DNA of 64,000 nt, from the NCBI GenBank assembly GCA_003352285.1, contig QQVN01000003.1, positions 62,001 to 126,000 on the forward strand, in the 5' to 3' direction. The position numbers and the translations under genes were made by a program. This document shows, one piece after another, positions 1 to 64,000 of this stretch. Every line of letters starts with the position of its first letter. Within the stretch, counting starts at the first letter, position 1. The notes under the pieces were generated by a model. The model was not told the DNA's origin. It saw only the letters and a program-made list of their open reading frames with translations, and made no database searches. The DNA comes from Thermoproteota archaeon (GTDB lineage: Archaea > Thermoproteota > Nitrososphaeria > Nitrososphaerales > Nitrosopumilaceae).

Positions 1-1
1 T

Positions 2-211
2 AGATTTAGGATTGAATCTTCTTGTAAGGCATTCATTGACGAAATCAATCTCCCACAGGATGAATTTGATGTTATGGATTTACATCTAAAATTACATGCA
101 GAAGAATGCAAACAACGTGATGTAATTTCATTTACTGTTACTGTCTCTGAAATGAATAACAATCAAGAATCAGACAGACGTGGCGTTAGTACAATAATTC
201 ACATAGTTTAA
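2..211 (+). CDS. C-terminal end of an unrecognised protein (cut by window start)
   Basis: An open frame runs from the left window edge to a TAA at 209-211, giving 69 residues with no start codon required inside the window. The piece is rich in acidic residues and has two cysteines; I recognise no family. It is convergent with the archaellin gene, 10 bp from its stop. Its compact spacing and uninterrupted frame favour a real gene, but function cannot be assigned from this fragment. Confidence 0.55.
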   Translation, partial: RFRIESSCKAFIDEINLPQDEFDVMDLHLKLHAEECKQRDVISFTVTVSEMNNNQESDRRGVSTIIHIV

Positions 212-221
212 GATTTAGGAT

Positions 222-908
222 TTAACCTAAATCAACAACTAAATTAGTTACGTTTGGAACTTGTCTCTCTATTGTCAGTGGAGCTCCTGTTGGAACTAAA
301 ACTTCAATTCTGAGATTATCAAGTGCTGATGGTCTTTCATCTGATTTGAAGACAATTGCAATATTTGCATGCTCTCCCTGATCTATGATTACATTATCAT
401 TTCTGTTAACGGCATAGTAAAGAAATGCTGCTGTTGAATTTGCGTTTCCACTACCTGCTGTATCTCTTGCCGTATTGGCATTGATGAAACCACCAGTATT
501 CATTGCTGCATCCATTGCTAGAGTGATGTTTACATAAGACCCAGTTCCTAAAGCACCAACAAAGATATCATCATATGATACTGAATTACTTAGATATTTT
601 ACCGCTGTAAGAGTTGGATTCATGTTTACAGAATCTCCGCCTGATGCTACCTTTATTGGAACGTTTGTTACATTTACAAATCCTCCTGTTACGTCACCAA
701 TTCCTGTAACTTTACCTGCAATCTCAATTGAACTGCTTGCTTCACTTAAACTTGAAATGATTGCAGTCTTTGCTCTTTGAGTAGTTGAGAAACCCATGTT
801 GAGAACTACAAAGGCCAAAGCTGCTGCTACAATTACAAATGCAATCATAACTATTGCAGACTCTACACCAATAACTCCTCTATGTTGGCCTCTCTTAATT
901 AAATTCAA
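222..908 (-). CDS. flaB: Archaellin (archaeal flagellin) structural subunit
   Basis: This is a filament subunit of the archaellum, the archaeal swimming organelle. The N-terminus has a class III (type IV pilin-like) signal: a short basic stretch KRGQHRG followed by VIGVESA and a hydrophobic run to about residue 40, so a prearchaellin peptidase would cut after the glycine before VIGVE. The rest is Ser/Thr/Asn-rich beta-type sequence, typical of archaellins. The length of 228 residues is normal. The start is TTG at 908. No other archaellum gene (FlaI, FlaJ, FlaH) lies next to it here, so the machinery must be elsewhere. A type IV pilin is the alternative, but the archaellin-like N-terminus makes that less likely. 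Confidence 0.85.
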   Translation of the reverse strand: MNLIKRGQHRGVIGVESAIVMIAFVIVAAALAFVVLNMGFSTTQRAKTAIISSLSEASSSIEIAGKVTGIGDVTGGFVNVTNVPIKVASGGDSVNMNPTLTAVKYLSNSVSYDDIFVGALGTGSYVNITLAMDAAMNTGGFINANTARDTAGSGNANSTAAFLYYAVNRNDNVIIDQGEHANIAIVFKSDERPSALDNLRIEVLVPTGAPLTIERQVPNVTNLVVDLG

Positions 909-1003
909 TAACTATCCAAATAGAATCTAGCACTATAATCTGCGTGTGTTTGATAACGCCAAACAACATTTGAGTTATCATATCTAAATTGATTTTGGTA
1001 CTC

Positions 1004-1336
1004 CTAATCTGACTGTACTTGAAGATTAACTCTATGTTCTTTTGCTCTTTCCTCTCCAGGGTATTTTAATTCAGAAATTTTTTTTGCAAGATTTTCATCA
1101 GTAACTAAAGATGCTTTTCCGGAAATTTCCAGTCCATCATATTGTATGAGCACTTCGTTGTTTACGAGTGCATTTTTGAACCAATCACTATCTGGCCTGT
1201 GTCTTGAAAAATAGATCCTATCTTCATACATAACCCCCCTTAGCCAAACTGCATGATTCTTTCCAGAAATTCGTCCCTTGGTGACTAATTTTGCTTTAAA
1301 GGCATCTCCGTTATTCTTAGCCATGAAACGAATCAT
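1004..1336 (-). CDS. DUF2255-like split-barrel protein
   Basis: A 110-residue protein resembling the DUF2255 / pyridoxamine-phosphate-oxidase-like split beta-barrel group, which often binds flavin or F420-type cofactors. Supporting features are a strand-rich layout, a VWLRGVMYEDRIYFSRH stretch and a C-terminal helical part. Substrate and cofactor cannot be told from sequence. An internal ATG four codons in (1322-1324 region) is an equally good start. It is divergent from the PRC-barrel gene, and the two 5' ends nearly touch, so the promoters must overlap. Family call is tentative. Confidence 0.6.
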   Translation of the reverse strand: MIRFMAKNNGDAFKAKLVTKGRISGKNHAVWLRGVMYEDRIYFSRHRPDSDWFKNALVNNEVLIQYDGLEISGKASLVTDENLAKKISELKYPGEERAKEHRVNLQVQSD

Positions 1337-1411
1337 TTGTCAAGTAATTTAACCTCATTGATAGAAAATTCTGATATCTGGGATGATAAGGAAATTTCAG
1401 AATGCATCTTG

Positions 1412-1864
1412 ATGTCAACAAAACTAGAAGGAATGCCTTCGAATCTTACTACCGCCGATGATTTCACAGGGAAAAAAGTAATTGATAGGGAAGGAATCCA
1501 ATATGGTAAAGTCAAACACATTCACATAAATCAAGATACGCTAAGAGTATCTGGGGTAACCATACATCAAGGATTCAACAAAGATTACTTTTTGTCTGAA
1601 ACATACATTGATAAATTTACAGACAACATGTTGCTGCTTAGTACCCCTCCAGTAACAGTTGGATCTCCAGTAGTAGATATTGATGGACAAAAGTTAGGCA
1701 AAATCAAAAGACTTCATAGAAACACCGAAACAAATGAGCTTGAATCAATCGAAGTATCCAATGGACTCTTTAATACAAAGATTCTTGCAAAATCTGAAAT
1801 TTGGGGTGTTGGTGAAAAGGTCATCTTAACTCTTAAAAAAGAGCAATTCAAAAACCTTGAATAA
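1412..1864 (+). CDS. PRC-barrel domain protein
   Basis: A small cytosolic protein with two PRC-barrel-like halves: an FTGKKVIDREGIQYGKVK segment near the N-terminus and a second VGSPVVDIDGQKLGKIK segment near residue 95. PRC barrels are found in RimM, photosynthetic reaction-centre H subunit and many archaeal adaptor proteins, where they mediate protein or RNA contacts. I chose ATG at 1412 (150 residues) because the open frame upstream to a TTG at 1337 would abut the divergent gene and leave no promoter; the longer form is possible. Exact role unknown. Confidence 0.75.
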   Translation: MSTKLEGMPSNLTTADDFTGKKVIDREGIQYGKVKHIHINQDTLRVSGVTIHQGFNKDYFLSETYIDKFTDNMLLLSTPPVTVGSPVVDIDGQKLGKIKRLHRNTETNELESIEVSNGLFNTKILAKSEIWGVGEKVILTLKKEQFKNLE

Positions 1865-1907
1865 ATCGTATCCCAAAATTTATTTTCATTATTTTTCTTG
1901 ATTAGAC

Positions 1908-2201
1908 ATGTCAGTTGATTCTGAAGTTTATGAAATAATACAAAAAAACATTCAAGAGCATATAGCGGGAATTCCTACAATGCTAAATGAAATATTACCA
2001 CAAATGAAAAGAATCTGGAAATTTGATAATGACTATAATTTTGCTTATGGTTGGTATATTGGCAGGTTAGAGTGTCATACACAACACACGTTTTTTGATA
2101 ATGTTGGAAGATGGCCAGAAGGCGACGAAATTATGGAAATTAAAGAGATTATAGAGCTGCATGGAAAAGAGATCAGAAAAAAGATTAAACAAATAATTTA
2201 A
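1908..2201 (+). CDS. Small helical protein of unknown function
   Basis: A 97-residue protein that I do not recognise. It is predicted to be mostly helical, with a central aromatic-rich part (YNFAYGWYIGRLECHTQHTFF) and a lysine-rich C-terminus. No signal peptide or membrane segment is seen. It follows the PRC-barrel gene in the same direction after 43 bp and could be co-transcribed or have its own promoter in that gap. It is convergent with the tiny zinc-ribbon gene downstream. Confidence 0.65.
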   Translation: MSVDSEVYEIIQKNIQEHIAGIPTMLNEILPQMKRIWKFDNDYNFAYGWYIGRLECHTQHTFFDNVGRWPEGDEIMEIKEIIELHGKEIRKKIKQII

Positions 2202-2210
2202 GTTTCTTTT

Positions 2211-2321
2211 CTATGATTTTTTCTCTAAGCAATTAACGCAGATGGTCATCCCGTCTGAAATTTTTACATCCACATTTGAGGTATGACACTTGTGACAAAG
2301 CCCTTTCATGCAAAACTTCAT
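2211..2321 (-). CDS. 36-residue zinc-ribbon protein
   Basis: A very short gene between the helical protein and the ABC exporter. Translation from ATG at 2321 gives 36 residues with cysteines in the order C-x4-C-x2-C ... C-x2-C (around GLCHKCHT and TICVNC). The CxxC pairs are what a single zinc ribbon needs. The region would otherwise be a 228-bp gap. Its 10-bp distance from the preceding stop fits dense archaeal packing. Function is unknown; such mini-ribbons often bind nucleic acid or act as subunits of larger complexes (inference). Confidence 0.55.
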   Translation of the reverse strand: MKFCMKGLCHKCHTSNVDVKISDGMTICVNCLEKKS

Positions 2322-2429
2322 TTTTAATGAAAATAAATTTTTTTTGCGGATCGGTTCTCAGAATGACTTACTCATGAAAATCTGATCTAGATTCTGATAG
2401 AATTTATAATTCAATTAGCGCTAATAGGC

Positions 2430-3425
2430 ATGAACTCAATTGAGACTATCTCATTATCAAAATCATTTGGGGATGTAACTGCTGTTAATGATGTTTCATT
2501 CTCTGTAGATGAAGGTGAAATATTTGGATTTCTTGGACCAAATGGTGCTGGAAAGAGCACCACAATGATGATTCTTACAACATTACTAAAACCAACTTCC
2601 GGGAAGGCATTAGTTGCTGGATATGACGTAATGACACACGCAAAAAAAGTTAGGGAGAATATAGGATATGTCCAACAAGATTCGACTGTTGATGAATTTC
2701 TAACTGGAAGAGAAAATCTAATTCTTCAAGCACGGCTAAACCGTATTCCAAAAAATATCTCAGAAAAAAGAATTGATGATATCCTAGCATTAATCGAATT
2801 GACAGAAAAACAGGATGATGCAGTGGTGACTTATTCTGGAGGAATGCGAAAGCGATTGGATATTGCTGGTGGCCTCTTACACATGCCTAAAGTTTTGTTT
2901 CTAGATGAACCTACTGTAGGTCTTGATATTCAAACTCGTCGAAAGATTTGGCAATACATTAAACAAATTCACATAGAATACGGAATGTCAATTTTTCTTT
3001 CGACGCATTATATGGAAGAAGCTGATAGCCTGTGTGACAGAGTTGGCATAATAGATTATGGCAAAATCCAAATTATTGATTCACCAACATCAATGAAAAA
3101 TTCCCTTGGAAATGAAGTCATTACATTTAGTTTATTTGATACTGAAAACCAAAAACTAATTCCAAAATTAAAAGAAATATCTTTTGTTAAAGATGTCAAA
3201 CTCAAAGAAGAAAAAATCACTGTCTTTACTTCAAATGGTACCGAAGTAATTCCAAAAATTTTTCAAATCTCATCTGAGCTTGGAATAAAAATTAAAACAA
3301 TTTCATTAACACAACCTTCATTGGATGATGTTTTCATAAATTATACTGGACATCAACTTCGTGATGAAAATGGAACTTCAATTCGTAAAAAAGGATACAA
3401 AAGAATGATGAGGTTTAACTCTTGA
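2430..3425 (+). CDS. ABC-2 type exporter, ATP-binding subunit (DrrA-like)
   Basis: ATPase subunit of a two-gene exporter at the cytoplasmic face of the membrane. Visible motifs are Walker A GPNGAGKST (residues 36-44), the Q-loop region near GYVQQDSTV, signature YSGGMRKR, Walker B VLFLDEPTVGLD and the switch histidine in STHYMEE. A C-terminal extension of about 100 residues after the ATPase core is typical of daunorubicin-resistance-type (DrrA) proteins. The stop overlaps the permease start by four bases, so the two are translationally coupled. Substrate unknown: a drug, lipid or secreted metabolite is possible. Confidence 0.9.
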   Translation: MNSIETISLSKSFGDVTAVNDVSFSVDEGEIFGFLGPNGAGKSTTMMILTTLLKPTSGKALVAGYDVMTHAKKVRENIGYVQQDSTVDEFLTGRENLILQARLNRIPKNISEKRIDDILALIELTEKQDDAVVTYSGGMRKRLDIAGGLLHMPKVLFLDEPTVGLDIQTRRKIWQYIKQIHIEYGMSIFLSTHYMEEADSLCDRVGIIDYGKIQIIDSPTSMKNSLGNEVITFSLFDTENQKLIPKLKEISFVKDVKLKEEKITVFTSNGTEVIPKIFQISSELGIKIKTISLTQPSLDDVFINYTGHQLRDENGTSIRKKGYKRMMRFNS

Positions 3426-4198
3426 TCACTTCTGATACCTATACAATATTTTGGAGGGAGCTAAAGAGATATAGAAAATCTCGCAGCGGTGTCTTAATTA
3501 GATTAATTCAGCCTGCAATTTGGATTATCGTAATCGGAAATACATTTGCTGGTACTCAACCTCTCATTGAAGCAGTTGGTTTTGATGGAGAATACATTGA
3601 ATTCATGGCCCCTGGAGTGATTGTGTTAACTGCAATCTTTACTAGTATTTTTGGTGGCGTCAATACACTTTGGGATAGACGATATGGATTTATGAACAAA
3701 GCACTCACTTCGCCGATTTCACGTTCTTCAATTGCACTTGGAAAGATGCTTGCAATATCTCTAATCGCTGCATTACAAGCAAGTCTCATTATAGGAATTG
3801 CGTTAGCTATTGGTGTTAGCTTTCCGAATTTCTTTGTAATTGTACCAATTATGGCTATAGTGATATTATTCTCCTTGGGCTTTTCTGGAATCTCAGTAAC
3901 TGTGGCAGCTACTGCAAAATCGCAAGAAACCTTTTGGGGAATTATCAATTTTCTTGGAATGCCATTATTCATGCTGAGTCCTGCCTTATTTCCACTTGAG
4001 CTCTTACCTGATTGGTTGGCAACTGCTGCTCAACTGAATCCTGTGACCTATACAGTATTGTTGGTCAGGGAACTAATGACTGGAGTTGGTGAGGGTGTTT
4101 CTGCAATTATGAGTATTGGAATCATTTCGGCATTTGTTCTATTGATGGTTGGAATTGCCAGCTATACATTTACGCGTGAAGTAAACAAACCATTCTAA
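3422..4198 (+). CDS. ABC-2 type exporter, permease subunit
   Basis: Membrane partner of the preceding ATPase. The 258 residues contain about six hydrophobic segments, and the sequence around LTAIFTSIFGGVNTLWDRR and NPVTYTVLLVRELMTG is characteristic of ABC-2 (DrrB-like) permeases. The TTG start at 3422 overlaps the ATPase stop as TTGA. Together with the upstream gene it would form a 2+2 exporter. Nothing nearby reveals what is exported, though the next gene encodes a very large secreted protein on the same strand. Confidence 0.88.
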   Translation: MITSDTYTIFWRELKRYRKSRSGVLIRLIQPAIWIIVIGNTFAGTQPLIEAVGFDGEYIEFMAPGVIVLTAIFTSIFGGVNTLWDRRYGFMNKALTSPISRSSIALGKMLAISLIAALQASLIIGIALAIGVSFPNFFVIVPIMAIVILFSLGFSGISVTVAATAKSQETFWGIINFLGMPLFMLSPALFPLELLPDWLATAAQLNPVTYTVLLVRELMTGVGEGVSAIMSIGIISAFVLLMVGIASYTFTREVNKPF

Positions 4199-4274
4199 AT
4201 TCACCTAAAATTGACAAAAACTACAACAATTCCTAACTAGTGAGATCTTTTTCAGATATAGAGACTCACGCCTG

Positions 4275-7200
4275 TTGAAGTCAGCAGCATTACTAGTCAT
4301 ATTATTTTCAGTAATACTTGTAGGATCTGCGCCTGTGTTTGCAAGCACAAGCTCCAGTCATCCATTCATTTTGAAATGGGGTGAATCAGGATTAAATTCA
4401 CCTGGAAAATTCTCCAATCCTCAAAACATAGCAATTGATTCTAGCGATAATGTCTACGTAACAGACTTGGGTAATAAAAGAGTCCAAAAATTCTCCAGTT
4501 CTGGAGGTTTTCTAAAAGCTTGGGGAAGTAGCGGAAGTGATCCTGGCAAATTTTCATCCCCATCTGGCATTACCACTACAAAAGATGCCGTCTTTGTTGT
4601 CGATAGCCAATTACACAAAGTCCAAAAATTTGATCTTGAGGGAAATTTCATTCTTCAATGGGGAATTCAAGGTAGTAATCCCGGTGAATTTTTACTCCCT
4701 AATGGAATAGCTTCTGATAAATCTGGAATGATTTTTGTAGTTGATACTGGAAATCATAGAATCCAAAAATTTGATTCTGATGGAAATTTTATCTCGTCAT
4801 TTGGAAAAAGTGGAATATCTGATGACAAATTTGTCTCCCCATTAGGAATTGCAATTGACCCTGCAGGAAATATCTATGTCTCTGACACAGGAGATAACAG
4901 CATTAAAAAATTTGATTCTAATGGAAATTTTGTTAGCATAATTGATTCCAGTGTAGGTGGAACTGCAATAAAGGTACAGGGAATCACAATTGATCCTGAA
5001 GGAAATCTATATGCAGTTGATACTGGAAGTGATCGAGTCTTACGATTCAACACAAATGGAATTGCAATCTCAGTATGGGGAAGCATGGGCATTCAACCAG
5101 GTCAGTTTAAAATGCCAAAAGATGTCACACTAGATAGCAAAGGAAATCTTTACATTGTAGATACTAACGGACATAGAATTCAAAAATTTGGAACACCAAT
5201 TGTAATACAACAACAGACTTCAACACCCGTGACACCAAAAACTCAGACTGTTACTACGCCATTACCAACTGTTAATCCAATCCCAGGTGATTTGACAAAA
5301 CCGATAATAGTTCCACCAAATGATCTAATAATAGAGGCAACTGGAGCTCTTACTCCTGTCAATGTTGGTCAGGCAGTAGCAACTGATGCAAGTGGAATTA
5401 AATCATTAGAGAATAACGCACCTGACAAATTTACACTTGGCATAAACACTGTCATATGGACTGCAATAGATGGTTCTGGAAATATGGCAATAGCTACACA
5501 AAAGGTAACCGTATCGGACACCATTCCACCAACGATTTCACCAATGCCTAGCATTACAGTAGAGGCAGAGAATCCAAATCAAAATACGGTTGAATTGGCA
5601 GAGCCTGCTGTATCTGATACGGTAGGAGTACTATCAATCACAAATGACGCTCCCGAATTCTTTACTCTTGGAACGACAGAAGTAACATGGATTGCCTCAG
5701 ACATTATGGGAAATACGGCAAGTACAGTTCAAACTATAAATGTAGTTGATACGACAAATCCTTCATTATACGTACCAGAGAATGTTATAGTGGAAGCAGA
5801 TTCTCTTGACAAGAATCAAGTGTATCTTGGTGAAGCAACAGTAATTGACAATGGCCAAGTACTATCAATCACAAATGATGCACCAGAGTTTTTCAAAATT
5901 GGAAACTATACAGTAACTTGGATGGCCTCTGATACATCTGGAAACATTGCTACTGATGTACAACTAGTTTCTATTATTGATACACAACCTCCAGAGATAG
6001 TTTTCCCTGAAACAATTATTGTAGAGGCAACATCTGTTAATTCCAACGTTGTAACTCTTGATAAAATATCTGTTAGTGACATTCAAGGTGTTAAAATCAC
6101 AAATGATGCTCCAAATGTTTTTCCAATTGGAGACACTATTGTAACATGGACTGCAATCGATGAATCAGGAAATTCATCAAATGTAGAACAGATTGTCTCT
6201 GTAGTTGATACTACTGCTCCATCAATTACTGTTCCTGATGACCTAATAGTAGAGGCATCTGGATTTGAAGGTAACATTGTAAATTTGGGTGATGTAATTG
6301 TGGAAGATGTAGGTAGTATTGCATCCATAACAAATGATGCACCAGAATCATTTTCTCTTGGAAAAACAATAGTAACTTGGACTGTATCTGATATACATGG
6401 AAATATCTCAAACTCTGAACAAATAATCAACGTAATTGATACACAACCGCCAGAAATTACTGCACCTGCTGATATAGAGCTTGAAGCATCAAGCAAATCC
6501 GATAACTCTGTAGCTTTGGGACAACCAATCGTTAATGATCTAGTTGACATTGCATCCATAACAAATGACGCTCCCAAATCATTTCCTATTGGAATGACAA
6601 CAGTCACTTGGACAGCAGTTGATACATCCGGTAATGAATCTGTAGACATTCAAACAATCACAATCTCTGATACAATTTCTCCTGAAATTACTGCACCAGA
6701 AGATTTAAAGATCGAAGCAGTTGGTCCAAACCCTGTGACTGTATCTCTTGGAGAGACAGTAACCAACGATACAATTGGAATCGCATCAATCACAAATGAC
6801 GCTCCTAACATGTTCCCATTTGGAGATACGCTAGTAACCTGGACTGCTACTGACCTATATGGGAACTCTGCATCTGATGTACAAATTGTTTCTATAATAG
6901 ATACTACTGCTCCTGAATTGAATCCTCCAGAAAATATCACCGTTGAGGCAACAAGCACAACTCAAAATTCTGTACTACTTGGCTCCCCTAAAGCAACCGA
7001 TGCTGTGGGTGTAGCATCCATAACAAATGACGCACCAGTATCCTTCCCAGTCGGTGATACCATAATTACTTGGACTGCAACAGATACTTCTGGAAACTCT
7101 GTAAATGCTCAACAAACTGTTTCTGTCGTTGATACCATTCCTCCTACAATATCTCAACCAAAATTAATCAAAATTGAGGCAACTTCAGAGCTTGATAATC

Positions 7201-9098
7201 AAATTGAATTACCAACAGTTAATGCAACCGATGCTGTGGGTGTAGCATCCATAACAAATGACGCACCAGTATCCTTCCCAGTCGGTGATACCATAATTAC
7301 TTGGACTGCAACAGATACTTCTGGAAACTCTGTAAATGCTCAACAAACTGTTTCTGTCATTGATACAACATCTCCAACTCTTTATGTTCCAAAAGATAAA
7401 GTAGTTGAGGCAACAAGCTTACTCTCAAATATTGTAGAATTTGGCACAGCAACTGCTACCGATGCTGTAGGAGTTGCATCCATAACAAATGATGCTCCTG
7501 ATGTCTTCCCGCTAGGTTTAACATCAATTACTTGGACTGCAACAGATACTTCTGGAAATCAATACTCTGCAGTGCAACAAATTCATGTCGTTGATACCAC
7601 AGCTCCTGGAATTACTCCACCAGAGAGTATTACCATTGAGGCAGAATCTTTACAAAACAACAAGGTTGATTTGGGTCAACCAATTGTATCTGATCAAGTA
7701 AAACTTGACTTTGTAACAAATGACGCACCAGCATCATTTTCACTTGGAGAAACAATAGTAACTTGGACTGCAACTGACTCTTCTGGAAATATTGTCAATG
7801 CAACTCAACTAGTAACATTAATTGATACACAACCTCCAAAAATCACTCCTCCAAATGATGTTATACTAGAGGCAACATCCCTTAATGGAAATATTGCTGA
7901 ACTAGGAATGCCTGTTGCTAGTGATTCAGTAAGTGATGTTATAATTACAAATGACGCACCATCATCCTTCCCAGTTGGTGATACCATAGTCACTTGGACA
8001 GCAACTGATGAAAATGGAAACTCTGCATCTGGAACTCAAAAAGTTTCAATTATTGATACCACTGTACCTCAAATTATAATTCCTGATGATATTACAATTG
8101 AGGCAGTCTCACCAACTGAAAACATAATCGACATTGGATTAGCAACTGCAACTGATCTTGTTGAGATTGCATCCATAACAAATAACGCACCCTCTGTATT
8201 TTCATTTGGAAACACCGAAGTCACTTGGACTGCAACAGATACTTCAGGTAATTCAATCACAGATATTCAGATGATTAATGTTGTTGATACTAGTCCACCA
8301 AAATTAACTGTTCCAAAGAATGTAATAGTTGAGGCAACTAGCATTTCGGAAAACATCGTTAACATAGGTTCTGCAAATGCAGTCGATATTATTCAGGTTG
8401 AATCATTAAGTAATGACGCTCCTAATGTTTTCCAATTGGGTGACACTATAATCACTTGGACTGCCATTGATCAAGATGGTAACTCTGCAACCGCAACCCA
8501 AAAGATTAGTGTAGTCGATACTACTGCTCCAACCATAACTCCTCCAGCAAATATCATAGTAGACGCTACTGCATTGGAGACTCCGATAACCGTTGGATTG
8601 GCATCTGTAAGTGATATTATTGATTTAGAACCTACCGTAACAAATGACGCACCATCTGTATTCCCATTAGGTGAAACCATAGTGACCTGGACAAGCTCAG
8701 ATTCATTTGGAAATGTAAACAATGCAACTCAGATAGTTACTGTTCAAGCATGTGGCAAGGATTCTTCAAGCTATAACATGATTATTGGAACACCTGATGA
8801 CGATGTAATTAATGGAACACCTCAAGCAGATCTAATCTTTGCACTAGATGGTGATGATATCATCATGGGTAACAAAGGTAATGATTGCATATTTGGTGGC
8901 GATGGTGATGATATCATATTTGGAAATGAAGGACATGATACACTCATTGGCGATCAAGGAAACGATATACTCAAGGGTCAATCAGGAAATGATATCCTCA
9001 ATGGATTGACTGGAATAGATATCATTGACGGCGGAGATGATGTAGATTCTTGTACTGTCTCTCAAGCTGATGGCGATATGGTCATCAAATGTGAATAA
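4275..9098 (+). CDS. Giant secreted protein: NHL propeller, 15 HYR domains, RTX-type calcium repeats
   Basis: A 1607-residue surface or secreted protein. Residues 1-23 form a signal peptide with hydrophobic core (ending near VFAS). Residues about 30-310 contain six NHL-type repeats (xxVxDTGNxRIQKF pattern), which fold as a beta-propeller. After a Thr/Pro linker come 15 HYR-like immunoglobulin-fold repeats of about 75-80 residues from about residue 350 to 1490, each with an 'xPxxIxVEA' opening and a 'SITNDAP..F.G.T.VTWTATD' core. The tail carries RTX-type nonapeptides (GDDII-G-N-G-D, about residues 1500-1580), known elsewhere to bind calcium. The start is TTG at 4275. Likely role is adhesion or cell-envelope structure (inference). 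Confidence 0.9.
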   Translation: MKSAALLVILFSVILVGSAPVFASTSSSHPFILKWGESGLNSPGKFSNPQNIAIDSSDNVYVTDLGNKRVQKFSSSGGFLKAWGSSGSDPGKFSSPSGITTTKDAVFVVDSQLHKVQKFDLEGNFILQWGIQGSNPGEFLLPNGIASDKSGMIFVVDTGNHRIQKFDSDGNFISSFGKSGISDDKFVSPLGIAIDPAGNIYVSDTGDNSIKKFDSNGNFVSIIDSSVGGTAIKVQGITIDPEGNLYAVDTGSDRVLRFNTNGIAISVWGSMGIQPGQFKMPKDVTLDSKGNLYIVDTNGHRIQKFGTPIVIQQQTSTPVTPKTQTVTTPLPTVNPIPGDLTKPIIVPPNDLIIEATGALTPVNVGQAVATDASGIKSLENNAPDKFTLGINTVIWTAIDGSGNMAIATQKVTVSDTIPPTISPMPSITVEAENPNQNTVELAEPAVSDTVGVLSITNDAPEFFTLGTTEVTWIASDIMGNTASTVQTINVVDTTNPSLYVPENVIVEADSLDKNQVYLGEATVIDNGQVLSITNDAPEFFKIGNYTVTWMASDTSGNIATDVQLVSIIDTQPPEIVFPETIIVEATSVNSNVVTLDKISVSDIQGVKITNDAPNVFPIGDTIVTWTAIDESGNSSNVEQIVSVVDTTAPSITVPDDLIVEASGFEGNIVNLGDVIVEDVGSIASITNDAPESFSLGKTIVTWTVSDIHGNISNSEQIINVIDTQPPEITAPADIELEASSKSDNSVALGQPIVNDLVDIASITNDAPKSFPIGMTTVTWTAVDTSGNESVDIQTITISDTISPEITAPEDLKIEAVGPNPVTVSLGETVTNDTIGIASITNDAPNMFPFGDTLVTWTATDLYGNSASDVQIVSIIDTTAPELNPPENITVEATSTTQNSVLLGSPKATDAVGVASITNDAPVSFPVGDTIITWTATDTSGNSVNAQQTVSVVDTIPPTISQPKLIKIEATSELDNQIELPTVNATDAVGVASITNDAPVSFPVGDTIITWTATDTSGNSVNAQQTVSVIDTTSPTLYVPKDKVVEATSLLSNIVEFGTATATDAVGVASITNDAPDVFPLGLTSITWTATDTSGNQYSAVQQIHVVDTTAPGITPPESITIEAESLQNNKVDLGQPIVSDQVKLDFVTNDAPASFSLGETIVTWTATDSSGNIVNATQLVTLIDTQPPKITPPNDVILEATSLNGNIAELGMPVASDSVSDVIITNDAPSSFPVGDTIVTWTATDENGNSASGTQKVSIIDTTVPQIIIPDDITIEAVSPTENIIDIGLATATDLVEIASITNNAPSVFSFGNTEVTWTATDTSGNSITDIQMINVVDTSPPKLTVPKNVIVEATSISENIVNIGSANAVDIIQVESLSNDAPNVFQLGDTIITWTAIDQDGNSATATQKISVVDTTAPTITPPANIIVDATALETPITVGLASVSDIIDLEPTVTNDAPSVFPLGETIVTWTSSDSFGNVNNATQIVTVQACGKDSSSYNMIIGTPDDDVINGTPQADLIFALDGDDIIMGNKGNDCIFGGDGDDIIFGNEGHDTLIGDQGNDILKGQSGNDILNGLTGIDIIDGGDDVDSCTVSQADGDMVIKCE
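6993..7358 (+). repeat. Exact 135-bp direct duplication inside the HYR array
   Basis: Bases 6993-7127 and 7224-7358 are identical over 135 bp, offset by 231 bp (77 codons, one HYR unit). The other HYR units in this gene differ at many sites, so this pair points to recent unit duplication or gene conversion. The copies keep the reading frame. Confidence 0.9.
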
Positions 9099-9188
9099 AC
9101 AACGATCAAAAATTAATTTTTTATTCTATATAGAAGAATATAGTGTATGGAGTACAGGGATATAATTACGTAAATTACAGAGTTTATC

Positions 9189-9821
9189 ATGGGACAATGG
9201 CTCTCTTGGGTAAAATCAAATGAAAAAGAGATCCTCAACATTCTTGATAATCTTGCAAAAAAATCAGTTGAGGTATCAAATGAACTTGTGGAGTTATTTG
9301 CCGATATGGAACATCTTGATGAACACCATACCAAAATTAAACAAATTGAACGCGATGCAGATGGATATACACGCGCGGTCTTTGCTGAACTAAACAAGAC
9401 CTTTATCACTCCACTGGACAGAGAAGACATCCAAAGAATTGCATCAAAGACGGATGATGTTATTGATTTTGTAGAGGGAATATCCGGTAGAGTTGTTAGC
9501 TACAAAATTACAAAAGCTCCTCCTTTTATGCTAGAGATTGCAAAAGAACTTGCAAAAGCTACTGTTGAAGTAGAATATATGATATCTAAATTAGGAAACC
9601 TAAAGAAAAATAAAGATTTGATTAATCACTGTAGAAACGCAAGTGACATTGAACATACCATTGATGATCTTTATAGAGATGCCGTAGGTAAATTATTTGA
9701 AACAAATGATGCAATTACAATAATTAAACTCAAGGATATCTATGAAGCAATAGAGACTGCATCTGATAGATGCGTTGATGTTGCTGATGTTGTAGAAGAC
9801 ATTGTTCTAAAATACGCCTAG
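9189..9821 (+). CDS. DUF47 (PhoU-like) accessory protein of the phosphate permease
   Basis: A 210-residue all-helical protein of the DUF47/PhoU-like family, which accompanies PiT-type phosphate permeases and is thought to tune their activity. Typical motifs are EIERDAD-like (KQIERDADGYTR), PLDREDIQRIASKTDDVIDF and SDRCVDVADVVEDI near the C-terminus. The start ATG lies after an AT-rich 90-bp promoter gap. The phosphate permease begins 7 bp after its stop, which supports a two-gene phosphate-uptake operon. Confidence 0.9.
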   Translation: MGQWLSWVKSNEKEILNILDNLAKKSVEVSNELVELFADMEHLDEHHTKIKQIERDADGYTRAVFAELNKTFITPLDREDIQRIASKTDDVIDFVEGISGRVVSYKITKAPPFMLEIAKELAKATVEVEYMISKLGNLKKNKDLINHCRNASDIEHTIDDLYRDAVGKLFETNDAITIIKLKDIYEAIETASDRCVDVADVVEDIVLKYA

Positions 9822-9828
9822 TGATATT

Positions 9829-10821
9829 ATGTTAGAGATAGCGATTGGTGCAATTATAGTCGCTTTAATCTTTGATTTTGTTAATGGCTTTAATGATTCT
9901 GCAAATTCAGTTGCAACCGTAATTGGTACTCGTGTCATGACGCCTCTGCAAGCAGTAACCTTATCTGCTGCTGCAAATTTTGCAGGGCCCTTCTTGTTTG
10001 GTGTGGCAGTGGCAACTACCATTGCCAAAGGCATTCTTGCTCCTGAAGACGTTACTATTTACATGGTTATTGGTGGATTGGCAGGAGCAATTACTTGGAG
10101 TACCGTATGTACTGTCTTTGGACTCCCAATATCTAACAGTCATTCACTAGTTGGAGGAATAATGGGTGCTGGAATAGCTGGTCTTGGTTTTGAAAAACTA
10201 CTCTTTGATGGGTTGACAAAAGTCTTTACTGGAATAGTAGTTGCTCCAATTGGGGGAATAATTTTTGGATTGCTCTTGACAGGTTTGATTATTACTATTT
10301 TTGCAAAGAAAAAACCTGCACCAGTCAACAGGACATTTGGTAGGCTGCAGATTATCTCATCAGCCTGGTTCGCATTAACTCACGGCGCAAATGATGGCCA
10401 GAAAACAATGGGAATTATTGTTCTTATACTATTTTCAACTGGCTTTATGACTGAGATTGAAATGCCAATATGGGTAATAGTTGCAGCAGCTGCAGCTATG
10501 GGACTTGGAACCTTCTTTGGCGGATATAAGGTAATCAAGACTTTGGGTCAAAAAGTTACACGACTACGTCCATATCAAGGATTTTGTGCTGAAACTGGCG
10601 GTGGTCTAATGCTTGCAATCTTTGCATTCTTTGGAATACCTGCAAGTACTACACATGCAATTACTGGAACCATCATGGGTTCTGGGGCTGCCAAAAGAAA
10701 GTTTGCAGTAAGATGGAAGGTTGGAAAACAGATTGTCTTTGCGTGGCTAATTACAATACCTGGGGCTGCAGGACTTGCAATTGGATTTACTTATGTGATA
10801 CATCAGTTTGTAACCATTTGA
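9829..10821 (+). CDS. pit: PiT-family inorganic phosphate permease
   Basis: Integral membrane protein importing phosphate with a cation. It has about ten hydrophobic segments and the two duplicated PiT signatures: FVNGFNDSANSVATVIGTR near the N-terminus and ALTHGANDGQKTMGII in the second half, plus GIPASTTHAITG. The 330-residue length is normal for archaeal PiT. It is paired with the DUF47 protein upstream. The strong family motifs make the call secure; the coupling ion (H+ or Na+) cannot be read from sequence. Confidence 0.93.
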   Translation: MLEIAIGAIIVALIFDFVNGFNDSANSVATVIGTRVMTPLQAVTLSAAANFAGPFLFGVAVATTIAKGILAPEDVTIYMVIGGLAGAITWSTVCTVFGLPISNSHSLVGGIMGAGIAGLGFEKLLFDGLTKVFTGIVVAPIGGIIFGLLLTGLIITIFAKKKPAPVNRTFGRLQIISSAWFALTHGANDGQKTMGIIVLILFSTGFMTEIEMPIWVIVAAAAAMGLGTFFGGYKVIKTLGQKVTRLRPYQGFCAETGGGLMLAIFAFFGIPASTTHAITGTIMGSGAAKRKFAVRWKVGKQIVFAWLITIPGAAGLAIGFTYVIHQFVTI

Positions 10822-10866
10822 TAATACTTTGATTTTTATGACCGTCTAATTTTTTTTGATATTCTG

Positions 10867-11964
10867 ATGGGCATTTTAGAATTAATCCAAGCAAATATTT
10901 TAACACCAATTGTTCTGTTTTTTCTCTTTGGAATAATTGCAGCAAGAATAAAATCAGATCTTAGAATTCCTGATGCAATATCACAGTTTCTGCCGATATA
11001 CCTTCTAGCTGCAATAGGATTACACGGTGGTATAGAGATGCGCAATACTGGCTTTGAAGTAATGTTTGTTCCAATGCTTGTTGCAATTGCATTATCACTA
11101 CTCATCACCTTGTATGGTTATCAAATACTCAGACATTTGGGTAAATTCAACATATTTGATTCATATGCTCTTGCATCAACATACGGTGCGGTTGGCGCTG
11201 TGACCTTCTCAGTTGGTTTGTCGTTTTTGAAAAATCAAGGTGTCGAATCTGAAGGATACCTTGCAGCAATTCTTGCAGTGCTTGAACCAGTTGCATTCAT
11301 CCTTGCAATATTTCTTACAAACATGGCAGTATCAAAACAACTCCGCGAAAAAAAGAAGTCAATTACACAAAATGATTCAAGTCAAGAAGATGAGATTGGA
11401 ATCATGGATGATGAATCTGGAAAGACTAAACTTACCAAAGTTCTACACGAATCAATCACTGGCAAGGCAATTGTAATTTTGCTTGGAAGTATCGTGATAG
11501 GATATGTAATTGGAGAAGAAGGATTTAGCTCCATTAAGATAGTCTTTGATGATCTCTTTACTGGCGCAATTGTGATATTTTTAATCGAAATGGGAATTAT
11601 TGCAGGTCAAAGACTAGATGATATCAAAAAAGTAGGAGTATTTCTAGTCGCATTTTCAATAATTATTCCTACAATTAATGGCTTAATTGGAGTTTTTGTG
11701 GCTACATTTTTGGGATTAAGTATTGGCGGAGCTGTAATGTATGGTCTACTATTAGCAAGTGCGTCATTTATTGCCGCACCTGCCGTACTGCGTCACGCAA
11801 TACCGCAAGCAAAACCGAGCCTTTACATTACTTCCGCCCTTGGAATTACTTTTCCTTACAACATTATCGTGCTTCTTCCAATCATGTTTGTTGTATCGTC
11901 TATACTACACAACGCTGATGGATCGATAGACTTATTGAATTATTTGAGAAATGATCTAATATGA
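10867..11964 (+). CDS. sbtA: SbtA-like sodium-dependent bicarbonate transporter
   Basis: Membrane protein of the SbtA (DUF897) family, known in cyanobacteria as a high-affinity Na+/HCO3- symporter. It shows about ten transmembrane segments in two halves separated by a hydrophilic cytosolic loop (residues about 160-195, with acidic and lysine-rich parts), and SbtA-like segments FLPIYLLAAIGLHGG and TYGAVGAVTFSVGLSF. The length of 365 residues matches the family. The stop overlaps the PII-like gene start by four bases, reproducing the sbtA-sbtB pairing. In an autotroph with biotin-dependent carboxylases, bicarbonate import would feed carbon fixation directly (inference). Confidence 0.85.
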   Translation: MGILELIQANILTPIVLFFLFGIIAARIKSDLRIPDAISQFLPIYLLAAIGLHGGIEMRNTGFEVMFVPMLVAIALSLLITLYGYQILRHLGKFNIFDSYALASTYGAVGAVTFSVGLSFLKNQGVESEGYLAAILAVLEPVAFILAIFLTNMAVSKQLREKKKSITQNDSSQEDEIGIMDDESGKTKLTKVLHESITGKAIVILLGSIVIGYVIGEEGFSSIKIVFDDLFTGAIVIFLIEMGIIAGQRLDDIKKVGVFLVAFSIIIPTINGLIGVFVATFLGLSIGGAVMYGLLLASASFIAAPAVLRHAIPQAKPSLYITSALGITFPYNIIVLLPIMFVVSSILHNADGSIDLLNYLRNDLI

Positions 11965-12266
11965 AATTATACTCAACCAAATTACTTACAATTACCTGTG
12001 AGATTCTTGCACAAAAAAATGTAATAGAGATCCTACAAAAACACAAAGTCTCAGGATACACAACATACGAGGTAGAAGGGGATGGTTCTAAAGGAATACG
12101 TGGACAGGGATTACAGAATGAAAAAAATGTCAAAGTTGAAGTTGTATTATCTGAGAGTAAACTGCAAGATATAGTTGAAGAAATTACCAGAACTTTATTT
12201 TCAAACTTTGCAATTATTCTTTATACAAGTGATGTTGGTGTTGTTAGAACTGAAAAATTTGTCTAA
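11961..12266 (+). CDS. sbtB: SbtB-like PII signalling protein
   Basis: A 101-residue PII-superfamily protein. The T-loop/base region reads VSGYTTYEVEGDGSKGIRG, very close to the SbtB type that binds adenine nucleotides and gates SbtA. It overlaps sbtA by ATGA, so the two are coupled. The C-terminus ends in VVRTEKFV and lacks the C-terminal CGPxGC redox loop found in many cyanobacterial SbtB proteins, so redox control is probably absent. It presumably switches bicarbonate uptake according to adenylate state (inference from the family). Confidence 0.85.
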   Translation: MKLYSTKLLTITCEILAQKNVIEILQKHKVSGYTTYEVEGDGSKGIRGQGLQNEKNVKVEVVLSESKLQDIVEEITRTLFSNFAIILYTSDVGVVRTEKFV

Positions 12267-12660
12267 GAAAATTTTATTCGTATGTGTTGAAAATTCCGGA
12301 AGAAGTCAGATGGCAGAAGCATTTTTTAAAAAATATTCTACCGGTAAATTTCTGGCAATCAGTGCAGGAACCCACCCTGCAGATAAGGTAAATCCTATTG
12401 TCGTTCAGGTAATGAATGAGGTTGGAATTAATCTTTCAGGGAAAACTCCTACGAGAATCTCTGATTCCCTAATCAATGAATCAATTCAAACTGTCAACAT
12501 GGGATGTATGGATAAAAGATCGTGTCCTGCATTGTTTGTTGATGATACTCTTGATTGGGGTATTGATGATCCTAAAGGAAAAACAATTGATGATGTTAGA
12601 AAGATTCGTGATGAGATAGAAAATAAAGTCAAAGAACTTGTTGAAAGACTAGAAAAATAA
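12259..12660 (+). CDS. arsC: Thioredoxin-type arsenate reductase (LMW phosphatase fold)
   Basis: Reduces arsenate to arsenite. From TTG at 12259 the protein is 133 residues, matching the pI258-type ArsC. The P-loop is CVENSGRSQ (C-x5-R) at the N-terminus, and two further cysteines sit in the GCMDKRSCP segment, giving the three-cysteine relay of thioredoxin-coupled enzymes. The conserved DDPKGK follows. The frame is open upstream to 12175, but those residues lie inside sbtB and do not resemble the family, so I chose the shorter start, which overlaps sbtB by 8 bp. An aquaporin follows after 2 bp. Confidence 0.88.
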   Translation: MSKKILFVCVENSGRSQMAEAFFKKYSTGKFLAISAGTHPADKVNPIVVQVMNEVGINLSGKTPTRISDSLINESIQTVNMGCMDKRSCPALFVDDTLDWGIDDPKGKTIDDVRKIRDEIENKVKELVERLEK

Positions 12661-12662
12661 CC

Positions 12663-13343
12663 ATGGCATACTCTAATCTTCATATCTTTACAGTTGAACT
12701 AATTGGAACATTCATTCTGGTAGTCTTTGCCACAGGTTCTATCGTGCTTGATGTTCATTATAATTTAGGTCTGGGGACTCCATTTGCTGCTGTCGCACCA
12801 TTCATTGCATTAATCATTGGAGTGTATTCCTTTGGAAAAATCTCTCTTGCCCACTTTAATCCTGCGGTGACCCTTGGATACTATATCACCAAACACATTA
12901 CAAAACGTCAGGCCTTGAATTATTTTACTGCAGAACTAATTGGTGCCTTTCTTGGTTCGCTACTAGTTCTTAGTGTGATTGGCTCTGATGCAGACCTTGG
13001 AGCAAATGCTCCTAACTATGACTTTTCAATATTTCTAATCTTTGGCGTTGAGGTTTTCGCTTCCGCGTTACTCATGGCAGTGATCTTTACCGTGGTATAC
13101 ACAAAAGGACTCAAAGGTTTTAGTGGAATTGCAATAGGTGGAATTGTAGGTCTTGACATCTTGTTCTTCTCCTTCATTTCTGGCGCTTCTATGAATCCTG
13201 CACGCGCATTAGCTCCTGCGGTACTATCTGGAGTGATAGAAAACCTGTGGTTATATCTAACAGCTACCTTTGTTGGAACATCAATTGTAGGTTTGTTGTT
13301 TAAAGAGAAATTTAAGAGACAAAGAGAGTCAAGGAATCAGTAA
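12663..13343 (+). CDS. MIP-family channel (aquaporin / possible arsenite channel)
   Basis: A six-helix membrane channel of the major intrinsic protein family. Both half-helix NPA motifs are present: HFNPAVT near residue 63 and SMNPARA near residue 180. At 226 residues it is aquaporin-sized. The start lies 2 bp after arsC, so they are almost certainly one transcript. In some bacteria an aquaglyceroporin (AqpS) paired with ArsC lets arsenite leave the cell; the same pairing here suggests that role, but water, glycerol or ammonia passage cannot be excluded. Confidence 0.85.
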   Translation: MAYSNLHIFTVELIGTFILVVFATGSIVLDVHYNLGLGTPFAAVAPFIALIIGVYSFGKISLAHFNPAVTLGYYITKHITKRQALNYFTAELIGAFLGSLLVLSVIGSDADLGANAPNYDFSIFLIFGVEVFASALLMAVIFTVVYTKGLKGFSGIAIGGIVGLDILFFSFISGASMNPARALAPAVLSGVIENLWLYLTATFVGTSIVGLLFKEKFKRQRESRNQ

Positions 13344-13380
13344 AAATATTACCAATAGCAAATACCTTGAAACAATAATC

Positions 13381-14658
13381 ATGTCAAAATCCCAAAAAAT
13401 GTTTTCAAATGCAAAAAAAGTCATTCCTTCCGGAGTGAATAGCCCAGTTCGTTACTTTACACCTTATCCGTTCTTTGTGACAAAGTCAGATAAGAGCAGC
13501 ATTTGGGATGTTGATGGAAAAAAATACATTGATTTTTGCAATGGCTATGGTGCACTACTGTTAGGACATAGGCGAAAAGAGATAATCGCAGCAGTCTCGG
13601 CTCAACTCAAAAGAGGAACACTATTTTGTACTCCTTCTGATTTGGAAGTTGAATTATCAAAACTCATTGTAAAAAATTATCCCTCGATTAACAAAGTTCG
13701 TCTTGTAAACACTGGTTCTGAAGCCACAATGACTGCAATTCGACTTGCACGTGGTTTTACAAAAAAGAAGAAGATAATAAAATTTGAAGGATGTTATCAT
13801 GGTGCTCATGATTCTGTTTTAGTCAAAGCAGGTTCTGGCTCTGCACATAATGGAATATCAGTTTCAGAAGGAGGTCTAGACGAAGTATCAAGAAATACTT
13901 TGGTAGTACAGTACAATAATTCTCAACAGCTAGAGGATGTTATTAGAAAAAACAAGGATGTTGCAGGAGTTATTGTAGAACCGATTCTTGCAAACATGGG
14001 ATTAGTTCTTCCTGAGAAAAACTTTCTAAAAGAGATCAGAAAAATTACTTCACAAAATGATGTCCCCCTAATCTTTGATGAAATAGTCACAGGTTTTCGT
14101 ATATCTTCAGGTGGAGCACAAAAATACTTTGGAATCAAACCTGATGTCACTACCCTTGGAAAGGCACTTGGGAATGGATTTACAATTGCTGCAGTTGGCG
14201 GAAAAAAAGAAATAATGAATCAACTTACTCCTGGAGGAAAAGTATACCAAGCAAGCACTTTTGCAGGAAATCCTGTATCCGTAGCTGCTGGTATTAGCTC
14301 AATTAAGACCATGAACAAACTTGGCAACAAGATGTATTCAAAACTTGAACGATACTGTGCTGCACTTACTAGAGCCATCGATGATATTGCAACTGATATG
14401 AAAATTCCACATCAGATTAATTTTTCAGCATCAATGTTTCAAATATTTTTTACAGACAAACCTGTAGTTGATTATCGTAGTTCAAAAAATGCTGATGCAA
14501 AAAAATTCAATAAACTTTTTCAGCATCTTCTAAAGAAAGGAATCTTTATCGCTCCATCTCAATTTGAAGTAGTGTTTTTATCTGAAGCTCACACAAATTC
14601 TGATCTTAACAAGGCAGTTGACGCATATTCAACTGGTTTACAAGCGGTGAAGCATTGA
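13381..14658 (+). CDS. hemL: Glutamate-1-semialdehyde 2,1-aminomutase
   Basis: PLP enzyme that turns glutamate-1-semialdehyde into 5-aminolevulinate in the C5 pathway. Family landmarks are VIPSGVNSPVR near the N-terminus, NTGSEATMTAIRLAR, FEGCYHGAHD, IFDEIVTGFR and the PLP lysine in TTLGKALGNG. The 425-residue length is standard. It heads a tightly packed set hemL-hemC-cobA-hemD with overlapping stops and starts. HemA and HemB, the steps before and after, are in other blocks of this window on the opposite strand. Confidence 0.95.
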   Translation: MSKSQKMFSNAKKVIPSGVNSPVRYFTPYPFFVTKSDKSSIWDVDGKKYIDFCNGYGALLLGHRRKEIIAAVSAQLKRGTLFCTPSDLEVELSKLIVKNYPSINKVRLVNTGSEATMTAIRLARGFTKKKKIIKFEGCYHGAHDSVLVKAGSGSAHNGISVSEGGLDEVSRNTLVVQYNNSQQLEDVIRKNKDVAGVIVEPILANMGLVLPEKNFLKEIRKITSQNDVPLIFDEIVTGFRISSGGAQKYFGIKPDVTTLGKALGNGFTIAAVGGKKEIMNQLTPGGKVYQASTFAGNPVSVAAGISSIKTMNKLGNKMYSKLERYCAALTRAIDDIATDMKIPHQINFSASMFQIFFTDKPVVDYRSSKNADAKKFNKLFQHLLKKGIFIAPSQFEVVFLSEAHTNSDLNKAVDAYSTGLQAVKH

Positions 14659-15590
14659 AATATCTCATAGGTACGCGCGGTAGCCAACTTTCAATCGCAC
14701 AAACAAAATGGATTATCTCAGAACTCCAAAAGCAAAACCCAGAGGACTCATTTGAGATTATTACCATTACAACCAAAGGAGATACTGATGCACGCCCATT
14801 ATTTACAATTGATCAAAAGGGAATCTTTGAAAAAGAAGTTGACAGAGCAGTTTCTGAAAAACGAGTTCATTTTGCAGTACATAGTCTTAAGGACGTACCA
14901 ACTGAGATCTCTGCAGACCTAACTATAGCATGTATTCCAAAACGTGAAAAGGTAAATGACATTTTGATTTCAAAAAACGGTGATACTTTGGAATCTCTTC
15001 CTACTGGTGCGTTGATTGGTACTAGCAGTTTACGTAGGGCAGTACAGATATCTCGAAAGCGTCCAGACATTAAGGTAAAACCAATTCGTGGAAACATTGA
15101 GACTCGAGTTAGAAAAGTTACTGAAGGTGAGTTTGATGGCGTGATTTTAGCTATAGCTGGAATCACTCGTCTAGGACTAGACACAAAGTATTCAATGTTA
15201 ACTACCGATGATCTTTCTCCTTCTCCTGGACAGGGGGCATTAGCTATTGTTTGCAGAAAAGATGATTCTCAGACAATTTCAATGCTAAAAAAAATTGAAG
15301 ATAACACATCTAGATGGGAGATAGAGGCAGAACGTGCATTATCAAAATATGTCGATTCTGGTTGCCGCTTTCCTATTGGGGCATATGCAAAATCATACGG
15401 TGAGTCAATGACACTCAAAGTTAGCGCCTTCTCAGTCGATGGACAAAAATCAATCGTGGTGCAAAAATCTGGCCCTCGAGATGAGCCAGAATCACTAGGA
15501 AGAACTGTTGGCAAAGAATTACAAGAGAAAGGAATTGCAGACCTTGCATTAAATTGGAGAGAGAAGGTTGAGGAGTGGAATAAACAATGA
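14655..15590 (+). CDS. hemC: Hydroxymethylbilane synthase (porphobilinogen deaminase)
   Basis: Joins four porphobilinogens into hydroxymethylbilane. The protein opens with the typical IGTRGSQLSIAQT, contains VHSLKDVPTE and LSPSPGQGALA, and has the cysteine that carries the dipyrromethane cofactor in SGCRFPIGAYA. Its 311 residues match the family. The start is a TTG overlapping the hemL stop (TTGA). Next gene cobA overlaps its stop by four bases. Confidence 0.95.
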   Translation: MKYLIGTRGSQLSIAQTKWIISELQKQNPEDSFEIITITTKGDTDARPLFTIDQKGIFEKEVDRAVSEKRVHFAVHSLKDVPTEISADLTIACIPKREKVNDILISKNGDTLESLPTGALIGTSSLRRAVQISRKRPDIKVKPIRGNIETRVRKVTEGEFDGVILAIAGITRLGLDTKYSMLTTDDLSPSPGQGALAIVCRKDDSQTISMLKKIEDNTSRWEIEAERALSKYVDSGCRFPIGAYAKSYGESMTLKVSAFSVDGQKSIVVQKSGPRDEPESLGRTVGKELQEKGIADLALNWREKVEEWNKQ

Positions 15591-16330
15591 GTGGTAAGGT
15601 ATACTTGGTTGGTGCTGGTCCGGGAGATTCTAAATTAATTACGTTACGTGCAGTAGAATTACTACAAAAGGCAGATGTTGTTCTGTATGATAGATTAGTT
15701 AGTAAGAAAATTCTTGCAATGATTCCAAAAAAGACAGAAAAGATTTACGTTGGACGTGCAGTAGGGGATGATACAAAACATCAAGACAGTACTAATGAAT
15801 TAATGGTAAAATTTGCTAAAAAGAAAAAAAATATTGTTAGACTCAAAGGCGGTGATCCAATAATATTTGGACGGGGTGGAGAAGAGGCAGAATACCTCAA
15901 AGAAAACAAAATAAAATATGAGATAATTCCAGGAATCACTTCTGGAATTGGCTCTGCAACATACTCTGGCATACCATTAACTCACAGAAAATATGCCTCC
16001 TCAGTAGCCTTTGTTACCGGACATGAGGATCCTGAGAAAAAGGTTGAAGTTGTAAAGTGGAAGAACTTGGCAAAATCAGTTGATACTATAGTAATTATGA
16101 TGGGATTAGGACGAATAGGAATCATCTGTAAGCAATTGGCTCAAGGCGGAATGAAAAAAGATACACCCGTTGCTGTAATTCAAAATGGCACCACATCAAA
16201 ACATAGGATGATTACAGGAAATATAACAAACATTGAAAAAATGGTTAAGGAGAAAAACTTCAAAGCTCCTTCCATAATTATTATAGGTAAAGTCGTTGAT
16301 TTATCTAAGATTATTGGGTGGAAGAAATGA
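15587..16330 (+). CDS. cobA: Uroporphyrinogen-III C-methyltransferase (SUMT)
   Basis: Uses two S-adenosylmethionines to make precorrin-2 from uroporphyrinogen III, committing the flux to siroheme, cobalamin and siroheme-derived heme. Motifs are VGAGPGDSKLITL at the N-terminus, LKGGDPIIFGRGGEE, the VIPGITSG-like IPGITSGIGS, and PVAVIQNGTT. It is 247 residues, the usual single-domain size. The ATGA overlap with hemD downstream and the overlap with hemC upstream show co-translation. Confidence 0.94.
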   Translation: MSGKVYLVGAGPGDSKLITLRAVELLQKADVVLYDRLVSKKILAMIPKKTEKIYVGRAVGDDTKHQDSTNELMVKFAKKKKNIVRLKGGDPIIFGRGGEEAEYLKENKIKYEIIPGITSGIGSATYSGIPLTHRKYASSVAFVTGHEDPEKKVEVVKWKNLAKSVDTIVIMMGLGRIGIICKQLAQGGMKKDTPVAVIQNGTTSKHRMITGNITNIEKMVKEKNFKAPSIIIIGKVVDLSKIIGWKK

Positions 16331-17127
16331 TTGAAGGAAAGACTATAGCAATTACTCGTTCAAAGGAAGATTCTAGTGAATTTATCTCATTGATGCAAGA
16401 GAACAAAGCAACACCAATCACACTTCCAACAATTCAGTTAGTTAGTAAGGGTGAGAAAATTGTTGATGAGTTTTTGAATGCCATAAAAGAATATGATCCT
16501 GATTACTCTGTGTTTATGAGCTCAAAAGCAGTGACACTACTCTTTGACACTGCAAAGAAGATATCAAAGCTTGAAAAACTACAACTGGCAGTTGCAAATA
16601 CTATAGTAATAGCTGTTGGACCAAAGACTAAGCAGGTATTGGAATCAGAAGGAATCAAAGTAAATCACACGCCAAAACGATTCTCTTCTGTTGGTGTTGG
16701 TGAAGTCTTTACTAGACTCAACGCAGTTGGGAAAAAAGTAATTGTTCCACGAAGTGGTGCATCTACTCCATTTCTCAAGGATCTTTTAGAGAAGATTGGT
16801 CTTGACGTAAAAGAGCTTTATCTTTATGATGTATGTGCATTTCAAGACACTACTCAATGGAATGAATTTAGAGAACTTTTTTCAAAAAATAATGTAGATG
16901 GAATTGTTTTTACAAGTGCATCTTCTGTTAGGGCATTCTTTGAGATAATGACAAATGATGTCCCAAAAGAGAAATTACTAAAAAGTTTAGAAAAAACCCA
17001 TGTTGTTGCAATTGGCCCATTTACCGCCGATGAGCTAAAAAAATTCAATGTACAAAACATCATCGCTGAAGTACATACTATTCCTGGCGCATTTGATACG
17101 ATAAAAAATATTTTTTCAGTTGCGTAA
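16327..17127 (+). CDS. hemD: Uroporphyrinogen-III synthase
   Basis: Closes and inverts hydroxymethylbilane to uroporphyrinogen III. HemD is poorly conserved, but this one has the usual two-lobed layout, with an N-terminal KTIAITRSKEDSSEF, central IVPRSG and the C-terminal GIVFTSASSVRAFFE and VAIGPFTADEL segments. I prefer ATG at 16327, which makes the standard ATGA overlap with cobA, over GTG at 16318. Its place directly after hemC and cobA supports the call. Confidence 0.9.
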   Translation: MIEGKTIAITRSKEDSSEFISLMQENKATPITLPTIQLVSKGEKIVDEFLNAIKEYDPDYSVFMSSKAVTLLFDTAKKISKLEKLQLAVANTIVIAVGPKTKQVLESEGIKVNHTPKRFSSVGVGEVFTRLNAVGKKVIVPRSGASTPFLKDLLEKIGLDVKELYLYDVCAFQDTTQWNEFRELFSKNNVDGIVFTSASSVRAFFEIMTNDVPKEKLLKSLEKTHVVAIGPFTADELKKFNVQNIIAEVHTIPGAFDTIKNIFSVA

Positions 17128-17155
17128 AATTTCTATAATTTTTTCTCTATTGATT

Positions 17156-17217
17156 TTAGCAAAAATATTAGCTAAAGCTATTTAGCTCTGCCTATTTTTC
17201 CTCATGTATTTATAATA
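17156..17217 (+). promoter_or_regulatory. sufB promoter with TTAGC repeats and TATA box
   Basis: The 109-bp gap before sufB holds three TTAGC elements (17156, 17168, 17182); the middle one is the palindrome TTAGCTAA. A TATA box (ATTTATAATA, 17208-17217) lies 20-29 bases before the sufB ATG, as expected for a leaderless archaeal mRNA. The palindrome also occurs at the sufC promoter, suggesting a shared regulator (inference). Confidence 0.5.
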
Positions 17218-17236
17218 TAACGGGGTTATCACGAGT

Positions 17237-18637
17237 ATGGCAACTGAAAATCTAGACATGGATTATTCAAAGTATGATTTTAAAGATTCCACAGAACTCT
17301 ATGTTCACCTTAGCAAGAAAGGATTGTCAAAAGAAACCGTAATTGGAATCAGTAAAATGAAAGATGAGCCACAATGGATGCTTGATTTCAGATTACGTGC
17401 ATTTGAGACATTTATGAAAAAACCAATGCCACAATGGGGTGGCGATCTTAGTGTTATTGATTTTCAAAATATTTACTATTATGCAAAAGCATCTGAAAAG
17501 ACAGAAAAAAGCTGGGATGATGTTCCAGAAGATGTCAAGAAAACATTTGATAAACTAGGTATTCCCGAAGCAGAAAAAAAATTCCTTGCTGGTGTTGGAG
17601 CACAATATGAATCAGAAGTTGTATACCACAATCTTAGAGAAGACTTGGCAAAACAAGGAGTACTATTCTTAGATACTGATACAGCATTAAAAGAACAACC
17701 AGAAATATTCAAAAAATACTTTGGTAAAATCATTCCACCTGAGGATAACAAATTTGCAGCATTAAACAGTGCAGTATGGAGTGGTGGTTCATTTATCTAC
17801 ATTCCACCTGGCGTTAAAGTTGATATGCCATTGCAAGCATACTTTAGAATTAATGCAGAAAATATTGGTCAGTTTGAGAGAACATTAATCATTGCAGATG
17901 AAGGCTCCGAAGTTCATTACATCGAGGGATGTACTGCACCTGTCTACTCATCTGAATCCTTACATTCTGCAGTTGTAGAGCTAGTTGCACACAAAGATGC
18001 TCACTTGCGTTACACCACTATACAAAATTGGAGTAGTGATGTATACAACCTTGTTACTAAACGTGCATATGCATATGAAGGCGCCAAAGTAGAATGGATT
18101 GATGGAAATATTGGAAGCAAGCTTACAATGAAGTATCCTGGAATCTATTTGATGGGTGAGCGTGCATATGGTGAAACATTATCAATTGCATTTGCAGGAA
18201 AGAACCAACATCAAGACACAGGTGCAAAGATGGTTCACCTAGCTCCTAACACTACATCTAAAATCACATCAAAATCTGTTAGCCGTCTAAATGGCCGGTC
18301 AACATACAGAGGTTTGTTAAACGTCGCAAAAGGTGCAACAAATGTAAAATCTACTGTACGATGTGATGCATTACTATTAGATGATACTTCAAAGACAGAT
18401 ACCTATCCTTACATGGAGATTAACCAAGAAGATGCAACCATTACTCACGAAGCTACTGTTGGCAAAATTGGTGATGAACAAATCTTCTATCTCATGACAA
18501 GAGGATTCTCCGAAGAAGAAGCATTAACTTTAATCGTTAATGGGTTCATGGAGCCATTTACCAAAGAATTACCAATGGAATATGCAGTAGAACTAAACCG
18601 TCTCATAAAACTAGAGATGGATGGCTCTGTAGGATAG
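17237..18637 (+). CDS. sufB: Fe-S cluster assembly scaffold SufB
   Basis: Scaffold subunit of the SUF iron-sulfur assembly complex (SufBCD). It has the SufB-type beta-helix core with [36 protein letters not shown] and the C-terminal [20 protein letters not shown] followed by a helical end. The 466 residues match the family. It starts the operon sufB-sufD-Rieske-sufS-sufU-wHTH. Its ATPase partner SufC is encoded 20 kb away on the other strand. Confidence 0.95.
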
Positions 18638-18661
18638 TCACTTACTCATTTCGCTTAAACC

Positions 18662-20062
18662 ATGTCACAACAAGCTCTCTCATCAATTGGTTCAAGTCAC
18701 ATAGAAGAAATATCTTCATCAAAGAATGAACCCGATTGGCTAAAACAGTATAGAAAAAACTCTCTATCTATCTATGAAGGGCTACCAATTGAGACATCTC
18801 CATTATACAACAAGTACACTGATGCAAAGAAAATGGATCCTGAACAAGTCTCACTCTCAGTAACTTCAGATTCTACAGTTCCATCCTTTCTAGAAAAAAG
18901 ACTTTCAGAATTAAAAGATGAAATATCTATAATTCAGATTGGAACCAACATTCACAAAATCAATTTGCCTGATGAGTTTAGCTCAAAGGGCTTAGTGGTT
19001 TCATCTATTGATGATGCTCTAAAAAATAATGCTGATCTAGTAAAAAAAGCACTTGAAGCATCAAACTCTACTGAAGATAAATTCACGGCGCTTAACAATG
19101 CAGCATTTAATTCTGGAATTTTTATCCATATTCCACGTAATTTTATTTTAGAAAAACCAATTCACTTTGTTTCTTCTCTTTCACTAGATGGTATTTCCAC
19201 CATCTCACGAAACATAATCTTTGCAGATGAAAGTAGTAAAGCTACTATTGTTCAAGAGTTATACTCTCCAAAAGCGGAAAAACAACAGGCATATCTTGAA
19301 TTACTCAATACCAATGTAGCAGCAAACGCACAACTTGATCTTACAACTTTGCAAATGATGGATCAAGGCTCAGTCAACTTTTCAACTAGGCGCTCTGATA
19401 TTGGACAAGATGGTCAGATTAATTGGTATCTTGGATTGTTTGGAACTATTTTGTCTAGATATAGAATAGATTACTACCTAAATGGAACTGGAGCAAATGC
19501 AAATGATTCTGAAGTTGTTTTTGGAAACAAAGAACAATCTTTTGATTTACAATCAAACATAATTCATGAGAGTCCTGCAACAGAGGGTAGAATTATTGAA
19601 AAATCAATTCTAAAGGATAAATCAAAATCTCTCTTTAAAGGAATGATTCGCATTAAAGAAAAAGCTGCTAAATCAAACTCATATCTTTCAGGGCGTTCAA
19701 TTTTATTAGATAAAGATGCAAAATCAGACGCTATTCCAGGACTTGAGATCTTTACCAATGATGTTAAAGCTACTCACTCTGCATCTGTTGCACAAATAGA
19801 TGAAGAACAAATATTTTATTTAGGAACAAGATGTCTCAGCCGACCAGAAGCAGAGAGAACAATTGTTGAGGGCTTTTTGGAACCCCTATCTCGAAAAATG
19901 TCATACCAAGTGAGAGCATGGATTGCATATCTTATAGAGTCAAAATGGGATGGTAAAGAATTGATGATTAACAATGATGAAGAACTTAGAAAATTCGTTG
20001 AAATTGAAGAAACTCGTTACAACGAAAATGCCGAGATTGAACAACATTACAAGTATAGGTGA
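18662..20062 (+). CDS. sufD: Fe-S cluster assembly protein SufD
   Basis: Paralogue of SufB that pairs with it in the SufBC2D complex. It shares the same C-terminal signature (VKATHSASVAQIDEEQIFYL) and the FIHIPRNFILEKPIHF segment, but has a diverged N-terminal half. It is, by coincidence, also 466 residues. The start lies 24 bp after sufB, and its stop overlaps the Rieske gene start. Confidence 0.93.
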   Translation: MSQQALSSIGSSHIEEISSSKNEPDWLKQYRKNSLSIYEGLPIETSPLYNKYTDAKKMDPEQVSLSVTSDSTVPSFLEKRLSELKDEISIIQIGTNIHKINLPDEFSSKGLVVSSIDDALKNNADLVKKALEASNSTEDKFTALNNAAFNSGIFIHIPRNFILEKPIHFVSSLSLDGISTISRNIIFADESSKATIVQELYSPKAEKQQAYLELLNTNVAANAQLDLTTLQMMDQGSVNFSTRRSDIGQDGQINWYLGLFGTILSRYRIDYYLNGTGANANDSEVVFGNKEQSFDLQSNIIHESPATEGRIIEKSILKDKSKSLFKGMIRIKEKAAKSNSYLSGRSILLDKDAKSDAIPGLEIFTNDVKATHSASVAQIDEEQIFYLGTRCLSRPEAERTIVEGFLEPLSRKMSYQVRAWIAYLIESKWDGKELMINNDEELRKFVEIEETRYNENAEIEQHYKYR

Positions 20063-20376
20063 TACTATTGTCTGATTGGATAAAGGCTTGTTCAGTAGAT
20101 GAAGTAGGAGACGGACAATTATTCAGTTTTGATCATAAAGATAAGAGGATTCTCTTGGCAAATCTTAAAGGAAAATTTTTTGCAACTGATTTGATTTGCA
20201 CTCATGCAGAAGCTGATCTTTCTACAGGATTTCTGACAGATGAAGGTGTTAGATGTCCATTACATCTTTCTGTTTTTAATTTGGAGAATGGAAAACCTCA
20301 GAATCCTCCAGCTGATGAACCACTAAAAACATACAATGTTAAAATACAACAAAACGAAATTTACGTGGAGATTTAA
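20059..20376 (+). CDS. Rieske-type [2Fe-2S] ferredoxin in the suf operon
   Basis: A small soluble Rieske protein. It carries the two cluster motifs CTHAEADL and CPLHLSVF, i.e. C-x-H and C-x2-H about 16 residues apart. There is no membrane anchor. A GTG at 20059 overlaps the sufD stop; a TTG three codons later is an alternative start. Rieske ferredoxins in suf operons may deliver electrons for cluster assembly or sulfur reduction, but the partner is not known here. The next gene, sufS, begins 2 bp after its stop. Confidence 0.92.
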   Translation: MILLSDWIKACSVDEVGDGQLFSFDHKDKRILLANLKGKFFATDLICTHAEADLSTGFLTDEGVRCPLHLSVFNLENGKPQNPPADEPLKTYNVKIQQNEIYVEI

Positions 20377-20378
20377 TC

Positions 20379-21620
20379 ATGCAAGCTCAACTTTCTATAG
20401 AAAACATTCGAAAAGATTTTCCTATACTAAAACGAACTGTGCGTGATAACAAACCTCTAGTATATCTTGATAATGCATCTACAACCCAAAAACCAAATCA
20501 AGTAATTGATGCAATCACAAATTATTATCAAACTTTTAATGCAAACATTCATCGTGCAGTATATGCACTTGCTGAAGAGGCAACTACCGCATATGAAGAA
20601 ACTCGTGATAAAATTGCAAATTTTCTCAATATTCCAAACAGAGAAGAAATAATCTTTGTACGTGGAACTACTGAAGCAATTAATCTAGTAGCCTATGCTT
20701 GGGGAAGGTCTCATGTTAAAGAAGGCGACATAATTGTTACTACCGAATATGAACATCACAGTAACATTGTTCCATGGCAACTACTTGTTCAGGAAAAGCG
20801 TGCAAAACTAGAGTATATTGAGATTGATGAAAACGGAGAGCTAAAACTTGATCAACTTGATAAATATCTTGCAACAGGTAAAGTCAAGCTTGTTACATTT
20901 AGTTTGATGTCTAATGTATTAGGAACTATCTCTGATGCTGATACTATTATCTCAAAATGTAAGAATGCAGGTGTCTTGACACTAATTGATGGTGCCCAAG
21001 CAGTACCTCACATGAAGGTAAACCTTGGTACATTAGGATGTGACTTTTTTGCATTTTCTGGACATAAAATGTTGGGACCTACTGGAATTGGAGTTTTGTG
21101 GGTTAAAAAACAAGTTCTTGAAACAATGAGTCCGTTTCATGGAGGAGGTGATATGATTAGAGAAGTTCACAAATATGAAACAACTTGGAATGACTTGCCT
21201 TACAAGTTTGAAGCAGGTACTCCAAACATCGCAGATGTAATTGGATTAGGTGCAGCAATTGATTACTTGACAAATTTAGGATTAGACAAAATCAGAGAAC
21301 ATGAAGTTGAATTAACAAAATATGCTTTAGAAAAAATGTCTCATGTAAAGGGGATGAAAATCTATGGTACAAAGGATCTCTCAAAACGCGGTGGTGTGAT
21401 ATCCTTTAATTTTTCTGATGTTCACCCACATGATGTTGCTCAAATTATTGATGAAGAAGGAATTGCAGTTCGTTCTGGACATCACTGTGCTCAAGTATTG
21501 ATGGAAAAACTGGATGTTGCAGCAACTTCGCGTGCAAGTTTTTACATTTACAACACAAAAGAAGATGTTGATGCATTAGTAAATTCACTTGAAAAAGTTG
21601 CGAGGTTGTTTAAGCTATGA
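20379..21620 (+). CDS. sufS: Cysteine desulfurase SufS
   Basis: PLP enzyme that takes sulfur from cysteine to form an enzyme persulfide for cluster assembly. Seen are VYLDNASTTQKP near the N-terminus, EYEHHSNIVPW, the PLP lysine in FAFSGHKMLGPTG, and the active cysteine in VRSGHHCAQ. The 413-residue length fits the SufS/CsdA class. The stop overlaps the sufU start by four bases, supporting direct transfer to SufU. Confidence 0.95.
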   Translation: MQAQLSIENIRKDFPILKRTVRDNKPLVYLDNASTTQKPNQVIDAITNYYQTFNANIHRAVYALAEEATTAYEETRDKIANFLNIPNREEIIFVRGTTEAINLVAYAWGRSHVKEGDIIVTTEYEHHSNIVPWQLLVQEKRAKLEYIEIDENGELKLDQLDKYLATGKVKLVTFSLMSNVLGTISDADTIISKCKNAGVLTLIDGAQAVPHMKVNLGTLGCDFFAFSGHKMLGPTGIGVLWVKKQVLETMSPFHGGGDMIREVHKYETTWNDLPYKFEAGTPNIADVIGLGAAIDYLTNLGLDKIREHEVELTKYALEKMSHVKGMKIYGTKDLSKRGGVISFNFSDVHPHDVAQIIDEEGIAVRSGHHCAQVLMEKLDVAATSRASFYIYNTKEDVDALVNSLEKVARLFKL

Positions 21621-22057
21621 GTAATGCAGACATTTATCATGAAATGATTATAGATTATTCTAGAAATCCATTAAATTTTGGGCAAATCGAAAACCCTGAT
21701 GTAACTTTTCATGACTCTAATCCCTTATGTGGTGACAGCATAGATATTGATATGAACATCAAGGAGAACAAAATATCTGATATCAAATTTCATGGCCGTG
21801 GATGTGCAATATGTATGGCATGCTCTTCAGTTTTGACAGAAATTACCAAGGGCAAAGATATTGATGAAGTAAAAAAGATCACAAAAAATGATGTGTTAAG
21901 TGAACTTGGATTAGAAAATCTTCAAGCTGTCAGAATCAAATGTGCATTATTGTCTCTTAAAGTTCTAAAATATGCTTTGTATTCGTATTTGGCAAAACAC
22001 ATGTCTGAAACCGGCGATGTCGATAAATTAAAAGAAGAGGCAGCAAACCTGTATTGA
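21617..22057 (+). CDS. sufU: SufU/IscU-type Fe-S scaffold or sulfur acceptor
   Basis: A 146-residue NifU-N/SufU-family protein. The three usual ligand cysteines are present in NPLCGD, GRGCAICMACSS and IKCALL. The middle motif has two further cysteines (CAICMAC), more than in typical SufU (GSGCSIS). In Bacillus-type systems SufU is a zinc-bound sulfurtransferase for SufS; which role applies here is not clear. Coupled to sufS by an ATGA overlap. Confidence 0.9.
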   Translation: MSNADIYHEMIIDYSRNPLNFGQIENPDVTFHDSNPLCGDSIDIDMNIKENKISDIKFHGRGCAICMACSSVLTEITKGKDIDEVKKITKNDVLSELGLENLQAVRIKCALLSLKVLKYALYSYLAKHMSETGDVDKLKEEAANLY

Positions 22058-22058
22058 C

Positions 22059-22406
22059 ATGGGAGACTATACACCTAAAATTCCAATTCCAATTCAGATA
22101 AGAAAAATCATCTTTGAAAAATTCAATAACACTGAAAATCGTTTTACAAATGATGAAATATTTGAAATTTTGAAAAAAAATAATGACATTGATAGTTCTT
22201 GGACTATAGATGATGTTGAAACATACTTTAATGAAATATGTGATAAAGGATTGGCACGTAATATTGCACAGAATTTTACTACGATATGGCTAAAACTATT
22301 TGATCCTGTGGAAAAATCTCATTGTAATGCATGCGATTTAGATATCTACTTGGGCAGCTCAGAAGAGAAAATATGTCCTAATCCTAACTGTAAATCTTCT
22401 ATTTAG
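22059..22406 (+). CDS. Winged-helix-like protein with C-terminal zinc ribbon, last gene of suf operon
   Basis: A 115-residue protein not matched to a named family. The first 80 residues look like a winged helix (FTNDEIFEILKKN ... WTIDDVETYFNEICDKGLARNI), and the end has CNACDLD and CPNPNC, a zinc-ribbon pattern. It begins 1 bp after sufU and so is probably in the suf transcript. A Fe-S or metal-responsive regulator of the operon is an attractive guess. The stop overlaps the convergent pgk gene by 8 bp. Confidence 0.75.
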   Translation: MGDYTPKIPIPIQIRKIIFEKFNNTENRFTNDEIFEILKKNNDIDSSWTIDDVETYFNEICDKGLARNIAQNFTTIWLKLFDPVEKSHCNACDLDIYLGSSEEKICPNPNCKSSI

Positions 22407-23655
22407 CTCGTTCCCTTCTTGCAGCATCTTCTAAAGCTATAATCATAGGTAATTTTTCGCCGGTCAAATACAATACTAGTGCTCCGCCTGCAGTACTGAT
22501 ATGATCAATCTTGTCTGCTAATTCGTATTTTTTTAACGCTGAAGTTAGATGGCCTCCACTAACGATGGTAGTTGCCATGGAGTTTGCCACACTTTCCAAA
22601 AGTGATCTAGTTCCATAACTGAATTCTTTTCTTTCAAAGAATCCTGGAGGACCACTGATAAAGACAGTGCCTGCTCCTGAGATTAATTTATTGTAGTGCT
22701 CCACTGTTTTTGGGCCTAGATCTAAAATTTGATCTCCTTTGTTTAACTCCCTAACGTCCATCTCTACCCTAGAACCGTCTTTGTCAACAGCTACGTCTAC
22801 TGGAGTTGAAAAAACATCTGGATATTCACCGATTAATTTGTGGGCCTTTGCTACTGCTTCGTCCTCTCTTTTTATGCCTAAAGGATACTTTATTCGTGCT
22901 TGAGCCCTCATGAAGACATTTCCTATTAACCCTGTTAGAAGGACATGATCTGCTCTTCCTTTTTGGATCAACATCTTTATTGCTTCTAATCTGTCCTCAA
23001 CTTTGGAACCTCCTAGAACAATAACATGTGGTGCTTTAGCAACTGTGATTATTTCATCTAGTTTCCTTACTTCTCTTTCTACAATTCTTCCGGCAGCAGC
23101 TGGTAATACATGAGGAAAACCAACAATTGATGGGTGTGATCTATGTGCGCTTGGAAATGAATCTAAAACACACAAATCAAATAATTTTGCTAATCTAGAA
23201 ACCATAATTGTTTTTGAAGCATCTGTAGGCGAGAACTCATAATTTTCTTCTGCACATAATCTGAGATTATCTAAAAGTAAAATTTCTCCTGCCTCTAAAT
23301 TTTTGATTTCATTTTGTGCAGCACTTCCAATAACATCCTCAACATATTTTATGTCTCTATTCAAAAATTTTGCTAGCACATCAGCATGCTTTTCCATTCC
23401 GGTATAGTCTTTGTTTCCAACTCTACCTTGGTGTGATGCGATTACCACTTTTGCTTCTTTTAATGATTCAATTGTTTCAATTGCCTCCTCGATTCTTTTT
23501 GTTCCTGAAATCTCCATTGTTTCTGGATCGATGGGACAGTTCATGTCTACTCTAACAAATACTGTTTTACCTTTAAGATCAAAATCATCTAGAGTGAGTA
23601 TCTTCACAAATTTCCTAATTATTCCCAAGTTAAAATCTTTGAGCCGATCAGACAT
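22399..23655 (-). CDS. pgk: Phosphoglycerate kinase
   Basis: Interconverts 3-phosphoglycerate and 1,3-bisphosphoglycerate, here mainly for gluconeogenesis. Motifs are GKTVFVRVDMNCP, ASHQGRVG, RSHPSIVGFP, VLGGSKVEDR and TIVSGGHLTSAL near the C-terminus. From ATG at 23655 it is 418 residues. A GTG at 23607 (402 residues, starting KILTLDDFDLKG) agrees better with the usual archaeal N-terminus and has a TTTTAA element about 25 bases upstream, so it may be the true start. Phosphoglycerate mutase is at 53-54 kb. Confidence 0.95.
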   Translation of the reverse strand: MSDRLKDFNLGIIRKFVKILTLDDFDLKGKTVFVRVDMNCPIDPETMEISGTKRIEEAIETIESLKEAKVVIASHQGRVGNKDYTGMEKHADVLAKFLNRDIKYVEDVIGSAAQNEIKNLEAGEILLLDNLRLCAEENYEFSPTDASKTIMVSRLAKLFDLCVLDSFPSAHRSHPSIVGFPHVLPAAAGRIVEREVRKLDEIITVAKAPHVIVLGGSKVEDRLEAIKMLIQKGRADHVLLTGLIGNVFMRAQARIKYPLGIKREDEAVAKAHKLIGEYPDVFSTPVDVAVDKDGSRVEMDVRELNKGDQILDLGPKTVEHYNKLISGAGTVFISGPPGFFERKEFSYGTRSLLESVANSMATTIVSGGHLTSALKKYELADKIDHISTAGGALVLYLTGEKLPMIIALEDAARRERAK

Positions 23656-23777
23656 TACAGAAATTCTATATTCTATTAGATCTTTTCATGAACAAACTTA
23701 AAGAAATCTATATTTTGGATAATTGACACCTAAAAAATTGAGAAATATTAAAAATGACTTGTTTGGAAGTTAGCTAA

Positions 23778-24449
23778 TTGCAAAAATGGATTTTTGAGAT
23801 ACGCTCTAGATCATTTGTACTGCTTGTTATAGGATTTATCATAATCTCGCTTTTGGTAAAATTACAAGTTACTGAAGATTTTGATCAACAAACCATCGAA
23901 ACATTCCAGTCAATTTCTGGAAATACGTTACTCGATTTGATAATGCAATCAATCACAGAAATCGGTGACGTGTATTATATGCTGATATTTTCTATTATTC
24001 TCCTTATAATAAAGAGAACAAGGCGAATTGGAATCGCCCTGATGATACTATTGGTTCTTACTACATTGCTGACTGGCTACATCAAGTGTGGTGTTGATAG
24101 AGATAGGCCCACCCTAGATTATACTGGAAATCCATTCCTAATTGAACTGAGTAATGACACATTTTCGCTATTCTGTGATGGTAGCGCCAACGCCTCTTAT
24201 CCATCAGGTCATGCAGCTAGGGCTGCTGTCTTTGGAGTGATTCTAGGATTTGTGCTATCTGAGCGATTTCCTCGTGGATGTTATCTCCTATTGTTATACC
24301 CATTACTGATGTCAATTAGCAGGGTCTATGTATTACAGCATTATCCGATGGATGTAATCGGTGGAACTGTCTTGGGATTGTTTTTGGCTGGATACATTGG
24401 TCATAAGACAAAACTCTCTAAATTTCTTAATCAAAAACCCAGTTCTTGA
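23778..24449 (+). CDS. PAP2-family membrane phosphatase
   Basis: An integral membrane phosphatase of the type 2 phosphatidic acid phosphatase family, probably acting on lipid or isoprenoid (di)phosphates. The three catalytic motifs are seen: KCGVDRDRP, YPSGHAARA and SRVYVLQHYPMDV. About six hydrophobic segments fill the rest of the 223 residues. The start is TTG at 23778, directly after a TTAGCTAA palindrome. It is convergent and overlaps the next gene by 19 bp. Substrate undetermined. Confidence 0.88.
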   Translation: MQKWIFEIRSRSFVLLVIGFIIISLLVKLQVTEDFDQQTIETFQSISGNTLLDLIMQSITEIGDVYYMLIFSIILLIIKRTRRIGIALMILLVLTTLLTGYIKCGVDRDRPTLDYTGNPFLIELSNDTFSLFCDGSANASYPSGHAARAAVFGVILGFVLSERFPRGCYLLLLYPLLMSISRVYVLQHYPMDVIGGTVLGLFLAGYIGHKTKLSKFLNQKPSS

Positions 24450-24802
24450 ACTACTTTAGGATTGACTAGAACAATTGCATAATGATCCTCATCATGATGA
24501 TAAGTCCAATATTTTACATCCCTATCTTGCTTTGTTTGTCGTAAGCCATACGTGATTGATGTTGTAACTGTGTATCCAATCCGTTTTGCAAGCTTTTTCT
24601 CTTTTGGCATCAAAACCTTGAATCCATCTTTTCTATTGGCAAAACCCATCTTTACAATCTCCTCTGCAGCTTCAGAAGCTGCTTTTTCATCAGTTACATC
24701 AAATGTTCTTGCAATGGGAATTATTGATGGATGGAATTCCATTTCATTTTCTGTAAGATCGTTTCGATTAATAATTTTTTGATGATCGCAGATCCAATTC
24801 AT
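24431..24802 (-). CDS. Protein of unknown function
   Basis: A 123-residue soluble protein that I do not recognise. The C-terminal half (VTTSITYGLRQ ... KYWTYHHDEDHYAIVLVNP) is strand- and aromatic-rich. An internal ATG at 24742 would give 103 residues beginning MEFHPSIIPIA and may be the real start. It overlaps the PAP2 gene tail-to-tail by 19 bp. No membrane segments or metal motifs stand out. Confidence 0.6.
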   Translation of the reverse strand: MNWICDHQKIINRNDLTENEMEFHPSIIPIARTFDVTDEKAASEAAEEIVKMGFANRKDGFKVLMPKEKKLAKRIGYTVTTSITYGLRQTKQDRDVKYWTYHHDEDHYAIVLVNPKVVQELGF

Positions 24803-24875
24803 GTTAAATTTCTTAACTGGTAAGTCAAATCCTGATTATGTTATCAACTTAATCGATTCCATCCATCTAGATTGA

Positions 24876-25847
24876 TTGTTGGCATCACTCGAAAGGGTTG
24901 CTTCCAAGCTAGAAGAAAGAAAAAAGGAAGCTTCAAAACTTCGAAGAAAAGGGGAAAGAGAACTAAAGAAAGCTCGTTCATTACTTAGACGATCTACTTC
25001 TGGATTGGCAACCGTAGCACGTAAAGTAGAAAATGCAAGAGAAGAATTATCTGATGTAGCAGGCGTTTTAACTCAAAAGTTAGCACAAAAAGAGAGCATC
25101 GAAAGACTGGTTACAACAGCAAAAGACCGAGTATCCAAAGAAAAAGAAGCCCTAGAACAAGCCCTACAAGAATTAGACTTTGCCAGCTCTGATGAGGAAA
25201 AACAGAGTGCACAATCTAGAATTAACTCACTTAATCAGCATATTGCCGATTTAGAGGATGAAATAAAAGAAAGAGACAAAACACTTCGAAAAATCACGGA
25301 TGCAATAGATGATATTCAATCAAATAAATCCAAAATTTCCGGAAAAATTCAAAAACAGACTAAGGTAAAACCTACTCTTCAAAAGATGTTAAAAGAGAGC
25401 AAAAAGGACGCAGAACGCTTCTCAAAACAGGTTGTAGTAAAAGCAAAACAAGAGGAATCTGCTAAAAATACTCTCATCAAGGTAAAAGAAAAATTAGAAA
25501 AAGTAAAAGCCCAAAAGCGAAAATTAGCTGCCAAAAAGCGTTCAAGAAAAGCAAAACCAAAGAAACGCTCAAAGAAAGCATCCAAACCAAAACGCAAATC
25601 GGCTAAAAAGACAGCAACAAGAAAAGCAAAACCAAAGAAACGCTCAAAGAAAGCATCCAAACCAAAACGCAAATCGGCTAAAAAGACAGCAACAAGAAAA
25701 GCAAAACCAAAGAAACGCTCAAAGAAAGCATCCAAACCAAAACGCAAATCGGCTAAAAAGACAGCAACAAGAAAAGCAAAACCAAAGAAACGCTCAAAGA
25801 AAGCATCCAAACCAAAACGCAAATCGGTTAAAAAATCTAGAAGATAA
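24876..25847 (+). CDS. Coiled-coil protein with histone H1-like lysine-rich repeat tail
   Basis: A 323-residue (or 322, from the second TTG at 24879) very basic protein. Residues 1-220 are charged heptad-like sequence with EKESIERL and QSRINSLNQHIADLEDEI stretches, predicted coiled coil. Residues about 220-323 are almost only Lys, Arg, Ala, Ser, Pro and Thr, in 25-residue repeats (KKASKPKRKSAKKTATRK). This composition resembles the tails of eukaryotic H1 and some bacterial H1-like proteins that bind DNA. A chromatin-organising role is plausible but inferred only from composition. Confidence 0.8.
   Translation: MLASLERVASKLEERKKEASKLRRKGERELKKARSLLRRSTSGLATVARKVENAREELSDVAGVLTQKLAQKESIERLVTTAKDRVSKEKEALEQALQELDFASSDEEKQSAQSRINSLNQHIADLEDEIKERDKTLRKITDAIDDIQSNKSKISGKIQKQTKVKPTLQKMLKESKKDAERFSKQVVVKAKQEESAKNTLIKVKEKLEKVKAQKRKLAAKKRSRKAKPKKRSKKASKPKRKSAKKTATRKAKPKKRSKKASKPKRKSAKKTATRKAKPKKRSKKASKPKRKSAKKTATRKAKPKKRSKKASKPKRKSVKKSRR
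25551..25829 (+). repeat. 75-bp tandem repeats encoding the basic tail
   Basis: Copies begin at 25551, 25626, 25701 and 25776. The first three are complete; the fourth runs to about 25829, where it diverges (ggcta becomes ggtta). The copies are identical at DNA level, so the array expanded or homogenised recently. Each unit is 25 codons, so changes in copy number keep the frame. Confidence 0.92.
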
Positions 25848-25903
25848 ACAAATCGCTTCTTTGCATGTTATGATTAATATGCATTGTAGGTTTAAGCTAA
25901 ATA

Positions 25904-26683
25904 TTGTCTGATGAAAAAATATCTGTAGAAATTTCTGAATTACCAAATCTTTCTAATCCTCAATTAATTTGTGGATTACCTGGAAGCGGTTATGTAGGTA
26001 AACTTGCCGTTGATTATTTGATTGACAAGCTACAGGCAAAACAATTTGCAAATATCTATTCTTCATCCTTTCCACCTCAAGTTTCCATTAGAGAAGATGG
26101 AACTCTTGATCTTGTAAAGAATACGCTTTATTCTGCAAAAATTAATTCCCAAGAGTTAATCTTTCTTACAGGTGATGCACAACCAGTATCTGCACAAGGT
26201 GAATATGCATTAACTGATGAAATAATTAACCTATGCAAAAAGCTTAATGTAAAAAAAATTTTTACACTTGCAGCATACATTACAGGAAAGTTTTCCAAAT
26301 CTCCCAAGGTGTATGGCACTAGCACTTCTAGTGATATAATAAAACAATTCTCCGAATATGATGTCTCTACAATGAATAGAGGAAACATCACTGGAATGAA
26401 TGGTGTAATAATTGGAATTGCAAAAAGATCCTCTATTCCTGGAATTTGTCTTTTAGGGGAGACATCTGGATACGTAATTGATGCCAATGCATCTAAAGCA
26501 GTTTTAGAATCACTTAGTAAAATTTTGAATATTACAATTGATATGTCTGAGCTTGAACAACGTGCAAAAGATACAGAAGAAATAATCAAAACCCTACAGG
26601 CCCAAGCCGCTTCAAAGGGAAGTCAAGAACAGATTCCACAGTTTCGACCTTCTGATGACAAGAGCCTAGGCTACATAAGCTAA
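25904..26683 (+). CDS. PAC2-family protein (proteasome assembly chaperone-like)
   Basis: A 259-residue member of the PAC2 (DUF75) family. The start of the domain has LICGLPGSGYVGKLAVDYL, followed by LIFLTGDAQP, VYGTSTSSD and GLAxxxxxPG-like NGVIIGIAKRSSIPG. Family members resemble proteasome assembly chaperone 2, and archaeal ones have been proposed to be ATP-grasp-like or chaperone factors; the exact role here is unknown. A helical, glutamine-rich tail follows from residue 215. The start is TTG at 25904. The next gene follows after 2 bp. Confidence 0.82.
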   Translation: MSDEKISVEISELPNLSNPQLICGLPGSGYVGKLAVDYLIDKLQAKQFANIYSSSFPPQVSIREDGTLDLVKNTLYSAKINSQELIFLTGDAQPVSAQGEYALTDEIINLCKKLNVKKIFTLAAYITGKFSKSPKVYGTSTSSDIIKQFSEYDVSTMNRGNITGMNGVIIGIAKRSSIPGICLLGETSGYVIDANASKAVLESLSKILNITIDMSELEQRAKDTEEIIKTLQAQAASKGSQEQIPQFRPSDDKSLGYIS

Positions 26684-26685
26684 AA

Positions 26686-27294
26686 ATGAAAAAACGCGGA
26701 ATTGTAATCGGAATAATTGGGATTGTAATTTCAGCAGCTTCATTTTCTATGGTTTTCTCATTTTTCCCACAATCTCAGATGGGTCTTGATGGTAACTTTA
26801 TTCTGCCAGAACTTTTAGAAGACATGTTTGATGATGTCTCTGTAGAGACTGAAATCATGGCAGGACAGTCTTCTGTCTTTTCATTTTCAACTTCTAATTC
26901 TAATGTGCCTCTTCTTTGGGGTGTGCAAATAATTGATTACAAAGAAGATGACAATCTATCTATTGAGATATCAAACATATTTGGAGATTCACTTGGAGTC
27001 TTTGAGCAGCAGGGACCTGTATTCTTTGAGATCTTTTTAGCTCCTAACAGCGAGGTGTATAATTTTGAGATAACAAATCAAGGCTCTAGGACTGTTCTTG
27101 CTGTAATGATGTTTGCAGAAGACCCTGATAATTCTGAAGCATTTTCTAATCCTAATTCTCCATTGATGACCACACTGGTACCATTAGCAATTGCTGGAAT
27201 AATTCTGATAATTGGAATAATTGTGGTAATAGCTGGCGCTATAATCGCAGCATTTGATTGGAAAAAAGGACAGGATGAATCTAGATATCTCTAA
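26686..27294 (+). CDS. Membrane-anchored protein with external domain, unknown function
   Basis: A 202-residue protein with one hydrophobic segment at residues 5-27 and another at about 163-192, enclosing a beta-rich acidic domain that would face outside the cell. A short charged tail (DWKKGQDESRYL) would be inside. I see no named family. It starts 2 bp after the PAC2 gene, so they probably share a transcript, and it overlaps the SSB gene tail-to-tail by 4 bp. Confidence 0.7.
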   Translation: MKKRGIVIGIIGIVISAASFSMVFSFFPQSQMGLDGNFILPELLEDMFDDVSVETEIMAGQSSVFSFSTSNSNVPLLWGVQIIDYKEDDNLSIEISNIFGDSLGVFEQQGPVFFEIFLAPNSEVYNFEITNQGSRTVLAVMMFAEDPDNSEAFSNPNSPLMTTLVPLAIAGIILIIGIIVVIAGAIIAAFDWKKGQDESRYL

Positions 27295-27593
27295 GAGATA
27301 ACTTCCATCTGACCAAATTTGCCTTTGGTTAGAGAAACTTCGCCTTTGAAGGAATTTGTGTAACCATTAGTAATCTTTAGCTTATTACCATCGTTTACTT
27401 TGGCAATGTCATCTCCCCACAATGTGAGTTTGATCTCTCCGCCTTCAGCATCAACTAGATAAGCATCACAAACATCAATTGTTCCGCCTGCTTTCTTGTT
27501 TACTGTTCTTGGTTCGCCTTTTCGTTCTACGGTTCCTTCGATGTTTACACCGCTTCTCATGTTCTTTGCTTGTTCAGCAGTTACAGTACTCAT
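27291..27593 (-). CDS. Single-domain OB-fold ssDNA-binding protein (RPA/SSB type)
   Basis: A 100-residue protein consisting of one OB fold. It matches the short crenarchaeal/thaumarchaeal SSB pattern: VNIEGTVERKGEPRTV, then VCDAYLVDAEGGEIKLTLWGDD and KLKITNGYTNSFKGEVSLT. The tryptophan in LTLWGDD is a typical base-stacking residue. It could coat single-stranded DNA or bind RNA. It lacks the acidic C-terminal tail of bacterial and some crenarchaeal SSBs. Confidence 0.85.
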   Translation of the reverse strand: MSTVTAEQAKNMRSGVNIEGTVERKGEPRTVNKKAGGTIDVCDAYLVDAEGGEIKLTLWGDDIAKVNDGNKLKITNGYTNSFKGEVSLTKGKFGQMEVIS

Positions 27594-27744
27594 AAAATCC
27601 AGTCTCTGCGAGGCAATTATAAAGTTTTTTTTGGAATCATTATTGATGTGTTACATATCAATTCTAAAACTCATTAAAATTTGTAAAATCTGAGTTTTTT
27701 ACAAAAACGTAATTGAAAAATACAGGCTTTATGAGATCCTCATT

Positions 27745-27848
27745 GCAGGGGTATCGAAGCCCGGTCAACCGAGAAGGACTCAAGATCATGACAATAGGAA
27801 ATCCTTTCCTTTAGGGGTTCGTGGGTTCAAATCCCACCTCCTGCACCA
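27745..27848 (+). tRNA. tRNA-Leu (CAA) with 16-nt intron, CCA encoded
   Basis: The acceptor GCAGGGG (27745-27751) pairs with CTCCTGC (27838-27844). The T arm is GTGGG-TTCAAAT-CCCAC, and A73 with CCA (27846-27848) is encoded. The anticodon stem AAGGA (27774-27778) pairs with TCCTT (27802-27806) only if a 16-nt intron at 27785-27800 is removed after position 37. This leaves loop CTCAAGA, anticodon CAA (27781-27783). The long variable arm marks a class II tRNA, as expected for leucine. Confidence 0.93.
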
Positions 27849-27891
27849 TAATTTTCATTAATAAAAAATACCGAATATGTGAAAATTCGTC

Positions 27892-28014
27892 TTATGCGAC
27901 TAGAATCTTGACCTTAGAAGTAGAATGTCTTGAGATCTCAGAATGCATCTTTGCATGAACCTCGTCTTTGAAAGTTAGATTGCATCTAAAACACTTCCAA
28001 GCTGACTCAGTCAT
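27892..28014 (-). CDS. 40-residue C2H2-type zinc-finger protein
   Basis: From ATG at 28014 the protein is 40 residues with C-F-R-C and two histidines in KMHSEISRH, i.e. C-x2-C-x12-H-x5-H, a single C2H2-like finger. The frame is open upstream to 28143, but the extra N-terminus is low-complexity Asn/Phe/Lys sequence. A TATA-like CTTTATAAG at 28037-28045 sits 23-31 bases before 28014, supporting the short, leaderless form. Possible DNA- or RNA-binding role. Confidence 0.65.
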   Translation of the reverse strand: MTESAWKCFRCNLTFKDEVHAKMHSEISRHSTSKVKILVA

Positions 28015-28036
28015 GGGTATATAATGTACAATTTTA

Positions 28037-28045
28037 CTTATAAAG
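28037..28045 (-). promoter_or_regulatory. TATA box of the small zinc-finger gene
   Basis: On the minus strand CTTTATAAG lies 23-31 bases upstream of the ATG at 28014, the normal distance for a leaderless archaeal transcript. It decides the start of that gene. Confidence 0.5.
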
Positions 28046-28198
28046 ATATTGCATGATTCATCCATTTTTTTCAATTTCGTGATCAGAAGATCTAAAAAAT
28101 TGAATTTATTTGAAAAATTATTATTTTTTTGAAATTTTTTCATGCCTAAATGTGCTATTCCAAGGGTTTAGATGCAAAGATTGTCCACACAGTAGAAA

Positions 28199-28819
28199 AT
28201 GGATGACTTTTTTGAAACAATTGGTGAGTTTTCCTACCTTGGAATCCTGTTTTTATTAATTGCATTAAATACTGCCCCATTACTTATGCCGCCAACTTGG
28301 ATTGTCTTATCATCATTTTATCTGCTGGACCCTAACCTTGATCCAATAATTCTAGCTTTGATTGGGGCAACTGGTGCAACTATCGGAAGATTCATCCTAA
28401 AACAGATTACTGGCATGTTTAGAAGATTTGTAGGAAAAGATCAAAAGTCCAATCTTGATGCCATAGGGGACTATCTCAACAAAAAAAGATACGGCTACAC
28501 CATAGCATCTTTTCTGTTTGCAGCAACTCCTCTTCCTAGCAACATGTTATTTGTTGCATATGGATTGATGCGAGCAAAAAGTATTGGATTGTACATTGGG
28601 TTTTGGTGTGGCCGTGCAATATCGTACTATATCATGATACTGTTCAGTAATATTGCACTAACACCATTTTTACAAATGTTTGAAGAAAGATACATTGGAA
28701 TTCTTTTAGCAGATGCGGTTGGTGTTGGTGTGGTGATTTTATTTGCATCAATTAACTGGCAGATATTAATAACTCAAAGAAAACTAAAATTTGTCCGACC
28801 AAAACTTTGGAGATTTTAA
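28199..28819 (+). CDS. DedA/VTT-like membrane protein
   Basis: A 206-residue protein with about five hydrophobic segments. The arrangement and the segment LFAATPLPSNMLFVAYGLMR resemble the DedA/VTT (SNARE-associated) family, whose members are thought to move lipids across membranes. The early NTAPLLMPPTWIVLSSF resembles the first re-entrant loop. The family call is by general similarity and is moderate. An HD-domain gene follows immediately. Confidence 0.65.
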   Translation: MDDFFETIGEFSYLGILFLLIALNTAPLLMPPTWIVLSSFYLLDPNLDPIILALIGATGATIGRFILKQITGMFRRFVGKDQKSNLDAIGDYLNKKRYGYTIASFLFAATPLPSNMLFVAYGLMRAKSIGLYIGFWCGRAISYYIMILFSNIALTPFLQMFEERYIGILLADAVGVGVVILFASINWQILITQRKLKFVRPKLWRF

Positions 28820-28820
28820 T

Positions 28821-29441
28821 TTGAACCAACTTGATAGTTTAAAAAAAGAAGTAAAAAAAATAACAACTAATGATTCTGCACATGACTTTGATCACATAAT
28901 GCGGGTTTACAAAAATGCAGAGAAACTATGCAAAAAAGAAACAGCCAATACTAAACTGGTACTATGTGCTGTACTGTTACATGATGTAGTGTCGTACCCA
29001 AAATCTGATAAACGCTCTAAAACTTCCTCAATAAAAAGTGCACAGAAAGCAGAACAAATTCTCAAAAAATATCATTTTAATTCAGAAGAGATTAAAATTA
29101 TCTCCGATGCAATAAGGGATCACAGTTTTTCACGCAACAAAGTACCCGAGACCATGGAAGGAAAAGTTTTACAAGATGCAGATAGATTGGATGCCGTTGG
29201 CGCCATTGGTATTGCTAGAGTGTTCGCAGTGGGTGGTTCAGAAAAGCGACCCATCTATAACAACGACGATCCATTCTGCTCCCAAAGAACTCCAAATGAC
29301 CAAGAGTGGACACTGGATCATTTTTACAAAAAACTACTAAAACTCGAAGGAATGATGAACACAAAATCTGCAAAAATTGAGGCTAAACGACGAACAAAAA
29401 TTCTCAAGAATTATCTTAATGAACTAAAAAAAGAGATTTAG
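28821..29441 (+). CDS. HD-domain phosphohydrolase
   Basis: A metal-dependent hydrolase of the HD superfamily. It shows SAHDFDHIMRVY (first His and HD), VLLHDVVSYP and a later DADRLDAVGAIGIAR segment, as in the YedJ/YpgQ-like phosphohydrolases that cleave nucleotides or related phosphates. I chose TTG at 28821 (206 residues), one base after the DedA-like stop; the frame also opens upstream at 28791 inside that gene. Substrate cannot be given. Confidence 0.85.
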   Translation: MNQLDSLKKEVKKITTNDSAHDFDHIMRVYKNAEKLCKKETANTKLVLCAVLLHDVVSYPKSDKRSKTSSIKSAQKAEQILKKYHFNSEEIKIISDAIRDHSFSRNKVPETMEGKVLQDADRLDAVGAIGIARVFAVGGSEKRPIYNNDDPFCSQRTPNDQEWTLDHFYKKLLKLEGMMNTKSAKIEAKRRTKILKNYLNELKKEI

Positions 29442-29517
29442 TCATCATCAACTACTGTGACTAGGCATGCCACAAGTTACTGGGTATTGCAATATATTCC
29501 ATAATGTATGATAATTC

Positions 29518-29749
29518 ATGTCAACAATTCAAGTTTACAGAACACCAAAATCGGATTCAAACAACACACACGAATTCAATAAATCTGGACAAAATTACCC
29601 AAAATTTTGTGCATATGACATGATTGGTCTTGGATGGATAATGGAGGATGTTTCTTTTGATTAAGAATTTCTTTAGTAATATTTCTCGAACATTAAAAAA
29701 AGAAGGCTATCTTCAATACAATTCTGATCTACTAGAATCTTACAAGTAG
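29518..29749 (+). pseudogene. Possible frameshifted small gene
   Basis: The 309-bp gap after the HD gene contains two short open frames that may be one broken gene. The first (29518-29664) encodes 48 residues ending GLGWIMEDVSFD. The second, in a different frame (29648-29749), encodes 33 residues starting MFLLIKNFFSN and ending in a plausible helical tail (ISRTLKKEGYLQYN). They overlap at a T-rich stretch (tttcttttga) where an indel could occur. The rest of the gap shows nothing else. It may also be chance. Confidence 0.3.
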
Positions 29750-29750
29750 G

Positions 29751-30062
29751 TTATCCATAATCGACATATCTGTCGTATCTTTTTTCTACTTCTTTATTTT
29801 CACCTTTCATAATTTTATCGATCTCAATTTTTGTTCTATTCTGAATATATTTTTTCATATCTTCAAACTTTTCATCATTTGGAAACTTCAGGAAAAGTGG
29901 TTCTAATTCTCTGAAATATTCTACCACTTTTTTGTGATATTCTTCCCTAGTAGGGTTTTTTATTCCATTTAGACGAAAAAAGATTACTGCCCAACTTGAA
30001 CCAACTACATGTGGCAGTAAATCAAACGCACGTTCAATCTCAAAGCGATGTTCGTCCCTCAT
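29751..30062 (-). CDS. Small helical protein coupled to hemB
   Basis: A 103-residue, highly charged helical protein of unknown function. It begins with an ATGA overlap on the hemB stop, so it is the downstream partner of hemB in one transcript. Noticeable parts are AFDLLPHVVGSSWAVIFFRLNG and a lysine/glutamate-rich C-terminus. No metal or cofactor motif is obvious. The tight coupling suggests a link to tetrapyrrole synthesis, but this is only contextual. Confidence 0.65.
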   Translation of the reverse strand: MRDEHRFEIERAFDLLPHVVGSSWAVIFFRLNGIKNPTREEYHKKVVEYFRELEPLFLKFPNDEKFEDMKKYIQNRTKIEIDKIMKGENKEVEKRYDRYVDYG

Positions 30063-31042
30063 TTGGACTCTTGCAAAAATTTTGCAGCTTGTTTTGCAAA
30101 ATATGTTACCATCATATCAGCACCTGCTCGCTTTATAGAGTAAAGAATCTCATGAATTATCTCTTTTTCAGGAATCCAACCCTGTATGGCTGCACCCTTG
30201 ACTAATGCATACTCTCCTGATACACTATAGGCTGATACGGGAACATTGAATCTTTTTTTAGTTTCTGCAATCAAATCAAGATATGCCAAAGCAGGTTTTA
30301 TCATTACTATGTCCACTCCTTCATTGATGTCTGTTTCAACTTCTCGTAAAGCTTCTCTAGAATTTGTATATGGAACTTGGTATGATCTTCTGTCACCAAA
30401 TTTAGGTGCACACTCTGCTGCATCCCTGAATGGAGAATAAAATGATGATCTATGTTTTGCAGAATGAGACATGATTCCTACATTTGTAAAACCTGCATCA
30501 TCTAACGCAGTCCTTATTGCAAGTACCTGACCGTCCATCATCGCTGATGGGGAAACAATATCTACTCCTGCCTTTGCTTGACTAACTGCAATATTTGCCA
30601 ACGTTGCAATGCTCGAGTCATTATCAATTGAATTTTCTTTAACATGTCCACAATGTCCGGATGTGGTGTACTGGCATAAGCAAACATCTGCCATGATGAC
30701 AATTTTTTCACCATAATTTTTTCGTATCTGTGTAATTGCTTTTTGTACAATTGCATTTTCCCCTAATGCTCCAGTGCCTGCATCATCTTTCTTTGATGGA
30801 ATTCCAAATAGCATAATTGCGGGTATGTTCAAATCAGTAATTGTTCCAACTTCGTCAATAACATCATCTAATGGCAATCTTTCAATATCTGGCATAGAAT
30901 CCACTTTGATTCTACTTTTTAGATTCTCCTGAACAAATACTGGACAAATGAAATCATGTGGGGTTAGAACTGTTTCCTGCATTAATTCTCGCATTTTCTC
31001 AGAATTTCGTAATCTTCTGAGACGTTTGGTTGGAAAAGACAT
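30059..31042 (-). CDS. hemB: Delta-aminolevulinic acid dehydratase (porphobilinogen synthase)
   Basis: Condenses two 5-aminolevulinates to porphobilinogen. Seen are LTPHDFICPVFV, the zinc-site cysteines in ADVCLCQYTTSGHCGH, the active lysines in MSHSAKHRSSFYSPFRDA and DIVMIKPALAYLD, and AYSVSGEYAL. From ATG at 31042 it is 327 residues; a further ATG at 31060 adds six residues. The cysteine-rich site indicates a zinc-dependent rather than Mg-only enzyme. Confidence 0.95.
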   Translation of the reverse strand: MSFPTKRLRRLRNSEKMRELMQETVLTPHDFICPVFVQENLKSRIKVDSMPDIERLPLDDVIDEVGTITDLNIPAIMLFGIPSKKDDAGTGALGENAIVQKAITQIRKNYGEKIVIMADVCLCQYTTSGHCGHVKENSIDNDSSIATLANIAVSQAKAGVDIVSPSAMMDGQVLAIRTALDDAGFTNVGIMSHSAKHRSSFYSPFRDAAECAPKFGDRRSYQVPYTNSREALREVETDINEGVDIVMIKPALAYLDLIAETKKRFNVPVSAYSVSGEYALVKGAAIQGWIPEKEIIHEILYSIKRAGADMMVTYFAKQAAKFLQESK

Positions 31043-31078
31043 ACTAGAAACCCAAACCATTTGTTTCTTATACTTTAC

Positions 31079-32206
31079 TTAATCCTTTTTCATCTTCGTA
31101 ATGTCCTCTAAGTATTTTTTATCTGATTGAAAAAGGACCTTTCCGTTTTGAATGGTATTTCGTATATGTTCTAATCTTCCCAAATCTCCTATTCCTGATT
31201 TAATGAGCTGTTCGACAATTTCTAAGGTATCGCCTTTAGATGCTTCTGTTGATTTTGAAATAATCGACTCATTTATTTTCAAATTGTTCTCTTGTTTTTC
31301 TGCATCCCCTTCCTCAATCTTCTCTTCAACAATTTCTAATTTTTCTTCAATTTCTGCATCCCCTTCCTCAATCTTCTCTTCAATGTCTTTTTGTTTTTCT
31401 TGAATTTTTTCAACATGAACTTTTATTTTTTTATCAATTTGTTCCTCAATCTTCTCTTCTACTTTTTCTTCTACTGCTGGAAATATTCTTCGTTTTATTA
31501 GAAAAACCACTCTTAATGACCATTCCAATACTACAACCAAAATTATGAATTCAATTACTCTTCCTACAAAAAATGGAAACTCTTGGAATCTCTTCTCTAT
31601 ATCTTCAACAGAAAAGAAATTTGTAGTATCTGAAAAGAAGGCAGAGCTAGTTAAAAATACACCTAGTAATGCAAAAGGCAAAAGTTTTCCTACGTCTTTT
31701 GCAAGATCTTCTTTATAGTATGACGTAATTCTGGTAGATGCTATTACTGATATTGCAATTAACAGAACTACTCCCATTGGCATATCTTTAGCTAAGATAA
31801 ACATGAACATTGAATATACCAAAAACCAAACGTAGATGATTATTGGGAAGAGAAATACATATGATCCCACATAAGCTGCTACTTTAAGAGGTGAAACTCT
31901 GTCATCTCTGTTATATTTTTCAAAATTAATTTTAATTATTTCTCTTCTTGCAATAAATCTATAAAAATTCCAAACAAAAATTGCATAAACTACCATTCCA
32001 ATTACATACAGACCAAGATCAACTACCGTGGAGCCAGATGCTAAGTTAGTAGTTATCTCATCGATATATTTTTCAGGAGTGTCAAAACTTATGGAGATTC
32101 CATTATTGAAAAAATCTTCCCAGTTCTTTTTTTCTTGTACTTCTTGTCCATATGCGTTAGTAATACCTATAAAAAAAATGAAAAGAACAAGAATTATTTT
32201 TAACAC
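31079..32206 (-). CDS. Multi-pass membrane protein with long acidic coiled coil
   Basis: A 375-residue protein not in a family I recognise. A signal-like hydrophobic N-terminus (ending near NAYGQ) is followed by about five membrane segments between residues 65 and 240. A strongly charged coiled coil comes next at about 245-325, including the repeated EEKIEEGDAE unit. The tail would lie in the cytosol. It follows the MscS gene by 47 bp on the same strand, so it may belong to the same osmotic or envelope-stress unit (inference). Confidence 0.7.
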   Translation of the reverse strand: MLKIILVLFIFFIGITNAYGQEVQEKKNWEDFFNNGISISFDTPEKYIDEITTNLASGSTVVDLGLYVIGMVVYAIFVWNFYRFIARREIIKINFEKYNRDDRVSPLKVAAYVGSYVFLFPIIIYVWFLVYSMFMFILAKDMPMGVVLLIAISVIASTRITSYYKEDLAKDVGKLLPFALLGVFLTSSAFFSDTTNFFSVEDIEKRFQEFPFFVGRVIEFIILVVVLEWSLRVVFLIKRRIFPAVEEKVEEKIEEQIDKKIKVHVEKIQEKQKDIEEKIEEGDAEIEEKLEIVEEKIEEGDAEKQENNLKINESIISKSTEASKGDTLEIVEQLIKSGIGDLGRLEHIRNTIQNGKVLFQSDKKYLEDITKMKKD

Positions 32207-32253
32207 AATGAATTCCCTACAACCATTTTAGGATTTAAAGAATATCCGTGGTA

Positions 32254-33066
32254 CTACTCTTTAGCATTATGAATAACCCTTTGTGGGAAAGGAATTTCAA
32301 TTCCTGCCTCATCTAATGCATTCTTTAAGACCTTTAGTAGCCCTGGGACAACTTCAAGCAAGTCATCTCTTGGGAACCAAAGTTGTACTTTGATATTTAC
32401 ACTATTGTCTCCTAGTTCTGTTACAAAAAATTGTGGACCTGGCTCAATTAATGCATACTGAACTTTTGTAGAAATAGCGTCTTTCATAACTTTGATTGCT
32501 TTTTCAATATCATCATTATATGAAATTCCCACAGTCACATCTGTTCTTCTAATTTCCGAAAGTGCAAAAGTCCTAAGTTCTGAAGTAAATATGGTCTGAT
32601 TAGGAACTCTTACTAGCGTACCGTCAAATAACTGGATCTTTGTAGAAAAAATTCCAATATCTATGACTTTTCCAAGAATGTTTGAGCCTTGAACTTCAAC
32701 ATTTTCTTTTATTTTGATGGGCTTTTCCACGAGAAGAAAAATTCCAGATACTAGGTTTGATACTACTGATTGAGTTGCAAAACCAATTACTACACCAAAA
32801 ATTCCACCGGCAACAACTAGACCTGAAAGATCTATACCTTGACTTGTCGTAACTCCTAAAAGAGTAATTACAATAATTCCATAATACAAGAATTTGGTCA
32901 TGTTTTTAGCTGTATGAACTGGCATTGTGGGGGCGAATTTCTTCTGAAAGATCATTCGAACTATTCTAGCAACTATGACACCGACTGCTACTGCTATTGC
33001 AGAAATTAAAATTTGCCAGACTGTGATTCCAGAATCCATGATATCTGTGCTTAAAAATTCAAACAT
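32254..33066 (-). CDS. mscS: MscS-family mechanosensitive channel
   Basis: A small-conductance mechanosensitive channel that opens under membrane tension and lets ions out during osmotic downshock. Three N-terminal membrane segments end in the pore helix GGIFGVVIGFATQSVVSNLVSG (trimmed to its core), followed by the beta domain with KPIKIKENVEV and VRVPNQTIFTSELR. It has 270 residues. It starts 2 bp after the DUF432 gene, so both are co-transcribed. Confidence 0.92.
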   Translation of the reverse strand: MFEFLSTDIMDSGITVWQILISAIAVAVGVIVARIVRMIFQKKFAPTMPVHTAKNMTKFLYYGIIVITLLGVTTSQGIDLSGLVVAGGIFGVVIGFATQSVVSNLVSGIFLLVEKPIKIKENVEVQGSNILGKVIDIGIFSTKIQLFDGTLVRVPNQTIFTSELRTFALSEIRRTDVTVGISYNDDIEKAIKVMKDAISTKVQYALIEPGPQFFVTELGDNSVNIKVQLWFPRDDLLEVVPGLLKVLKNALDEAGIEIPFPQRVIHNAKE

Positions 33067-33068
33067 TG

Positions 33069-33833
33069 TTAATCAAACCCCTTATCCATAACAAAGCTTG
33101 TTGATGAGTCCGTTCCTGCATCTGATATTTGCCAATCTCCTCCAGCTGTCGCAAAAACCGTTTTTACCAATTCCATATTTTCTCCACTGATGTCTGAATA
33201 TACTCTGGCAGTTAGATCATCGATGTGGACTTCTGTTGATTTTTGTTTATAGTATACCTTATGTGCTGTTATGGGAAAAACAAACTTGCCTATTTTTACG
33301 CCCTGTTTTAATTCATTTTTTATAGTAATCTTCATCTTTGCCCAAACATATGGTTCAGGAGATTTATCATAAATTTGTGAAACCTTCGAGTACATGCATA
33401 AATTTCCGCCATCAGGAACTCCATACAGTCCAAATCTTGAATGCATCGGTTCACACGTAATTACATCTAGCATATCTGAAGACAATTCTGATTTGATAAA
33501 AACTCCAATTTCTATTGGAACTTTGATGGATATCTCTACATTTGATTCTGGAGTAACCAGAATCTGTTTGTCTAGTCTCAAAAAAATCAATCCGTTGGTT
33601 TTTTTCGCTGGTAGATTAATTGGCAATACAGGTGCAATTGTTACCTGAATTGATTTCATTGATGGAATTGATTTCTCGATGGTATTATGCTCAGAATCTT
33701 CTCGAAAATATGCAAAACCATTATCCAGTTTTTTAAATTGAATCTTTGTTCTTGGAAGTTTAATGTCAATGTCACTATCAACAGTATATGTGTCATAAAA
33801 TGAGTAAGCCTCTTTCTCAACATTTGATGACAT
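33069..33833 (-). CDS. DUF432-family protein next to MscS
   Basis: A beta-rich soluble protein of the archaeal DUF432 family, a group repeatedly found beside MscS channels. No catalytic motif is known. I chose ATG at 33833 (254 residues) because TTAAATAT on the minus strand (33854-33861) sits 21-28 bases upstream; the frame also opens at 33848. The stop lies 2 bp before mscS, so the proteins likely act together, perhaps as a channel modulator (inference). Confidence 0.75.
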   Translation of the reverse strand: MSSNVEKEAYSFYDTYTVDSDIDIKLPRTKIQFKKLDNGFAYFREDSEHNTIEKSIPSMKSIQVTIAPVLPINLPAKKTNGLIFLRLDKQILVTPESNVEISIKVPIEIGVFIKSELSSDMLDVITCEPMHSRFGLYGVPDGGNLCMYSKVSQIYDKSPEPYVWAKMKITIKNELKQGVKIGKFVFPITAHKVYYKQKSTEVHIDDLTARVYSDISGENMELVKTVFATAGGDWQISDAGTDSSTSFVMDKGFD

Positions 33834-33883
33834 GGCTGAACTAAGCATTCACCATATTTAATGAAATATGATCTTAGCTCTGC

Positions 33884-35143
33884 CTATGTTTCTTTTTTCT
33901 TGTAATTGAATAGTTTACTTGCTGCATCTAAAATTTCAGGATTTCCTTGTTCAGATGCTTTTCTTAAATTATTCATAGGAGCTGAAACGATACTCTCAAC
34001 TACAGCTTTTGTTAAATCTTCGATAATTTTGATCTTTTCTGAATCATTTTCGCCTAGCATCTGAAGAGCTTTCTGTAATTCTTTTTCCCTTAGGACATCT
34101 ATATTTTTGAAGACGTCTTTCACAATTGGTTCTGCATCTAGTCTTTTCATAGAGGCCTCAATTACTTGTAATTCTTCATTAATTATATTTTCAACTATTT
34201 TGACTTTATCTTGTCTTTTTCGCATGTTTTTATCGACCATTTCTGCAATTTGATCCAGGTTCATCAGTTTAATGTTACCAAGTGTTGCTACTTTTTCATC
34301 AACTGTTCTTGGATTTGACAAATCCAAAATCATCATACCTTTTTTCTTATCTTTTAATGCCTTTGCAATTCTTTCATACGTTACAAGAAAGTATGGAGCT
34401 GTTGTGGCAACAAAGATGACATCATATTTTTCAAAACCTCCGAGCACTTCTTCAAATTTTACTGCTTGACCTCCCATAGTTTCACAAAACGCTTGAGAAC
34501 GTTGGAGTGTTCTACTAGTTACAGAAAACCCATAACCTCGTCGGTTTAGTGATTTGGCAACAAGTGTGGATACTTCGCCTGTACCAATTACTAGGATTTG
34601 TTTTGATTTTAGCTCATCAATGTTTTCTTCTGCAAGCTTTACTGCCATAGAGCCTACTGAAATTCCACCTTTGCTGATGCCTGTGGTATTTCTAATACGT
34701 GTTCCAATTCTGATTGCCTTGTCAAATAATGTATTGAGTCGTTCACCTGATGCTTTATTGATCCTTGCAGTTGTAATGGAATTTTTTATTTGACCTAGAA
34801 TTTGTTCTTCGCCAACAACCATTGAATCTAAACCTGAAGTAAGTTTTAACAAATGAAGATAGGCCTCATCATCTATCTCTATCTCTAAATTTTCTTTGAA
34901 TGCACTTTCTTCTAATCCTGAAAGTGATGCCCAAGTTTTCTGGATTTTTTTTATGTCGCAATTTTTACCAGTGGCAAAAATTTCTATTCTATTACAAGTC
35001 TGCAAAATCACACACTCTTCTGATTCTGAAAACTTTCTAAATTCCAAGAGCGCATTTTTTATATCTTTGAAAGTAAATCGCTCAAGAACATGTATTGGTG
35101 AATTACGAAATGTTACCCGTGCATTTATCACATTTTGATTCAT
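33884..35143 (-). CDS. hemA: Glutamyl-tRNA reductase
   Basis: First enzyme of the C5 tetrapyrrole pathway, reducing glutamyl-tRNA to glutamate-1-semialdehyde with NADPH. The nucleophilic cysteine is in LQTCNRIEIFA near residue 49. Other signatures are SGLDSMVVGEEQILGQ, ISVGSMAVKLAEE, the Rossmann ILVIGTGEVSTLVA and the C-terminal dimerisation helices. It is 419 residues. The start overlaps the stop of the precorrin-2 dehydrogenase gene upstream by ATGA. Confidence 0.95.
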   Translation of the reverse strand: MNQNVINARVTFRNSPIHVLERFTFKDIKNALLEFRKFSESEECVILQTCNRIEIFATGKNCDIKKIQKTWASLSGLEESAFKENLEIEIDDEAYLHLLKLTSGLDSMVVGEEQILGQIKNSITTARINKASGERLNTLFDKAIRIGTRIRNTTGISKGGISVGSMAVKLAEENIDELKSKQILVIGTGEVSTLVAKSLNRRGYGFSVTSRTLQRSQAFCETMGGQAVKFEEVLGGFEKYDVIFVATTAPYFLVTYERIAKALKDKKKGMMILDLSNPRTVDEKVATLGNIKLMNLDQIAEMVDKNMRKRQDKVKIVENIINEELQVIEASMKRLDAEPIVKDVFKNIDVLREKELQKALQMLGENDSEKIKIIEDLTKAVVESIVSAPMNNLRKASEQGNPEILDAASKLFNYKKKET

Positions 35144-35793
35144 TTCCAGTCCCTCAACATTTGATTTGCTCGTTTCTGTGCAATTTCCAATTTGTTGTCT
35201 TTTATTAACTGTTTAATCTGATTATCATTAATTACTGCGTATAGGTACTTTTTTCGTTCTATCTGTGTGCTGATTTCTTTTTTGGCATTTTGACGAGCGA
35301 TCTCTTGAATTTTGATTAATTCAATGTCTTCTCTTGTAATGAGTTCTTTGAAGACCTTCTCAGCTTGCATCTTGACTCTTCTTGCCATTGCGGGGCTTTT
35401 TCCTTTTGTTGAGATTGCAATCTGAATTGTATCTTCAATGTTAATTACTGATGGATGTGCAAAATCACTAATCTCAGGGTCATCTGATGCATATGCTAGA
35501 CAATTTAATTTTCTAGCAGCTTCAACAATTTTTCTATTAAGATTTTTGTTATCTGTTGTTGCCATAACTAAGTAGGGTTTATGTTTTGAAAGAAAACTGG
35601 GTTCATCCAGTTTGACTTTTTGAAATTCAATTTTCTTAGAATCTACATATTTTTTGATTTGTGGATTAATCGAATCACTTACCAGAAGTATTTTACAATC
35701 TTGTGTGAGTAATGAGTTTATTTTTTTAAGGCCTTCTGCTCCTCCTCCAACAACTATCACTAAATTCCCCTTTAGATGTAAATCAACAATCAA
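35140..35793 (-). CDS. Precorrin-2 dehydrogenase (possibly also ferrochelatase)
   Basis: A CysG-N/Met8p-like NAD-dependent enzyme that oxidises precorrin-2 to sirohydrochlorin and may also insert iron to give siroheme. The N-terminal Rossmann part reads LHLKGNLVIVVGGGAEGLKK; further on are LVMATTDNKNLN and the sulfonate-like IAISTKGKSPAMARRVK. It is 217 residues. It lies directly upstream of hemA in the same transcript, tying the start of the C5 pathway to the siroheme branch. Confidence 0.9.
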   Translation of the reverse strand: MIVDLHLKGNLVIVVGGGAEGLKKINSLLTQDCKILLVSDSINPQIKKYVDSKKIEFQKVKLDEPSFLSKHKPYLVMATTDNKNLNRKIVEAARKLNCLAYASDDPEISDFAHPSVINIEDTIQIAISTKGKSPAMARRVKMQAEKVFKELITREDIELIKIQEIARQNAKKEISTQIERKKYLYAVINDNQIKQLIKDNKLEIAQKRANQMLRDWK

Positions 35794-35901
35794 TGATCTG
35801 AAAACCTTGATTTTCTATTTATAACTATAAACTCATTTAGGAATACAACTAATTTCTCGCTACATTTTTAATTGAATAATGGAAAAATTAGTTAATCGAT
35901 T

Positions 35902-36912
35902 ATGGATGATTTAGATAAAGAAATTTTAAATGAAATTCAATGGACATTTCCATTAGTTTCTCAACCTTATCATGAAATTGCCAAAAAATTCAATGTCTCA
36001 CCTGATGTGATAAAAGAACGACTGAAAAATCTAAAAAAAATTGGTGTCTTGCGACAACTAAGTGCAATTTTTGACACTCGTAGATTAGGATACAAAAGCT
36101 CCCTTGTTGCGATGGAGATTGAGCCTGACAAATTAGAGTATGTGGCCAATCAAATTAACCGCCATCCTGGTGTGAGTCATAATTATGAAAGAAACCATCA
36201 GTTCAATCTCTGGTTTACATTAGCTGTTCCTCCTGGTTCTGATCTTAAAACCGAAGTTGATAAATTCAAAAAAATTCCCGGCATTCTAAAAGTAAGAATG
36301 CTTCCAACAATTCAGCTCTTTAAGATTGGTGTTAAACTTGACATGGTTGAAGAAAAAAAACACGACATAAAACCGTCTGAGGAAAAAAAGAAGATTCGTG
36401 ATGTCAAATTTGATCCGACCGAAGAAGACAAAGAATTCATACGACAACTACAAAAAGATCTTGAGATAGTAGATCGTCCATTTCTAAAACCTGCAACATC
36501 ATTAGGATTAACAGAAGATCAGGTGTTTGAAAAATTACGTTATTATGAAGACATTGGGGTAATGCGTCGCTATGCTGCAATTTTACGACATCGTGATGTT
36601 GGGTTTACTGCAAATGGTATGATAGTGTGGAAAGTTCCAGATGAAAGAATAAAAAATGTTGGTGAATTACTAGGCGCATTCCCACAAGTGAGTCATTGCT
36701 ATCAAAGACCTGTATACCCTGATTGGCCTTACAATGTTTTTTCAATGATTCACTGTAAATCAGAAGATGAGGCAAATGAAATGGCAAAAACGATAGAAAA
36801 TCAGATTGATGTTCATGAATATAGGATATTATTTAGTTCACGTGAATTCAAAAAAACGCGTGTAGAGTATTTTGTTGAGCACGAATTTTCCATAGAAGAA
36901 ATTACAGCATAA
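35902..36912 (+). CDS. ahbAB: Fused siroheme decarboxylase AhbA-AhbB (NirDL type)
   Basis: Two AsnC/Lrp-like units in one 336-residue chain. Unit one (residues 1-155) has LDKEILNEIQWTFPLVSQPY and GVLRQLSAIFDTRRLGY; unit two (about 170-325) has RPFLKPATSLGLTEDQV, GVMRRYAAILRHRDVGF and CYQRP. These are the signatures of siroheme decarboxylase, which makes 12,18-didecarboxysiroheme in the alternative heme route, rather than of a transcription factor. It is divergent from the hemA block. AhbC and AhbD are not in this window. Confidence 0.88.
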   Translation: MDDLDKEILNEIQWTFPLVSQPYHEIAKKFNVSPDVIKERLKNLKKIGVLRQLSAIFDTRRLGYKSSLVAMEIEPDKLEYVANQINRHPGVSHNYERNHQFNLWFTLAVPPGSDLKTEVDKFKKIPGILKVRMLPTIQLFKIGVKLDMVEEKKHDIKPSEEKKKIRDVKFDPTEEDKEFIRQLQKDLEIVDRPFLKPATSLGLTEDQVFEKLRYYEDIGVMRRYAAILRHRDVGFTANGMIVWKVPDERIKNVGELLGAFPQVSHCYQRPVYPDWPYNVFSMIHCKSEDEANEMAKTIENQIDVHEYRILFSSREFKKTRVEYFVEHEFSIEEITA

Positions 36913-36913
36913 A

Positions 36914-37264
36914 CTATACTTCATTTTCATCATGTCCAACTACATGACTAGAACAAAAGTATGCATCATTGACATTGCAATAGAATAGTGATTCTTCTCC
37001 ACATTCTTTACATGATGGTTTTTTATCATTTTCTGATAATTTCATATGATAGATTTTACTTCTGACTTTGACCTTTCCTTCTTTGTATATGCGAGTAAAA
37101 TTACTAAAATAGGATCTTTCTATTTCATCTAATTGTTGACCTGATTCAATTTTTTTGATTATGGTTTTCCATTTTCCATACTCGCCAATTCTTGCAAGCT
37201 TTAGCCTTTCAATAATCTCTAGGGTTTTTTTAGAGTCAAACTGTTCTGTCATGAATGGTATCAT
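36914..37264 (-). CDS. Protein with C-terminal B-box-like zinc motif
   Basis: A 116-residue protein of unknown function. The first 80 residues are helical and charged; the end has CKECGEESLFYC and FCSSHVVGHDE, a cysteine/histidine pattern like a B-box or treble-clef zinc site. Its start overlaps the aldo/keto reductase stop as ATGA, making it the last gene of a four-gene minus-strand operon. Confidence 0.65.
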   Translation of the reverse strand: MIPFMTEQFDSKKTLEIIERLKLARIGEYGKWKTIIKKIESGQQLDEIERSYFSNFTRIYKEGKVKVRSKIYHMKLSENDKKPSCKECGEESLFYCNVNDAYFCSSHVVGHDENEV

Positions 37265-38259
37265 GCAGCCTGCGTGGTTGCTTTAAGCTCATATGCAGGC
37301 CATGAGTTAAACAATTCCTCAATCTCTTTCATGTCTGTTTGGTTGATATAGTTGCCATCTGACATGGCTGCAAAACTTTCAATCTCTTCAACACTAATTA
37401 CTGTTGGAAACACTGATGCAAATCCTTTCTTTGATAAAATGAATTTAATTGCAAGCTCTGTGATGGTTAGGTCGTTTCGTTGTGCTATTGGGCGTAACTG
37501 CTCCACTTTTTGTAGTGCTGACTTTATCCATTCTCCTTTTCTTACAGAGCGATGATCTTTTTCATCAATCTTAGTTTCTGCATTAACTTTTCCTGTAAGA
37601 ATTCCAGATGCATCAGGAACTCTTACCAGTATTCCTACATCCTTTTGTGTTGCCATATCAAACAGCTCATTTCCTGGTGTTTGTTCCAGTATGTTGTATA
37701 CTGTTTGCACTGCGCTAACATTTGTTCTATCCATTGCCTCAATTCCTTCTTGTGTCCAGCCAATGGCAGGTCCTAATGCAATCTGATATGTGTTGATCTT
37801 TTGCTCTTCAATTAATTTATCAAGAGTTTGAAATATTGTATCGTCTCTGATGTGGTTTAGTTTTGGATTGTGTAGACCATACACATCTACATAGTTCGTT
37901 TGAAGTCTCTCTAAACTATTTCTTAATGCTTTGTTGGTAAAATCTGGGGCAAAGCTCTGTGGAAGCTCACTATGTCCAATTTGCTCTACTCCTTCAAAGT
38001 CATATCCATACTTTGTCGATATGATGATTTCCTTTCTTACATCTTTGAGATATTTGCCGATTAAAGTTTCACTTTTTCCTTTTCCGTACATATCTGCTGT
38101 TTCAAAAAAGTTAATTCCTAAATCATATGCTCGCTTTAGCATCTTTGCTGCTTCGTCTTCGTGAATTTCTTTTCCCCACCAATTCAGGGCTATTGTCCAT
38201 GCCCCAAATCCTATCTCAGATACCTCGATTCCACTCTTGCCTAGCTTTTTGTATTTCAT
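37261..38259 (-). CDS. Aldo/keto reductase
   Basis: NAD(P)H-dependent oxidoreductase with a TIM-barrel fold. The catalytic tetrad can be seen: Asp and Tyr in FFETADMYGKGKSE, Lys in IISTKYGYDF and His in VYGLHNP. The 332 residues start SGIEVSEIGFGAWTI, typical of the family. Overlaps of four bases with both neighbours show it sits inside a co-translated operon with a Cld-family protein and DUF1802. Substrate unknown. Confidence 0.9.
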   Translation of the reverse strand: MKYKKLGKSGIEVSEIGFGAWTIALNWWGKEIHEDEAAKMLKRAYDLGINFFETADMYGKGKSETLIGKYLKDVRKEIIISTKYGYDFEGVEQIGHSELPQSFAPDFTNKALRNSLERLQTNYVDVYGLHNPKLNHIRDDTIFQTLDKLIEEQKINTYQIALGPAIGWTQEGIEAMDRTNVSAVQTVYNILEQTPGNELFDMATQKDVGILVRVPDASGILTGKVNAETKIDEKDHRSVRKGEWIKSALQKVEQLRPIAQRNDLTITELAIKFILSKKGFASVFPTVISVEEIESFAAMSDGNYINQTDMKEIEELFNSWPAYELKATTQAA

Positions 38260-38801
38260 TTTGTAATCTCCGTGAACTTTTCTAATTTTGAGTTAATCTC
38301 TGATTCTGGAAGCACTGGTTGACCATTTTGAATTTCTTCATTTATGTTTATCCAAGATTTGCAACCCTGATATTCTGATTTTAATGGAATCTCTCTTTGG
38401 GGAATTCGATAAACTTTGAGAAATACTGCTTTTAGTGGTTTTTCTGGTTTCCAGTTTCTTCTTTCCTGAATATACGAATCACTCCAGATGTGAAATTCAG
38501 ATAATGCTTTCACTTTTTCATTATCTGATACATCTGCTTCTCCTAATACCTCTGCATATGATGTAATTCTGTTATGTCCTTCTCTTGGTTTATTCTCTTT
38601 TATCTGGTTTAGTAATTTATGAAATTCAGGTTTGATATGATGTGTCTCTTGATGTTCAAATGTTGGAAATAAAAGAAATTTCTTTGCCTCAACATTGAAT
38701 CCTGATGCTGTTTCTAAAATTCCACCTTTACGCAACAAAACTGTCTGCTTTCCTGACTCTAGTGCAGTAACAACCGTTGCCCATTCTTTTAGTGATTCCA
38801 A
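38256..38801 (-). CDS. DUF1802-family protein
   Basis: A 181-residue protein with the DUF1802 opening LKEWATVVTALESGKQTVLLRKGGI, a family of unknown function found in archaea and cyanobacteria. No catalytic residues are established. It lies directly after the Cld-family gene (start one base after its stop) and overlaps the aldo/keto reductase start by four bases, so its work is probably linked to theirs. Confidence 0.8.
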   Translation of the reverse strand: MESLKEWATVVTALESGKQTVLLRKGGILETASGFNVEAKKFLLFPTFEHQETHHIKPEFHKLLNQIKENKPREGHNRITSYAEVLGEADVSDNEKVKALSEFHIWSDSYIQERRNWKPEKPLKAVFLKVYRIPQREIPLKSEYQGCKSWININEEIQNGQPVLPESEINSKLEKFTEITK

Positions 38802-39479
38802 CTATCCTAAGCTGGATATCAGGGAAATAATATCTTTTTTAACACAAACAATCATGGGAGTATCGACCTGCACATATTTTGAAACTTGTGTTTGTCGTAA
38901 ATCCATAATTAAATTCTGAAAGTCTCGTAAATCATCACATTCAAATGCTAACATGAAATCCTCATCATGTATACCGAATGAATATGTAGTATTCAGAACT
39001 ACTTGGGGATATTTTTGACCTACTGAAATATGCTCATCCATCATCTTTTGCCTTTGTTGCTCAGTAAGTAGGTACCATTCTCTGGTCTTTGTAAATGGAT
39101 AAACTACAGCATATTTTTTTGGTTGATTGCCTGCAACAAATGATAATGTTAACCCCTTTTTTGCATATAACGACGGCCTAGTACATGACAAATAAGTTCT
39201 TGAAGAAACAATATACTTTCCAAACACTGTTAGATACAATTTAGAAATTACATTCTGAATTTCCTCAACTGATTCTGCTGCAAACCAAATTAGAAATTCA
39301 GCATCGTCACGTAATCCTAGAGTTGAATAGGTTCTAAATTTTATTCCAGAGTTTCTAATTACGTTTTCTACTTCTCTGGCGGATTCTTCTTTTGCAAGGT
39401 CTGCCATCCATCTCCATTTTGGATCAACTTTGAAGAAACAAAAGTCAAAAAAGTATTGCTTATCTTGACCCTCTTCCAT
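38802..39479 (-). CDS. Chlorite dismutase/HemQ-family heme protein
   Basis: A 225-residue two-module ferredoxin-like protein of the Cld family. The strongest match is YPFTKTREWYLL followed by MMDEHISVGQKYP and NTTYSFGIHDEDFMLAFE, close to HemQ/ChdC coproheme decarboxylases; the His in MMDEH is the likely heme-ligand position by family comparison. The catalytic Arg of true chlorite dismutases cannot be placed with certainty. Given siroheme decarboxylase nearby, it may finish heme synthesis or act as a peroxide-handling heme protein. The minus-strand TATA-like TTATTTAAATAA precedes it. Confidence 0.82.
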   Translation of the reverse strand: MEEGQDKQYFFDFCFFKVDPKWRWMADLAKEESAREVENVIRNSGIKFRTYSTLGLRDDAEFLIWFAAESVEEIQNVISKLYLTVFGKYIVSSRTYLSCTRPSLYAKKGLTLSFVAGNQPKKYAVVYPFTKTREWYLLTEQQRQKMMDEHISVGQKYPQVVLNTTYSFGIHDEDFMLAFECDDLRDFQNLIMDLRQTQVSKYVQVDTPMIVCVKKDIISLISSLG

Positions 39480-39561
39480 GATTCTCCGTATTATTCAACC
39501 TTATTTAAATAAGTAAACAATGATTTCTAATTCCTAGCTCAAGTTTTTAGTATCTTTAGAA

Positions 39562-40341
39562 TTATGCTGTTTCTTTATTTTCTTCTAAAACCCAATCATA
39601 ACCCCTTGTTTCTAATTCATCTGCAAGGGATGCATCCCCACTTTTTAGAACTTTACCTCTAGCAAAAACATGAACATGATCTAATTTTTTCAAAAATTTC
39701 AAAATGCGTGCATAATGGGTAATTACTATGATGGTTGAATCCTTTCCAGATACTTCACTAATTGCTTTTGCAACTGCTTGAACTGCATCGATATCTAATC
39801 CTGAATCTGGTTCATCAAGAATTGAAATCTTTGGTTTTAAAACAGCCATCTGTAAAACCTCTGAGCGTTTTTTCTCTCCACCTGAAAATCCTTCGTTAAG
39901 ATATCTTGATAAAAATTCATCCTTCAATCCTACTTGTTTAAGATTGTCCTTGAGATACTTTTGAAATTCTCTCACTGTGATGAATACTTCTCTATTTTCC
40001 CCTTGAAGGGCTTTACTTAGAGAATTGTAAGATGTTCTAAGAAAATGCGAAAAACCTACTCCTGATACTTCAGTTGGATATTGGAATCCTAAGAATAATC
40101 CTTTTTTTGCTCGCTCATCAGCACTAAGATCTTTAATGCTTTCTCCATCAAGTAATATGTCTCCAGATGTGATTTCATATTTTGGATGTGCAAGTAATGT
40201 ATATGCCAAAGTACTCTTACCAGAACCATTTGGCCCCATAATGGCATGAACCTCACCTGGACCTGTTTTCAGATTCACTCCCTTGAGAATCTCCTTTCCT
40301 TCTCTAGTCACATGAAGATCCTTGATTTCAAGTACTGCCAT
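39562..40341 (-). CDS. sufC: Fe-S assembly ATPase SufC
   Basis: ABC-type ATPase partner of SufB and SufD. It has Walker A GPNGSGKST, the SufC-specific GFQYPTEVSGVGF, signature EGFSGGEKKRSEV and Walker B ISILDEPDSGLD. It is 259 residues. Unlike bacterial operons, it is separated by about 17 kb from sufBD and has its own promoter, with a TATA box 23-29 bases before the ATG and the TTAGCTAA palindrome shared with sufB. Confidence 0.95.
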   Translation of the reverse strand: MAVLEIKDLHVTREGKEILKGVNLKTGPGEVHAIMGPNGSGKSTLAYTLLAHPKYEITSGDILLDGESIKDLSADERAKKGLFLGFQYPTEVSGVGFSHFLRTSYNSLSKALQGENREVFITVREFQKYLKDNLKQVGLKDEFLSRYLNEGFSGGEKKRSEVLQMAVLKPKISILDEPDSGLDIDAVQAVAKAISEVSGKDSTIIVITHYARILKFLKKLDHVHVFARGKVLKSGDASLADELETRGYDWVLEENKETA

Positions 40342-40362
40342 GTTGCTAAATGAGTTATTTCT

Positions 40363-40390
40363 CTATATAATACCCACGAATTTTAGCTAA
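40363..40390 (-). promoter_or_regulatory. sufC promoter with TTAGCTAA palindrome
   Basis: A TATATAA element at 40364-40370 lies 23-29 bases upstream of the sufC ATG. The palindrome TTAGCTAA at 40383-40390 sits 12 bp further upstream. The same eight bases occur before sufB. Confidence 0.45.
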
Positions 40391-40436
40391 TCCTAACCAA
40401 TATCATGCCTAAATAAAATAGAAAAGAGGGGGATGA

Positions 40437-41393
40437 TTATTTTTTGGCCAGTGATGGTCTTAGAGCGATTTTTAGCTTATAGCTAGTTAGAATCTCTTTG
40501 CACCTATTTCGAATGGTTACTTCGGTTACTCCAGCAATGCTTGATACATCACGCTGTAGTACATTTTGTCCAAGTAATATTGATGCAACATACAGATACG
40601 CTGCTGCAATTCCATTTGGTGCTTTTCCATCTGCTAGGTTGTTATTCTTGGTTTTTTCAGCAATCTCAAGTGCTAATCTTTCTACACGAACTTCTGTTTT
40701 TGTTAGGTTAGCAATTTTTGAGATGTACTTGTCCATAGTAACTACTGGAGCTGTTTTGGAACCCATCTCCATTACCATGGTTCTGTAATATCTTGCTGCA
40801 AGTTTTGTTTTAGCTTTTACGTCTTTTGGCTGACAAATACCTCTGCATATCTCTTCAAGAGATCTAACTACATCGCATTGTTTACATGCCATGTAAATAG
40901 TAGCAACTGAAATGCTTGCTACTGACTTTCCTTTGACTTCTATTTGACCATCTAGATTTCTGTAAATCATAGATGCCGTCTCTTGAACATTTTTAGACAA
41001 AGACAGACCTTGACATGCTTCACCAATTTTTGTTAAAACATTTGCAAGTCGTCTTTCTCTTGGAGATGATACTCGTACTCTTTGTTGCCATTTGCGTAGA
41101 TTGTGCATTTGGTTAGCAACTTCGGAATTGATAGATTTTCCACTAAAGTCTTTTGAACTAATGGAAATTTCTGTTGTAATTCCCAAATCATGTTGGGAAT
41201 ATGTTGTCTGTCCTGTAGCTCTTGCTAACTTCATTTTGTCTTCAAGACTTGAACCTATTGCTTCTGGGCCATAATCTGCGATTTGATCTGCTACGACAAT
41301 TCCGCAACCAGAACAAATCAATTCACCGTTCTGACTGTCATCAACTAATGATGATTCACATTCAGGACAGCATTGTGTTTCTAATGTATTCAT
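40437..41393 (-). CDS. tfb: Transcription initiation factor TFB
   Basis: Archaeal TFIIB homologue that bridges TBP-bound DNA and RNA polymerase. The N-terminal zinc ribbon uses CCPECESS and CSGCGIVVAD; a B-finger-like linker follows, then two cyclin repeats (about residues 105-205 and 210-310) including TASMIYRNLDGQ and NGIAAAYLYVAS. It has 318 residues. The start overlaps the gar1 stop by four bases, so it is translated from the gar1 transcript. Such organisms usually have several TFBs; this is one. Confidence 0.95.
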   Translation of the reverse strand: MNTLETQCCPECESSLVDDSQNGELICSGCGIVVADQIADYGPEAIGSSLEDKMKLARATGQTTYSQHDLGITTEISISSKDFSGKSINSEVANQMHNLRKWQQRVRVSSPRERRLANVLTKIGEACQGLSLSKNVQETASMIYRNLDGQIEVKGKSVASISVATIYMACKQCDVVRSLEEICRGICQPKDVKAKTKLAARYYRTMVMEMGSKTAPVVTMDKYISKIANLTKTEVRVERLALEIAEKTKNNNLADGKAPNGIAAAYLYVASILLGQNVLQRDVSSIAGVTEVTIRNRCKEILTSYKLKIALRPSLAKK

Positions 41394-41635
41394 TTTCTTT
41401 TTCTCCTGTATTTTTGTTTTTTTGCAGGAGCTATGTCGAGAGCAAAAACTTTCTTGCCAGTGTATTTTTTTATGCTATTTGTCAATGGAGTAGCTGATGC
41501 ATATGGTTTTGCAACAGGACCAATCAACTCCATAACTTTTGCAACTTTGGTACTCTTTTCGTCACAGAGTATTTGTCCTTCACTAACAACTTTTGTCAGT
41601 TGAATAACTACCCTGCCACTACTGGCCAAGTGCAT
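41390..41635 (-). CDS. gar1: H/ACA RNP subunit Gar1
   Basis: Small beta-barrel protein of the H/ACA pseudouridylation RNP. It shows ASSGRVVIQL, DEKSTKVAKVMELIGPV and PYASATPL, then a lysine/arginine-rich end (KKQKYRRKRK). I chose ATG at 41635 (81 residues) because GGAGGT at 41646-41651 is a good Shine-Dalgarno site ten bases upstream; a TTG at 41656 would place that site inside the gene. Upstream lies a TTTAGCTAAA palindrome (41707-41716). Confidence 0.85.
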   Translation of the reverse strand: MHLASSGRVVIQLTKVVSEGQILCDEKSTKVAKVMELIGPVAKPYASATPLTNSIKKYTGKKVFALDIAPAKKQKYRRKRK

Positions 41636-41730
41636 AATTTCCCCTACCTCCTGCAATTAGAAATCAAGATCATCTGATTGTTATCATATACTTCTGTCAA
41701 CTTTACTTTAGCTAAAAGCTAGAATCGGTT

Positions 41731-42030
41731 TTATTTTGACTGCTTTGCTCTTTTGGCTACTAGCTTTTCTGAAATTTTGTTAAGAATTTTCGTCTTGGAG
41801 GATTCTTTTGGCAAAACAATGTATCCGGATCTTACATAAGATCTTCTGGGAAATCTCACTTTATCTTCTTGCTCTTTTATTTCATAACCTGCTGATTTTG
41901 CAGCTTCGATTAATTCATTTAATGAAGGATCAAAAACACATTTCTCTTTATCTAATCTTCGTCCTTTAGCTCTTGGAAGTGTTTTATTAAAATAATCTAA
42001 CCAGATTACGACATGTTCGTAATCTTTCAT
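41731..42030 (-). CDS. srp19: Signal recognition particle protein SRP19
   Basis: Binds the tips of SRP RNA helices 6 and 8 and helps SRP54 bind. The 99 residues include VIWLDYFNKTLPRAKGRRL and the KVRFPRRSYVRSGYIVLP core typical of archaeal SRP19, with a basic tail. It starts 4 bp after the S8e gene. SRP54 lies in the same window at 48.6 kb. Confidence 0.92.
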   Translation of the reverse strand: MKDYEHVVIWLDYFNKTLPRAKGRRLDKEKCVFDPSLNELIEAAKSAGYEIKEQEDKVRFPRRSYVRSGYIVLPKESSKTKILNKISEKLVAKRAKQSK

Positions 42031-42034
42031 CTCA

Positions 42035-42415
42035 TCACTTTATGAGAATTGCATTTACTACGCCATCTTGTCCGGGTCTTGAAACAACTCTACATTTACC
42101 TGCTTCTGTTTCAAGTATTGCACCTTTCGTGATGACACCACGTCTTTGATAATCATTGTTTGTTGAATTTTCTAATACTTTTAGAATTTTTGATTTTTTT
42201 ACTTTGGCATCTCCTGTTGATAAATTTACAAAATCAATTGTCTTTAATGCTGTTTTCCTATTTTTTCCGCGAACGTGTCTTGTAACCGTAACTTGTGCAC
42301 CTGTAAGAGCTTCGTTAGGATATCTGTCAATCTCATATTTTCTTCTAATTCTGAGAGGATGTCTTCTTCCACCTGTTAGCTTACTGGTTGCTAAATTTTC
42401 TATTGATTTTCTCAC
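42035..42415 (-). CDS. rps8e: 30S ribosomal protein S8e
   Basis: Small-subunit ribosomal protein found in archaea and eukaryotes. It has KLTGGRRHPLRIRRKYEIDRYPNE (core shortened) at the N-terminus and GVITKGAILETEAGKCRVVSRPGQ towards the end. The 126-residue size is typical for archaeal S8e. It heads a two-gene unit with srp19. Confidence 0.94.
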   Translation of the reverse strand: MRKSIENLATSKLTGGRRHPLRIRRKYEIDRYPNEALTGAQVTVTRHVRGKNRKTALKTIDFVNLSTGDAKVKKSKILKVLENSTNNDYQRRGVITKGAILETEAGKCRVVSRPGQDGVVNAILIK

Positions 42416-42493
42416 ATTAGTTCTTTAAATCACTCTAATTTATACAAAACGCAAGATTTACGCGTGAAAGGCGACTTAGGAATTTTTGAATTA

Positions 42494-43072
42494 TTACACT
42501 TGGGATGTAATTTCTTGGGGTTTTATTGTCATTTGGGATGTTCTTCTTACTTTTTTGAATAGTTTTTCTTTTAGAGTATCTGCATCTCCATGAATTCCAA
42601 AATATTTTTGGAATTTTTCAGTGGTTGTAAAAATTTTTAATCTTCCGACATTTTGGTGTGCAATAAAATCTAACTGTCTTAATTCTTTCAGATGTGAATA
42701 CACCCCCGAACCTCTTGTCTCTACTAATTGCTTTGATGAAATTGGTTGCATGTATGCAATATATGATAATGTCTTTAGAGTGGCTTTTGGCAAAATTGGT
42801 TTTGATGCATATCTTCTAACAACATTACTAAACTCTGGTTTTAGTTGAAAAACATATGATCCATCTGGAAGAGTGACTACCTCTATTGCTTTGAAAGCTG
42901 ATTTGGTCTTTTTCATAATTTTTTCCAGAATATCTAGGGTTTTTGTTCTTGATTCTGTACCTGAAGCTCTGATAATTTCTTCAATCCTGAGAGGTCTTCC
43001 TGCTGAATATAGGGCTGCCTCAATTCTTGCAGTTGCCTCATCTTCGTTTTCAACCTTGTCCATTAGCCTCAA
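42494..43072 (-). CDS. scpB: Segregation and condensation protein ScpB
   Basis: Winged-helix subunit that binds the ScpA kleisin in SMC condensin. The pattern ARIEAALYSAGRPLRIEEI at the N-terminus and TLKTLSYIAYMQPISSKQLVETRG in the second winged helix are characteristic. It has 192 residues (189 if the fourth codon, ATG, is the start). scpA lies 45 bp upstream on the same strand. SMC itself is not in the window. Confidence 0.9.
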   Translation of the reverse strand: MRLMDKVENEDEATARIEAALYSAGRPLRIEEIIRASGTESRTKTLDILEKIMKKTKSAFKAIEVVTLPDGSYVFQLKPEFSNVVRRYASKPILPKATLKTLSYIAYMQPISSKQLVETRGSGVYSHLKELRQLDFIAHQNVGRLKIFTTTEKFQKYFGIHGDADTLKEKLFKKVRRTSQMTIKPQEITSQV

Positions 43073-43116
43073 AACCTCCTAAAATCTACTTAAAACAATC
43101 CTTTGCGCATATTTGA

Positions 43117-43794
43117 TCACGTTGTTAAGTTCTCCTCAATGAGTATTATTTTGATATCGTCTTCAACTTGCTCAAGATCTATCTTCTTATCTCTTGCCAA
43201 AAATAGTATTGCAAAAAAGCATCTAATGGCATCTATTGACTCCAAATCTGCTACTATTGCTTGTAACATTCCATGACCTGTGTTTCTAATTTTTCTTACT
43301 ATCAAATCTTCATATTTTCCTATGATGTTTTCAAGCGAAATAAAATAATCCTTAAAGTCTGGAGCTTCTAGAGGCTCAAAATTCATCTGACTTCCTTTCT
43401 TAGATCTTGGGTTTGCGATTGACCCAATCAAGTTTTCAAGAAGATCTAACAACTCGTCAAGTGTTACAGGATATGTTGATTCATGTCTATAGGGAATGTC
43501 AATTAATTGAATATCTACATCAGTTCGTTGAGTCATAGGTTTCTTTTCCATTGCAGCTCGTTGCAGAGCAAAAATACTTTCAACTTTCATTCTATAGATT
43601 AAAGAGGATGACAATGCTGCCATGCCAGCAATCCTAAGATCTTTTTTACCACTCTTTTGTAAAATTCGAATTAAAATATCTAATATCTGAATTAAATCAA
43701 TCTCCCAAACATCCTTTTTGGATATGGTAGCTGGATTAAACAGAATATTTACAGGAGCTTGCGAAATACCTGCTCTTGATTCTTCTTCGCTCAC
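43117..43794 (-). CDS. scpA: Segregation and condensation protein ScpA (kleisin)
   Basis: Kleisin that bridges SMC heads and recruits ScpB. Its 225 residues include an N-terminal FNPATISKKDVWEIDLIQILDIL helix part and a C-terminal winged helix with IRCFFAILFLARDKKIDLEQ (core), the usual ScpA end. Its position just upstream of scpB supports the call. N-terminal ScpA sequences are variable, so similarity is clearest at the C-terminus. Confidence 0.85.
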   Translation of the reverse strand: MSEEESRAGISQAPVNILFNPATISKKDVWEIDLIQILDILIRILQKSGKKDLRIAGMAALSSSLIYRMKVESIFALQRAAMEKKPMTQRTDVDIQLIDIPYRHESTYPVTLDELLDLLENLIGSIANPRSKKGSQMNFEPLEAPDFKDYFISLENIIGKYEDLIVRKIRNTGHGMLQAIVADLESIDAIRCFFAILFLARDKKIDLEQVEDDIKIILIEENLTT

Positions 43795-43889
43795 AAAAAA
43801 ACTCGCTTTCTATGAGATAATATCTTCACGCTCTATTTTTTTCTCCCTTCCAGTCAACTCTTATATTATAAGGAAGAAAGGAATGATTA

Positions 43890-44966
43890 TTGAAAGCCGC
43901 TCGTATCGTTGAACCTGAAAAGCCTTTACAAATATCTGAATTAGAAGCACCTAAACCTCAAGGCAGTGAAGTCATTGTAAAAGTAAAAGCTGCAGGCGTT
44001 TGTCATAGTGACTTGCATCTTTGGGAAGGTGGCTATGATTTAGGCGATGGAGTTTTTCTCAAAGTTACTGATAGGGGAGTAAAATACCCTGTTACTCCAG
44101 GTCACGAAGTTGTTGGTAGTGTATTAGAAATTGGTCCTGATGTAAAAGGCGTCAAGGTGGGAGATAACGTACTTGTTTATCCTTGGCTGGGATGTGGTCA
44201 ATGCGTTGCGTGTAAAGCAGGCAATGAAAATCTCTGCGACACACCAAAATCTATAGGCCTATTCCAAGATGGCGGCTATGCAGAAATTGTCAAAGTTCCA
44301 CATTACAAATATTTGGCTGATATCACTGGCCTAGATCCAGATGGTGCTACATCTCTTGCATGTGCAGGACTTACAGCTTTTACTGCAGTAAAAAAAGCAA
44401 ATTCAAACTCTCCAGAGTTTATTGTAATAATCGGAGCCGGTGGATTAGGATTAATGGGAATTCAAATTGCTAAAGCAGTAACAAAAGCAAAAGTGATCTG
44501 TGTTGACTTGGATGATAAAAAATTACAAACTGCAAAAGAAATGGGTGCTGATTTTGTTGTAAACTCTAATGTAATTGGTTCTGTTACAACTGGTTCTGGT
44601 AATGCTGCACAAAAAATCATTTCATTATGTAATAACAAAGGGGCAGACAGTGTTATTGATTTTGTTAACGCTCCTCAAACTGCAAAGACTGGCTTAGCAG
44701 TACTTCGAAAACGAGGTAATTTGATACTAGTTGGACTTTTTGGTGGATCTATGGAATTATCACTTGTTACCATTCCGCTTAAAGCAATAACAATTCAAGG
44801 TGCATATACTGGAAATTACGCTAGCATGGTAGAACTAATTGAACTTGCAAAAAAAGGTGTTATCAATCCAAAAATAACTGAACGTTATGCTTTAGACGAT
44901 GCAAATACCGCCCTTGAAAATCTTAAAGCACGGAAAATTAATGGACGTGCGGTAATTAACCCCTGA
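43890..44966 (+). CDS. adh: Zinc-dependent alcohol dehydrogenase
   Basis: Medium-chain dehydrogenase. The catalytic zinc site is GVCHSDLHLWEGG and TPGHEVVG; the structural zinc uses CGQCVACKAGNENLC; the NAD(P) fold is IGAGGLGLMGIQ. The 358-residue form resembles the Sulfolobus alcohol dehydrogenase group. TTG start at 43890. It is alone, divergent from scpA. Its substrate (alcohol or a semialdehyde) cannot be told. Confidence 0.92.
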   Translation: MKAARIVEPEKPLQISELEAPKPQGSEVIVKVKAAGVCHSDLHLWEGGYDLGDGVFLKVTDRGVKYPVTPGHEVVGSVLEIGPDVKGVKVGDNVLVYPWLGCGQCVACKAGNENLCDTPKSIGLFQDGGYAEIVKVPHYKYLADITGLDPDGATSLACAGLTAFTAVKKANSNSPEFIVIIGAGGLGLMGIQIAKAVTKAKVICVDLDDKKLQTAKEMGADFVVNSNVIGSVTTGSGNAAQKIISLCNNKGADSVIDFVNAPQTAKTGLAVLRKRGNLILVGLFGGSMELSLVTIPLKAITIQGAYTGNYASMVELIELAKKGVINPKITERYALDDANTALENLKARKINGRAVINP

Positions 44967-45024
44967 CTGTCTAATTTCCTTTGACCCAATATAGTAATAT
45001 AAAATAAAATATTTTCAGAGCCTG

Positions 45025-45765
45025 TTGGAAGAAAAAAATCAGGAATACGATTTAGCTTTTACTCATCTTAGAAATAATCAAAATATTTCAGCCTATAACC
45101 TATTTACAAATCTGGCAGAGTCTTACAAAAAATCTGATGAACCAAAATCTGCCCTGTTGTACCTTCTTGCAGCAGAATGTAAATCTCGACAGAACAAAGA
45201 TAACAATGAAGAAATTTTGATGGCTGCAAATCTTTATCAAAATTTTGCAAAAAAAGACAAGTCATATAGCTCAAAAAGTGCATATCTTTGCGCATCAAAA
45301 TGCTTTCTTAAAACTGGAAAATATTCTGAGGCAAAAAAAGCATTCAACAAATCTAAAGAAATTTCATCTGCTCAGATAAGCTTTATGCGCCCAGTAATAA
45401 TTATTGAAGATAGTAAAGCCATCACAATGAAACTAGAAAAATATCTTGAGAAACTAGGTTACTCTACGTTTTATTCATTTGAAAAGGGAAAAGATGGAAT
45501 CAAAAAATGTAAAGAATTAATCTCTGAATCACAAAATCCAATTATACTTCTTGACATGGGGCTGCCTGATATTGGCGGTGATGTTGTTGCATCTACTCTT
45601 TTAGAAGAACAGCTGGATCTTCAAATTATTGTTATCACTGCTGATGAAAAAACCTCAAAGCGAGTTAATAAAACAATCAGTTCTGGTGTTGCATCATTTA
45701 TACAAAAACCATTTACAATTGAAGAAGTAAAAAAAGCAATTGATATTGCAGAGTCTGAATATTAA
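45025..45765 (+). CDS. TPR-receiver protein (orphan response regulator)
   Basis: A 246-residue protein with a helical TPR-like N-terminal half (residues 1-115, with YNLFTNLAESYKKSDEPKSA and FLKTGKYSEAKKAFNKSKE) and a receiver domain at 120-246. Receiver residues are the acidic pair in IIEDSKA, the phosphoryl-accepting Asp in ILLDMGLPD, Thr in VITADE and Lys in IQKPF. No histidine kinase and no output DNA-binding domain is seen, so it probably signals by protein contact. TTG start. Confidence 0.85.
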   Translation: MEEKNQEYDLAFTHLRNNQNISAYNLFTNLAESYKKSDEPKSALLYLLAAECKSRQNKDNNEEILMAANLYQNFAKKDKSYSSKSAYLCASKCFLKTGKYSEAKKAFNKSKEISSAQISFMRPVIIIEDSKAITMKLEKYLEKLGYSTFYSFEKGKDGIKKCKELISESQNPIILLDMGLPDIGGDVVASTLLEEQLDLQIIVITADEKTSKRVNKTISSGVASFIQKPFTIEEVKKAIDIAESEY

Positions 45766-46269
45766 TTACAATAGTAACAATGACATATTGAGCAAATTGA
45801 CATTTGCAACATCAAAGTCACTTACTCTATAATCAATTACCTGTTCAGAAAACTTTTCAATAATTTTTTGTGTTGGATCTGAATCTTCAGCTTCAACTTT
45901 CATTACAATAAGAATATTCCAATCGCCTTCTAGATTTGCAATAAACAAATAGTTTGGTAATTTTACTACAAAATCCTTGATAGAATCTTTTACTGAATCT
46001 AGAGATTTTGATGGTTTTAATTTCATAAACAATGCTTCATATTCATTTGATTCCGATACATCGGTTAGAACAGCTTTGTAACCTTTGATGATTCCACTTT
46101 TCTCTAGCCTCTCGATTCTTTTCCGTATGGTTCTATCTGAAACATCATGACCTGATTTTCTTAGCTCAGTTGCTATTTCTTTTGAAGGTGTTCTTGCATT
46201 CTTGTTTAAAATCTCTATAATCTTCTGGTCAACTTTGTCTAGATTTGACCAAGGATCATTACTCATACC
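45766..46269 (-). CDS. Lrp/AsnC-family transcription regulator
   Basis: An N-terminal winged HTH (LDKVDQKIIEILNKNARTP and DRTIRKRIERLEKSGIIKGY) and a C-terminal RAM-like ligand/oligomer domain. The frame is open further upstream to 46458, but that part runs through the tRNA-Tyr gene. I therefore set the start at the ATG at 46269 (MSNDPW, 167 residues); ATG at 46287 is an alternative. Probably controls amino acid or central metabolism genes, as other members do; targets unknown. Confidence 0.88.
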   Translation of the reverse strand, partial: GMSNDPWSNLDKVDQKIIEILNKNARTPSKEIATELRKSGHDVSDRTIRKRIERLEKSGIIKGYKAVLTDVSESNEYEALFMKLKPSKSLDSVKDSIKDFVVKLPNYLFIANLEGDWNILIVMKVEAEDSDPTQKIIEKFSEQVIDYRVSDFDVANVNLLNMSLLLL

Positions 46270-46316
46270 ATAGTGTAAATTCATGAGTTTTTGAATTTTT
46301 GGTTGTGAAAAAATTA

Positions 46317-46440
46317 TGGTCCCAAGCGAAGGAATTGAACCTTCGACAACCCGGTTTCTGTATGCCTGATATGCTGCTATTATGTCAGCCAAAAGCCAAC
46401 TACTACAGCCGGAAGCTCTACCAGGCTGAGCTAGCTTGGG
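46317..46440 (-). tRNA. tRNA-Tyr (GTA) with 47-nt intron, CCA encoded
   Basis: Read on the minus strand, acceptor CCCAAGC (46440-46434) pairs with GCTTGGG, followed by A73 and encoded CCA (46319-46317). The D arm is GCTC-AGCCTGGTA-GAGC and the T arm GAAGG-TTCAATT-CCTTC. Anticodon stem TCCGG pairs with CCGGG only after removing a 47-nt intron (46402-46356) behind position 37. The loop CTGTAG then gives anticodon GTA. The C1-G72 pair is the archaeal tyrosine identity. Confidence 0.93.
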
Positions 46441-46571
46441 ACAAATTTGTCGGAGCACTTTAGTATTAAATAACTATCGAACAAGAACGAATCAAATACG
46501 CATAATTTTGAGTAAATTTAGCACACGATCTGTAAAATATTAAATAATCAAGCTATTGATCACTGGATCCA

Positions 46572-47183
46572 GTGTCAGAAACCATACTTCAAACAAGTGG
46601 ATATGTCTGTATTCCATATTTGCATAGTCATAATACTATTGAACTAAAAGATACATGGGATCATTCAAAGAATATCGAAGACATGTATTTTGTCACTGCA
46701 ACATTCTCTGAGGAGAGTAAGCCATACTTTTCATCATCGGCTAATCACTACATACTTGCCAAATTCAAAGATTCAAAAAAAATAATTAAAGAAATTGAAA
46801 AATACAATCAGGATAAACCGTCTTTTATTTTCACAATGGATGAAGGATTGTTTGAACGTGAATCCCAAGGAACAATGAATTTTGTTTCAGTGTACTATTT
46901 GGAATATGGTGATTCAGAGGAAGATGTCAGCGAAGTTGCAAATCTTGTTGCCAAGCGAGAAAAAGTGGGTAAAGCAGGTGTAGGTCATATGGATCTATGC
47001 TGTACCATACCACAAAAGTTTACTTTTCCATACAGTGGCAATATTGTTGTGTTAGAAGTTTCTAGTGATAAAAGCCATCAAAGTGTGAACAAATATTGTG
47101 AAAAAACACGACGTGATGTTGGAAGAAAAGGGATCACACTGACAAATCTTGTTAGTCTTTCCATTCTTGAAAAGCTAAAATAA
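46572..47183 (+). CDS. Protein of unknown function (203 residues)
   Basis: I do not recognise this protein. It looks like two alternating strand-helix modules; notable parts are MYFVTATFSEESKPYF, GVGHMDLCCTIPQKF with a paired cysteine, and a basic C-terminus (CEKTRRDVGRKGITL). No signal peptide or membrane span. The start is GTG at 46572, lying inside a perfect 14-bp palindrome (CACTGGATCCAGTG, 46561-46574) that could be an operator. aIF5A follows 34 bp downstream. Confidence 0.7.
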   Translation: MSETILQTSGYVCIPYLHSHNTIELKDTWDHSKNIEDMYFVTATFSEESKPYFSSSANHYILAKFKDSKKIIKEIEKYNQDKPSFIFTMDEGLFERESQGTMNFVSVYYLEYGDSEEDVSEVANLVAKREKVGKAGVGHMDLCCTIPQKFTFPYSGNIVVLEVSSDKSHQSVNKYCEKTRRDVGRKGITLTNLVSLSILEKLK

Positions 47184-47217
47184 AAAAGTTAAATATCGAC
47201 GTATAACTGGTTCCTTC

Positions 47218-47628
47218 ATGAGCAAGCCAGCAGATTTGGGTTCATTAAAGATCGGTTCTTACATTTTACTACCTGTATCTGATCAACCATCAGGTGAACC
47301 ATGTAGAATCGTAGAGTATGATACCAGTAAACCTGGAAAACATGGAGCAGCAAAAGCAAGAATTGTAGGTGTTGGAATTTTTGATGACCAAAAAAGGCCC
47401 CATGTAGGACCTGTTAGCATGCAAGTTCACGTTCCTTTGATTGACAAAAGAACTGGACAAATTATCTCCATTACTGGAGACATTATCCAAATAATGGATT
47501 CTGAAACCTTCGAGACAATAGACGTCACCCTGATTGATGATGAAGTCAAGGGTAAGCTAGAGAATGGACAAAACGTAGAATACTGGAAGGTTATGGATAA
47601 AACCAAAATAATGCGTGTAAAGAGTTAA
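47218..47628 (+). CDS. eif5a: Translation factor aIF5A
   Basis: Archaeal homologue of eIF5A, which helps ribosomes through difficult peptide bonds. It has a KOW/SH3-like N-terminal domain with the modification loop SKPGKHGAAKAR, whose first loop lysine is the site for hypusine or deoxyhypusine, and an OB-fold C-terminal domain (GQIISITGDIIQIMD). It is 136 residues. A box C/D guide RNA begins 4 bp after its stop, and the diphthamide enzyme Dph6 comes next. Confidence 0.95.
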   Translation: MSKPADLGSLKIGSYILLPVSDQPSGEPCRIVEYDTSKPGKHGAAKARIVGVGIFDDQKRPHVGPVSMQVHVPLIDKRTGQIISITGDIIQIMDSETFETIDVTLIDDEVKGKLENGQNVEYWKVMDKTKIMRVKS

Positions 47629-47632
47629 ACTC

Positions 47633-47697
47633 GGATGCTGATGATGAGCGGAAAAGCCGTCTGAGGTTTGATGAGGATTATGAGTAATGAAGCATCC
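47633..47697 (+). ncRNA. Box C/D guide RNA predicted to target C34 of elongator tRNA-Met
   Basis: A 65-nt element with all parts of an archaeal C/D sRNA. Terminal stem GGATGCT (47633-47639) pairs perfectly with AGCATCC (47691-47697). Box C is ATGATGA (47641-47647), box D' CTGA (47661-47664), box C' TTGATGA (47668-47674) and box D the variant ATGA (47687-47690). The D guide (47675-47686) is complementary to ACTCATAATCC, an elongator tRNA-Met anticodon loop. The fifth base before box D pairs with the C of anticodon CAU (position 34). The D' guide target is unknown. It lies in the 3' region of aIF5A and may be processed from that mRNA. Confidence 0.85.
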
Positions 47698-47748
47698 AAC
47701 AATCATCATTTCTAATACTTCAAATGAAACAATATACCAAACTATGTC

Positions 47749-48447
47749 ATGAGACTTGCAGCACTTTTTTCTGGAGGTAAGGATAGCACATATTCTATCT
47801 ACCAAGCTACCTCCGAAGGTCATGAAGTGGTTTGTCTTGTTACAGTATTTCCAAAATCAGAAGAAAGTATGCTTTTACATCATCCAAATATCGAAGTGAC
47901 AAAATTACTTTCTACCTCAATGAGAATCCCTCAAGTGTATGTGACTTCAGATTCCAATGATACAGCTAATGAAGTTAATTCTATTTTTCAAATTCTAAAA
48001 AAAGCAAAAATTGATTTTCAAATAGAGGGACTAGTACATGGTGGAATTTCTAGTGTATTTCAAAAGAAAAACTTTGAAAATTTATGTAAAAAACTAGATC
48101 TCAAACTCTTTTCTCCAGTTTGGAATCTTAATCCTCATTCATATATGAAACAACTTTTAGAGAAAGGATTTTGTTTTATGATTACTAGTGTTACTTCTGA
48201 GGGATTAGACGATTCATGGTTAGGCAAGATTATCGACCCTGCAGATATTGAAAACTTATCCGAGTTATCAAAAAAACATGGATTCAATCTTAATTTTGAG
48301 GGAGGCGAGGCTGAAACACTAGTTGTAGATTGCCCTTTGTATTCATATCCATTGGAGATAACAAATTTTAAAAAAATATGGGATGGTTACCGTGGAAAAC
48401 TTGAGATTATAGAGTCAAAATTAGATTATAGCAAAAAAAATGTGTAA
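47749..48447 (+). CDS. dph6: Diphthine-ammonia ligase Dph6
   Basis: ATP-dependent amidation of diphthine, the last step of diphthamide formation on a histidine of elongation factor aEF2. The N-type ATP-pyrophosphatase P-loop is ALFSGGKDSTYS at residues 6-16. Later motifs are VTSEGLDDSWLGK and FNLNFEGGEAETLVVDCPLY, diagnostic of the Dph6/MJ0570 group. It is 232 residues. The rest of the pathway (Dph2, Dph5) is not in this window. Confidence 0.9.
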   Translation: MRLAALFSGGKDSTYSIYQATSEGHEVVCLVTVFPKSEESMLLHHPNIEVTKLLSTSMRIPQVYVTSDSNDTANEVNSIFQILKKAKIDFQIEGLVHGGISSVFQKKNFENLCKKLDLKLFSPVWNLNPHSYMKQLLEKGFCFMITSVTSEGLDDSWLGKIIDPADIENLSELSKKHGFNLNFEGGEAETLVVDCPLYSYPLEITNFKKIWDGYRGKLEIIESKLDYSKKNV

Positions 48448-48506
48448 TTTTTTAACGACTCGAGATGGCACAATAGTGATTTCATGCATGTGCCTATCTT
48501 AAGGCT

Positions 48507-48533
48507 GTTCTTCGTGAACGATATCTGAAGAAC
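48507..48533 (+). other. Hairpin of unknown role upstream of SRP54
   Basis: In the 123-bp gap between dph6 and the SRP54 gene, GTTCTTC (48507-48513) pairs with GAAGAAC (48527-48533) around a 13-nt loop. It is followed by an A-run and precedes the TTG start of SRP54 by 37 bases. It could be part of a small RNA, a processing site or chance; nothing else is seen in the gap. Confidence 0.3.
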
Positions 48534-48570
48534 AAAAAACGTCATATAATCTAAAAATCAATGATTTCCA

Positions 48571-49896
48571 TTGTTAGATAATCTAAAAACAAATCTGCGA
48601 GCAGCCATTAAAAAGATTGTAAGCTCCTCAGGCATTGATGAGGAATTAATTGATGAATTATGCAAGGACGTTCAAAGAGCATTATTACAATCAGACGTAA
48701 ATGTTAGGTTAGTACTTGAAATTACAAAAAAGCTAAAAGATCGTTCATTAAACGAATCTCCACCTCCGGGACTATCTCGAAAGGATCACATTGTAAAAAT
48801 TCTATATGATGAACTTGCAAAACTATTAGGAAATGAGACAGAATTCTCATTCAAGGCTGGTAAAATTAACAAAGTTTTGATGTTGGGAATTCAGGGAAGT
48901 GGAAAAACCACCATGTCTTCAAAACTAGCAAAATTTTTGACAAAACAAGGATACAAAGTAGGAGTAATTGGTGCAGATACTTATCGTCCTGGCGCATTGG
49001 TCCAATTAAAAACAATGTGTGAAAAGGCAAATGTCGAAGTTTATGGTGAAGAGAACAACAAAGATTCTCCACAAATTGTAGAAAAGGGTCTAAAACATTT
49101 CGAAAATTCCAATCTTGATATAATTTTGATTGATACTGCAGGACGCCATAAAGAAGAACAGGAACTACTCGATGAAATGAAACGAATTAGTAAGGTTTCA
49201 AATCCTGACCTTGCATTATTAGTGATTGATGGGACTATAGGCCAACAGTGCTTTAATCAGGCTGAAGCTTTTCACAAAACAGTCCCTGTAGGTGGAATTG
49301 TAATTACAAAATTAGATAGCTCTGCTAAGGGTGGTGGGGCAATAGCTGCCTCAGCTGCCACAGGCGCTCAAATCATGTACATCGGTACTGGTGAAAGAAT
49401 TGATGACCTTGAACAATTCTCCCCTACTCGATTTGTTGGTCGGCTATTGGGAATGGGTGACATTCAAGCAGTACTAGATCTTGCAAAGAGGTTAGAAAGT
49501 GAAGCAGATGATGTTAGACTAAAGAGAATTTCAAGTGGTAAAATGAATATGGATGATTTTTACTATCAACTTGAAGAAGTCACTAAAGTTGGTTCACTGA
49601 GGGGTTTTCTAGATAATATGCCTGGATTATCTGGAATGGTAAAAGATGATCAGCTTGATCAGATGGAAGGTAGAGTGGAACGATGGCGTTACATCATTCA
49701 AAGTATGACCAAAGATGAAAAGGCAGATCCTGACTTGCTTAATTCGTCTAGGATCAAAAGAATTGCTAGAGGCTCTGGCTGGTCTGAACATGACGTCAAA
49801 GAGCTACTAAAAAACTACAAAAATTCTAAGAGTATGATGAAAGCATCAAAGGGACGACAGATGCAAGGCGCTCTTAGACGAATGGGTTTGGGATAA
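48571..49896 (+). CDS. srp54: Signal recognition particle GTPase SRP54
   Basis: Recognises signal sequences and delivers ribosomes to the membrane receptor FtsY. The N domain helix bundle (residues 1-90) is followed by the G domain with GIQGSGKTT, DTYRPGA, DTAGRH and TKLD, and by the methionine-containing M domain (about 300-441) with MPGLSGMVKDDQLDQMEGR. Length 441 is standard. The start is TTG at 48571. SRP19 is also in this window; the 7S RNA was not seen. Confidence 0.95.
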   Translation: MLDNLKTNLRAAIKKIVSSSGIDEELIDELCKDVQRALLQSDVNVRLVLEITKKLKDRSLNESPPPGLSRKDHIVKILYDELAKLLGNETEFSFKAGKINKVLMLGIQGSGKTTMSSKLAKFLTKQGYKVGVIGADTYRPGALVQLKTMCEKANVEVYGEENNKDSPQIVEKGLKHFENSNLDIILIDTAGRHKEEQELLDEMKRISKVSNPDLALLVIDGTIGQQCFNQAEAFHKTVPVGGIVITKLDSSAKGGGAIAASAATGAQIMYIGTGERIDDLEQFSPTRFVGRLLGMGDIQAVLDLAKRLESEADDVRLKRISSGKMNMDDFYYQLEEVTKVGSLRGFLDNMPGLSGMVKDDQLDQMEGRVERWRYIIQSMTKDEKADPDLLNSSRIKRIARGSGWSEHDVKELLKNYKNSKSMMKASKGRQMQGALRRMGLG

Positions 49897-49934
49897 TTCG
49901 TATAGCTAATAACGTGTAATTATGATGTATTTGC

Positions 49935-51092
49935 GTGTCAAATGAAAAATTTAACCAAATAATATTAGATTCAAAAAAAATACTCAAAGAATACGATTTA
50001 TGTGATGATTGCCTTGGTAGATTATTTGTCAAAAGACTAAATGTTACCTCAAACAAATTACTTGGAAAAAAAATCAGAAAAAAAATTAAACACAAGAATT
50101 CTAAATGTTTTATTTGTAAAAATCAATTCGATACTTTTCCTGTTATTCTTAAAAAATTACTAGAGACATCTAATGATTACCAGTTTTTTACTTTTCTGAT
50201 TGGTGCCATACTAAAACCATCTTTCATTGATAGGGATGATACAATTCGCTCCAAATTTAGCTTACGTGGGATTGACAGCATCAAAACCGCTGTTACAAAG
50301 GAACTTTCAAAACAATTTTCTAAAAAAACTAAATCAATATCTGATCATGACTCTCCTGATTTGACATTAACAATTAATTTTAAAAACGGTTCAATTGAAA
50401 CTCGTTCTAAACCGGTATTTGTTTTTGGTAGATACACTAAGACATCTAGATCTCTATCACAAAAACAAAAATCTTGTGAAAACTGTAATGGAAAAGGCTG
50501 TTCGGTCTGTTGTTATCATGGAATTTCAAGTTTTGAGAGTATAGAGGGACAAATATCAAAATATCTTTACAATAAATTTGATGCAAAACAGGTAAAAATA
50601 TCTTGGATTGGTGGAGAAGACAAATCAAGTCTTGTTTATAATCCTGGGAGACCGTTTTTTGTAAAAATCCTTGATCCAAAAAAACGTAAAGTAAAATTTC
50701 ACAAAAAGATCGCTTTGAGAGAAATGAGTTTACTATCTCTAAAAATTATACCTGCATTTCCAAAAGTACCAATTCGGTTTAACTCTCTGGTTGAATTATC
50801 AATATCCACTGAAAACCCTATTCCAAAAAACTCTCTAAAAAAATTCTCTCAGTTATCCAAGTCGGTGGTTGCAATATATGACAAATTTGGCAAGCGCATT
50901 GAAAAAGCAATACATTCTTTCAAATACAAAAAGACTGGCGATTCCTCGTTTATGACTATTCTTAATGTGGAGAGTGGATTTCCTTTGAGGAAATTTGTAG
51001 TAGGTGAGGATGTCTTCCCTAATCTTTCTGATCTTTTAGAGAATAGGTGTAGGTGTACACAAATTGATTTCCGTGACGTTGAGATGGAATGA
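49935..51092 (+). CDS. pus10: tRNA pseudouridine synthase Pus10
   Basis: Makes pseudouridine 55 (and in some archaea 54) in tRNAs. The N-terminal part carries a zinc-type set of cysteines (CDDCLGRLF, CFICKNQF and CENCNGKGCSVC) and a THUMP-like region. The catalytic aspartate is expected in GGEDKSSLVYNPGRPFF, in the place of the family's GRED-DVRxLGxGRPF. The C-terminal NVESGFPLRKFVVGED fits. It is 385 residues from a GTG at 49935. Confidence 0.88.
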   Translation: MSNEKFNQIILDSKKILKEYDLCDDCLGRLFVKRLNVTSNKLLGKKIRKKIKHKNSKCFICKNQFDTFPVILKKLLETSNDYQFFTFLIGAILKPSFIDRDDTIRSKFSLRGIDSIKTAVTKELSKQFSKKTKSISDHDSPDLTLTINFKNGSIETRSKPVFVFGRYTKTSRSLSQKQKSCENCNGKGCSVCCYHGISSFESIEGQISKYLYNKFDAKQVKISWIGGEDKSSLVYNPGRPFFVKILDPKKRKVKFHKKIALREMSLLSLKIIPAFPKVPIRFNSLVELSISTENPIPKNSLKKFSQLSKSVVAIYDKFGKRIEKAIHSFKYKKTGDSSFMTILNVESGFPLRKFVVGEDVFPNLSDLLENRCRCTQIDFRDVEME

Positions 51093-51127
51093 CAACAAAT
51101 AACTAACCATCCATAACACTGCTTTTC

Positions 51128-51229
51128 ATGCCTCTACGAAAAAAAGGAAAACATGCAAGATGGGCGGATCAAAGAGCTGATAGACGTAAGAAAAAGAAAT
51201 CAAAAGCTGGAAAACCCCGTTCCAGATAA
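51128..51229 (+). CDS. 33-residue highly basic protein
   Basis: An ATG at 51128 opens a 33-codon frame in the 170-bp gap after pus10. The peptide (MPLRKKGKHARWADQRADR then KKKKSKAGKPRSR) has more than a dozen Lys/Arg and no Cys, and looks like a nucleic-acid or ribosome-binding mini-protein. It is too short for ordinary gene callers. Neighbours are RNA-modification and ribosomal genes, which would suit an RNA-binding role. Reality of the gene rests on composition and context only. Confidence 0.5.
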   Translation: MPLRKKGKHARWADQRADRRKKKKSKAGKPRSR

Positions 51230-51271
51230 CCAAATCAACATTTTTACCTGTTTACTAAACGAGTGGATTTC

Positions 51272-51979
51272 ATGGATCCTTTATTCAAGGTTAAAGAGGC
51301 ATTCAAGGCAGGAGTCCTACCTGAGAAAGTTTACTCATTAATCGAAGAACGATTCCCAATTACTGTAGAGGGTATTAACCGAGTCGAAAAAGCATCTGGA
51401 ATAAACTATCCTATTGCATATGTGGACCCATCAATTATTGTAACTTCCAATGATCCAAACTCCTTCCAGTATGGAATTTTATTTGCACGCACAATTCCTT
51501 TGGTACTAGAAGACAAACTTCAAGTTGTCATACAAATTTCTGGGCCGTTAGTAGCATATGGTCTTAAAGGAACAATTCATGCGATTTTGGCACATGAATT
51601 TTTACATTATTTGGAGTTAATTCGCAAAGTATCAAAAATGGAGATGCTTTCTGATGAGATTTCCAGTAATTTATTTGAAAACGTGTATGCTGATGAAACT
51701 AGATTGTTTGAGCCAAAAGCAGTTTTCAAAGATCGTACATTGCTTCTCCATATCACAAAAAAATTCCCGTCTGGCTTTAGGGACTACAAATTAGAAGATA
51801 AAGTAATCAAAAACTGGATTGAAAAAAAACTTCCCACATCTAACATTACATTGGATTCCAATATAATGAAAATATCTGCAAACTCACTTGCAAAAATTAA
51901 GATTAATCCTCAATTTGTAAAATTGATAGAAAACCTAGAAGAAAAGAGCAAGAAAATAAGAAAGAAAAAGTACTATTGA
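51272..51979 (+). CDS. Putative zinc metallopeptidase-like protein (HEFLH)
   Basis: A 235-residue soluble protein with HEFLH in [16 protein letters not shown] near residue 115, the HExxH zinc-binding pattern of metallopeptidases; acidic residues follow in ENVYADE about 30 residues on. The remaining sequence does not match a named peptidase. The ATG at 51272 is preferred over a GTG three codons upstream. It overlaps the S27ae gene tail-to-tail by 7 bp. Confidence 0.7.
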
Positions 51980-52158
51980 TTAAATTCTGTTAAACCACAT
52001 TTTCCACAAGTATGTCTATTCTTGTGTACGGACATGAAAACTCCTTTACCACATCGTGAACAGATTTTTCTTAATTTAGTTAGTTTGTCTTTGTCTACTT
52101 TGTAGTATTTGTACACATTTGGACTAGAGCCTTTTTTTCCTGCTTTTTTATCTGCCAT
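51973..52158 (-). CDS. rps27ae: 30S ribosomal protein S27ae
   Basis: Small zinc-ribbon ribosomal protein, the archaeal counterpart of the ribosomal half of eukaryotic ubiquitin-S27a. Cysteine pairs are [10 protein letters not shown] and CGKCGLTEF, with the conserved [12 protein letters not shown] run. It is 61 residues, preceded by a basic N-terminal tail. Its ATG shares a base with the S24e stop, so both are co-translated. Confidence 0.94.
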
Positions 52159-52550
52159 TACTCAGTCTTTTCCTCTTTCTTCTCTTCAGCAGGTTTTTCA
52201 GCTGGAGCTGCTTCTGCAGCTTTTTGTGCTGCAGCCTCTTCTTCTTTTTGCTGTGCTTCCTTTTGAGCAGCGTTAACTTTGTCTAATCTTTTGAATATTG
52301 TGGGGTTTACGTGTTCTTTTGCTAATTTTTCATCTTCATAAACATAGAAAGTTCCTGTCACCATTGGTTTCCCAACATGATTCTTGAGATTAATTGGGAT
52401 GATTACTTTTCCATCCAATTTGAATTCTTTTGAGATCATATCGATTGCTTCCAATTTTTTTAATTTTCCACCTAATCCTGCAAAATTGCAAGTAAGCTCT
52501 CTTCTTGAAAGGAATGAATTATTGACATCACTAATGGTCTCAATCGACAT
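52158..52550 (-). CDS. rps24e: 30S ribosomal protein S24e
   Basis: Archaeal/eukaryotic small-subunit protein. The core is [35 protein letters not shown] and [15 protein letters not shown]. An unusual Ala/Glu/Lys-rich tail of about 40 residues ([18 protein letters not shown]...) follows. I chose ATG at 52550 (130 residues) over one six codons upstream, because the family starts near MSIETISDV. Confidence 0.93.
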
Positions 52551-52630
52551 GTCCCAAATCCTTTCCATAGTTCATATAAATCTTGATTGAAAATCAATAA
52601 GGATTTATGAAAATCTTCTAAGGGTATACC

Positions 52631-53191
52631 ATGGAACGATATATGCTACATCTTCAAAATTCCGATTATACTCCAAAAGATGCAACCACTCTTTTGAGAA
52701 AAGCAAGGGAGTTAAGCCATGGAATGGATGTGACCGTTCGCGACACAAGAGTTTCAAGTAAATATCTTGAATACGACGTTTCAATAAAAAAAGAGAATCT
52801 GGATACACTTGTTGAGAAACTATCTTCGCTGGGTAAGATTGATCATGCAAAACATGTCACCGAGGAATCAATAAAGAAGGAAGATGCTGTAAAACAGGGA
52901 ATTTTTTACTTTAATAATGAAAGATTTTGGGAATGCCATGAAGTATTGGAGGGAGTTTGGAAAAATTGTTTTGAAGGAGAAAAGGATCTAGTTCAAGGAG
53001 TAATTCTTATTGCTGCAGGATTAGTACATTATCAAAAAAATGAAGATGAGATTTGTCTTTCTATTTTTGGACGGGCTCTTGATAAATTGAGCAAAGCAAG
53101 CGGAAAATACTATGACATTGATGTTGACTTGATCAGAAAAAAAATATCCGCAATGAAAAACTCTGGTGAAATATCTACATTTGAGATTTGA
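52631..53191 (+). CDS. DUF309-family protein
   Basis: A 186-residue protein with two parts. Residues 1-75 form a ferredoxin-like beta-alpha module (MDVTVRDTRVSSKYLEYDV). Residues 85-170 are the all-helical DUF309 domain with FNNERFWECHEVLEGVW, a family of unknown function common in archaea and cyanobacteria. The start lies in a divergent promoter shared with the S24e gene. It overlaps apgM tail-to-tail by 17 bp. Confidence 0.82.
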   Translation: MERYMLHLQNSDYTPKDATTLLRKARELSHGMDVTVRDTRVSSKYLEYDVSIKKENLDTLVEKLSSLGKIDHAKHVTEESIKKEDAVKQGIFYFNNERFWECHEVLEGVWKNCFEGEKDLVQGVILIAAGLVHYQKNEDEICLSIFGRALDKLSKASGKYYDIDVDLIRKKISAMKNSGEISTFEI

Positions 53192-54440
53192 TCAATTCCA
53201 AAGCCTTTGTGACCACGTCTGCGCCCATAATTAATTTGATGTTGCCTCTCTTAGCATCCTTTTCTGTAACTCTTTGTGACCCATCATTTTGAATAGAATC
53301 TTTTGAGATCATTACTGGAACTGGATCATCACTGTGGCCCTTGTTGATACACGGTGTTGAATGATCAGCTGATATTACTACTGCTACCTTACTTGTGTCA
53401 ATGTTATCAAGTAATGTTCCAAAAAATCTCTTATCTATCTCCTCAATATTCTTCATCTTTCCGATTGCATCCCCATCATGACCAAATTCGTCTGGTCCCT
53501 TCAAATGTACATAGATTGCATTTTGAGTTTCCATTGCCTTTGCAGCTACTTTTGCCTTTTCTTCATAATCTGTCAGGCCTCCTGCTTCAAACGCTTTCAT
53601 CTTTAGGACTTCTGAAATACCTAATTCAACAGGCATGTCTACAATACATGAAAAATTCATAGAGTATAGATCATTAATTGGCATAACTGCGGGATACTTG
53701 TTACCTGCATCTCGCAATAAAATACTGTTAAGCAGTTTTTTGTTCTGTTGTTTTCTTTTCTTGTTGGTATCACTATTCTTCATAATTTCTAATGATTGTT
53801 GAGTAAATTGATTTACCAAGTCAGCAGTAATCTTTGCATTTTCTGACTCATCTAACGGAAGACATTTGTCAATTTTTAGAAAATCTCCAACTGCTTTTGC
53901 AATTCCCATTCCATCTACGCGGGCATAAGCAGGATCTGTATTTGTAATGTTGGAAGAAAGTGATTTTCCTTCCATTCTAATTCTCACAGTTACTCTGTGA
54001 CCTACTGTTGGGGCCACAACTACTGAAGTATTAGGATATGAAAATTTAATTTTGTTTTCAATTTCTTTTGATACTGCCTCTGCATCCTCCCGTTCGATGT
54101 TTCTCCCAGCTCTTCTATCTGTAATTACTCCATCATCATTCAGTGTGGCAAAATTTCCTCTAAGAGCCAAATCTCCGTCTTTGAAATCTATTCCAACTCC
54201 GATTGCTTCTATGACTCCCCTACCTACATAATCTGCATGTTGAAATTTGTATCCTAACATATTGAATACTGCAATATCAGATTCTGGTGCAATTCCTTCT
54301 CCGACTGAAATTACTTCTCCCATCACTCCATTTCTTGCAAGCTTGTCCATGTTTGGAGTTACAGCTGCCTCAAGTGGAGTCTTTCCATGTAAATCTGGAT
54401 GAGCTAGATCTCCAACTCCATCTAATAGGACATATATCAT
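53175..54440 (-). CDS. apgM: 2,3-bisphosphoglycerate-independent phosphoglycerate mutase (archaeal type)
   Basis: Interconverts 3- and 2-phosphoglycerate. This alkaline-phosphatase-superfamily enzyme shows MIYVLLDGVGDLAHPDLHGKTP (opening), the catalytic serine in APESDIAVFNMLGY, DYVGRGVIEAIG, VHLKGPDEFGHDGD and the metal site SADHSTPCINKGHS. It has 421 residues. With phosphoglycerate kinase at 22-23 kb it covers two steps of lower gluconeogenesis. Confidence 0.94.
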   Translation of the reverse strand: MIYVLLDGVGDLAHPDLHGKTPLEAAVTPNMDKLARNGVMGEVISVGEGIAPESDIAVFNMLGYKFQHADYVGRGVIEAIGVGIDFKDGDLALRGNFATLNDDGVITDRRAGRNIEREDAEAVSKEIENKIKFSYPNTSVVVAPTVGHRVTVRIRMEGKSLSSNITNTDPAYARVDGMGIAKAVGDFLKIDKCLPLDESENAKITADLVNQFTQQSLEIMKNSDTNKKRKQQNKKLLNSILLRDAGNKYPAVMPINDLYSMNFSCIVDMPVELGISEVLKMKAFEAGGLTDYEEKAKVAAKAMETQNAIYVHLKGPDEFGHDGDAIGKMKNIEEIDKRFFGTLLDNIDTSKVAVVISADHSTPCINKGHSDDPVPVMISKDSIQNDGSQRVTEKDAKRGNIKLIMGADVVTKALELIKSQM

Positions 54441-54578
54441 GTGAACATCCGAATTTTTGGCTATGGTTAGGACCTCACTTTTGAGAACTTTACCTGTCCA
54501 CTTTAAACTTTACATAATTTTTTCCGATCTACTGATGATCTGAAAAAGTTTTAACATACGATCATTGCCAGTTCTCAT

Positions 54579-55595
54579 ATGGGTAGTATGCGTAAGGACT
54601 ATGTCTCAGAAAAATTTATGATTGTTACAAAAAAAGAAGACAAAGTTTCTAATGCAAAAAAATCCCCATATGCACCTGGAAACGAATCCATGACCAATCC
54701 ATCAGTGTTGTCCCTTGTTGCAAAAGATGGAATGTTGCAAAGATTACAAGATAGTGAAGATGAGTATGTCACTGATTGGTCTATCAGAGTTTTTGAAAGC
54801 AAAAATCCTGCAGTATCTATAGAATCTGAGAACACATACAGCGATAGGCCTCATTACAGTGAACCTGCATATGGTTATCATTTTGTCGTAGTGGCATCAC
54901 CCAAAGAGAAAGACTCATTCTCAACTATAGGCGTTGAACAATGGTCCAACATTTTAGTTGTAATTCAGGATAGATTACGTTGGCTTTACACCCAAAAAGG
55001 AGTTACATATGTATCAATTTATGCAAATCATGGTGAAGCAGCTGGTAGTAGTAATCCGCATCCTCACCTAAACATTGTAACATTTTCTACTATTCCACCA
55101 GTCATCGAAGCTGAAGCCGAAGCTTCTCATAAAATACTAAATGAAAAAGGAGTATGTCCTATGTGCCAAACAGTTAATGCAGAAACTGGTGGACCACGAC
55201 AGATACTACAGACAGAAGGATTCATCGCATTTTGCCCTTGGGCACCTTCATATCCATATGAATTTTGGATATGTCCTAAAAAACATACTACGAGTTTTTC
55301 CAAAATTACTCAAAAGGAGATTAATGATTTATCTCTAATACTTCGTGCCACTTTGGGCGGATTATCTAAAAGCATTAAAGATCTTGCTTACAACTTGGTG
55401 TTTCATCTTTCACCTGAAAAGAAAAACAGTAGACAAATTCATTGGCATATAGAAATTTACCCAATTACAAATTCCTGGTCTGGCTTGGAAAGAGGATATG
55501 GTGTTTTTCTAAATAGTATCTCGCCAGAAGATGCAGCAGAAAAATTGGGTGCAGCGTGTAGAAAAGAACTTGCCGGTCTTGTTGGCATAGTCTAG
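54579..55595 (+). CDS. Galactose-1-phosphate uridylyltransferase-like (GalT/HIT) protein
   Basis: Two HIT-like halves as in GalT. The active-site motif appears as SSNPHPHLNIV (H-P-H), where typical GalT has HPHxQ; here asparagine takes the Gln position. The second half has CPMCQTV, FWICPKKHTTSF and QIHWHIEIYP. It is 338 residues. Related archaeal proteins may transfer nucleotides between sugar phosphates or act as ADP-sugar/ATP adenylyltransferases, so the substrate is open. A sugar-nucleotidyltransferase gene lies nearby. Confidence 0.8.
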   Translation: MGSMRKDYVSEKFMIVTKKEDKVSNAKKSPYAPGNESMTNPSVLSLVAKDGMLQRLQDSEDEYVTDWSIRVFESKNPAVSIESENTYSDRPHYSEPAYGYHFVVVASPKEKDSFSTIGVEQWSNILVVIQDRLRWLYTQKGVTYVSIYANHGEAAGSSNPHPHLNIVTFSTIPPVIEAEAEASHKILNEKGVCPMCQTVNAETGGPRQILQTEGFIAFCPWAPSYPYEFWICPKKHTTSFSKITQKEINDLSLILRATLGGLSKSIKDLAYNLVFHLSPEKKNSRQIHWHIEIYPITNSWSGLERGYGVFLNSISPEDAAEKLGAACRKELAGLVGIV

Positions 55596-55636
55596 AATAT
55601 GCATAGTTTATTTAGAATCTAATCACAAATTATCTC

Positions 55637-56074
55637 ATGTCTGTTGAAAAATACATTGCAGGTGCTAGTCTCGGATTATTCATAATGTTTGTTGGCGAAG
55701 TAATAATTTTCTATAATTTTATGATCTCATATCCTACACTCGATATTGCAGAATCTCTTGAACCTGAACCAAAAATGCTTCAGTTTATTTCTATTGGGGT
55801 TGCACCGGCAATGATTATGGCAGGCGTTTCTTTCATAATGTCAAAACGATATGGCTCTAAAAGCATTGGAATGATGATTGTAGCAGGTGGTGCAGTATTA
55901 CTAGTCGGTATGGCATTTGCATTCACACAATTGTCTGATATTGATTCCAAGTATCTTGTCGATGCTGTAACTATAACTCCAATTCTCTTTATGGTAGTAT
56001 CAGTACCTGTAATGGTAGTAGGTGCTTTACTATTCAAAACACGTGAAAGAAAACCAAAAAAACAATACGTCTAG
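55637..56074 (+). CDS. Four-helix membrane protein, unknown function
   Basis: A 145-residue protein with four hydrophobic segments (about residues 8-28, 48-66, 76-94 and 112-133) and a basic tail (KTRERKPKKQYV), so the C-terminus should face the cytosol. I recognise no family. It has its own AT-rich promoter gap of 41 bp and overlaps the GNAT gene tail-to-tail by 4 bp. Confidence 0.7.
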   Translation: MSVEKYIAGASLGLFIMFVGEVIIFYNFMISYPTLDIAESLEPEPKMLQFISIGVAPAMIMAGVSFIMSKRYGSKSIGMMIVAGGAVLLVGMAFAFTQLSDIDSKYLVDAVTITPILFMVVSVPVMVVGALLFKTRERKPKKQYV

Positions 56075-56508
56075 ATGTGGTTTACTCTCATTTCATTTGA
56101 ATTTTTAAAAAAACCTAATTTTTCATAAAAGCCTTTTACGTCATCTTTGCAATCAAGAATTGTCTTATAGCACCCTGCATTTTTTGCAAAGTTGAGAGAA
56201 TATTTGATTAATTTTTCTCCAATTCCCTCACCTTGGTTCTTTTTTGATACTACTACATCCTCAATATGTCCCACTAGGCCTCCATTGTGAATGAATTTAG
56301 GTTCAATTAACAAGGTGGTAGAGCCTACTATTCTGTTATTCAGTACTGCCACAAAGATGTGATGATTAGGGTTTGAGGTAATTTTTTCAAAAACCTCGTC
56401 TGCTTTTTTCTTATCTATATCACTAGTTTTTCGGAGTGAGTCTAATGATTCTAAAAAACCATTGAATAGGTCATCCCTTTGAATTTGTCTTATCGTTAAT
56501 TCTGACAT
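56071..56508 (-). CDS. GNAT-family N-acetyltransferase
   Basis: Transfers an acetyl group from acetyl-CoA to an amine. The CoA-binding signature is VVSKKNQGEGIGEKLIKYSL (Q-x2-G-x-G/A), preceded by the GLVGHIEDVVV strand and followed by CYKTILDCKDDVKGFYEKLGF, the GNAT motif B. It resembles glucosamine-6-phosphate acetyltransferase-like GNATs, which would suit the sugar nucleotidyltransferase 4 bp upstream in the same operon, but other amines are possible. Confidence 0.85.
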   Translation of the reverse strand: MSELTIRQIQRDDLFNGFLESLDSLRKTSDIDKKKADEVFEKITSNPNHHIFVAVLNNRIVGSTTLLIEPKFIHNGGLVGHIEDVVVSKKNQGEGIGEKLIKYSLNFAKNAGCYKTILDCKDDVKGFYEKLGFFKNSNEMRVNHI

Positions 56509-56512
56509 TTGT

Positions 56513-57214
56513 CTAGATCTTACCGAGTTTTTCTAGAAATTGTTGGTATGCTTTTCTATATGATGCCTTGTCTCCAATATCCATAAATCCTTTTTTGGTA
56601 ATGTAACTGCTAACTAATTTCTTCTTTGACATGGCCTTTTTAACTACATCATCCATTCCATACGGCTTGTTCTCTGGGATAAAGTCAAAAGTTTGAGGTT
56701 CCATTACGTAACATCCTATGTTTATGTTGGCACTTATCTCTGGTTTTTCATTCCATGCAGTAACTTTTCCATTAGACGTAGTTTCAATAACTCCATAAGG
56801 AAGCTTTGTTTTGTATTCAAACAAACTCATGGTGATGAATGATTTTTTTCGTTTGTGCTGTGATACCATGCTCCTTAATGGAAAATCGTAAATTGAATCC
56901 CCATACATACAAACAAAAGTATCGTCAATAAACTTCTGGGCAGTTTTCAGTTGACCTGCAGTTGCAAGAGGTCTATTTGCTATAGCGTATTCTATGTCTA
57001 CTCCAAATCTCTTCCCATCTTCAAAATAATCTTCAATAGTTTTTCTTAAGTAACTAACACAAAGAACAATTGATTTTATTCCGTTTTTTCTATTCCAATC
57101 AATGAGGTGTTCAAGCAATGGTTTTTCTCCTAAAGGAAGCATTGGTTTTGGAAGAAAAGTTGTATACGGTTGAAGTCTTGTGCCTAATCCACCGGCTAAA
57201 ATTACTGTCTTCAC
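56513..57214 (-). CDS. Sugar-phosphate nucleotidyltransferase
   Basis: Activates a sugar phosphate with NTP. The N-terminal signature is VILAGGLGTRLQPYT followed by LPKPMLPLGEKPLLEHLI; the metal Asp is in VCMYGDSIYDF; the EKP motif in AWNEKPEI binds the sugar phosphate. At 233 residues it lacks the left-handed beta-helix of longer GlmU-like enzymes. It forms an operon with the GNAT gene. Likely route is cell-surface glycan or N-glycan building (inference). Confidence 0.88.
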   Translation of the reverse strand: MKTVILAGGLGTRLQPYTTFLPKPMLPLGEKPLLEHLIDWNRKNGIKSIVLCVSYLRKTIEDYFEDGKRFGVDIEYAIANRPLATAGQLKTAQKFIDDTFVCMYGDSIYDFPLRSMVSQHKRKKSFITMSLFEYKTKLPYGVIETTSNGKVTAWNEKPEISANINIGCYVMEPQTFDFIPENKPYGMDDVVKKAMSKKKLVSSYITKKGFMDIGDKASYRKAYQQFLEKLGKI

Positions 57215-57277
57215 GGATTTGATTTGAAATAATGAGTATTTATGTTGAAGTATATTTTTAAGAATAATTTATTATCT

Positions 57278-58576
57278 TTAGAATATTTTACGTACTTTTT
57301 TCATGACATCATTTGGATTTGTTCCGAAAATCAAAATCATGGCCTCTTTTCCAAAATCTCCTTTATGATATATGACATCAGGCATGATTTTTGATTTTTT
57401 TATGGCATTTTCAACTCCCCAAGAAATTGAGGAGCCTTCTTTCTTTTTGCTTTTGGAAGGCTCTTTTTTTCTTTCGTAACTTACTATCTCCAGTCCTTTC
57501 TTTGTAAGCTTTCTTAGTGAATCTTGGTCAAATTTTAGATTTATTGCAGAGCAAATATCTGGAAATTTCTTTGAAATGGTTACAAGTGCAGTTGCCACAT
57601 GTTTTGAACCATTGTACTCTAGATTACCTGCAATCAAAACAGTATTTCCTGCTTTTACCAATCTTCCTTGAACTCCTAAAACATCCTTGGTATTTTTTGG
57701 TTTTCGTTTTGAAAAAACAAAATTTGTTTGACATTCTGGAATCAATTTGTATGAATCTTTCATTGAAATAAAATTAGTTATTTCATTTTGCAATTTTTTC
57801 TTGAGTGGATCCTCTTTGCTTTTTGTTAGTGTAATACCCTTTCCAATGTTTGTGGCATTTTTGATTGAATTTAACGAATATTTCTTTGCAAATTTTACTG
57901 AATTTTTTAAATTATTTCCTTTTGATAATGCCACAGTTAATGCAGAAGAATAAGTGCATCCACTTCCGTGATTTATACTGTTGATTTTTTTACTCTTAAC
58001 CTGATATGACTTAGAATCCTCAAAGACTATATCGCTTATTCTTTCTTTTTCAAATTCCATTCCAGTGATAATCACTTTGCTAATCCCAAGTTTTTGAAAT
58101 TCTTTTGAGCAATCTAGTAGATCCTTTCTAGAATTGATTTTAATTTTTGTGAGGATCTCTGCTTCGTTTTTGTTGGGTGTTATTACATCACAAATTGGTA
58201 ACAGAAATTTTTTCAAATCATTTAATGCGTTTTTTTCCAACAATACTCCTCCTGTAGTTGATTTTATTACAGGATCAAGAATTTTTGGGACATCAAAATC
58301 TTTTAGTTTTTTATTCAAAATTTTAATGATTTCTGAATTGAATACCATTCCAATTTTGATGGCGTCGACCTTAAAATCAGAAACTATTGCATCGATTTGT
58401 GATGAGACCATTTTTGCTGAAACTGGCTCAGTTTTTTTATATTTAGAAGAATTTTGGCTGGTTATTGCAGTAATAACTGTGAATCCATGACAGCCCAAAT
58501 CTGAAAATGTTTTGATATCACTCTGTATTCCTGCTCCTGAAGATGGGTCTGAGCCTCCAATTGTTAGAATATTCAT
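57278..58576 (-). CDS. thiDN: Bifunctional ThiD-ThiN (HMP-P kinase / thiamine-phosphate synthase)
   Basis: Thiamine pathway fusion. Residues 1-255 are ThiD, phosphorylating hydroxymethylpyrimidine (NILTIGGSDPSSGAGIQSDI, VLDPVIKSTTGG-like region, GSGCTYSSALT). Residues about 270-432 are the archaeal ThiN domain, which joins the pyrimidine and thiazole (LIPECQTNFVFSKRKP, VQGRLVKAGN, SISWGVENAIKKS). It has 432 residues. ThiC, which makes the pyrimidine, is encoded 0.4 kb away in the opposite direction. Confidence 0.92.
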   Translation of the reverse strand: MNILTIGGSDPSSGAGIQSDIKTFSDLGCHGFTVITAITSQNSSKYKKTEPVSAKMVSSQIDAIVSDFKVDAIKIGMVFNSEIIKILNKKLKDFDVPKILDPVIKSTTGGVLLEKNALNDLKKFLLPICDVITPNKNEAEILTKIKINSRKDLLDCSKEFQKLGISKVIITGMEFEKERISDIVFEDSKSYQVKSKKINSINHGSGCTYSSALTVALSKGNNLKNSVKFAKKYSLNSIKNATNIGKGITLTKSKEDPLKKKLQNEITNFISMKDSYKLIPECQTNFVFSKRKPKNTKDVLGVQGRLVKAGNTVLIAGNLEYNGSKHVATALVTISKKFPDICSAINLKFDQDSLRKLTKKGLEIVSYERKKEPSKSKKKEGSSISWGVENAIKKSKIMPDVIYHKGDFGKEAMILIFGTNPNDVMKKVRKIF

Positions 58577-58610
58577 ACTGCCTTTTCGTTGATTTTCTAT
58601 TTATCTTGAA

Positions 58611-58799
58611 TCATCCGCAGCCACATCTTACGTATACTACTTTGAATTTGCCTTGAGTCTTGACATTATGGGATAGTGGTTTTTGACACCTCCTGCATTC
58701 TGTAAATCCATGATATTCTTGAATTGTTATCTTCTCAGTAATCCATTTCTTTTCTGAGTCATTCCAAACAATCGAATCAATAATCTTGGGAGAGTCCAT
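58611..58799 (-). CDS. Small protein with CxxC zinc motif, between thiDN and thiC
   Basis: A 62-residue protein from ATG at 58799 (the frame also opens at 58835, adding 12 hydrophobic residues). It has FTECRRCQKPL and a C-terminal VRCGCG, four cysteines fit for one zinc ion. It lies 34 bp upstream of thiDN on the same strand and may be co-transcribed. Function unknown. Confidence 0.6.
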   Translation of the reverse strand: MDSPKIIDSIVWNDSEKKWITEKITIQEYHGFTECRRCQKPLSHNVKTQGKFKVVYVRCGCG

Positions 58800-58926
58800 G
58801 ACTATGATACTTAATGCTACCATTTGAATTAACAATTTTCTATTGTTTAGCAGAAAAATTTTTCAATATTGATTCAATTTTGAATATCAGATTCCTATAC
58901 AGCGATCCACTATCACAATTATTCCT

Positions 58927-58968
58927 AATTTCCTAACCTCCTTTAAGGAAATTAACTACTGTTTAAAT
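58927..58968 (+). promoter_or_regulatory. thiC promoter: inverted repeat and TATA box
   Basis: An inverted repeat AATTTCCT (58927-58934) / AGGAAATT (58946-58953) with 11-bp spacer lies just upstream of a TATA box, TTTAAAT (58962-58968), itself 25-31 bases before the ATG at 58993. The layout fits a leaderless mRNA with an operator upstream of the TATA box. No TPP-riboswitch-like sequence is seen, and a leaderless mRNA would leave no room for one. Confidence 0.45.
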
Positions 58969-58992
58969 TCGGCAATAGTGTAGTATTTGATT

Positions 58993-60321
58993 ATGGGTAC
59001 CCAAATGAGCTCTGCAAGGCGAGGTGTTGCAACTGATGAAATGAAGCTGGTTGCAAAAGATGAAGATGTCTCCCTTGATTGGCTAGTCAAACAAATTGCA
59101 AAGGGTTCGATAATAATTCCTAGTAACAATGTAAGGCCTCAAAAGATCCATAATGTAGGAATTGGAAAAGGTCTAAAGACTAAAGTCAATGTCAACATTG
59201 GAACTTCTACACTTAATGTAAATCTCGATGAGGAGATTGAAAAGGCAAAAGTTGCTGTAAAGTATCATGCTGACACTATGATGGATCTTAGTGATGGAGG
59301 CGATGTAGGCTCTATAAGGCGTGCAATCATGGAAGTGTCCCCAATTACTTTTGGAACTGTTCCAATCTATGAGGCATACAATCACGGAGTTGAAGTTCAC
59401 AAGAACCCATTAAATCTCACTGAAGATGATTTTCTAAATGCATTTGAAAACAATGCAAAAGATGGTGTTGATTATACCACAATTCATGCTGGAATAACCA
59501 AAGATATTGCTAAACGAATTCTAAAAGTACAAAGACATGGTGGTGTAGTCAGCAAAGGTGGAACTATTACTGCAGCATGGATGCTAAAATATGATAAAGA
59601 AAATCCATATTTTGCTCATTATGATTATTTGATTGAAATTGCAAGAAAATATGATGTTACATTTAGCCTCGGAGACGCTTTACGACCCGGCTCAATTTTA
59701 GACTCCCACGATGAATTACAAGTTCAAGAAATGATTAACGTTGCTCGTTTAACAAAACAGGCGCATGAAAAAGATGTTCAAGTGATGGTGGAGGGTCCAG
59801 GACATGTTCCACTAAATGAAGTTGCTGCAAATGTGAGGTTAGCAAAATCGCTTATTGGTGATGTCCCTTACTATGTTTTGGGACCTCTTGTTACTGATGT
59901 TGCATCAGGCCATGATCACATTGCTAGCGCCATAGGAGCTGCAATCTCTGCTGCTGAAGGAGTTGATCTTTTATGTTATCTGACTCCATCAGAGCATCTT
60001 GCTTTACCAAACAGTGATGATGTAAAGGCTGGACTGATTGCATATAGAATTGCTGCACACGCAGCCGATTTAGTAAAGATTAGAGAAAAAGCTATCAAAT
60101 GGGATATGAAAATGACTGAAGCTCGTCGTACTCTTGATTGGGAAACACAGCTTGCTCTGTCTATAGACCCTGAAGAAGCTGCCAAGATTCATAGTCGTAC
60201 CGGACAGCATCCAGGAAATAATGTTCCATGTACAATGTGTGGTGGTGCATGTGTGTATGTTATGTTACCACAACAAAGAAAATATGAAAAACCAAATGAA
60301 AAGTTACAACAAGTTGAATAG
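58993..60321 (+). CDS. thiC: Phosphomethylpyrimidine synthase ThiC
   Basis: Radical SAM enzyme that rearranges aminoimidazole ribotide into the thiamine pyrimidine. The barrel has TMMDLSDGGD, ITKDIAKRIL, SLGDALRPGSI, MVEGPGHVPLNE and DHIASAIGAA. The cluster motif is CTMCGGAC, i.e. C-x2-C-x3-C, one residue shorter than the usual C-x2-C-x4-C. From ATG at 58993 it has 442 residues; the start is set by the TATA box at 58962. It overlaps the Nudix gene tail-to-tail by 18 bp. Confidence 0.94.
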   Translation: MGTQMSSARRGVATDEMKLVAKDEDVSLDWLVKQIAKGSIIIPSNNVRPQKIHNVGIGKGLKTKVNVNIGTSTLNVNLDEEIEKAKVAVKYHADTMMDLSDGGDVGSIRRAIMEVSPITFGTVPIYEAYNHGVEVHKNPLNLTEDDFLNAFENNAKDGVDYTTIHAGITKDIAKRILKVQRHGGVVSKGGTITAAWMLKYDKENPYFAHYDYLIEIARKYDVTFSLGDALRPGSILDSHDELQVQEMINVARLTKQAHEKDVQVMVEGPGHVPLNEVAANVRLAKSLIGDVPYYVLGPLVTDVASGHDHIASAIGAAISAAEGVDLLCYLTPSEHLALPNSDDVKAGLIAYRIAAHAADLVKIREKAIKWDMKMTEARRTLDWETQLALSIDPEEAAKIHSRTGQHPGNNVPCTMCGGACVYVMLPQQRKYEKPNEKLQQVE

Positions 60322-60708
60322 AACCTGTTCTAGACTTGGAACTGTTTTGTAATTGGAAATTTCATTGGGGTTAATCCACTTGTATTCTGAATTTTCCCAG
60401 TTTAGTTTTATTTCAGGATCATTTACTTCAAAAAGAAATGGAAAAATTTCCCATTCATGATTCTCATATTGTGGAGATTCAATTCTTATTTCATCAATTG
60501 ATTTTAATAATTTGATTTGATCTTCTTTAATTCCAAGCTCCTCAAAGATCTCAATCTTTGCTCTCTCTAAAGGAACTTCATCTTTTTCTATGATTCCACT
60601 TATTCCTGCCCACAACCCCTTCATTGTTTTTACTTTTTCACTTCTTCGAAGGATGAGAATTTTGTCTGAATTTTTTAAAAAAGATGTTACAATTTTCGTT
60701 GAGCGCAT
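60304..60708 (-). CDS. Nudix hydrolase
   Basis: A 134-residue Nudix-fold pyrophosphohydrolase. The Nudix box reads GIIEKDEVPLERAKIEIFEE then LGI, matching G-x5-E-x7-x-E-x2-EE-x-G but with Ile where the consensus has Arg. The metal-binding glutamates are kept. It follows tyrA by 2 bp, as the last gene of the aromatic operon. It may sanitise oxidised nucleotides; the substrate cannot be predicted. Confidence 0.85.
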   Translation of the reverse strand: MRSTKIVTSFLKNSDKILILRRSEKVKTMKGLWAGISGIIEKDEVPLERAKIEIFEELGIKEDQIKLLKSIDEIRIESPQYENHEWEIFPFLFEVNDPEIKLNWENSEYKWINPNEISNYKTVPSLEQVLFNLL

Positions 60709-60710
60709 GA

Positions 60711-61568
60711 CTATTTTTTATCAATTACATTAACCATGGAAGTCAATTTCTTGTAGGAATTTTCTAGATTAACGTTTTCAGATAAACGCTCTTGACACGC
60801 TTTAACATAATTGATTACTTCTTCGGATTTTGCTTCTTGAACTGCAGTAAGTAATCTGCCGATGTCCTTCCAAAACTCCTCTGCAAATTTCCTTATCTCT
60901 GGATTAGAAATGATTGTCTCAATTAGTTCCGGTGATTCTGTAAGAATACTTTCTGCAAGAATTTTCTGGGCCTTAAATGTAGTTCCTGACATCTTTTCTG
61001 TCAAATTTATCTTATCATCTTTTGATATGATATTTGCAAAAACTAAATTCACAAGGTGTGTTAATCCTAAAATGACTGCAATTTTTTTATCATGTTCGTT
61101 TGCATCAATTGTTACGAAATTTGCTCCTTTGAACAGTGATTTAGCAACTTCGAGCTCTTTCTTTGCATCTTTAACAGGAACTGAAATGATGTTTTGATTA
61201 GTAATTTTTTTTGCTCCTGGTCCAAACATTGGATGTATGCAAATTGGGTTAATTTTAGCTGGTATCTTTAACAAAGCAGAAATAGTCTTTGCTTTTTGTG
61301 ATGATATTTCAATTAGATATGTTCCTCTTTTCATCTCTTTGGCTATGAGGCGAATGATTTCTGGTGTTCTTCTTGTGGGTGTACATAGCATTACATAGTC
61401 TGCACTTAAAACTGCTCCAACAAGTGAATCTGATTTTATTATGGCCTTGCCAGGAATCTTATTTTCAGAATCATGACCTGTTACTTCAAAGTCTTGTGAG
61501 AGAAAATATTTTGAGAACCATTGCCCCATTTGACCTCCCGCACCAATTATTGTAATCTTTTTTTTCAT
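60711..61568 (-). CDS. tyrA: Prephenate (arogenate) dehydrogenase
   Basis: NAD(P)-dependent oxidative decarboxylation towards tyrosine. It has a Rossmann fold opening ITIIGAGGQMGQWFSKYF, VMLCTPTRRTPEII, CIHPMFGPGA with the catalytic histidine region, and VTIDANEHDKKIAVILGLTH (core). It is 285 residues. The start overlaps the chorismate mutase-aminotransferase stop by ATGA, so the two act in sequence. Prephenate or arogenate specificity is not clear. Confidence 0.9.
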   Translation of the reverse strand: MKKKITIIGAGGQMGQWFSKYFLSQDFEVTGHDSENKIPGKAIIKSDSLVGAVLSADYVMLCTPTRRTPEIIRLIAKEMKRGTYLIEISSQKAKTISALLKIPAKINPICIHPMFGPGAKKITNQNIISVPVKDAKKELEVAKSLFKGANFVTIDANEHDKKIAVILGLTHLVNLVFANIISKDDKINLTEKMSGTTFKAQKILAESILTESPELIETIISNPEIRKFAEEFWKDIGRLLTAVQEAKSEEVINYVKACQERLSENVNLENSYKKLTSMVNVIDKK

Positions 61569-62935
61569 ATTTTTCCTCTTAGTCTATGATCGAGTATATC
61601 CATGCCTTCCATTAGTGTCTTTTCGTCTCTACAAGCAGAAAGTCTAATGAAGTCCTTATAATCTCCAAAACCTTGTCCTGGAGCTACTGCTAGACCTAAT
61701 TCTAGTAATTCATTGGCAAATTTAATTCCATCAAAACCATCTTTTTTTACCCTGGCAAATACATACATCGCACCATCTGGCTCTACAAACTCTAACCCTA
61801 ATTCTTTGGATTTTTTACTCAAAGCCATAATACGCGATTTGATAATTCTTGAGTTCTCACTGGTATCCTCGTTGAGTGAGCGTAAGGCTACATACTGCAT
61901 GGGCTCTGAGACATTTGTAAGGGATAAAGCCTGAAGTCGTGACATTTGCTCAATGATTCCTTTACTAGCAATTGTATATCCTATTCGAAAACCTGTCATA
62001 GCATGAGATTTTGAGAATGATTGGGTTACGATACTTTTTTCATAGTTATACTCTAAAACACTTTTCCATTCTTTGAATGAATATTCTGAGTAAATTTCAT
62101 CGCTAAGAACATACAAATTATTTTTCTTTGCAATTTGAATAATTTGATCCTGAATCTTGGTTGGAAGAATTTTTCCAGTTGGGTTGTTTGGATAATTTAG
62201 CACAATCATTTTTGTGTTTGAATTTATTGCGTCTTCAATCTGTTTGATTGATGGCTCCCAATTGTTTTCTAACGTTGTTTTGATAGTTCTAACCTTTACC
62301 CCAGCATTTAGGGCACAATCTTTGTATGCTGGCCATGCAGGTTCCAACACAATTAACTCATCTCCTGGATTCAGTAATGTACTGATTGCAAGAAAAATAG
62401 AAAATCGTGCACCTGGACTGACTAAAACATTATCTAAAGTTATAGATTGGTTGAATTCTCTGGAATTTTTCTGAGCAATCTCTTTTCTAAACTCTGGCAT
62501 TCCTTGTGCCTGTCCATATTTTACAAATCCCTTGTCGTACACTTCGTCTAATGCATTTTTAACAATTTTTGGTGGCATAAAATCTGGTTCACCAACTTCC
62601 ATATGGATAATTTTTTCTCCTTTTTCTTCCATCTCTTTTGCTTTTAGAAATATCGATAGATGCGTTTGTTTGTCAGTTGACTGCACTCTTACTGATTCAT
62701 TTAATAAGAAATTCAGATACTTTGATGCTAATTTTTCATCTAATTGTAATTCTTTAGATAGTGAAAGTACTTTTTTCCTTAGATCTCCTTCTCTACTCTC
62801 GTCTGTGACGCTAATTCCTAAGCTTTTCTTGACTTGGCCAATTTCTTTTGCAATTTCGGTTCTCTTCTTTAGAAGTCTAATCATTTCTAGAGTAATCTCT
62901 TCCATTTGATTACGAAGGTTGTCGATGTCTGCCAT
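61565..62935 (-). CDS. Chorismate mutase fused to class I aminotransferase
   Basis: A 456-residue fusion. Residues 1-85 form an AroQ-type helical chorismate mutase (LRNQMEEITLEMIRLLKKR, AKEIGQVKKSLG). Residues 90-456 form a fold-type I PLP aminotransferase with MEVGEPDFMPP, NYPNNPTGK, DEIYSEYSF, the PLP lysine in SFSKSHAMTGFRIGY and the substrate Arg in DFIRLSACR. It would make prephenate and transaminate prephenate or its keto product. Placed between aroC and tyrA. Confidence 0.93.
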   Translation of the reverse strand: MADIDNLRNQMEEITLEMIRLLKKRTEIAKEIGQVKKSLGISVTDESREGDLRKKVLSLSKELQLDEKLASKYLNFLLNESVRVQSTDKQTHLSIFLKAKEMEEKGEKIIHMEVGEPDFMPPKIVKNALDEVYDKGFVKYGQAQGMPEFRKEIAQKNSREFNQSITLDNVLVSPGARFSIFLAISTLLNPGDELIVLEPAWPAYKDCALNAGVKVRTIKTTLENNWEPSIKQIEDAINSNTKMIVLNYPNNPTGKILPTKIQDQIIQIAKKNNLYVLSDEIYSEYSFKEWKSVLEYNYEKSIVTQSFSKSHAMTGFRIGYTIASKGIIEQMSRLQALSLTNVSEPMQYVALRSLNEDTSENSRIIKSRIMALSKKSKELGLEFVEPDGAMYVFARVKKDGFDGIKFANELLELGLAVAPGQGFGDYKDFIRLSACRDEKTLMEGMDILDHRLRGKI

Positions 62936-62938
62936 GCT

Positions 62939-64000
62939 CTATAGAATTGGTTTGATGAAACCGCCTTGTAACGCATGATCTGCAATGGTTAATGCAACTA
63001 AAGAATCCACAACTGGTGGCGCCCGTGGTACAACACATGGATCATGTCTTCCCTTAACTTGCAATGTAGCAGGTTTCTTTGATTTGATATCTACTGTAGA
63101 TTGTTTCATGGAAATTGATGATGCTGGTTTGAAAGCAATTCTTAGAACAATTGGCATTCCATTTGACAATCCTCCTAAAATTCCTCCAGAGTTGTTAGTT
63201 TTTGTAACTATTTTACCTCTTTTGATAGTGTAAAGATCATTATTTTTTGAACCAAAACTGGTTGCTCCTTCAAATCCTGAACCAAATTCAACACCCTTTA
63301 CTGATGGAATTGAAAACACTGCCTTGCTGATTTCTGATTCTAATGAGCTAAAGATTGGTTCTCCGATTCCAACTGGAAGGTTAGTGGTAATTGATTCTAT
63401 TATTCCTCCTAATGAATCTCCTTTCTTTCTTGCTTCCAAAATTGAATTCTTCATTTTTTTAGCAATCTTTTCATCAGGACATCTGACATCATTTGAATAA
63501 ATCGAACGTAACATCTTTGATGTGATTTCTTTATCGGTTTTTATCTTCCCAATTTGCACTGTAAAAGAATTTGTTTCAACTCCGAGTGAAACTTTTAGAA
63601 GCTTTCGTGCAATTGCTCCGCCCATCACATGCGTTGCAGTCAATCTTCCAGAAAATCTTCCTCCTCCTCGATGATCATTGAACTTTTTGTATTTGATCAT
63701 AGCTGGATAATCCGAATGACCTGGACGTAATTTTGTAACTAGATTTTCATAATCTTTTGAATTCTGATCTTTATTCCAAATTATCATTGTAATTGGTGCA
63801 CCTGTAGTGTATCCTCTGAAAACTCCTGAAATAATTTCCACTTGATCTCCTTCTTTTCTTTGTGTAGTGATTATTGATTGTCCTGGCCGTCTGTAATCTA
63901 ACATTTTCTGAATGTCCTTTTCTTCTAGCTCCAAACCTGCTGGACATCCGTCTAAAACTGCACCAATACATTTACCATGACTTTCACCAAAACTTGTTAG
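62939..64000 (-). CDS. aroC: Chorismate synthase (5' end cut by window edge)
   Basis: Converts EPSP to chorismate using reduced flavin. The frame continues to the very end of the window, giving 353 visible residues that begin LTSFGESHGKCIG, so only about ten N-terminal residues are missing; the first in-window ATG-like start would wrongly drop 22 residues. Family motifs are SFGESHG, RRPGQS, DHRGGGRFSGR, GGILGGLSNGMP and RHDPCVVPRA. It heads the chain aroC, chorismate mutase-aminotransferase, tyrA, Nudix. Confidence 0.95.
   Translation of the reverse strand, partial: LTSFGESHGKCIGAVLDGCPAGLELEEKDIQKMLDYRRPGQSIITTQRKEGDQVEIISGVFRGYTTGAPITMIIWNKDQNSKDYENLVTKLRPGHSDYPAMIKYKKFNDHRGGGRFSGRLTATHVMGGAIARKLLKVSLGVETNSFTVQIGKIKTDKEITSKMLRSIYSNDVRCPDEKIAKKMKNSILEARKKGDSLGGIIESITTNLPVGIGEPIFSSLESEISKAVFSIPSVKGVEFGSGFEGATSFGSKNNDLYTIKRGKIVTKTNNSGGILGGLSNGMPIVLRIAFKPASSISMKQSTVDIKSKKPATLQVKGRHDPCVVPRAPPVVDSLVALTIADHALQGGFIKPIL

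Follow-up and report, generated by a model that had tools for sequence, protein, structure and literature searches.

Genes of the siroheme route in the window

The locus raises the question of how heme is completed in an archaeon with the siroheme route of heme synthesis, and whether a Cld-family protein could carry out the last step. The window, the whole stretch of 64,000 nucleotides analyzed here, comes from the genome of Nitrosopumilus sp. b1 (99.64% complete). The first-pass annotation had placed HemA, HemL, HemB, HemC, HemD, SUMT, precorrin-2 dehydrogenase and a fused ahbAB gene inside it, with a Cld-family gene about 2 kb from ahbAB. The profile matches agreed with these assignments, and the gap measured 1.9 kb. 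The features are as follows:

13381..14658, plus strand, HemL (TIGR00713, 551 bits; cut-off 527)
14655..15590, plus strand, HemC (TIGR00212, 325 bits)
15587..16330, plus strand, uroporphyrinogen-III C-methyltransferase, SUMT (TIGR01469, 310 bits)
16318..17127, plus strand, uroporphyrinogen-III synthase HemD (PRK05928-type models, 111 bits, below cut-off)
30059..31060, minus strand, porphobilinogen synthase HemB (NF006762, 453 bits)
33884..35143, minus strand, glutamyl-tRNA reductase HemA (TIGR01035, 339 bits)
35140..35793, minus strand, precorrin-2 dehydrogenase, CysG N-terminal domain (TIGR01470, 96 bits; cut-off 62)
35902..36912, plus strand, fused siroheme decarboxylase AhbAB (NF040708 and NF040707, over cut-off; PDB 4ch7, 2.2e-75)
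36914..37264, minus strand, 116-aa ORF, overlapping the reductase gene by 4 nt
37261..38259, minus strand, aldo/keto reductase, putative first candidate for the AhbC step (PF00248, 8e-53)
38256..38801, minus strand, DUF1802 protein with a predicted ASCH-like fold, between the Cld gene and the reductase (PF08819, 1.2e-54)
38802..39479, minus strand, Cld-family protein, best read as ChdC/HemQ (PF06778, 1.2e-58)

HemA, HemB, HemC, SUMT, the CysG N-terminal domain and HemL each passed at least one curated cut-off, and HemD matched uroporphyrinogen-III synthase models below cut-off only. In the profile scan of AhbAB, the AhbA half scored 275 bits (curated cut-off 140) and the AhbB half 253 bits (cut-off 125), and the closest PDB structure was the NirD-like protein 4ch7. 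The 116-aa ORF matched no Pfam family at 0.001 and nothing in NCBIfam at 1e-30. The sufC gene, a separate observation, is on the minus strand and its product is SufC. The presence and absence of genes, their synteny and the residues described below were read directly from the sequence.

Absence of AhbC and AhbD

AhbD, suspected to be missing at first pass, was found neither in the window nor in the whole genome (best TIGR04545 score 44 bits, cut-off 500). AhbC had been assumed to supply coproheme; however, it was not found in the whole genome either (TIGR04546, 51 bits at best, cut-off 650), so the full-genome search for ahbC and ahbD proposed by the first-pass annotation yielded no ahbCD pair. 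The NCBIfam scan of the 17 radical-SAM matches of the genome assigned none of them to AhbC, AhbD or HemN above cut-off, and none of the 33 genomes sampled from the window's clade (a phylum sample sharing some genomes with the order sample used for the 18-genome counts below) had an AhbC-family radical-SAM gene. The lack of AhbC in the genome and its relatives therefore leaves a hole between 12,18-didecarboxysiroheme and coproheme, and a pathway of AhbABC followed by HemQ is unworkable as written. We know of no enzyme for this conversion here. What stood of the hybrid pathway from Ahb to HemQ was the siroheme front end, the lack of AhbD and the ChdC-like protein; the AhbC step did not.

UroD and ferrochelatase had no match in the window's own genome, and neither exceeded its cut-off in any of the 18 clade genomes of the order sample, two of which gave UroD matches of 17–18 bits, below the cut-off. 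COX1 was present in all 18, and the COX1 of the window's genome carries the His motifs of heme-copper oxidases, which we take to be ligands. The gap in the heme pathway is general across the clade.

The Cld-family protein

The description of the Cld-family protein as HemQ-like held up well, as structures, residues, tree and hem-gene context make ChdC/HemQ much likelier than chlorite dismutase. Its best PDB matches were actinobacterial ChdC (9mhq, 7e-30; 6xub from C. diphtheriae, 4.5e-24). The protein has Tyr127 and His150, and Leu162 at the position of the Arg of chlorite dismutase. The Tyr corresponding to the catalytic Y135 of C. diphtheriae ChdC was found with Lys at +4 and the proximal His in 42/42 clade sequences, and the Tyr position is occupied by Ile in three Cld-type sequences. 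The Leu162 position is Leu in all 42 clade sequences and Arg, presumably the distal Arg of chlorite dismutase, in the Ideonella, Alicycliphilus and Natronosalvus sequences, the last classed as Cld-type by its residues and place in the tree. The conserved His150, presumably the proximal His, is common to ChdC and chlorite dismutase and is not discriminating.

In the phylogenetic tree (41 rows, 21 of them drawn from the 42 clade sequences), a split with a support of 100/100 set the three Cld-type sequences apart from every ChdC-like row, those of the clade among them; the program warned of long branches, and the tree supports the split from true Cld, not the branching order among ChdC groups. 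Two AhbC loci (L200 and L201) and a short contig end (L210) gave no Cld sequence and were left out of the set, the shorter start was taken for the L194 Cld ORF, and the L202 ORF starts late.

The score obtained with the HemQ_actino model (NF042928) speaks against the ChdC reading, as the match (4e-44, 150.5 bits) was below the cut-off of 235. Two operonic homologues adjoining ferrochelatase also scored below it (138 and 143 bits), as did Listeria HemQ (66 bits), which yet passes its own model; the Ideonella chlorite dismutase scored 52 bits. A further point against this reading is that the distal His, a feature of actinobacterial ChdC, is missing from the protein. In same-order relatives (f47, f48 and f52), the Cld homologue sits within hemA-C-D-B-Cld-L-E-ferrochelatase operons. 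The Cld gene was in a hem operon in 6 of 8 same-order stretches; L190 has hemL-hemE-ferrochelatase without a Cld gene, and the L193 stretch begins at ferrochelatase. Given the presence of the catalytic Tyr, the absence of the distal Arg and the grouping away from true Cld, the protein is most likely a coproheme decarboxylase (ChdC).

Candidates for the missing step

The aldo/keto reductase gene was directly downstream of the Cld gene in 41/41 fetched clade loci and 71/71 testable named loci, the named loci and the other sampled genomes overlapping, so that the counts are not additive. Its Tyr58, Lys83 and His130 are at least 99% conserved (n = 117 sequences). Among the 32 COX1-positive genomes of the order, a reductase orthologue was present in 18, ferrochelatase in 7 and AhbC in 2, never overlapping, and 5 had none of these. 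All known pathway steps lie in one uninterrupted cluster in two relatives (L061 and L208), where the sole unassigned genes are the reductase and the dispensable ASCH-fold DUF1802; ahbAB is convergent with the Cld gene, at most 6 kb away, in 36 of 40 loci. Both arrangements favor a supply from the siroheme route. The AlphaFold2 model of the DUF1802 protein (pLDDT 91) matched the ASCH structure 5gus (Z 10.7, rmsd 2.9 over 125 residues). DUF1802 was rejected as the main candidate because this model resembles ASCH proteins and the gene separates Cld from the reductase in just 23 of 41 loci; in the genomes of the remaining 18, it may have moved elsewhere.

We nevertheless regard the assignment of the AhbC step to the reductase as doubtful, and an unlinked enzyme as more likely. 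The reductase-positive genomes are probably one clade, so the exclusive pattern reflects few events. Furthermore, in the control rows, S. acidocaldarius, which respires with heme, matched the Cld family and, at 1e-30, did not match AhbC. Cld is also present in G064 and G076, two f20 genomes from a single genus that were not among the AhbC matches; no such reductase was found at L097, the single Cld locus fetched from these two. To our knowledge, there is no established aldo/keto reductase chemistry on 12,18-didecarboxysiroheme. We suggest only tentatively that ammonia-oxidizing archaea (AOA) replaced AhbC with an aldo/keto reductase of the NAD(P)H type, which would remove both ring acetates of this compound.

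Among the radical-SAM proteins of the genome, L019 is the nearest to AhbC (52 bits); it was rejected as a substitute, because all 31 family genomes have the Cld gene and just 11 have L019. Tes (L010), CofH, CofG, the MqnE/MqnC-like proteins (L009 and L011), BioB, Elp3, RlmN, TYW1, and the MiaB-like, KamA-like and AmmeMemo proteins were rejected as AhbC because their own best NCBIfam matches differ. L018 matched a B12-binding radical-SAM model below cut-off. L021 had no NCBIfam match at 1e-12 and L020 none at 1e-30; the AhbC model matched two proteins of the genome at 0.001, and these did not include L020 or L021. No NCBIfam model matched the 293-aa radical-SAM protein L013 above cut-off.

Proposed pathway and alternatives

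We suggest, with a probability of about three in four, that AOA make heme by the siroheme route with AhbAB, a step by an enzyme other than AhbC, and ChdC last. Uroporphyrinogen III would be converted into siroheme by SUMT and precorrin-2 dehydrogenase, and siroheme into 12,18-didecarboxysiroheme by AhbAB. The AhbC step, in which two acetate groups are removed with aromatization, would fall to another enzyme, the clade-conserved aldo/keto reductase adjoining chdC being the first candidate. The Cld-family protein would finally decarboxylate coproheme to heme b, ChdC chemistry using peroxide as the oxidant. The ChdC activity, the direction of flow and the identity of the missing enzyme are what we infer from the genes. 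Groups f2, f3 and f43 are probably ammonia oxidizers.

There is an about even chance that the gap is filled by an unlinked enzyme, either an unassigned radical-SAM protein, such as L013 with its lack of NCBIfam assignment, or an oxygen-dependent enzyme shared by aerobic archaea (e.g. S. acidocaldarius), with ChdC still last; the conflict with our explanation is limited to the reductase. Storbeck 2010 (PMC3004389) reports ahb-nir genes without either radical-SAM gene in N. maritimus, S. acidocaldarius and H. walsbyi, and one shared solution would be economical. However, L061 and L208 hold everything else in one cluster, which favors a linked gene, and the patchy occurrence of L019 also argues against an unlinked enzyme.

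We know of no deacetylating activity of ChdC or AhbAB, and it is improbable that one of them also deacetylates, with no extra enzyme needed: same-order relatives place the homologous ChdC beside ferrochelatase in an ordinary operon, although AhbAB and a Cld-family protein may be common to the lineages lacking AhbC (PMC3004389). A failure to complete heme synthesis, with heme imported or dispensed with, is very improbable. Heme synthesis in N. maritimus is called questionable in the same paper, but COX1 occurs in the window's genome and in all 18 clade genomes, and without coproheme there would be no reason to conserve a ChdC. Least probable is the reading suggested by the annotation, in which the Cld-family protein would be a genuine chlorite dismutase or would produce oxygen. 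AOA Cld-like enzymes are mentioned amid oxygen production in a section of a 2023 review (PMC10432482), but the invariant Leu for the distal Arg, the Tyr where Cld-type sequences have Ile, the fully supported split in the tree and the hem-gene context all argue against this reading.

Comparison with known systems

The broader concept that Ahb enzymes supply ChdC, present in the first-pass annotation, is not new, having been published for Haloferax (PMC5746218) and haloarchaea (PMC8305020). The PitA system of Haloferax volcanii likewise combines a siroheme-route front end with a Cld-family protein finishing heme under air (PMC5746218), but Haloferax retains ahbC and ahbD, the two radical-SAM genes absent from the window's genome, and has a ChdC carrying a fused ABM-like domain, whereas the protein of the window is single-domain. 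The siroheme-dependent (Ahb) pathway of Methanosarcina and Desulfovibrio shares HemA–D, SUMT, precorrin-2 dehydrogenase and AhbAB with the window but has the AhbC and AhbD that are absent here. The coproporphyrin-dependent pathway of Firmicutes and Actinobacteria shares a ChdC-type last enzyme but has UroD and ferrochelatase, neither found here. In the same-order hem operons (L187, L188, L189, L191 and L192), the Cld homologue is 34–39% identical (blastp) and, unlike in the window, has hemE and ferrochelatase beside it.

Our literature search found no paper joining AOA Cld, AhbC absence and the reductase. The authors of an N. maritimus metabolic model (PMC6038301) cite the HemQ review in support of gap filling, and their model may therefore include HemQ already. 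The function of AOA Cld-like enzymes is described as unknown in the section of the 2023 review cited above. If the Cld-family protein is ChdC, the hole in the pathway shrinks to a single reaction, for which a candidate gene is named, and one proposed link of the AOA protein to oxygen production would be removed. Should the reductase indeed catalyze the missing step, there would be a further oxygen-tolerant way to coproheme, ending in ChdC, without any radical-SAM enzyme. The AOA protein usually labelled "chlorite dismutase" looks like a heme-finishing enzyme fed by the siroheme route.

Heme genes of the window and the genome

The source genome (1.69 Mb, estimated completeness 99.64%) carries a single Cld-family gene, and the window protein is 100% identical to the Cld of Nitrosopumilus sp. 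b1. In profile searches, both halves of AhbAB exceeded the curated cut-offs, confirming the first-pass observation of ahbAB and a Cld-family gene at this locus:

35902-36912, plus strand: fused ahbAB
36914-37264, minus strand: 116-aa ORF
37261-38259, minus strand: aldo/keto reductase
38256-38801, minus strand: DUF1802 protein
38802-39479, minus strand: Cld-family protein

The minus-strand genes run in the order Cld, DUF1802, reductase and 116-aa ORF: Cld and DUF1802 abut (0 nt apart), the genes at each of the two following junctions overlap by 4 nt, and the row stops 1 nt short of the convergent ahbAB. Elsewhere in the window, a 1607-aa protein (4275-9098) carries numerous near-identical repeats and, towards its C-terminus, a GD-rich stretch like calcium-binding repeats, and thereby resembles in sequence a large repetitive surface-type protein; another protein (24876-25847) ends in near-perfect, lysine-rich repeats that form a histone-tail-like array.

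Profile searches of the genome found neither AhbC, which converts didecarboxysiroheme to coproheme (top score 51 bits, cut-off 650), nor AhbD, the radical-SAM enzyme of the last step (44 bits, cut-off 500), nor UroD or ferrochelatase. Most of the 17 radical-SAM matches were assigned to other families (CofG, CofH, MqnC, BioB, Elp3, RlmN, TYW1, Tes and others). As a control from the same order, genome G201 gave AhbC (551 bits) and AhbD (441 bits) in tandem within a hem operon. The first-pass annotation had proposed a hybrid pathway, Ahb then HemQ, and a genome search for ahbC and ahbD. Both genes are absent; the lack of AhbD agrees with the proposal, and the supply of coproheme by AhbC does not hold. 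With no AhbC, UroD or ferrochelatase, the hybrid is therefore left without a coproheme-making enzyme.

The genome also encodes a 318-aa radical-SAM protein of the PTO1314-like type (L003/L019; C3:146604-147557). It occurs in only 11 of 31 genomes of the family, yet has four matches in genome G198, and its gene adjoins a methyltransferase-like gene.

Identity of the Cld-family protein

The nearest solved structures to the window protein are actinobacterial coproheme decarboxylases (ChdC, or HemQ). All 42 sequences from its clade carry the ChdC-type Tyr, Lys and His and have a Leu at the distal-Arg position of chlorite dismutase. The true Cld of Ideonella and Alicycliphilus and a Natronosalvus plasmid sequence have Ile at the Tyr position and Arg at the Leu position, and separated in the tree at 100/100, the clade sequences forming one group (95/99). 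The window protein lacks the distal His found in actinobacterial ChdC. In f47, f48 and f52, families of the same order, the homologue lies within an operon hemA-hemC-hemD-hemB-Cld-hemL-hemE-ferrochelatase in six of eight stretches (L194, among the six, is cut within hemE; L190 and L193 have no visible Cld gene), and in f15 it lies within a hemE-bearing operon with no ferrochelatase beside it. A ChdC role in these operons is hard to doubt and, by analogy, the operonic homologues are the best guide to the role of the window protein. Structures, residues, tree and operons support the end of the pathway proposed in the first-pass annotation; the step that it placed before this does not hold, AhbC being absent. 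Stretches L187, L188, L189, L191 and L192 hold complete coproporphyrin-type hem operons, ChdC and ferrochelatase included.

Extent of the AhbC gap

In a 200-genome sample of the phylum, the Cld family had one match per genome in 33 of 33 genomes of f1, f2 and f3; at 1e-30, the AhbC model matched 131 of the 200 genomes, but none of these 33. COX1 was present in 32 of 41 genomes of the order. Among these 32, the reductase orthologue (scores of 347 bits or more; every other match at most 224) occurred in 18, ferrochelatase in seven and true AhbC (more than 540 bits in the order sample) in two; no genome had two of these markers. The remaining five (G202, G208, G222, G227 and G230), with none of the three, may be incomplete, take up heme or use another route. 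The 18 reductase-positive genomes comprise every sampled member of f1 (6), f2 (6), f3 (5) and f43 (1) and probably form one clade, and the exclusive pattern therefore reflects few events.

Two f20 genomes (G064 and G076) have a Cld-family gene and no AhbC-model match listed at 1e-30, and may represent another lineage that shares this gap; other f20 genomes differ from them, several having ahbC-ahbD pairs.

A linked candidate for the missing step

The reductase was directly downstream of Cld, on the same strand, in all 41 fetched clade loci and in all 71 named loci of sufficient length (nine of the 80 named loci were too short). ahbAB was convergent and at most 6 kb from Cld in 36 of 40 clade loci and 63 of 66 named loci. 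In two f3 loci (L202, L203), Cld, DUF1802 and the reductase stay together even though they have lost their proximity to cysG_N, hemA, hemB and ahbAB. Two f2 loci (L061, L208) have Cld, DUF1802, reductase, ahbAB, cysG_N, hemA, hemB, hemL, hemC, SUMT and hemD in one row (hemD cut by the end of L061), uninterrupted by any further called gene of 60 aa or more. This row covers the route from glutamyl-tRNA to didecarboxysiroheme plus the last enzyme, a separate sirohydrochlorin ferrochelatase being outside this count, and DUF1802 and the reductase are its only genes without an assigned pathway step. In 18 of 41 loci, Cld and the reductase have no DUF1802 gene between them, and the DUF1802 model has the fold of ASCH proteins. 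The remaining linked candidate for the AhbC step is therefore the reductase.

Tyr58, Lys83 and His130 of the reductase are conserved (117 sequences), and the acidic residue of the usual tetrad is Glu in the window reductase and Asp in its L199 counterpart. In the PDB, its closest matches are ordinary reductases, IolS among them, and we know of no reductase mechanism for this step. From the formulae, we infer that didecarboxysiroheme yields coproheme by loss of two acetic acids without net oxidation, and redox considerations would thus allow a non-radical enzyme. A shared O2-dependent enzyme unlinked to the cluster is at least as likely as the reductase, since other aerobic archaea, Sulfolobus acidocaldarius and Haloquadratum, are reported to carry ahb-nir genes but neither AhbC nor AhbD (PMC3004389), and S. 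acidocaldarius has a Cld-family match among our controls.

Relation to known pathways

Excerpts from earlier work describe a ChdC-type PitA used by Haloferax with air, and AhbD without air (PMC5746218), and chdC in nearly all haloarchaea, with ahbD in two thirds (PMC8305020); a siroheme route ending in ChdC is therefore already known, and the present case is of this kind. The lack of both radical-SAM genes appears in passages printed in 2010 for Nitrosopumilus maritimus (PMC3004389) and in 2014 for other ammonia-oxidizing archaea (PMC4010524); the Cld-like protein of these archaea is called of unknown function in passages from 2018 (PMC5817080) and 2023 (PMC10432482), and part of a model paper on N. 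maritimus cites a HemQ review for gap filling (PMC6038301). In the literature searched, no paper joined the AhbC absence, this Cld-like protein and its reading as ChdC, or named the reductase. What remains beyond the known ChdC-finished siroheme route is a pathway with one well-defined missing enzyme.

Follow-up and report, generated by a model that had tools for sequence, protein, structure and literature searches.

What does a small RNA gene placed directly behind the aIF5A gene of a Nitrosopumilaceae genome guide, and can it do so with a box D whose first base is no longer C? The locus lies in a stretch of 64,000 nucleotides (64 kb), here called the window, from a genome of 1.69 Mb that is 99.6% complete. 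The original prediction described a box C/D sRNA with a perfect 7-bp terminal stem and guides of 13 and 12 nt; its coordinates, boxes, guide lengths and stem are all confirmed by direct reading of the about 65 nt. It is very probable that the molecule is a double-guide archaeal box C/D sRNA, with Cm34 in elongator tRNA-Met and Cm2611 in 23S rRNA as the predicted products.

Anatomy and conservation of the RNA

The boxes follow each other in the order C, D', C', D with guides of about 10-13 nt, a terminal stem closes the outer C/D motif, and both guides are complementary to a tRNA or rRNA in the D+5 register (tRNA-Met C34 and 23S C2611), which is what is expected of an archaeal box C/D RNA. The features are listed in Table 1; a single G separates the 5' half of the stem from box C, and a GGT spacer lies between the D' and C' boxes.

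Table 1. Features of the sRNA and its neighbouring genes, in window positions
Feature	Position	Strand	Evidence or remark
Whole box C/D sRNA	47633..47697	+	sequence, rarity of the box pattern, conservation
Terminal stem, 5' half GGATGCT	47633..47639	+	28 relatives: 5 of the 7 pairs show compensatory change and 99% of cells are paired
Box C, ATGATGA	47641..47647	+	sequence; conserved in the alignment of relatives
D' guide GCGGAAAAGCCGT	47648..47660	+	bases 47650-47659 (GGAAAAGCCG) are complementary to 2608-2617 of the genome's 23S and point to C2611 (E. coli C2510)
Box D', CTGA	47661..47664	+	invariant across 28 aligned relatives
Box C', TTGATGA	47668..47674	+	sequence; C' core conserved
D guide GGATTATGAGTA	47675..47686	+	bases 47676-47685 (GATTATGAGT) are complementary to positions 31-40 of elongator tRNA-Met and point to C34
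Box D, variant ATGA	47687..47690	+	C at position 1 lost family-wide
Terminal stem, 3' half AGCATCC	47691..47697	+	covariation of the stem
aIF5A gene, upstream neighbour	47218..47628	+	Pfam IF5A-like_N / eIF-5a; its stop codon precedes the sRNA by 4 nt
Diphthamide synthase-like gene, downstream neighbour	47749..48447	+	Pfam Diphthami_syn_2

The pattern TGATGA-N9-16-CTGA-N2-9-TGATGA occurs at one place in the 64 kb, against 0.01 expected from shuffles; the search lists this place twice, as two overlapping starts. With a covariance model the RNA is recovered from 231 of 300 genomes of the order and from 177 of the 197 good ones, figures which are an upper bound because some weak order-level matches are other C/D RNAs. 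Rarity of the pattern and recovery by the model together exclude a chance origin.

The RNA is conserved across ammonia-oxidising archaea. Blastn detected it in 32 of 61 relatives, and within the family a strict pattern matched 208 of 250 genomes, among them 115 of the 131 good ones; the named genomes with the same RNA include Nitrosopumilus, Nitrosarchaeum and other Nitrosopumilaceae. An alignment of 28 relatives has 31 invariant columns, which make up the D' guide core, the D' box, the C' core and the D guide core. It should be noted that the aligned rows were chosen by a pattern requiring parts of both guide cores, a pattern which only 2 of 30 blastn loci failed. The terminal stem covaries (Table 1).

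The D guide and elongator tRNA-Met

The elongator tRNA-Met gene was located in the full genome (L064, G000:C5:213711-213805+) and aligned to the D guide. With its own tRNA-Met precursor the guide forms 11 Watson-Crick pairs and one G:U, and C34, the first anticodon base of CAU, comes fifth when counted from box D, as had been predicted. Shuffled D guides reach 11 Watson-Crick pairs in the tRNAs of this genome in 0.065% of trials. The original prediction gave the target as ACTCATAATCC; this string is indeed complementary to the guide, but its exact copy in the genome is the guide only and no tRNA reads it. The tRNA-Met reads ACTCATAATCT, thus ...ATCT instead of ...ATCC, and the difference falls on an unconserved guide base. 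The tRNA-Ile(CAU) and the initiator tRNAs have different bases at positions 31 and 39 and pair more weakly.

Ten Watson-Crick pairs, at positions 31-40, are conserved. The guide core GATTATGAGT matches these positions in both Nitrosopumilaceae and Nitrososphaeraceae despite the differing rest of the anticodon stem: in the latter the tRNA-Met has the stem TTCGA/TCGAA and no intron, while positions 31-40 and the guide core are unchanged. The core is invariant where the tRNA is invariant, and guide bases on both sides of it vary freely. The arm CTCATAATCTGG is invariant in 32 relatives, of which 31 were found via that pattern's family, the complement being a few genomes without a match. The fit in two families supports the proposed target, with methylation of C34 as the predicted outcome.

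The tRNA-Met gene has its intron before the anticodon (GCCAG-[19 nt]-ACTCATAATCTGG). We infer that its site is 30/31, since this placement restores the CCAGA/TCTGG stem. One guide pair is formed with the last U of the intron; only the unconserved guide base 1 contacts it, and there is no covariation between guide and intron. With the intron at 30/31, and absent in the sister family, the conserved pairing is confined to the exon. A non-canonical intron at 30/31 is seen in all Nitrosopumilaceae examined and in several other families (L064; L089-L120; L345-L354); it is variable in length and sequence, and none was seen in the Nitrososphaeraceae examined.

Two candidate covariations were rejected. 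The pairing of the last guide base with the last U of the intron in the window's genome, together with a G-C pair in G023 and T-A pairs in G016 and G033, resembled covariation with the intron but is broken by G002, G068, G013, G014, G024 and several g20 genomes. A guide base change in G002 (GGGTTATGAG) is not compensatory, as the tRNA-Met there is unchanged and pairs by G:U. The tRNA-Ile(CAU) of G002 (L143) also reads ACTCATAATC, as does its tRNA-Met, and the D guide therefore would not discriminate between the two in that genome. A Nitrosopumilaceae genome, G007, has a copy (L208) which keeps the D' guide for 23S and has a different D guide, with tRNA-Met unchanged. Both genomes count against the double-guide reading.

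Other tRNA-related observations were made alongside. A second C/D RNA family occurs in sister families (L206, L209, L211, L212, L213, L215 and L217); its D guide GATCTTGAG fits CTCAAGATC of tRNA-Leu(CAA), for which it is probably a C34 guide, and no member was found within the window. Default ARAGORN missed two intron-containing tRNA genes in the window, a tRNA-Leu(CAA) at 27745-27845 (+) and a tRNA-Tyr(GTA) at 46320-46440 (-), the latter inside a mechanical ORF at 45766-46458.

The variant box D

The AUGA box D noted in the original prediction is real and lineage-wide. Among 98 distinct copies of the Nitrosopumilaceae type the box reads UUGA in 48, AUGA in 49 and ACGA in 1, never CUGA, whereas 16 copies from other families have CUGA (12) or CCGA (4). 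The inner D' box remains CUGA while the outer box D varies. In a normal k-turn the C of box D is paired to box C, and the UGA forms the tandem G-A pairs; this UGA is kept in 97 of the 98 family copies. Lacking the C at position 1, the molecule falls outside the canonical subset and is classed as a box C/D RNA with a variant box D. The departure from CUGA could weaken the outer k-turn in Nitrosopumilaceae.

From this it might be argued that only the D' guide methylates, the AUGA or UUGA outer motif having little catalytic power and the D guide doing no more than bind or chaperone the anticodon arm of tRNA-Met or its precursor. The complete loss of the position-1 C next to an unchanging D' box speaks for such a reading. 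So does the wider spread of the D' guide: RNAs of families f12, f4, f2 and f16 retain it with other D guides, so that of the two modules the 23S guide is either the older or the one of broader distribution. Against this stands a D guide core which is invariant and in the exact D+5 register over hundreds of genomes; moreover, copies of sister families that share this D guide carry CUGA or CCGA, and the UGA forming the G-A pairs is retained in nearly all copies. We consider methylation by the D' guide only to be improbable and prefer an RNA in which both guides direct methylation.

The D' guide and 23S rRNA

The original prediction left the D' guide unassigned. Compared with the genome's own 23S rRNA, 16S region and tRNAs, the guide has its best match, ten Watson-Crick pairs, at 23S 2608-2617 (CGGCUUUUCC), and no match among all tRNAs and the 16S region is better. 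The D'+5 register places the target at C2611, so that a target can now be assigned, with Cm2611 as the predicted product. The equivalence of C2611 to E. coli C2510 in helix 90 includes a 2-base offset in the E. coli record used, which was fixed on the A-loop. This helix 90 site lies beside the peptidyl-transferase centre.

Is the match to 23S a product of chance, so that the RNA would serve tRNA only and carry an orphan D' guide of the kind reported from tRNA-targeting sRNAs of Pyrobaculum (PMC7994747)? Shuffled D' guides equal the ten Watson-Crick pairs to 23S in 2% of trials, and an orphan partner guide is frequent among published tRNA guides. Few stretches of the sRNA, however, are as conserved as the D' core, which is kept in the RNAs with a replaced D guide and has changed together with its partner base in 23S. 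All 10 Nitrosopumilaceae 23S sequences examined read CGGCUUUUCC, and the guide reads GGAAAAGCCG; all 20 from other members of the order read CGGCUCUUCC, and the guide is GGAAGAGCCG in clear orthologues. Those named copies with the G-type guide which were checked belong to Nitrososphaeraceae or Nitrososphaera. The change between families (guide A/G, 23S U/C) is cleanly compensatory, though it counts as one event on the family stem branch. This joint change is the decisive evidence for C2611 as the target of the D' guide, and it makes a chance match highly improbable; the RNA with two functional guides remains the preferred reading.

At L041, L043, L047, L048, L049, L051, L052 and L055 the terminal stem is followed within 0-3 nt by up to 10 nt that repeat the 23S target (GGCTTTTC) and are complementary to the RNA's own D' guide; the window's genome has no such trailer. 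Trailers of at least 8 nt occur in 8 of 128 loci against 0.2 expected. At L047, L051 and L052 the trailer matches lineage-specific guide bases, not 23S. Such a trailer possibly masks the D' guide in the precursor.

Genomic neighbourhood

Most relatives keep the synteny with the aIF5A and diphthamide synthase genes, as does at least one locus of the Nitrososphaeraceae; SRP54 also lies downstream, after the diphthamide synthase-like gene. The sRNA may share the aIF5A transcript. A scan with bacterial-type promoter and terminator models, which say little for an archaeon, gave no site for the sRNA. In the Nitrososphaeraceae loci L183-L186 a TATA-like ATATATTAATT stands about 25 nt upstream of the sRNA, which suggests a promoter of its own there, unlike the aIF5A-linked copies. 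Two further observations concern neighbouring genes: a 203-aa ORF upstream of aIF5A (window 46572-47183, +) has no Pfam match, and at L352 (G382) about 85 nt separate the guide RNA from that genome's tRNA-Met gene, which follows downstream on the opposite strand.

That the element acts in cis, as an L7Ae-binding k-turn by which the aIF5A message is controlled from its own 3' region, is scarcely credible: its position just past the aIF5A stop codon is fixed in most relatives, and L7Ae has been proposed as a regulator of messages through k-turns (PMC5539422), but a k-turn alone leaves the two conserved guides, the compensatory change with 23S and the D+5 register unexplained, and the search for a long open frame directly before the sRNA was negative in several relatives. 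A cis k-turn could be an extra role of the sRNA.

Proposed function

The double-guide model proposes the following steps. The sRNA would be cut from the aIF5A message or transcribed beside aIF5A, and would bind L7Ae, Nop5 and fibrillarin. The D guide would then pair with elongator tRNA-Met(CAU) 31-40, placing C34 at D+5 for the predicted Cm34, and the D' guide with 23S 2608-2617, placing C2611 at D'+5 for the predicted Cm2611. In the tRNA the methyl group would stiffen the wobble base so that tRNA-Met reads AUG and not AUA; AUA is read by the agmatidine tRNA-Ile(CAU). In the ribosome the methyl group would stabilise a highly conserved segment of the rRNA. Since the conserved pairing with the tRNA is all in the 3' exon, methylation of tRNA-Met would be independent of the intron and of the order relative to splicing.

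A more far-reaching version holds that throughout the ammonia-oxidising archaea one conserved RNA couples modification of the Met wobble base and of the catalytic region of the ribosome, via an outer box D that family-wide is without its defining C, and that some genera carry a 3' trailer complementary to the D' guide, which masks that guide until the precursor is trimmed. Taken as a whole this version is unlikely.

The sRNA supplies two exact methyl positions to check, and it unites in a single molecule the guides for a tRNA wobble base and for a site in rRNA. It also indicates that Cm34 of tRNA-Met can be guided without need of an intron, and the series CUGA versus AUGA/UUGA is a natural one for asking how much of box D is needed.

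Comparison with known systems

A search of the literature available without subscription found no account of C/D RNAs in ammonia-oxidising archaea, and an Rfam scan of the sRNA gave nothing at the gathering threshold; the best match below it was sR41 (RF01126), with 27.6 bits against a cut-off of 54, whose proposed target is the equivalent of 23S G1950 (PMC2584109). Guides for Cm34 of elongator tRNA-Met are known from other archaea, as the original prediction noted: Pyrococcus sR49 and haloarchaeal sRNAs are predicted to have this function (PMC2584109). They resemble the present RNA in being stand-alone box C/D sRNAs aimed at C34 in the D+5 register. According to the published description those guides pair in part with the tRNA intron and thus act before splicing (PMC2584109), whereas here the target 31-40 is exon and the tRNA-Met targets in the sister family have no intron. 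Human elongator tRNA-Met is likewise methylated at C34 by box C/D RNPs, SNORD97 and SCARNA97, which differ in being two cooperating RNPs (PMC6601510).

For the second site, human 28S Cm4456, which is guided by SNORD49A/B (PMC5597630), corresponds to E. coli C2510 by numbering only (Um4498 = E. coli U2552). Archaeal double-guide sRNAs acting on 23S helices 90-93 (PMC4644070) share the same target hotspot; both their guides are often on nearby rRNA sites, whereas here the second is on a tRNA wobble base. In the Pyrobaculum sRNAs that target tRNAs the second guide is without a target according to a review (PMC7994747), unlike the present case where both guides have supported targets. The sRNA is thus a well-supported addition to a known kind of RNA: Cm34 guides are known elsewhere, and this one has unusual features.
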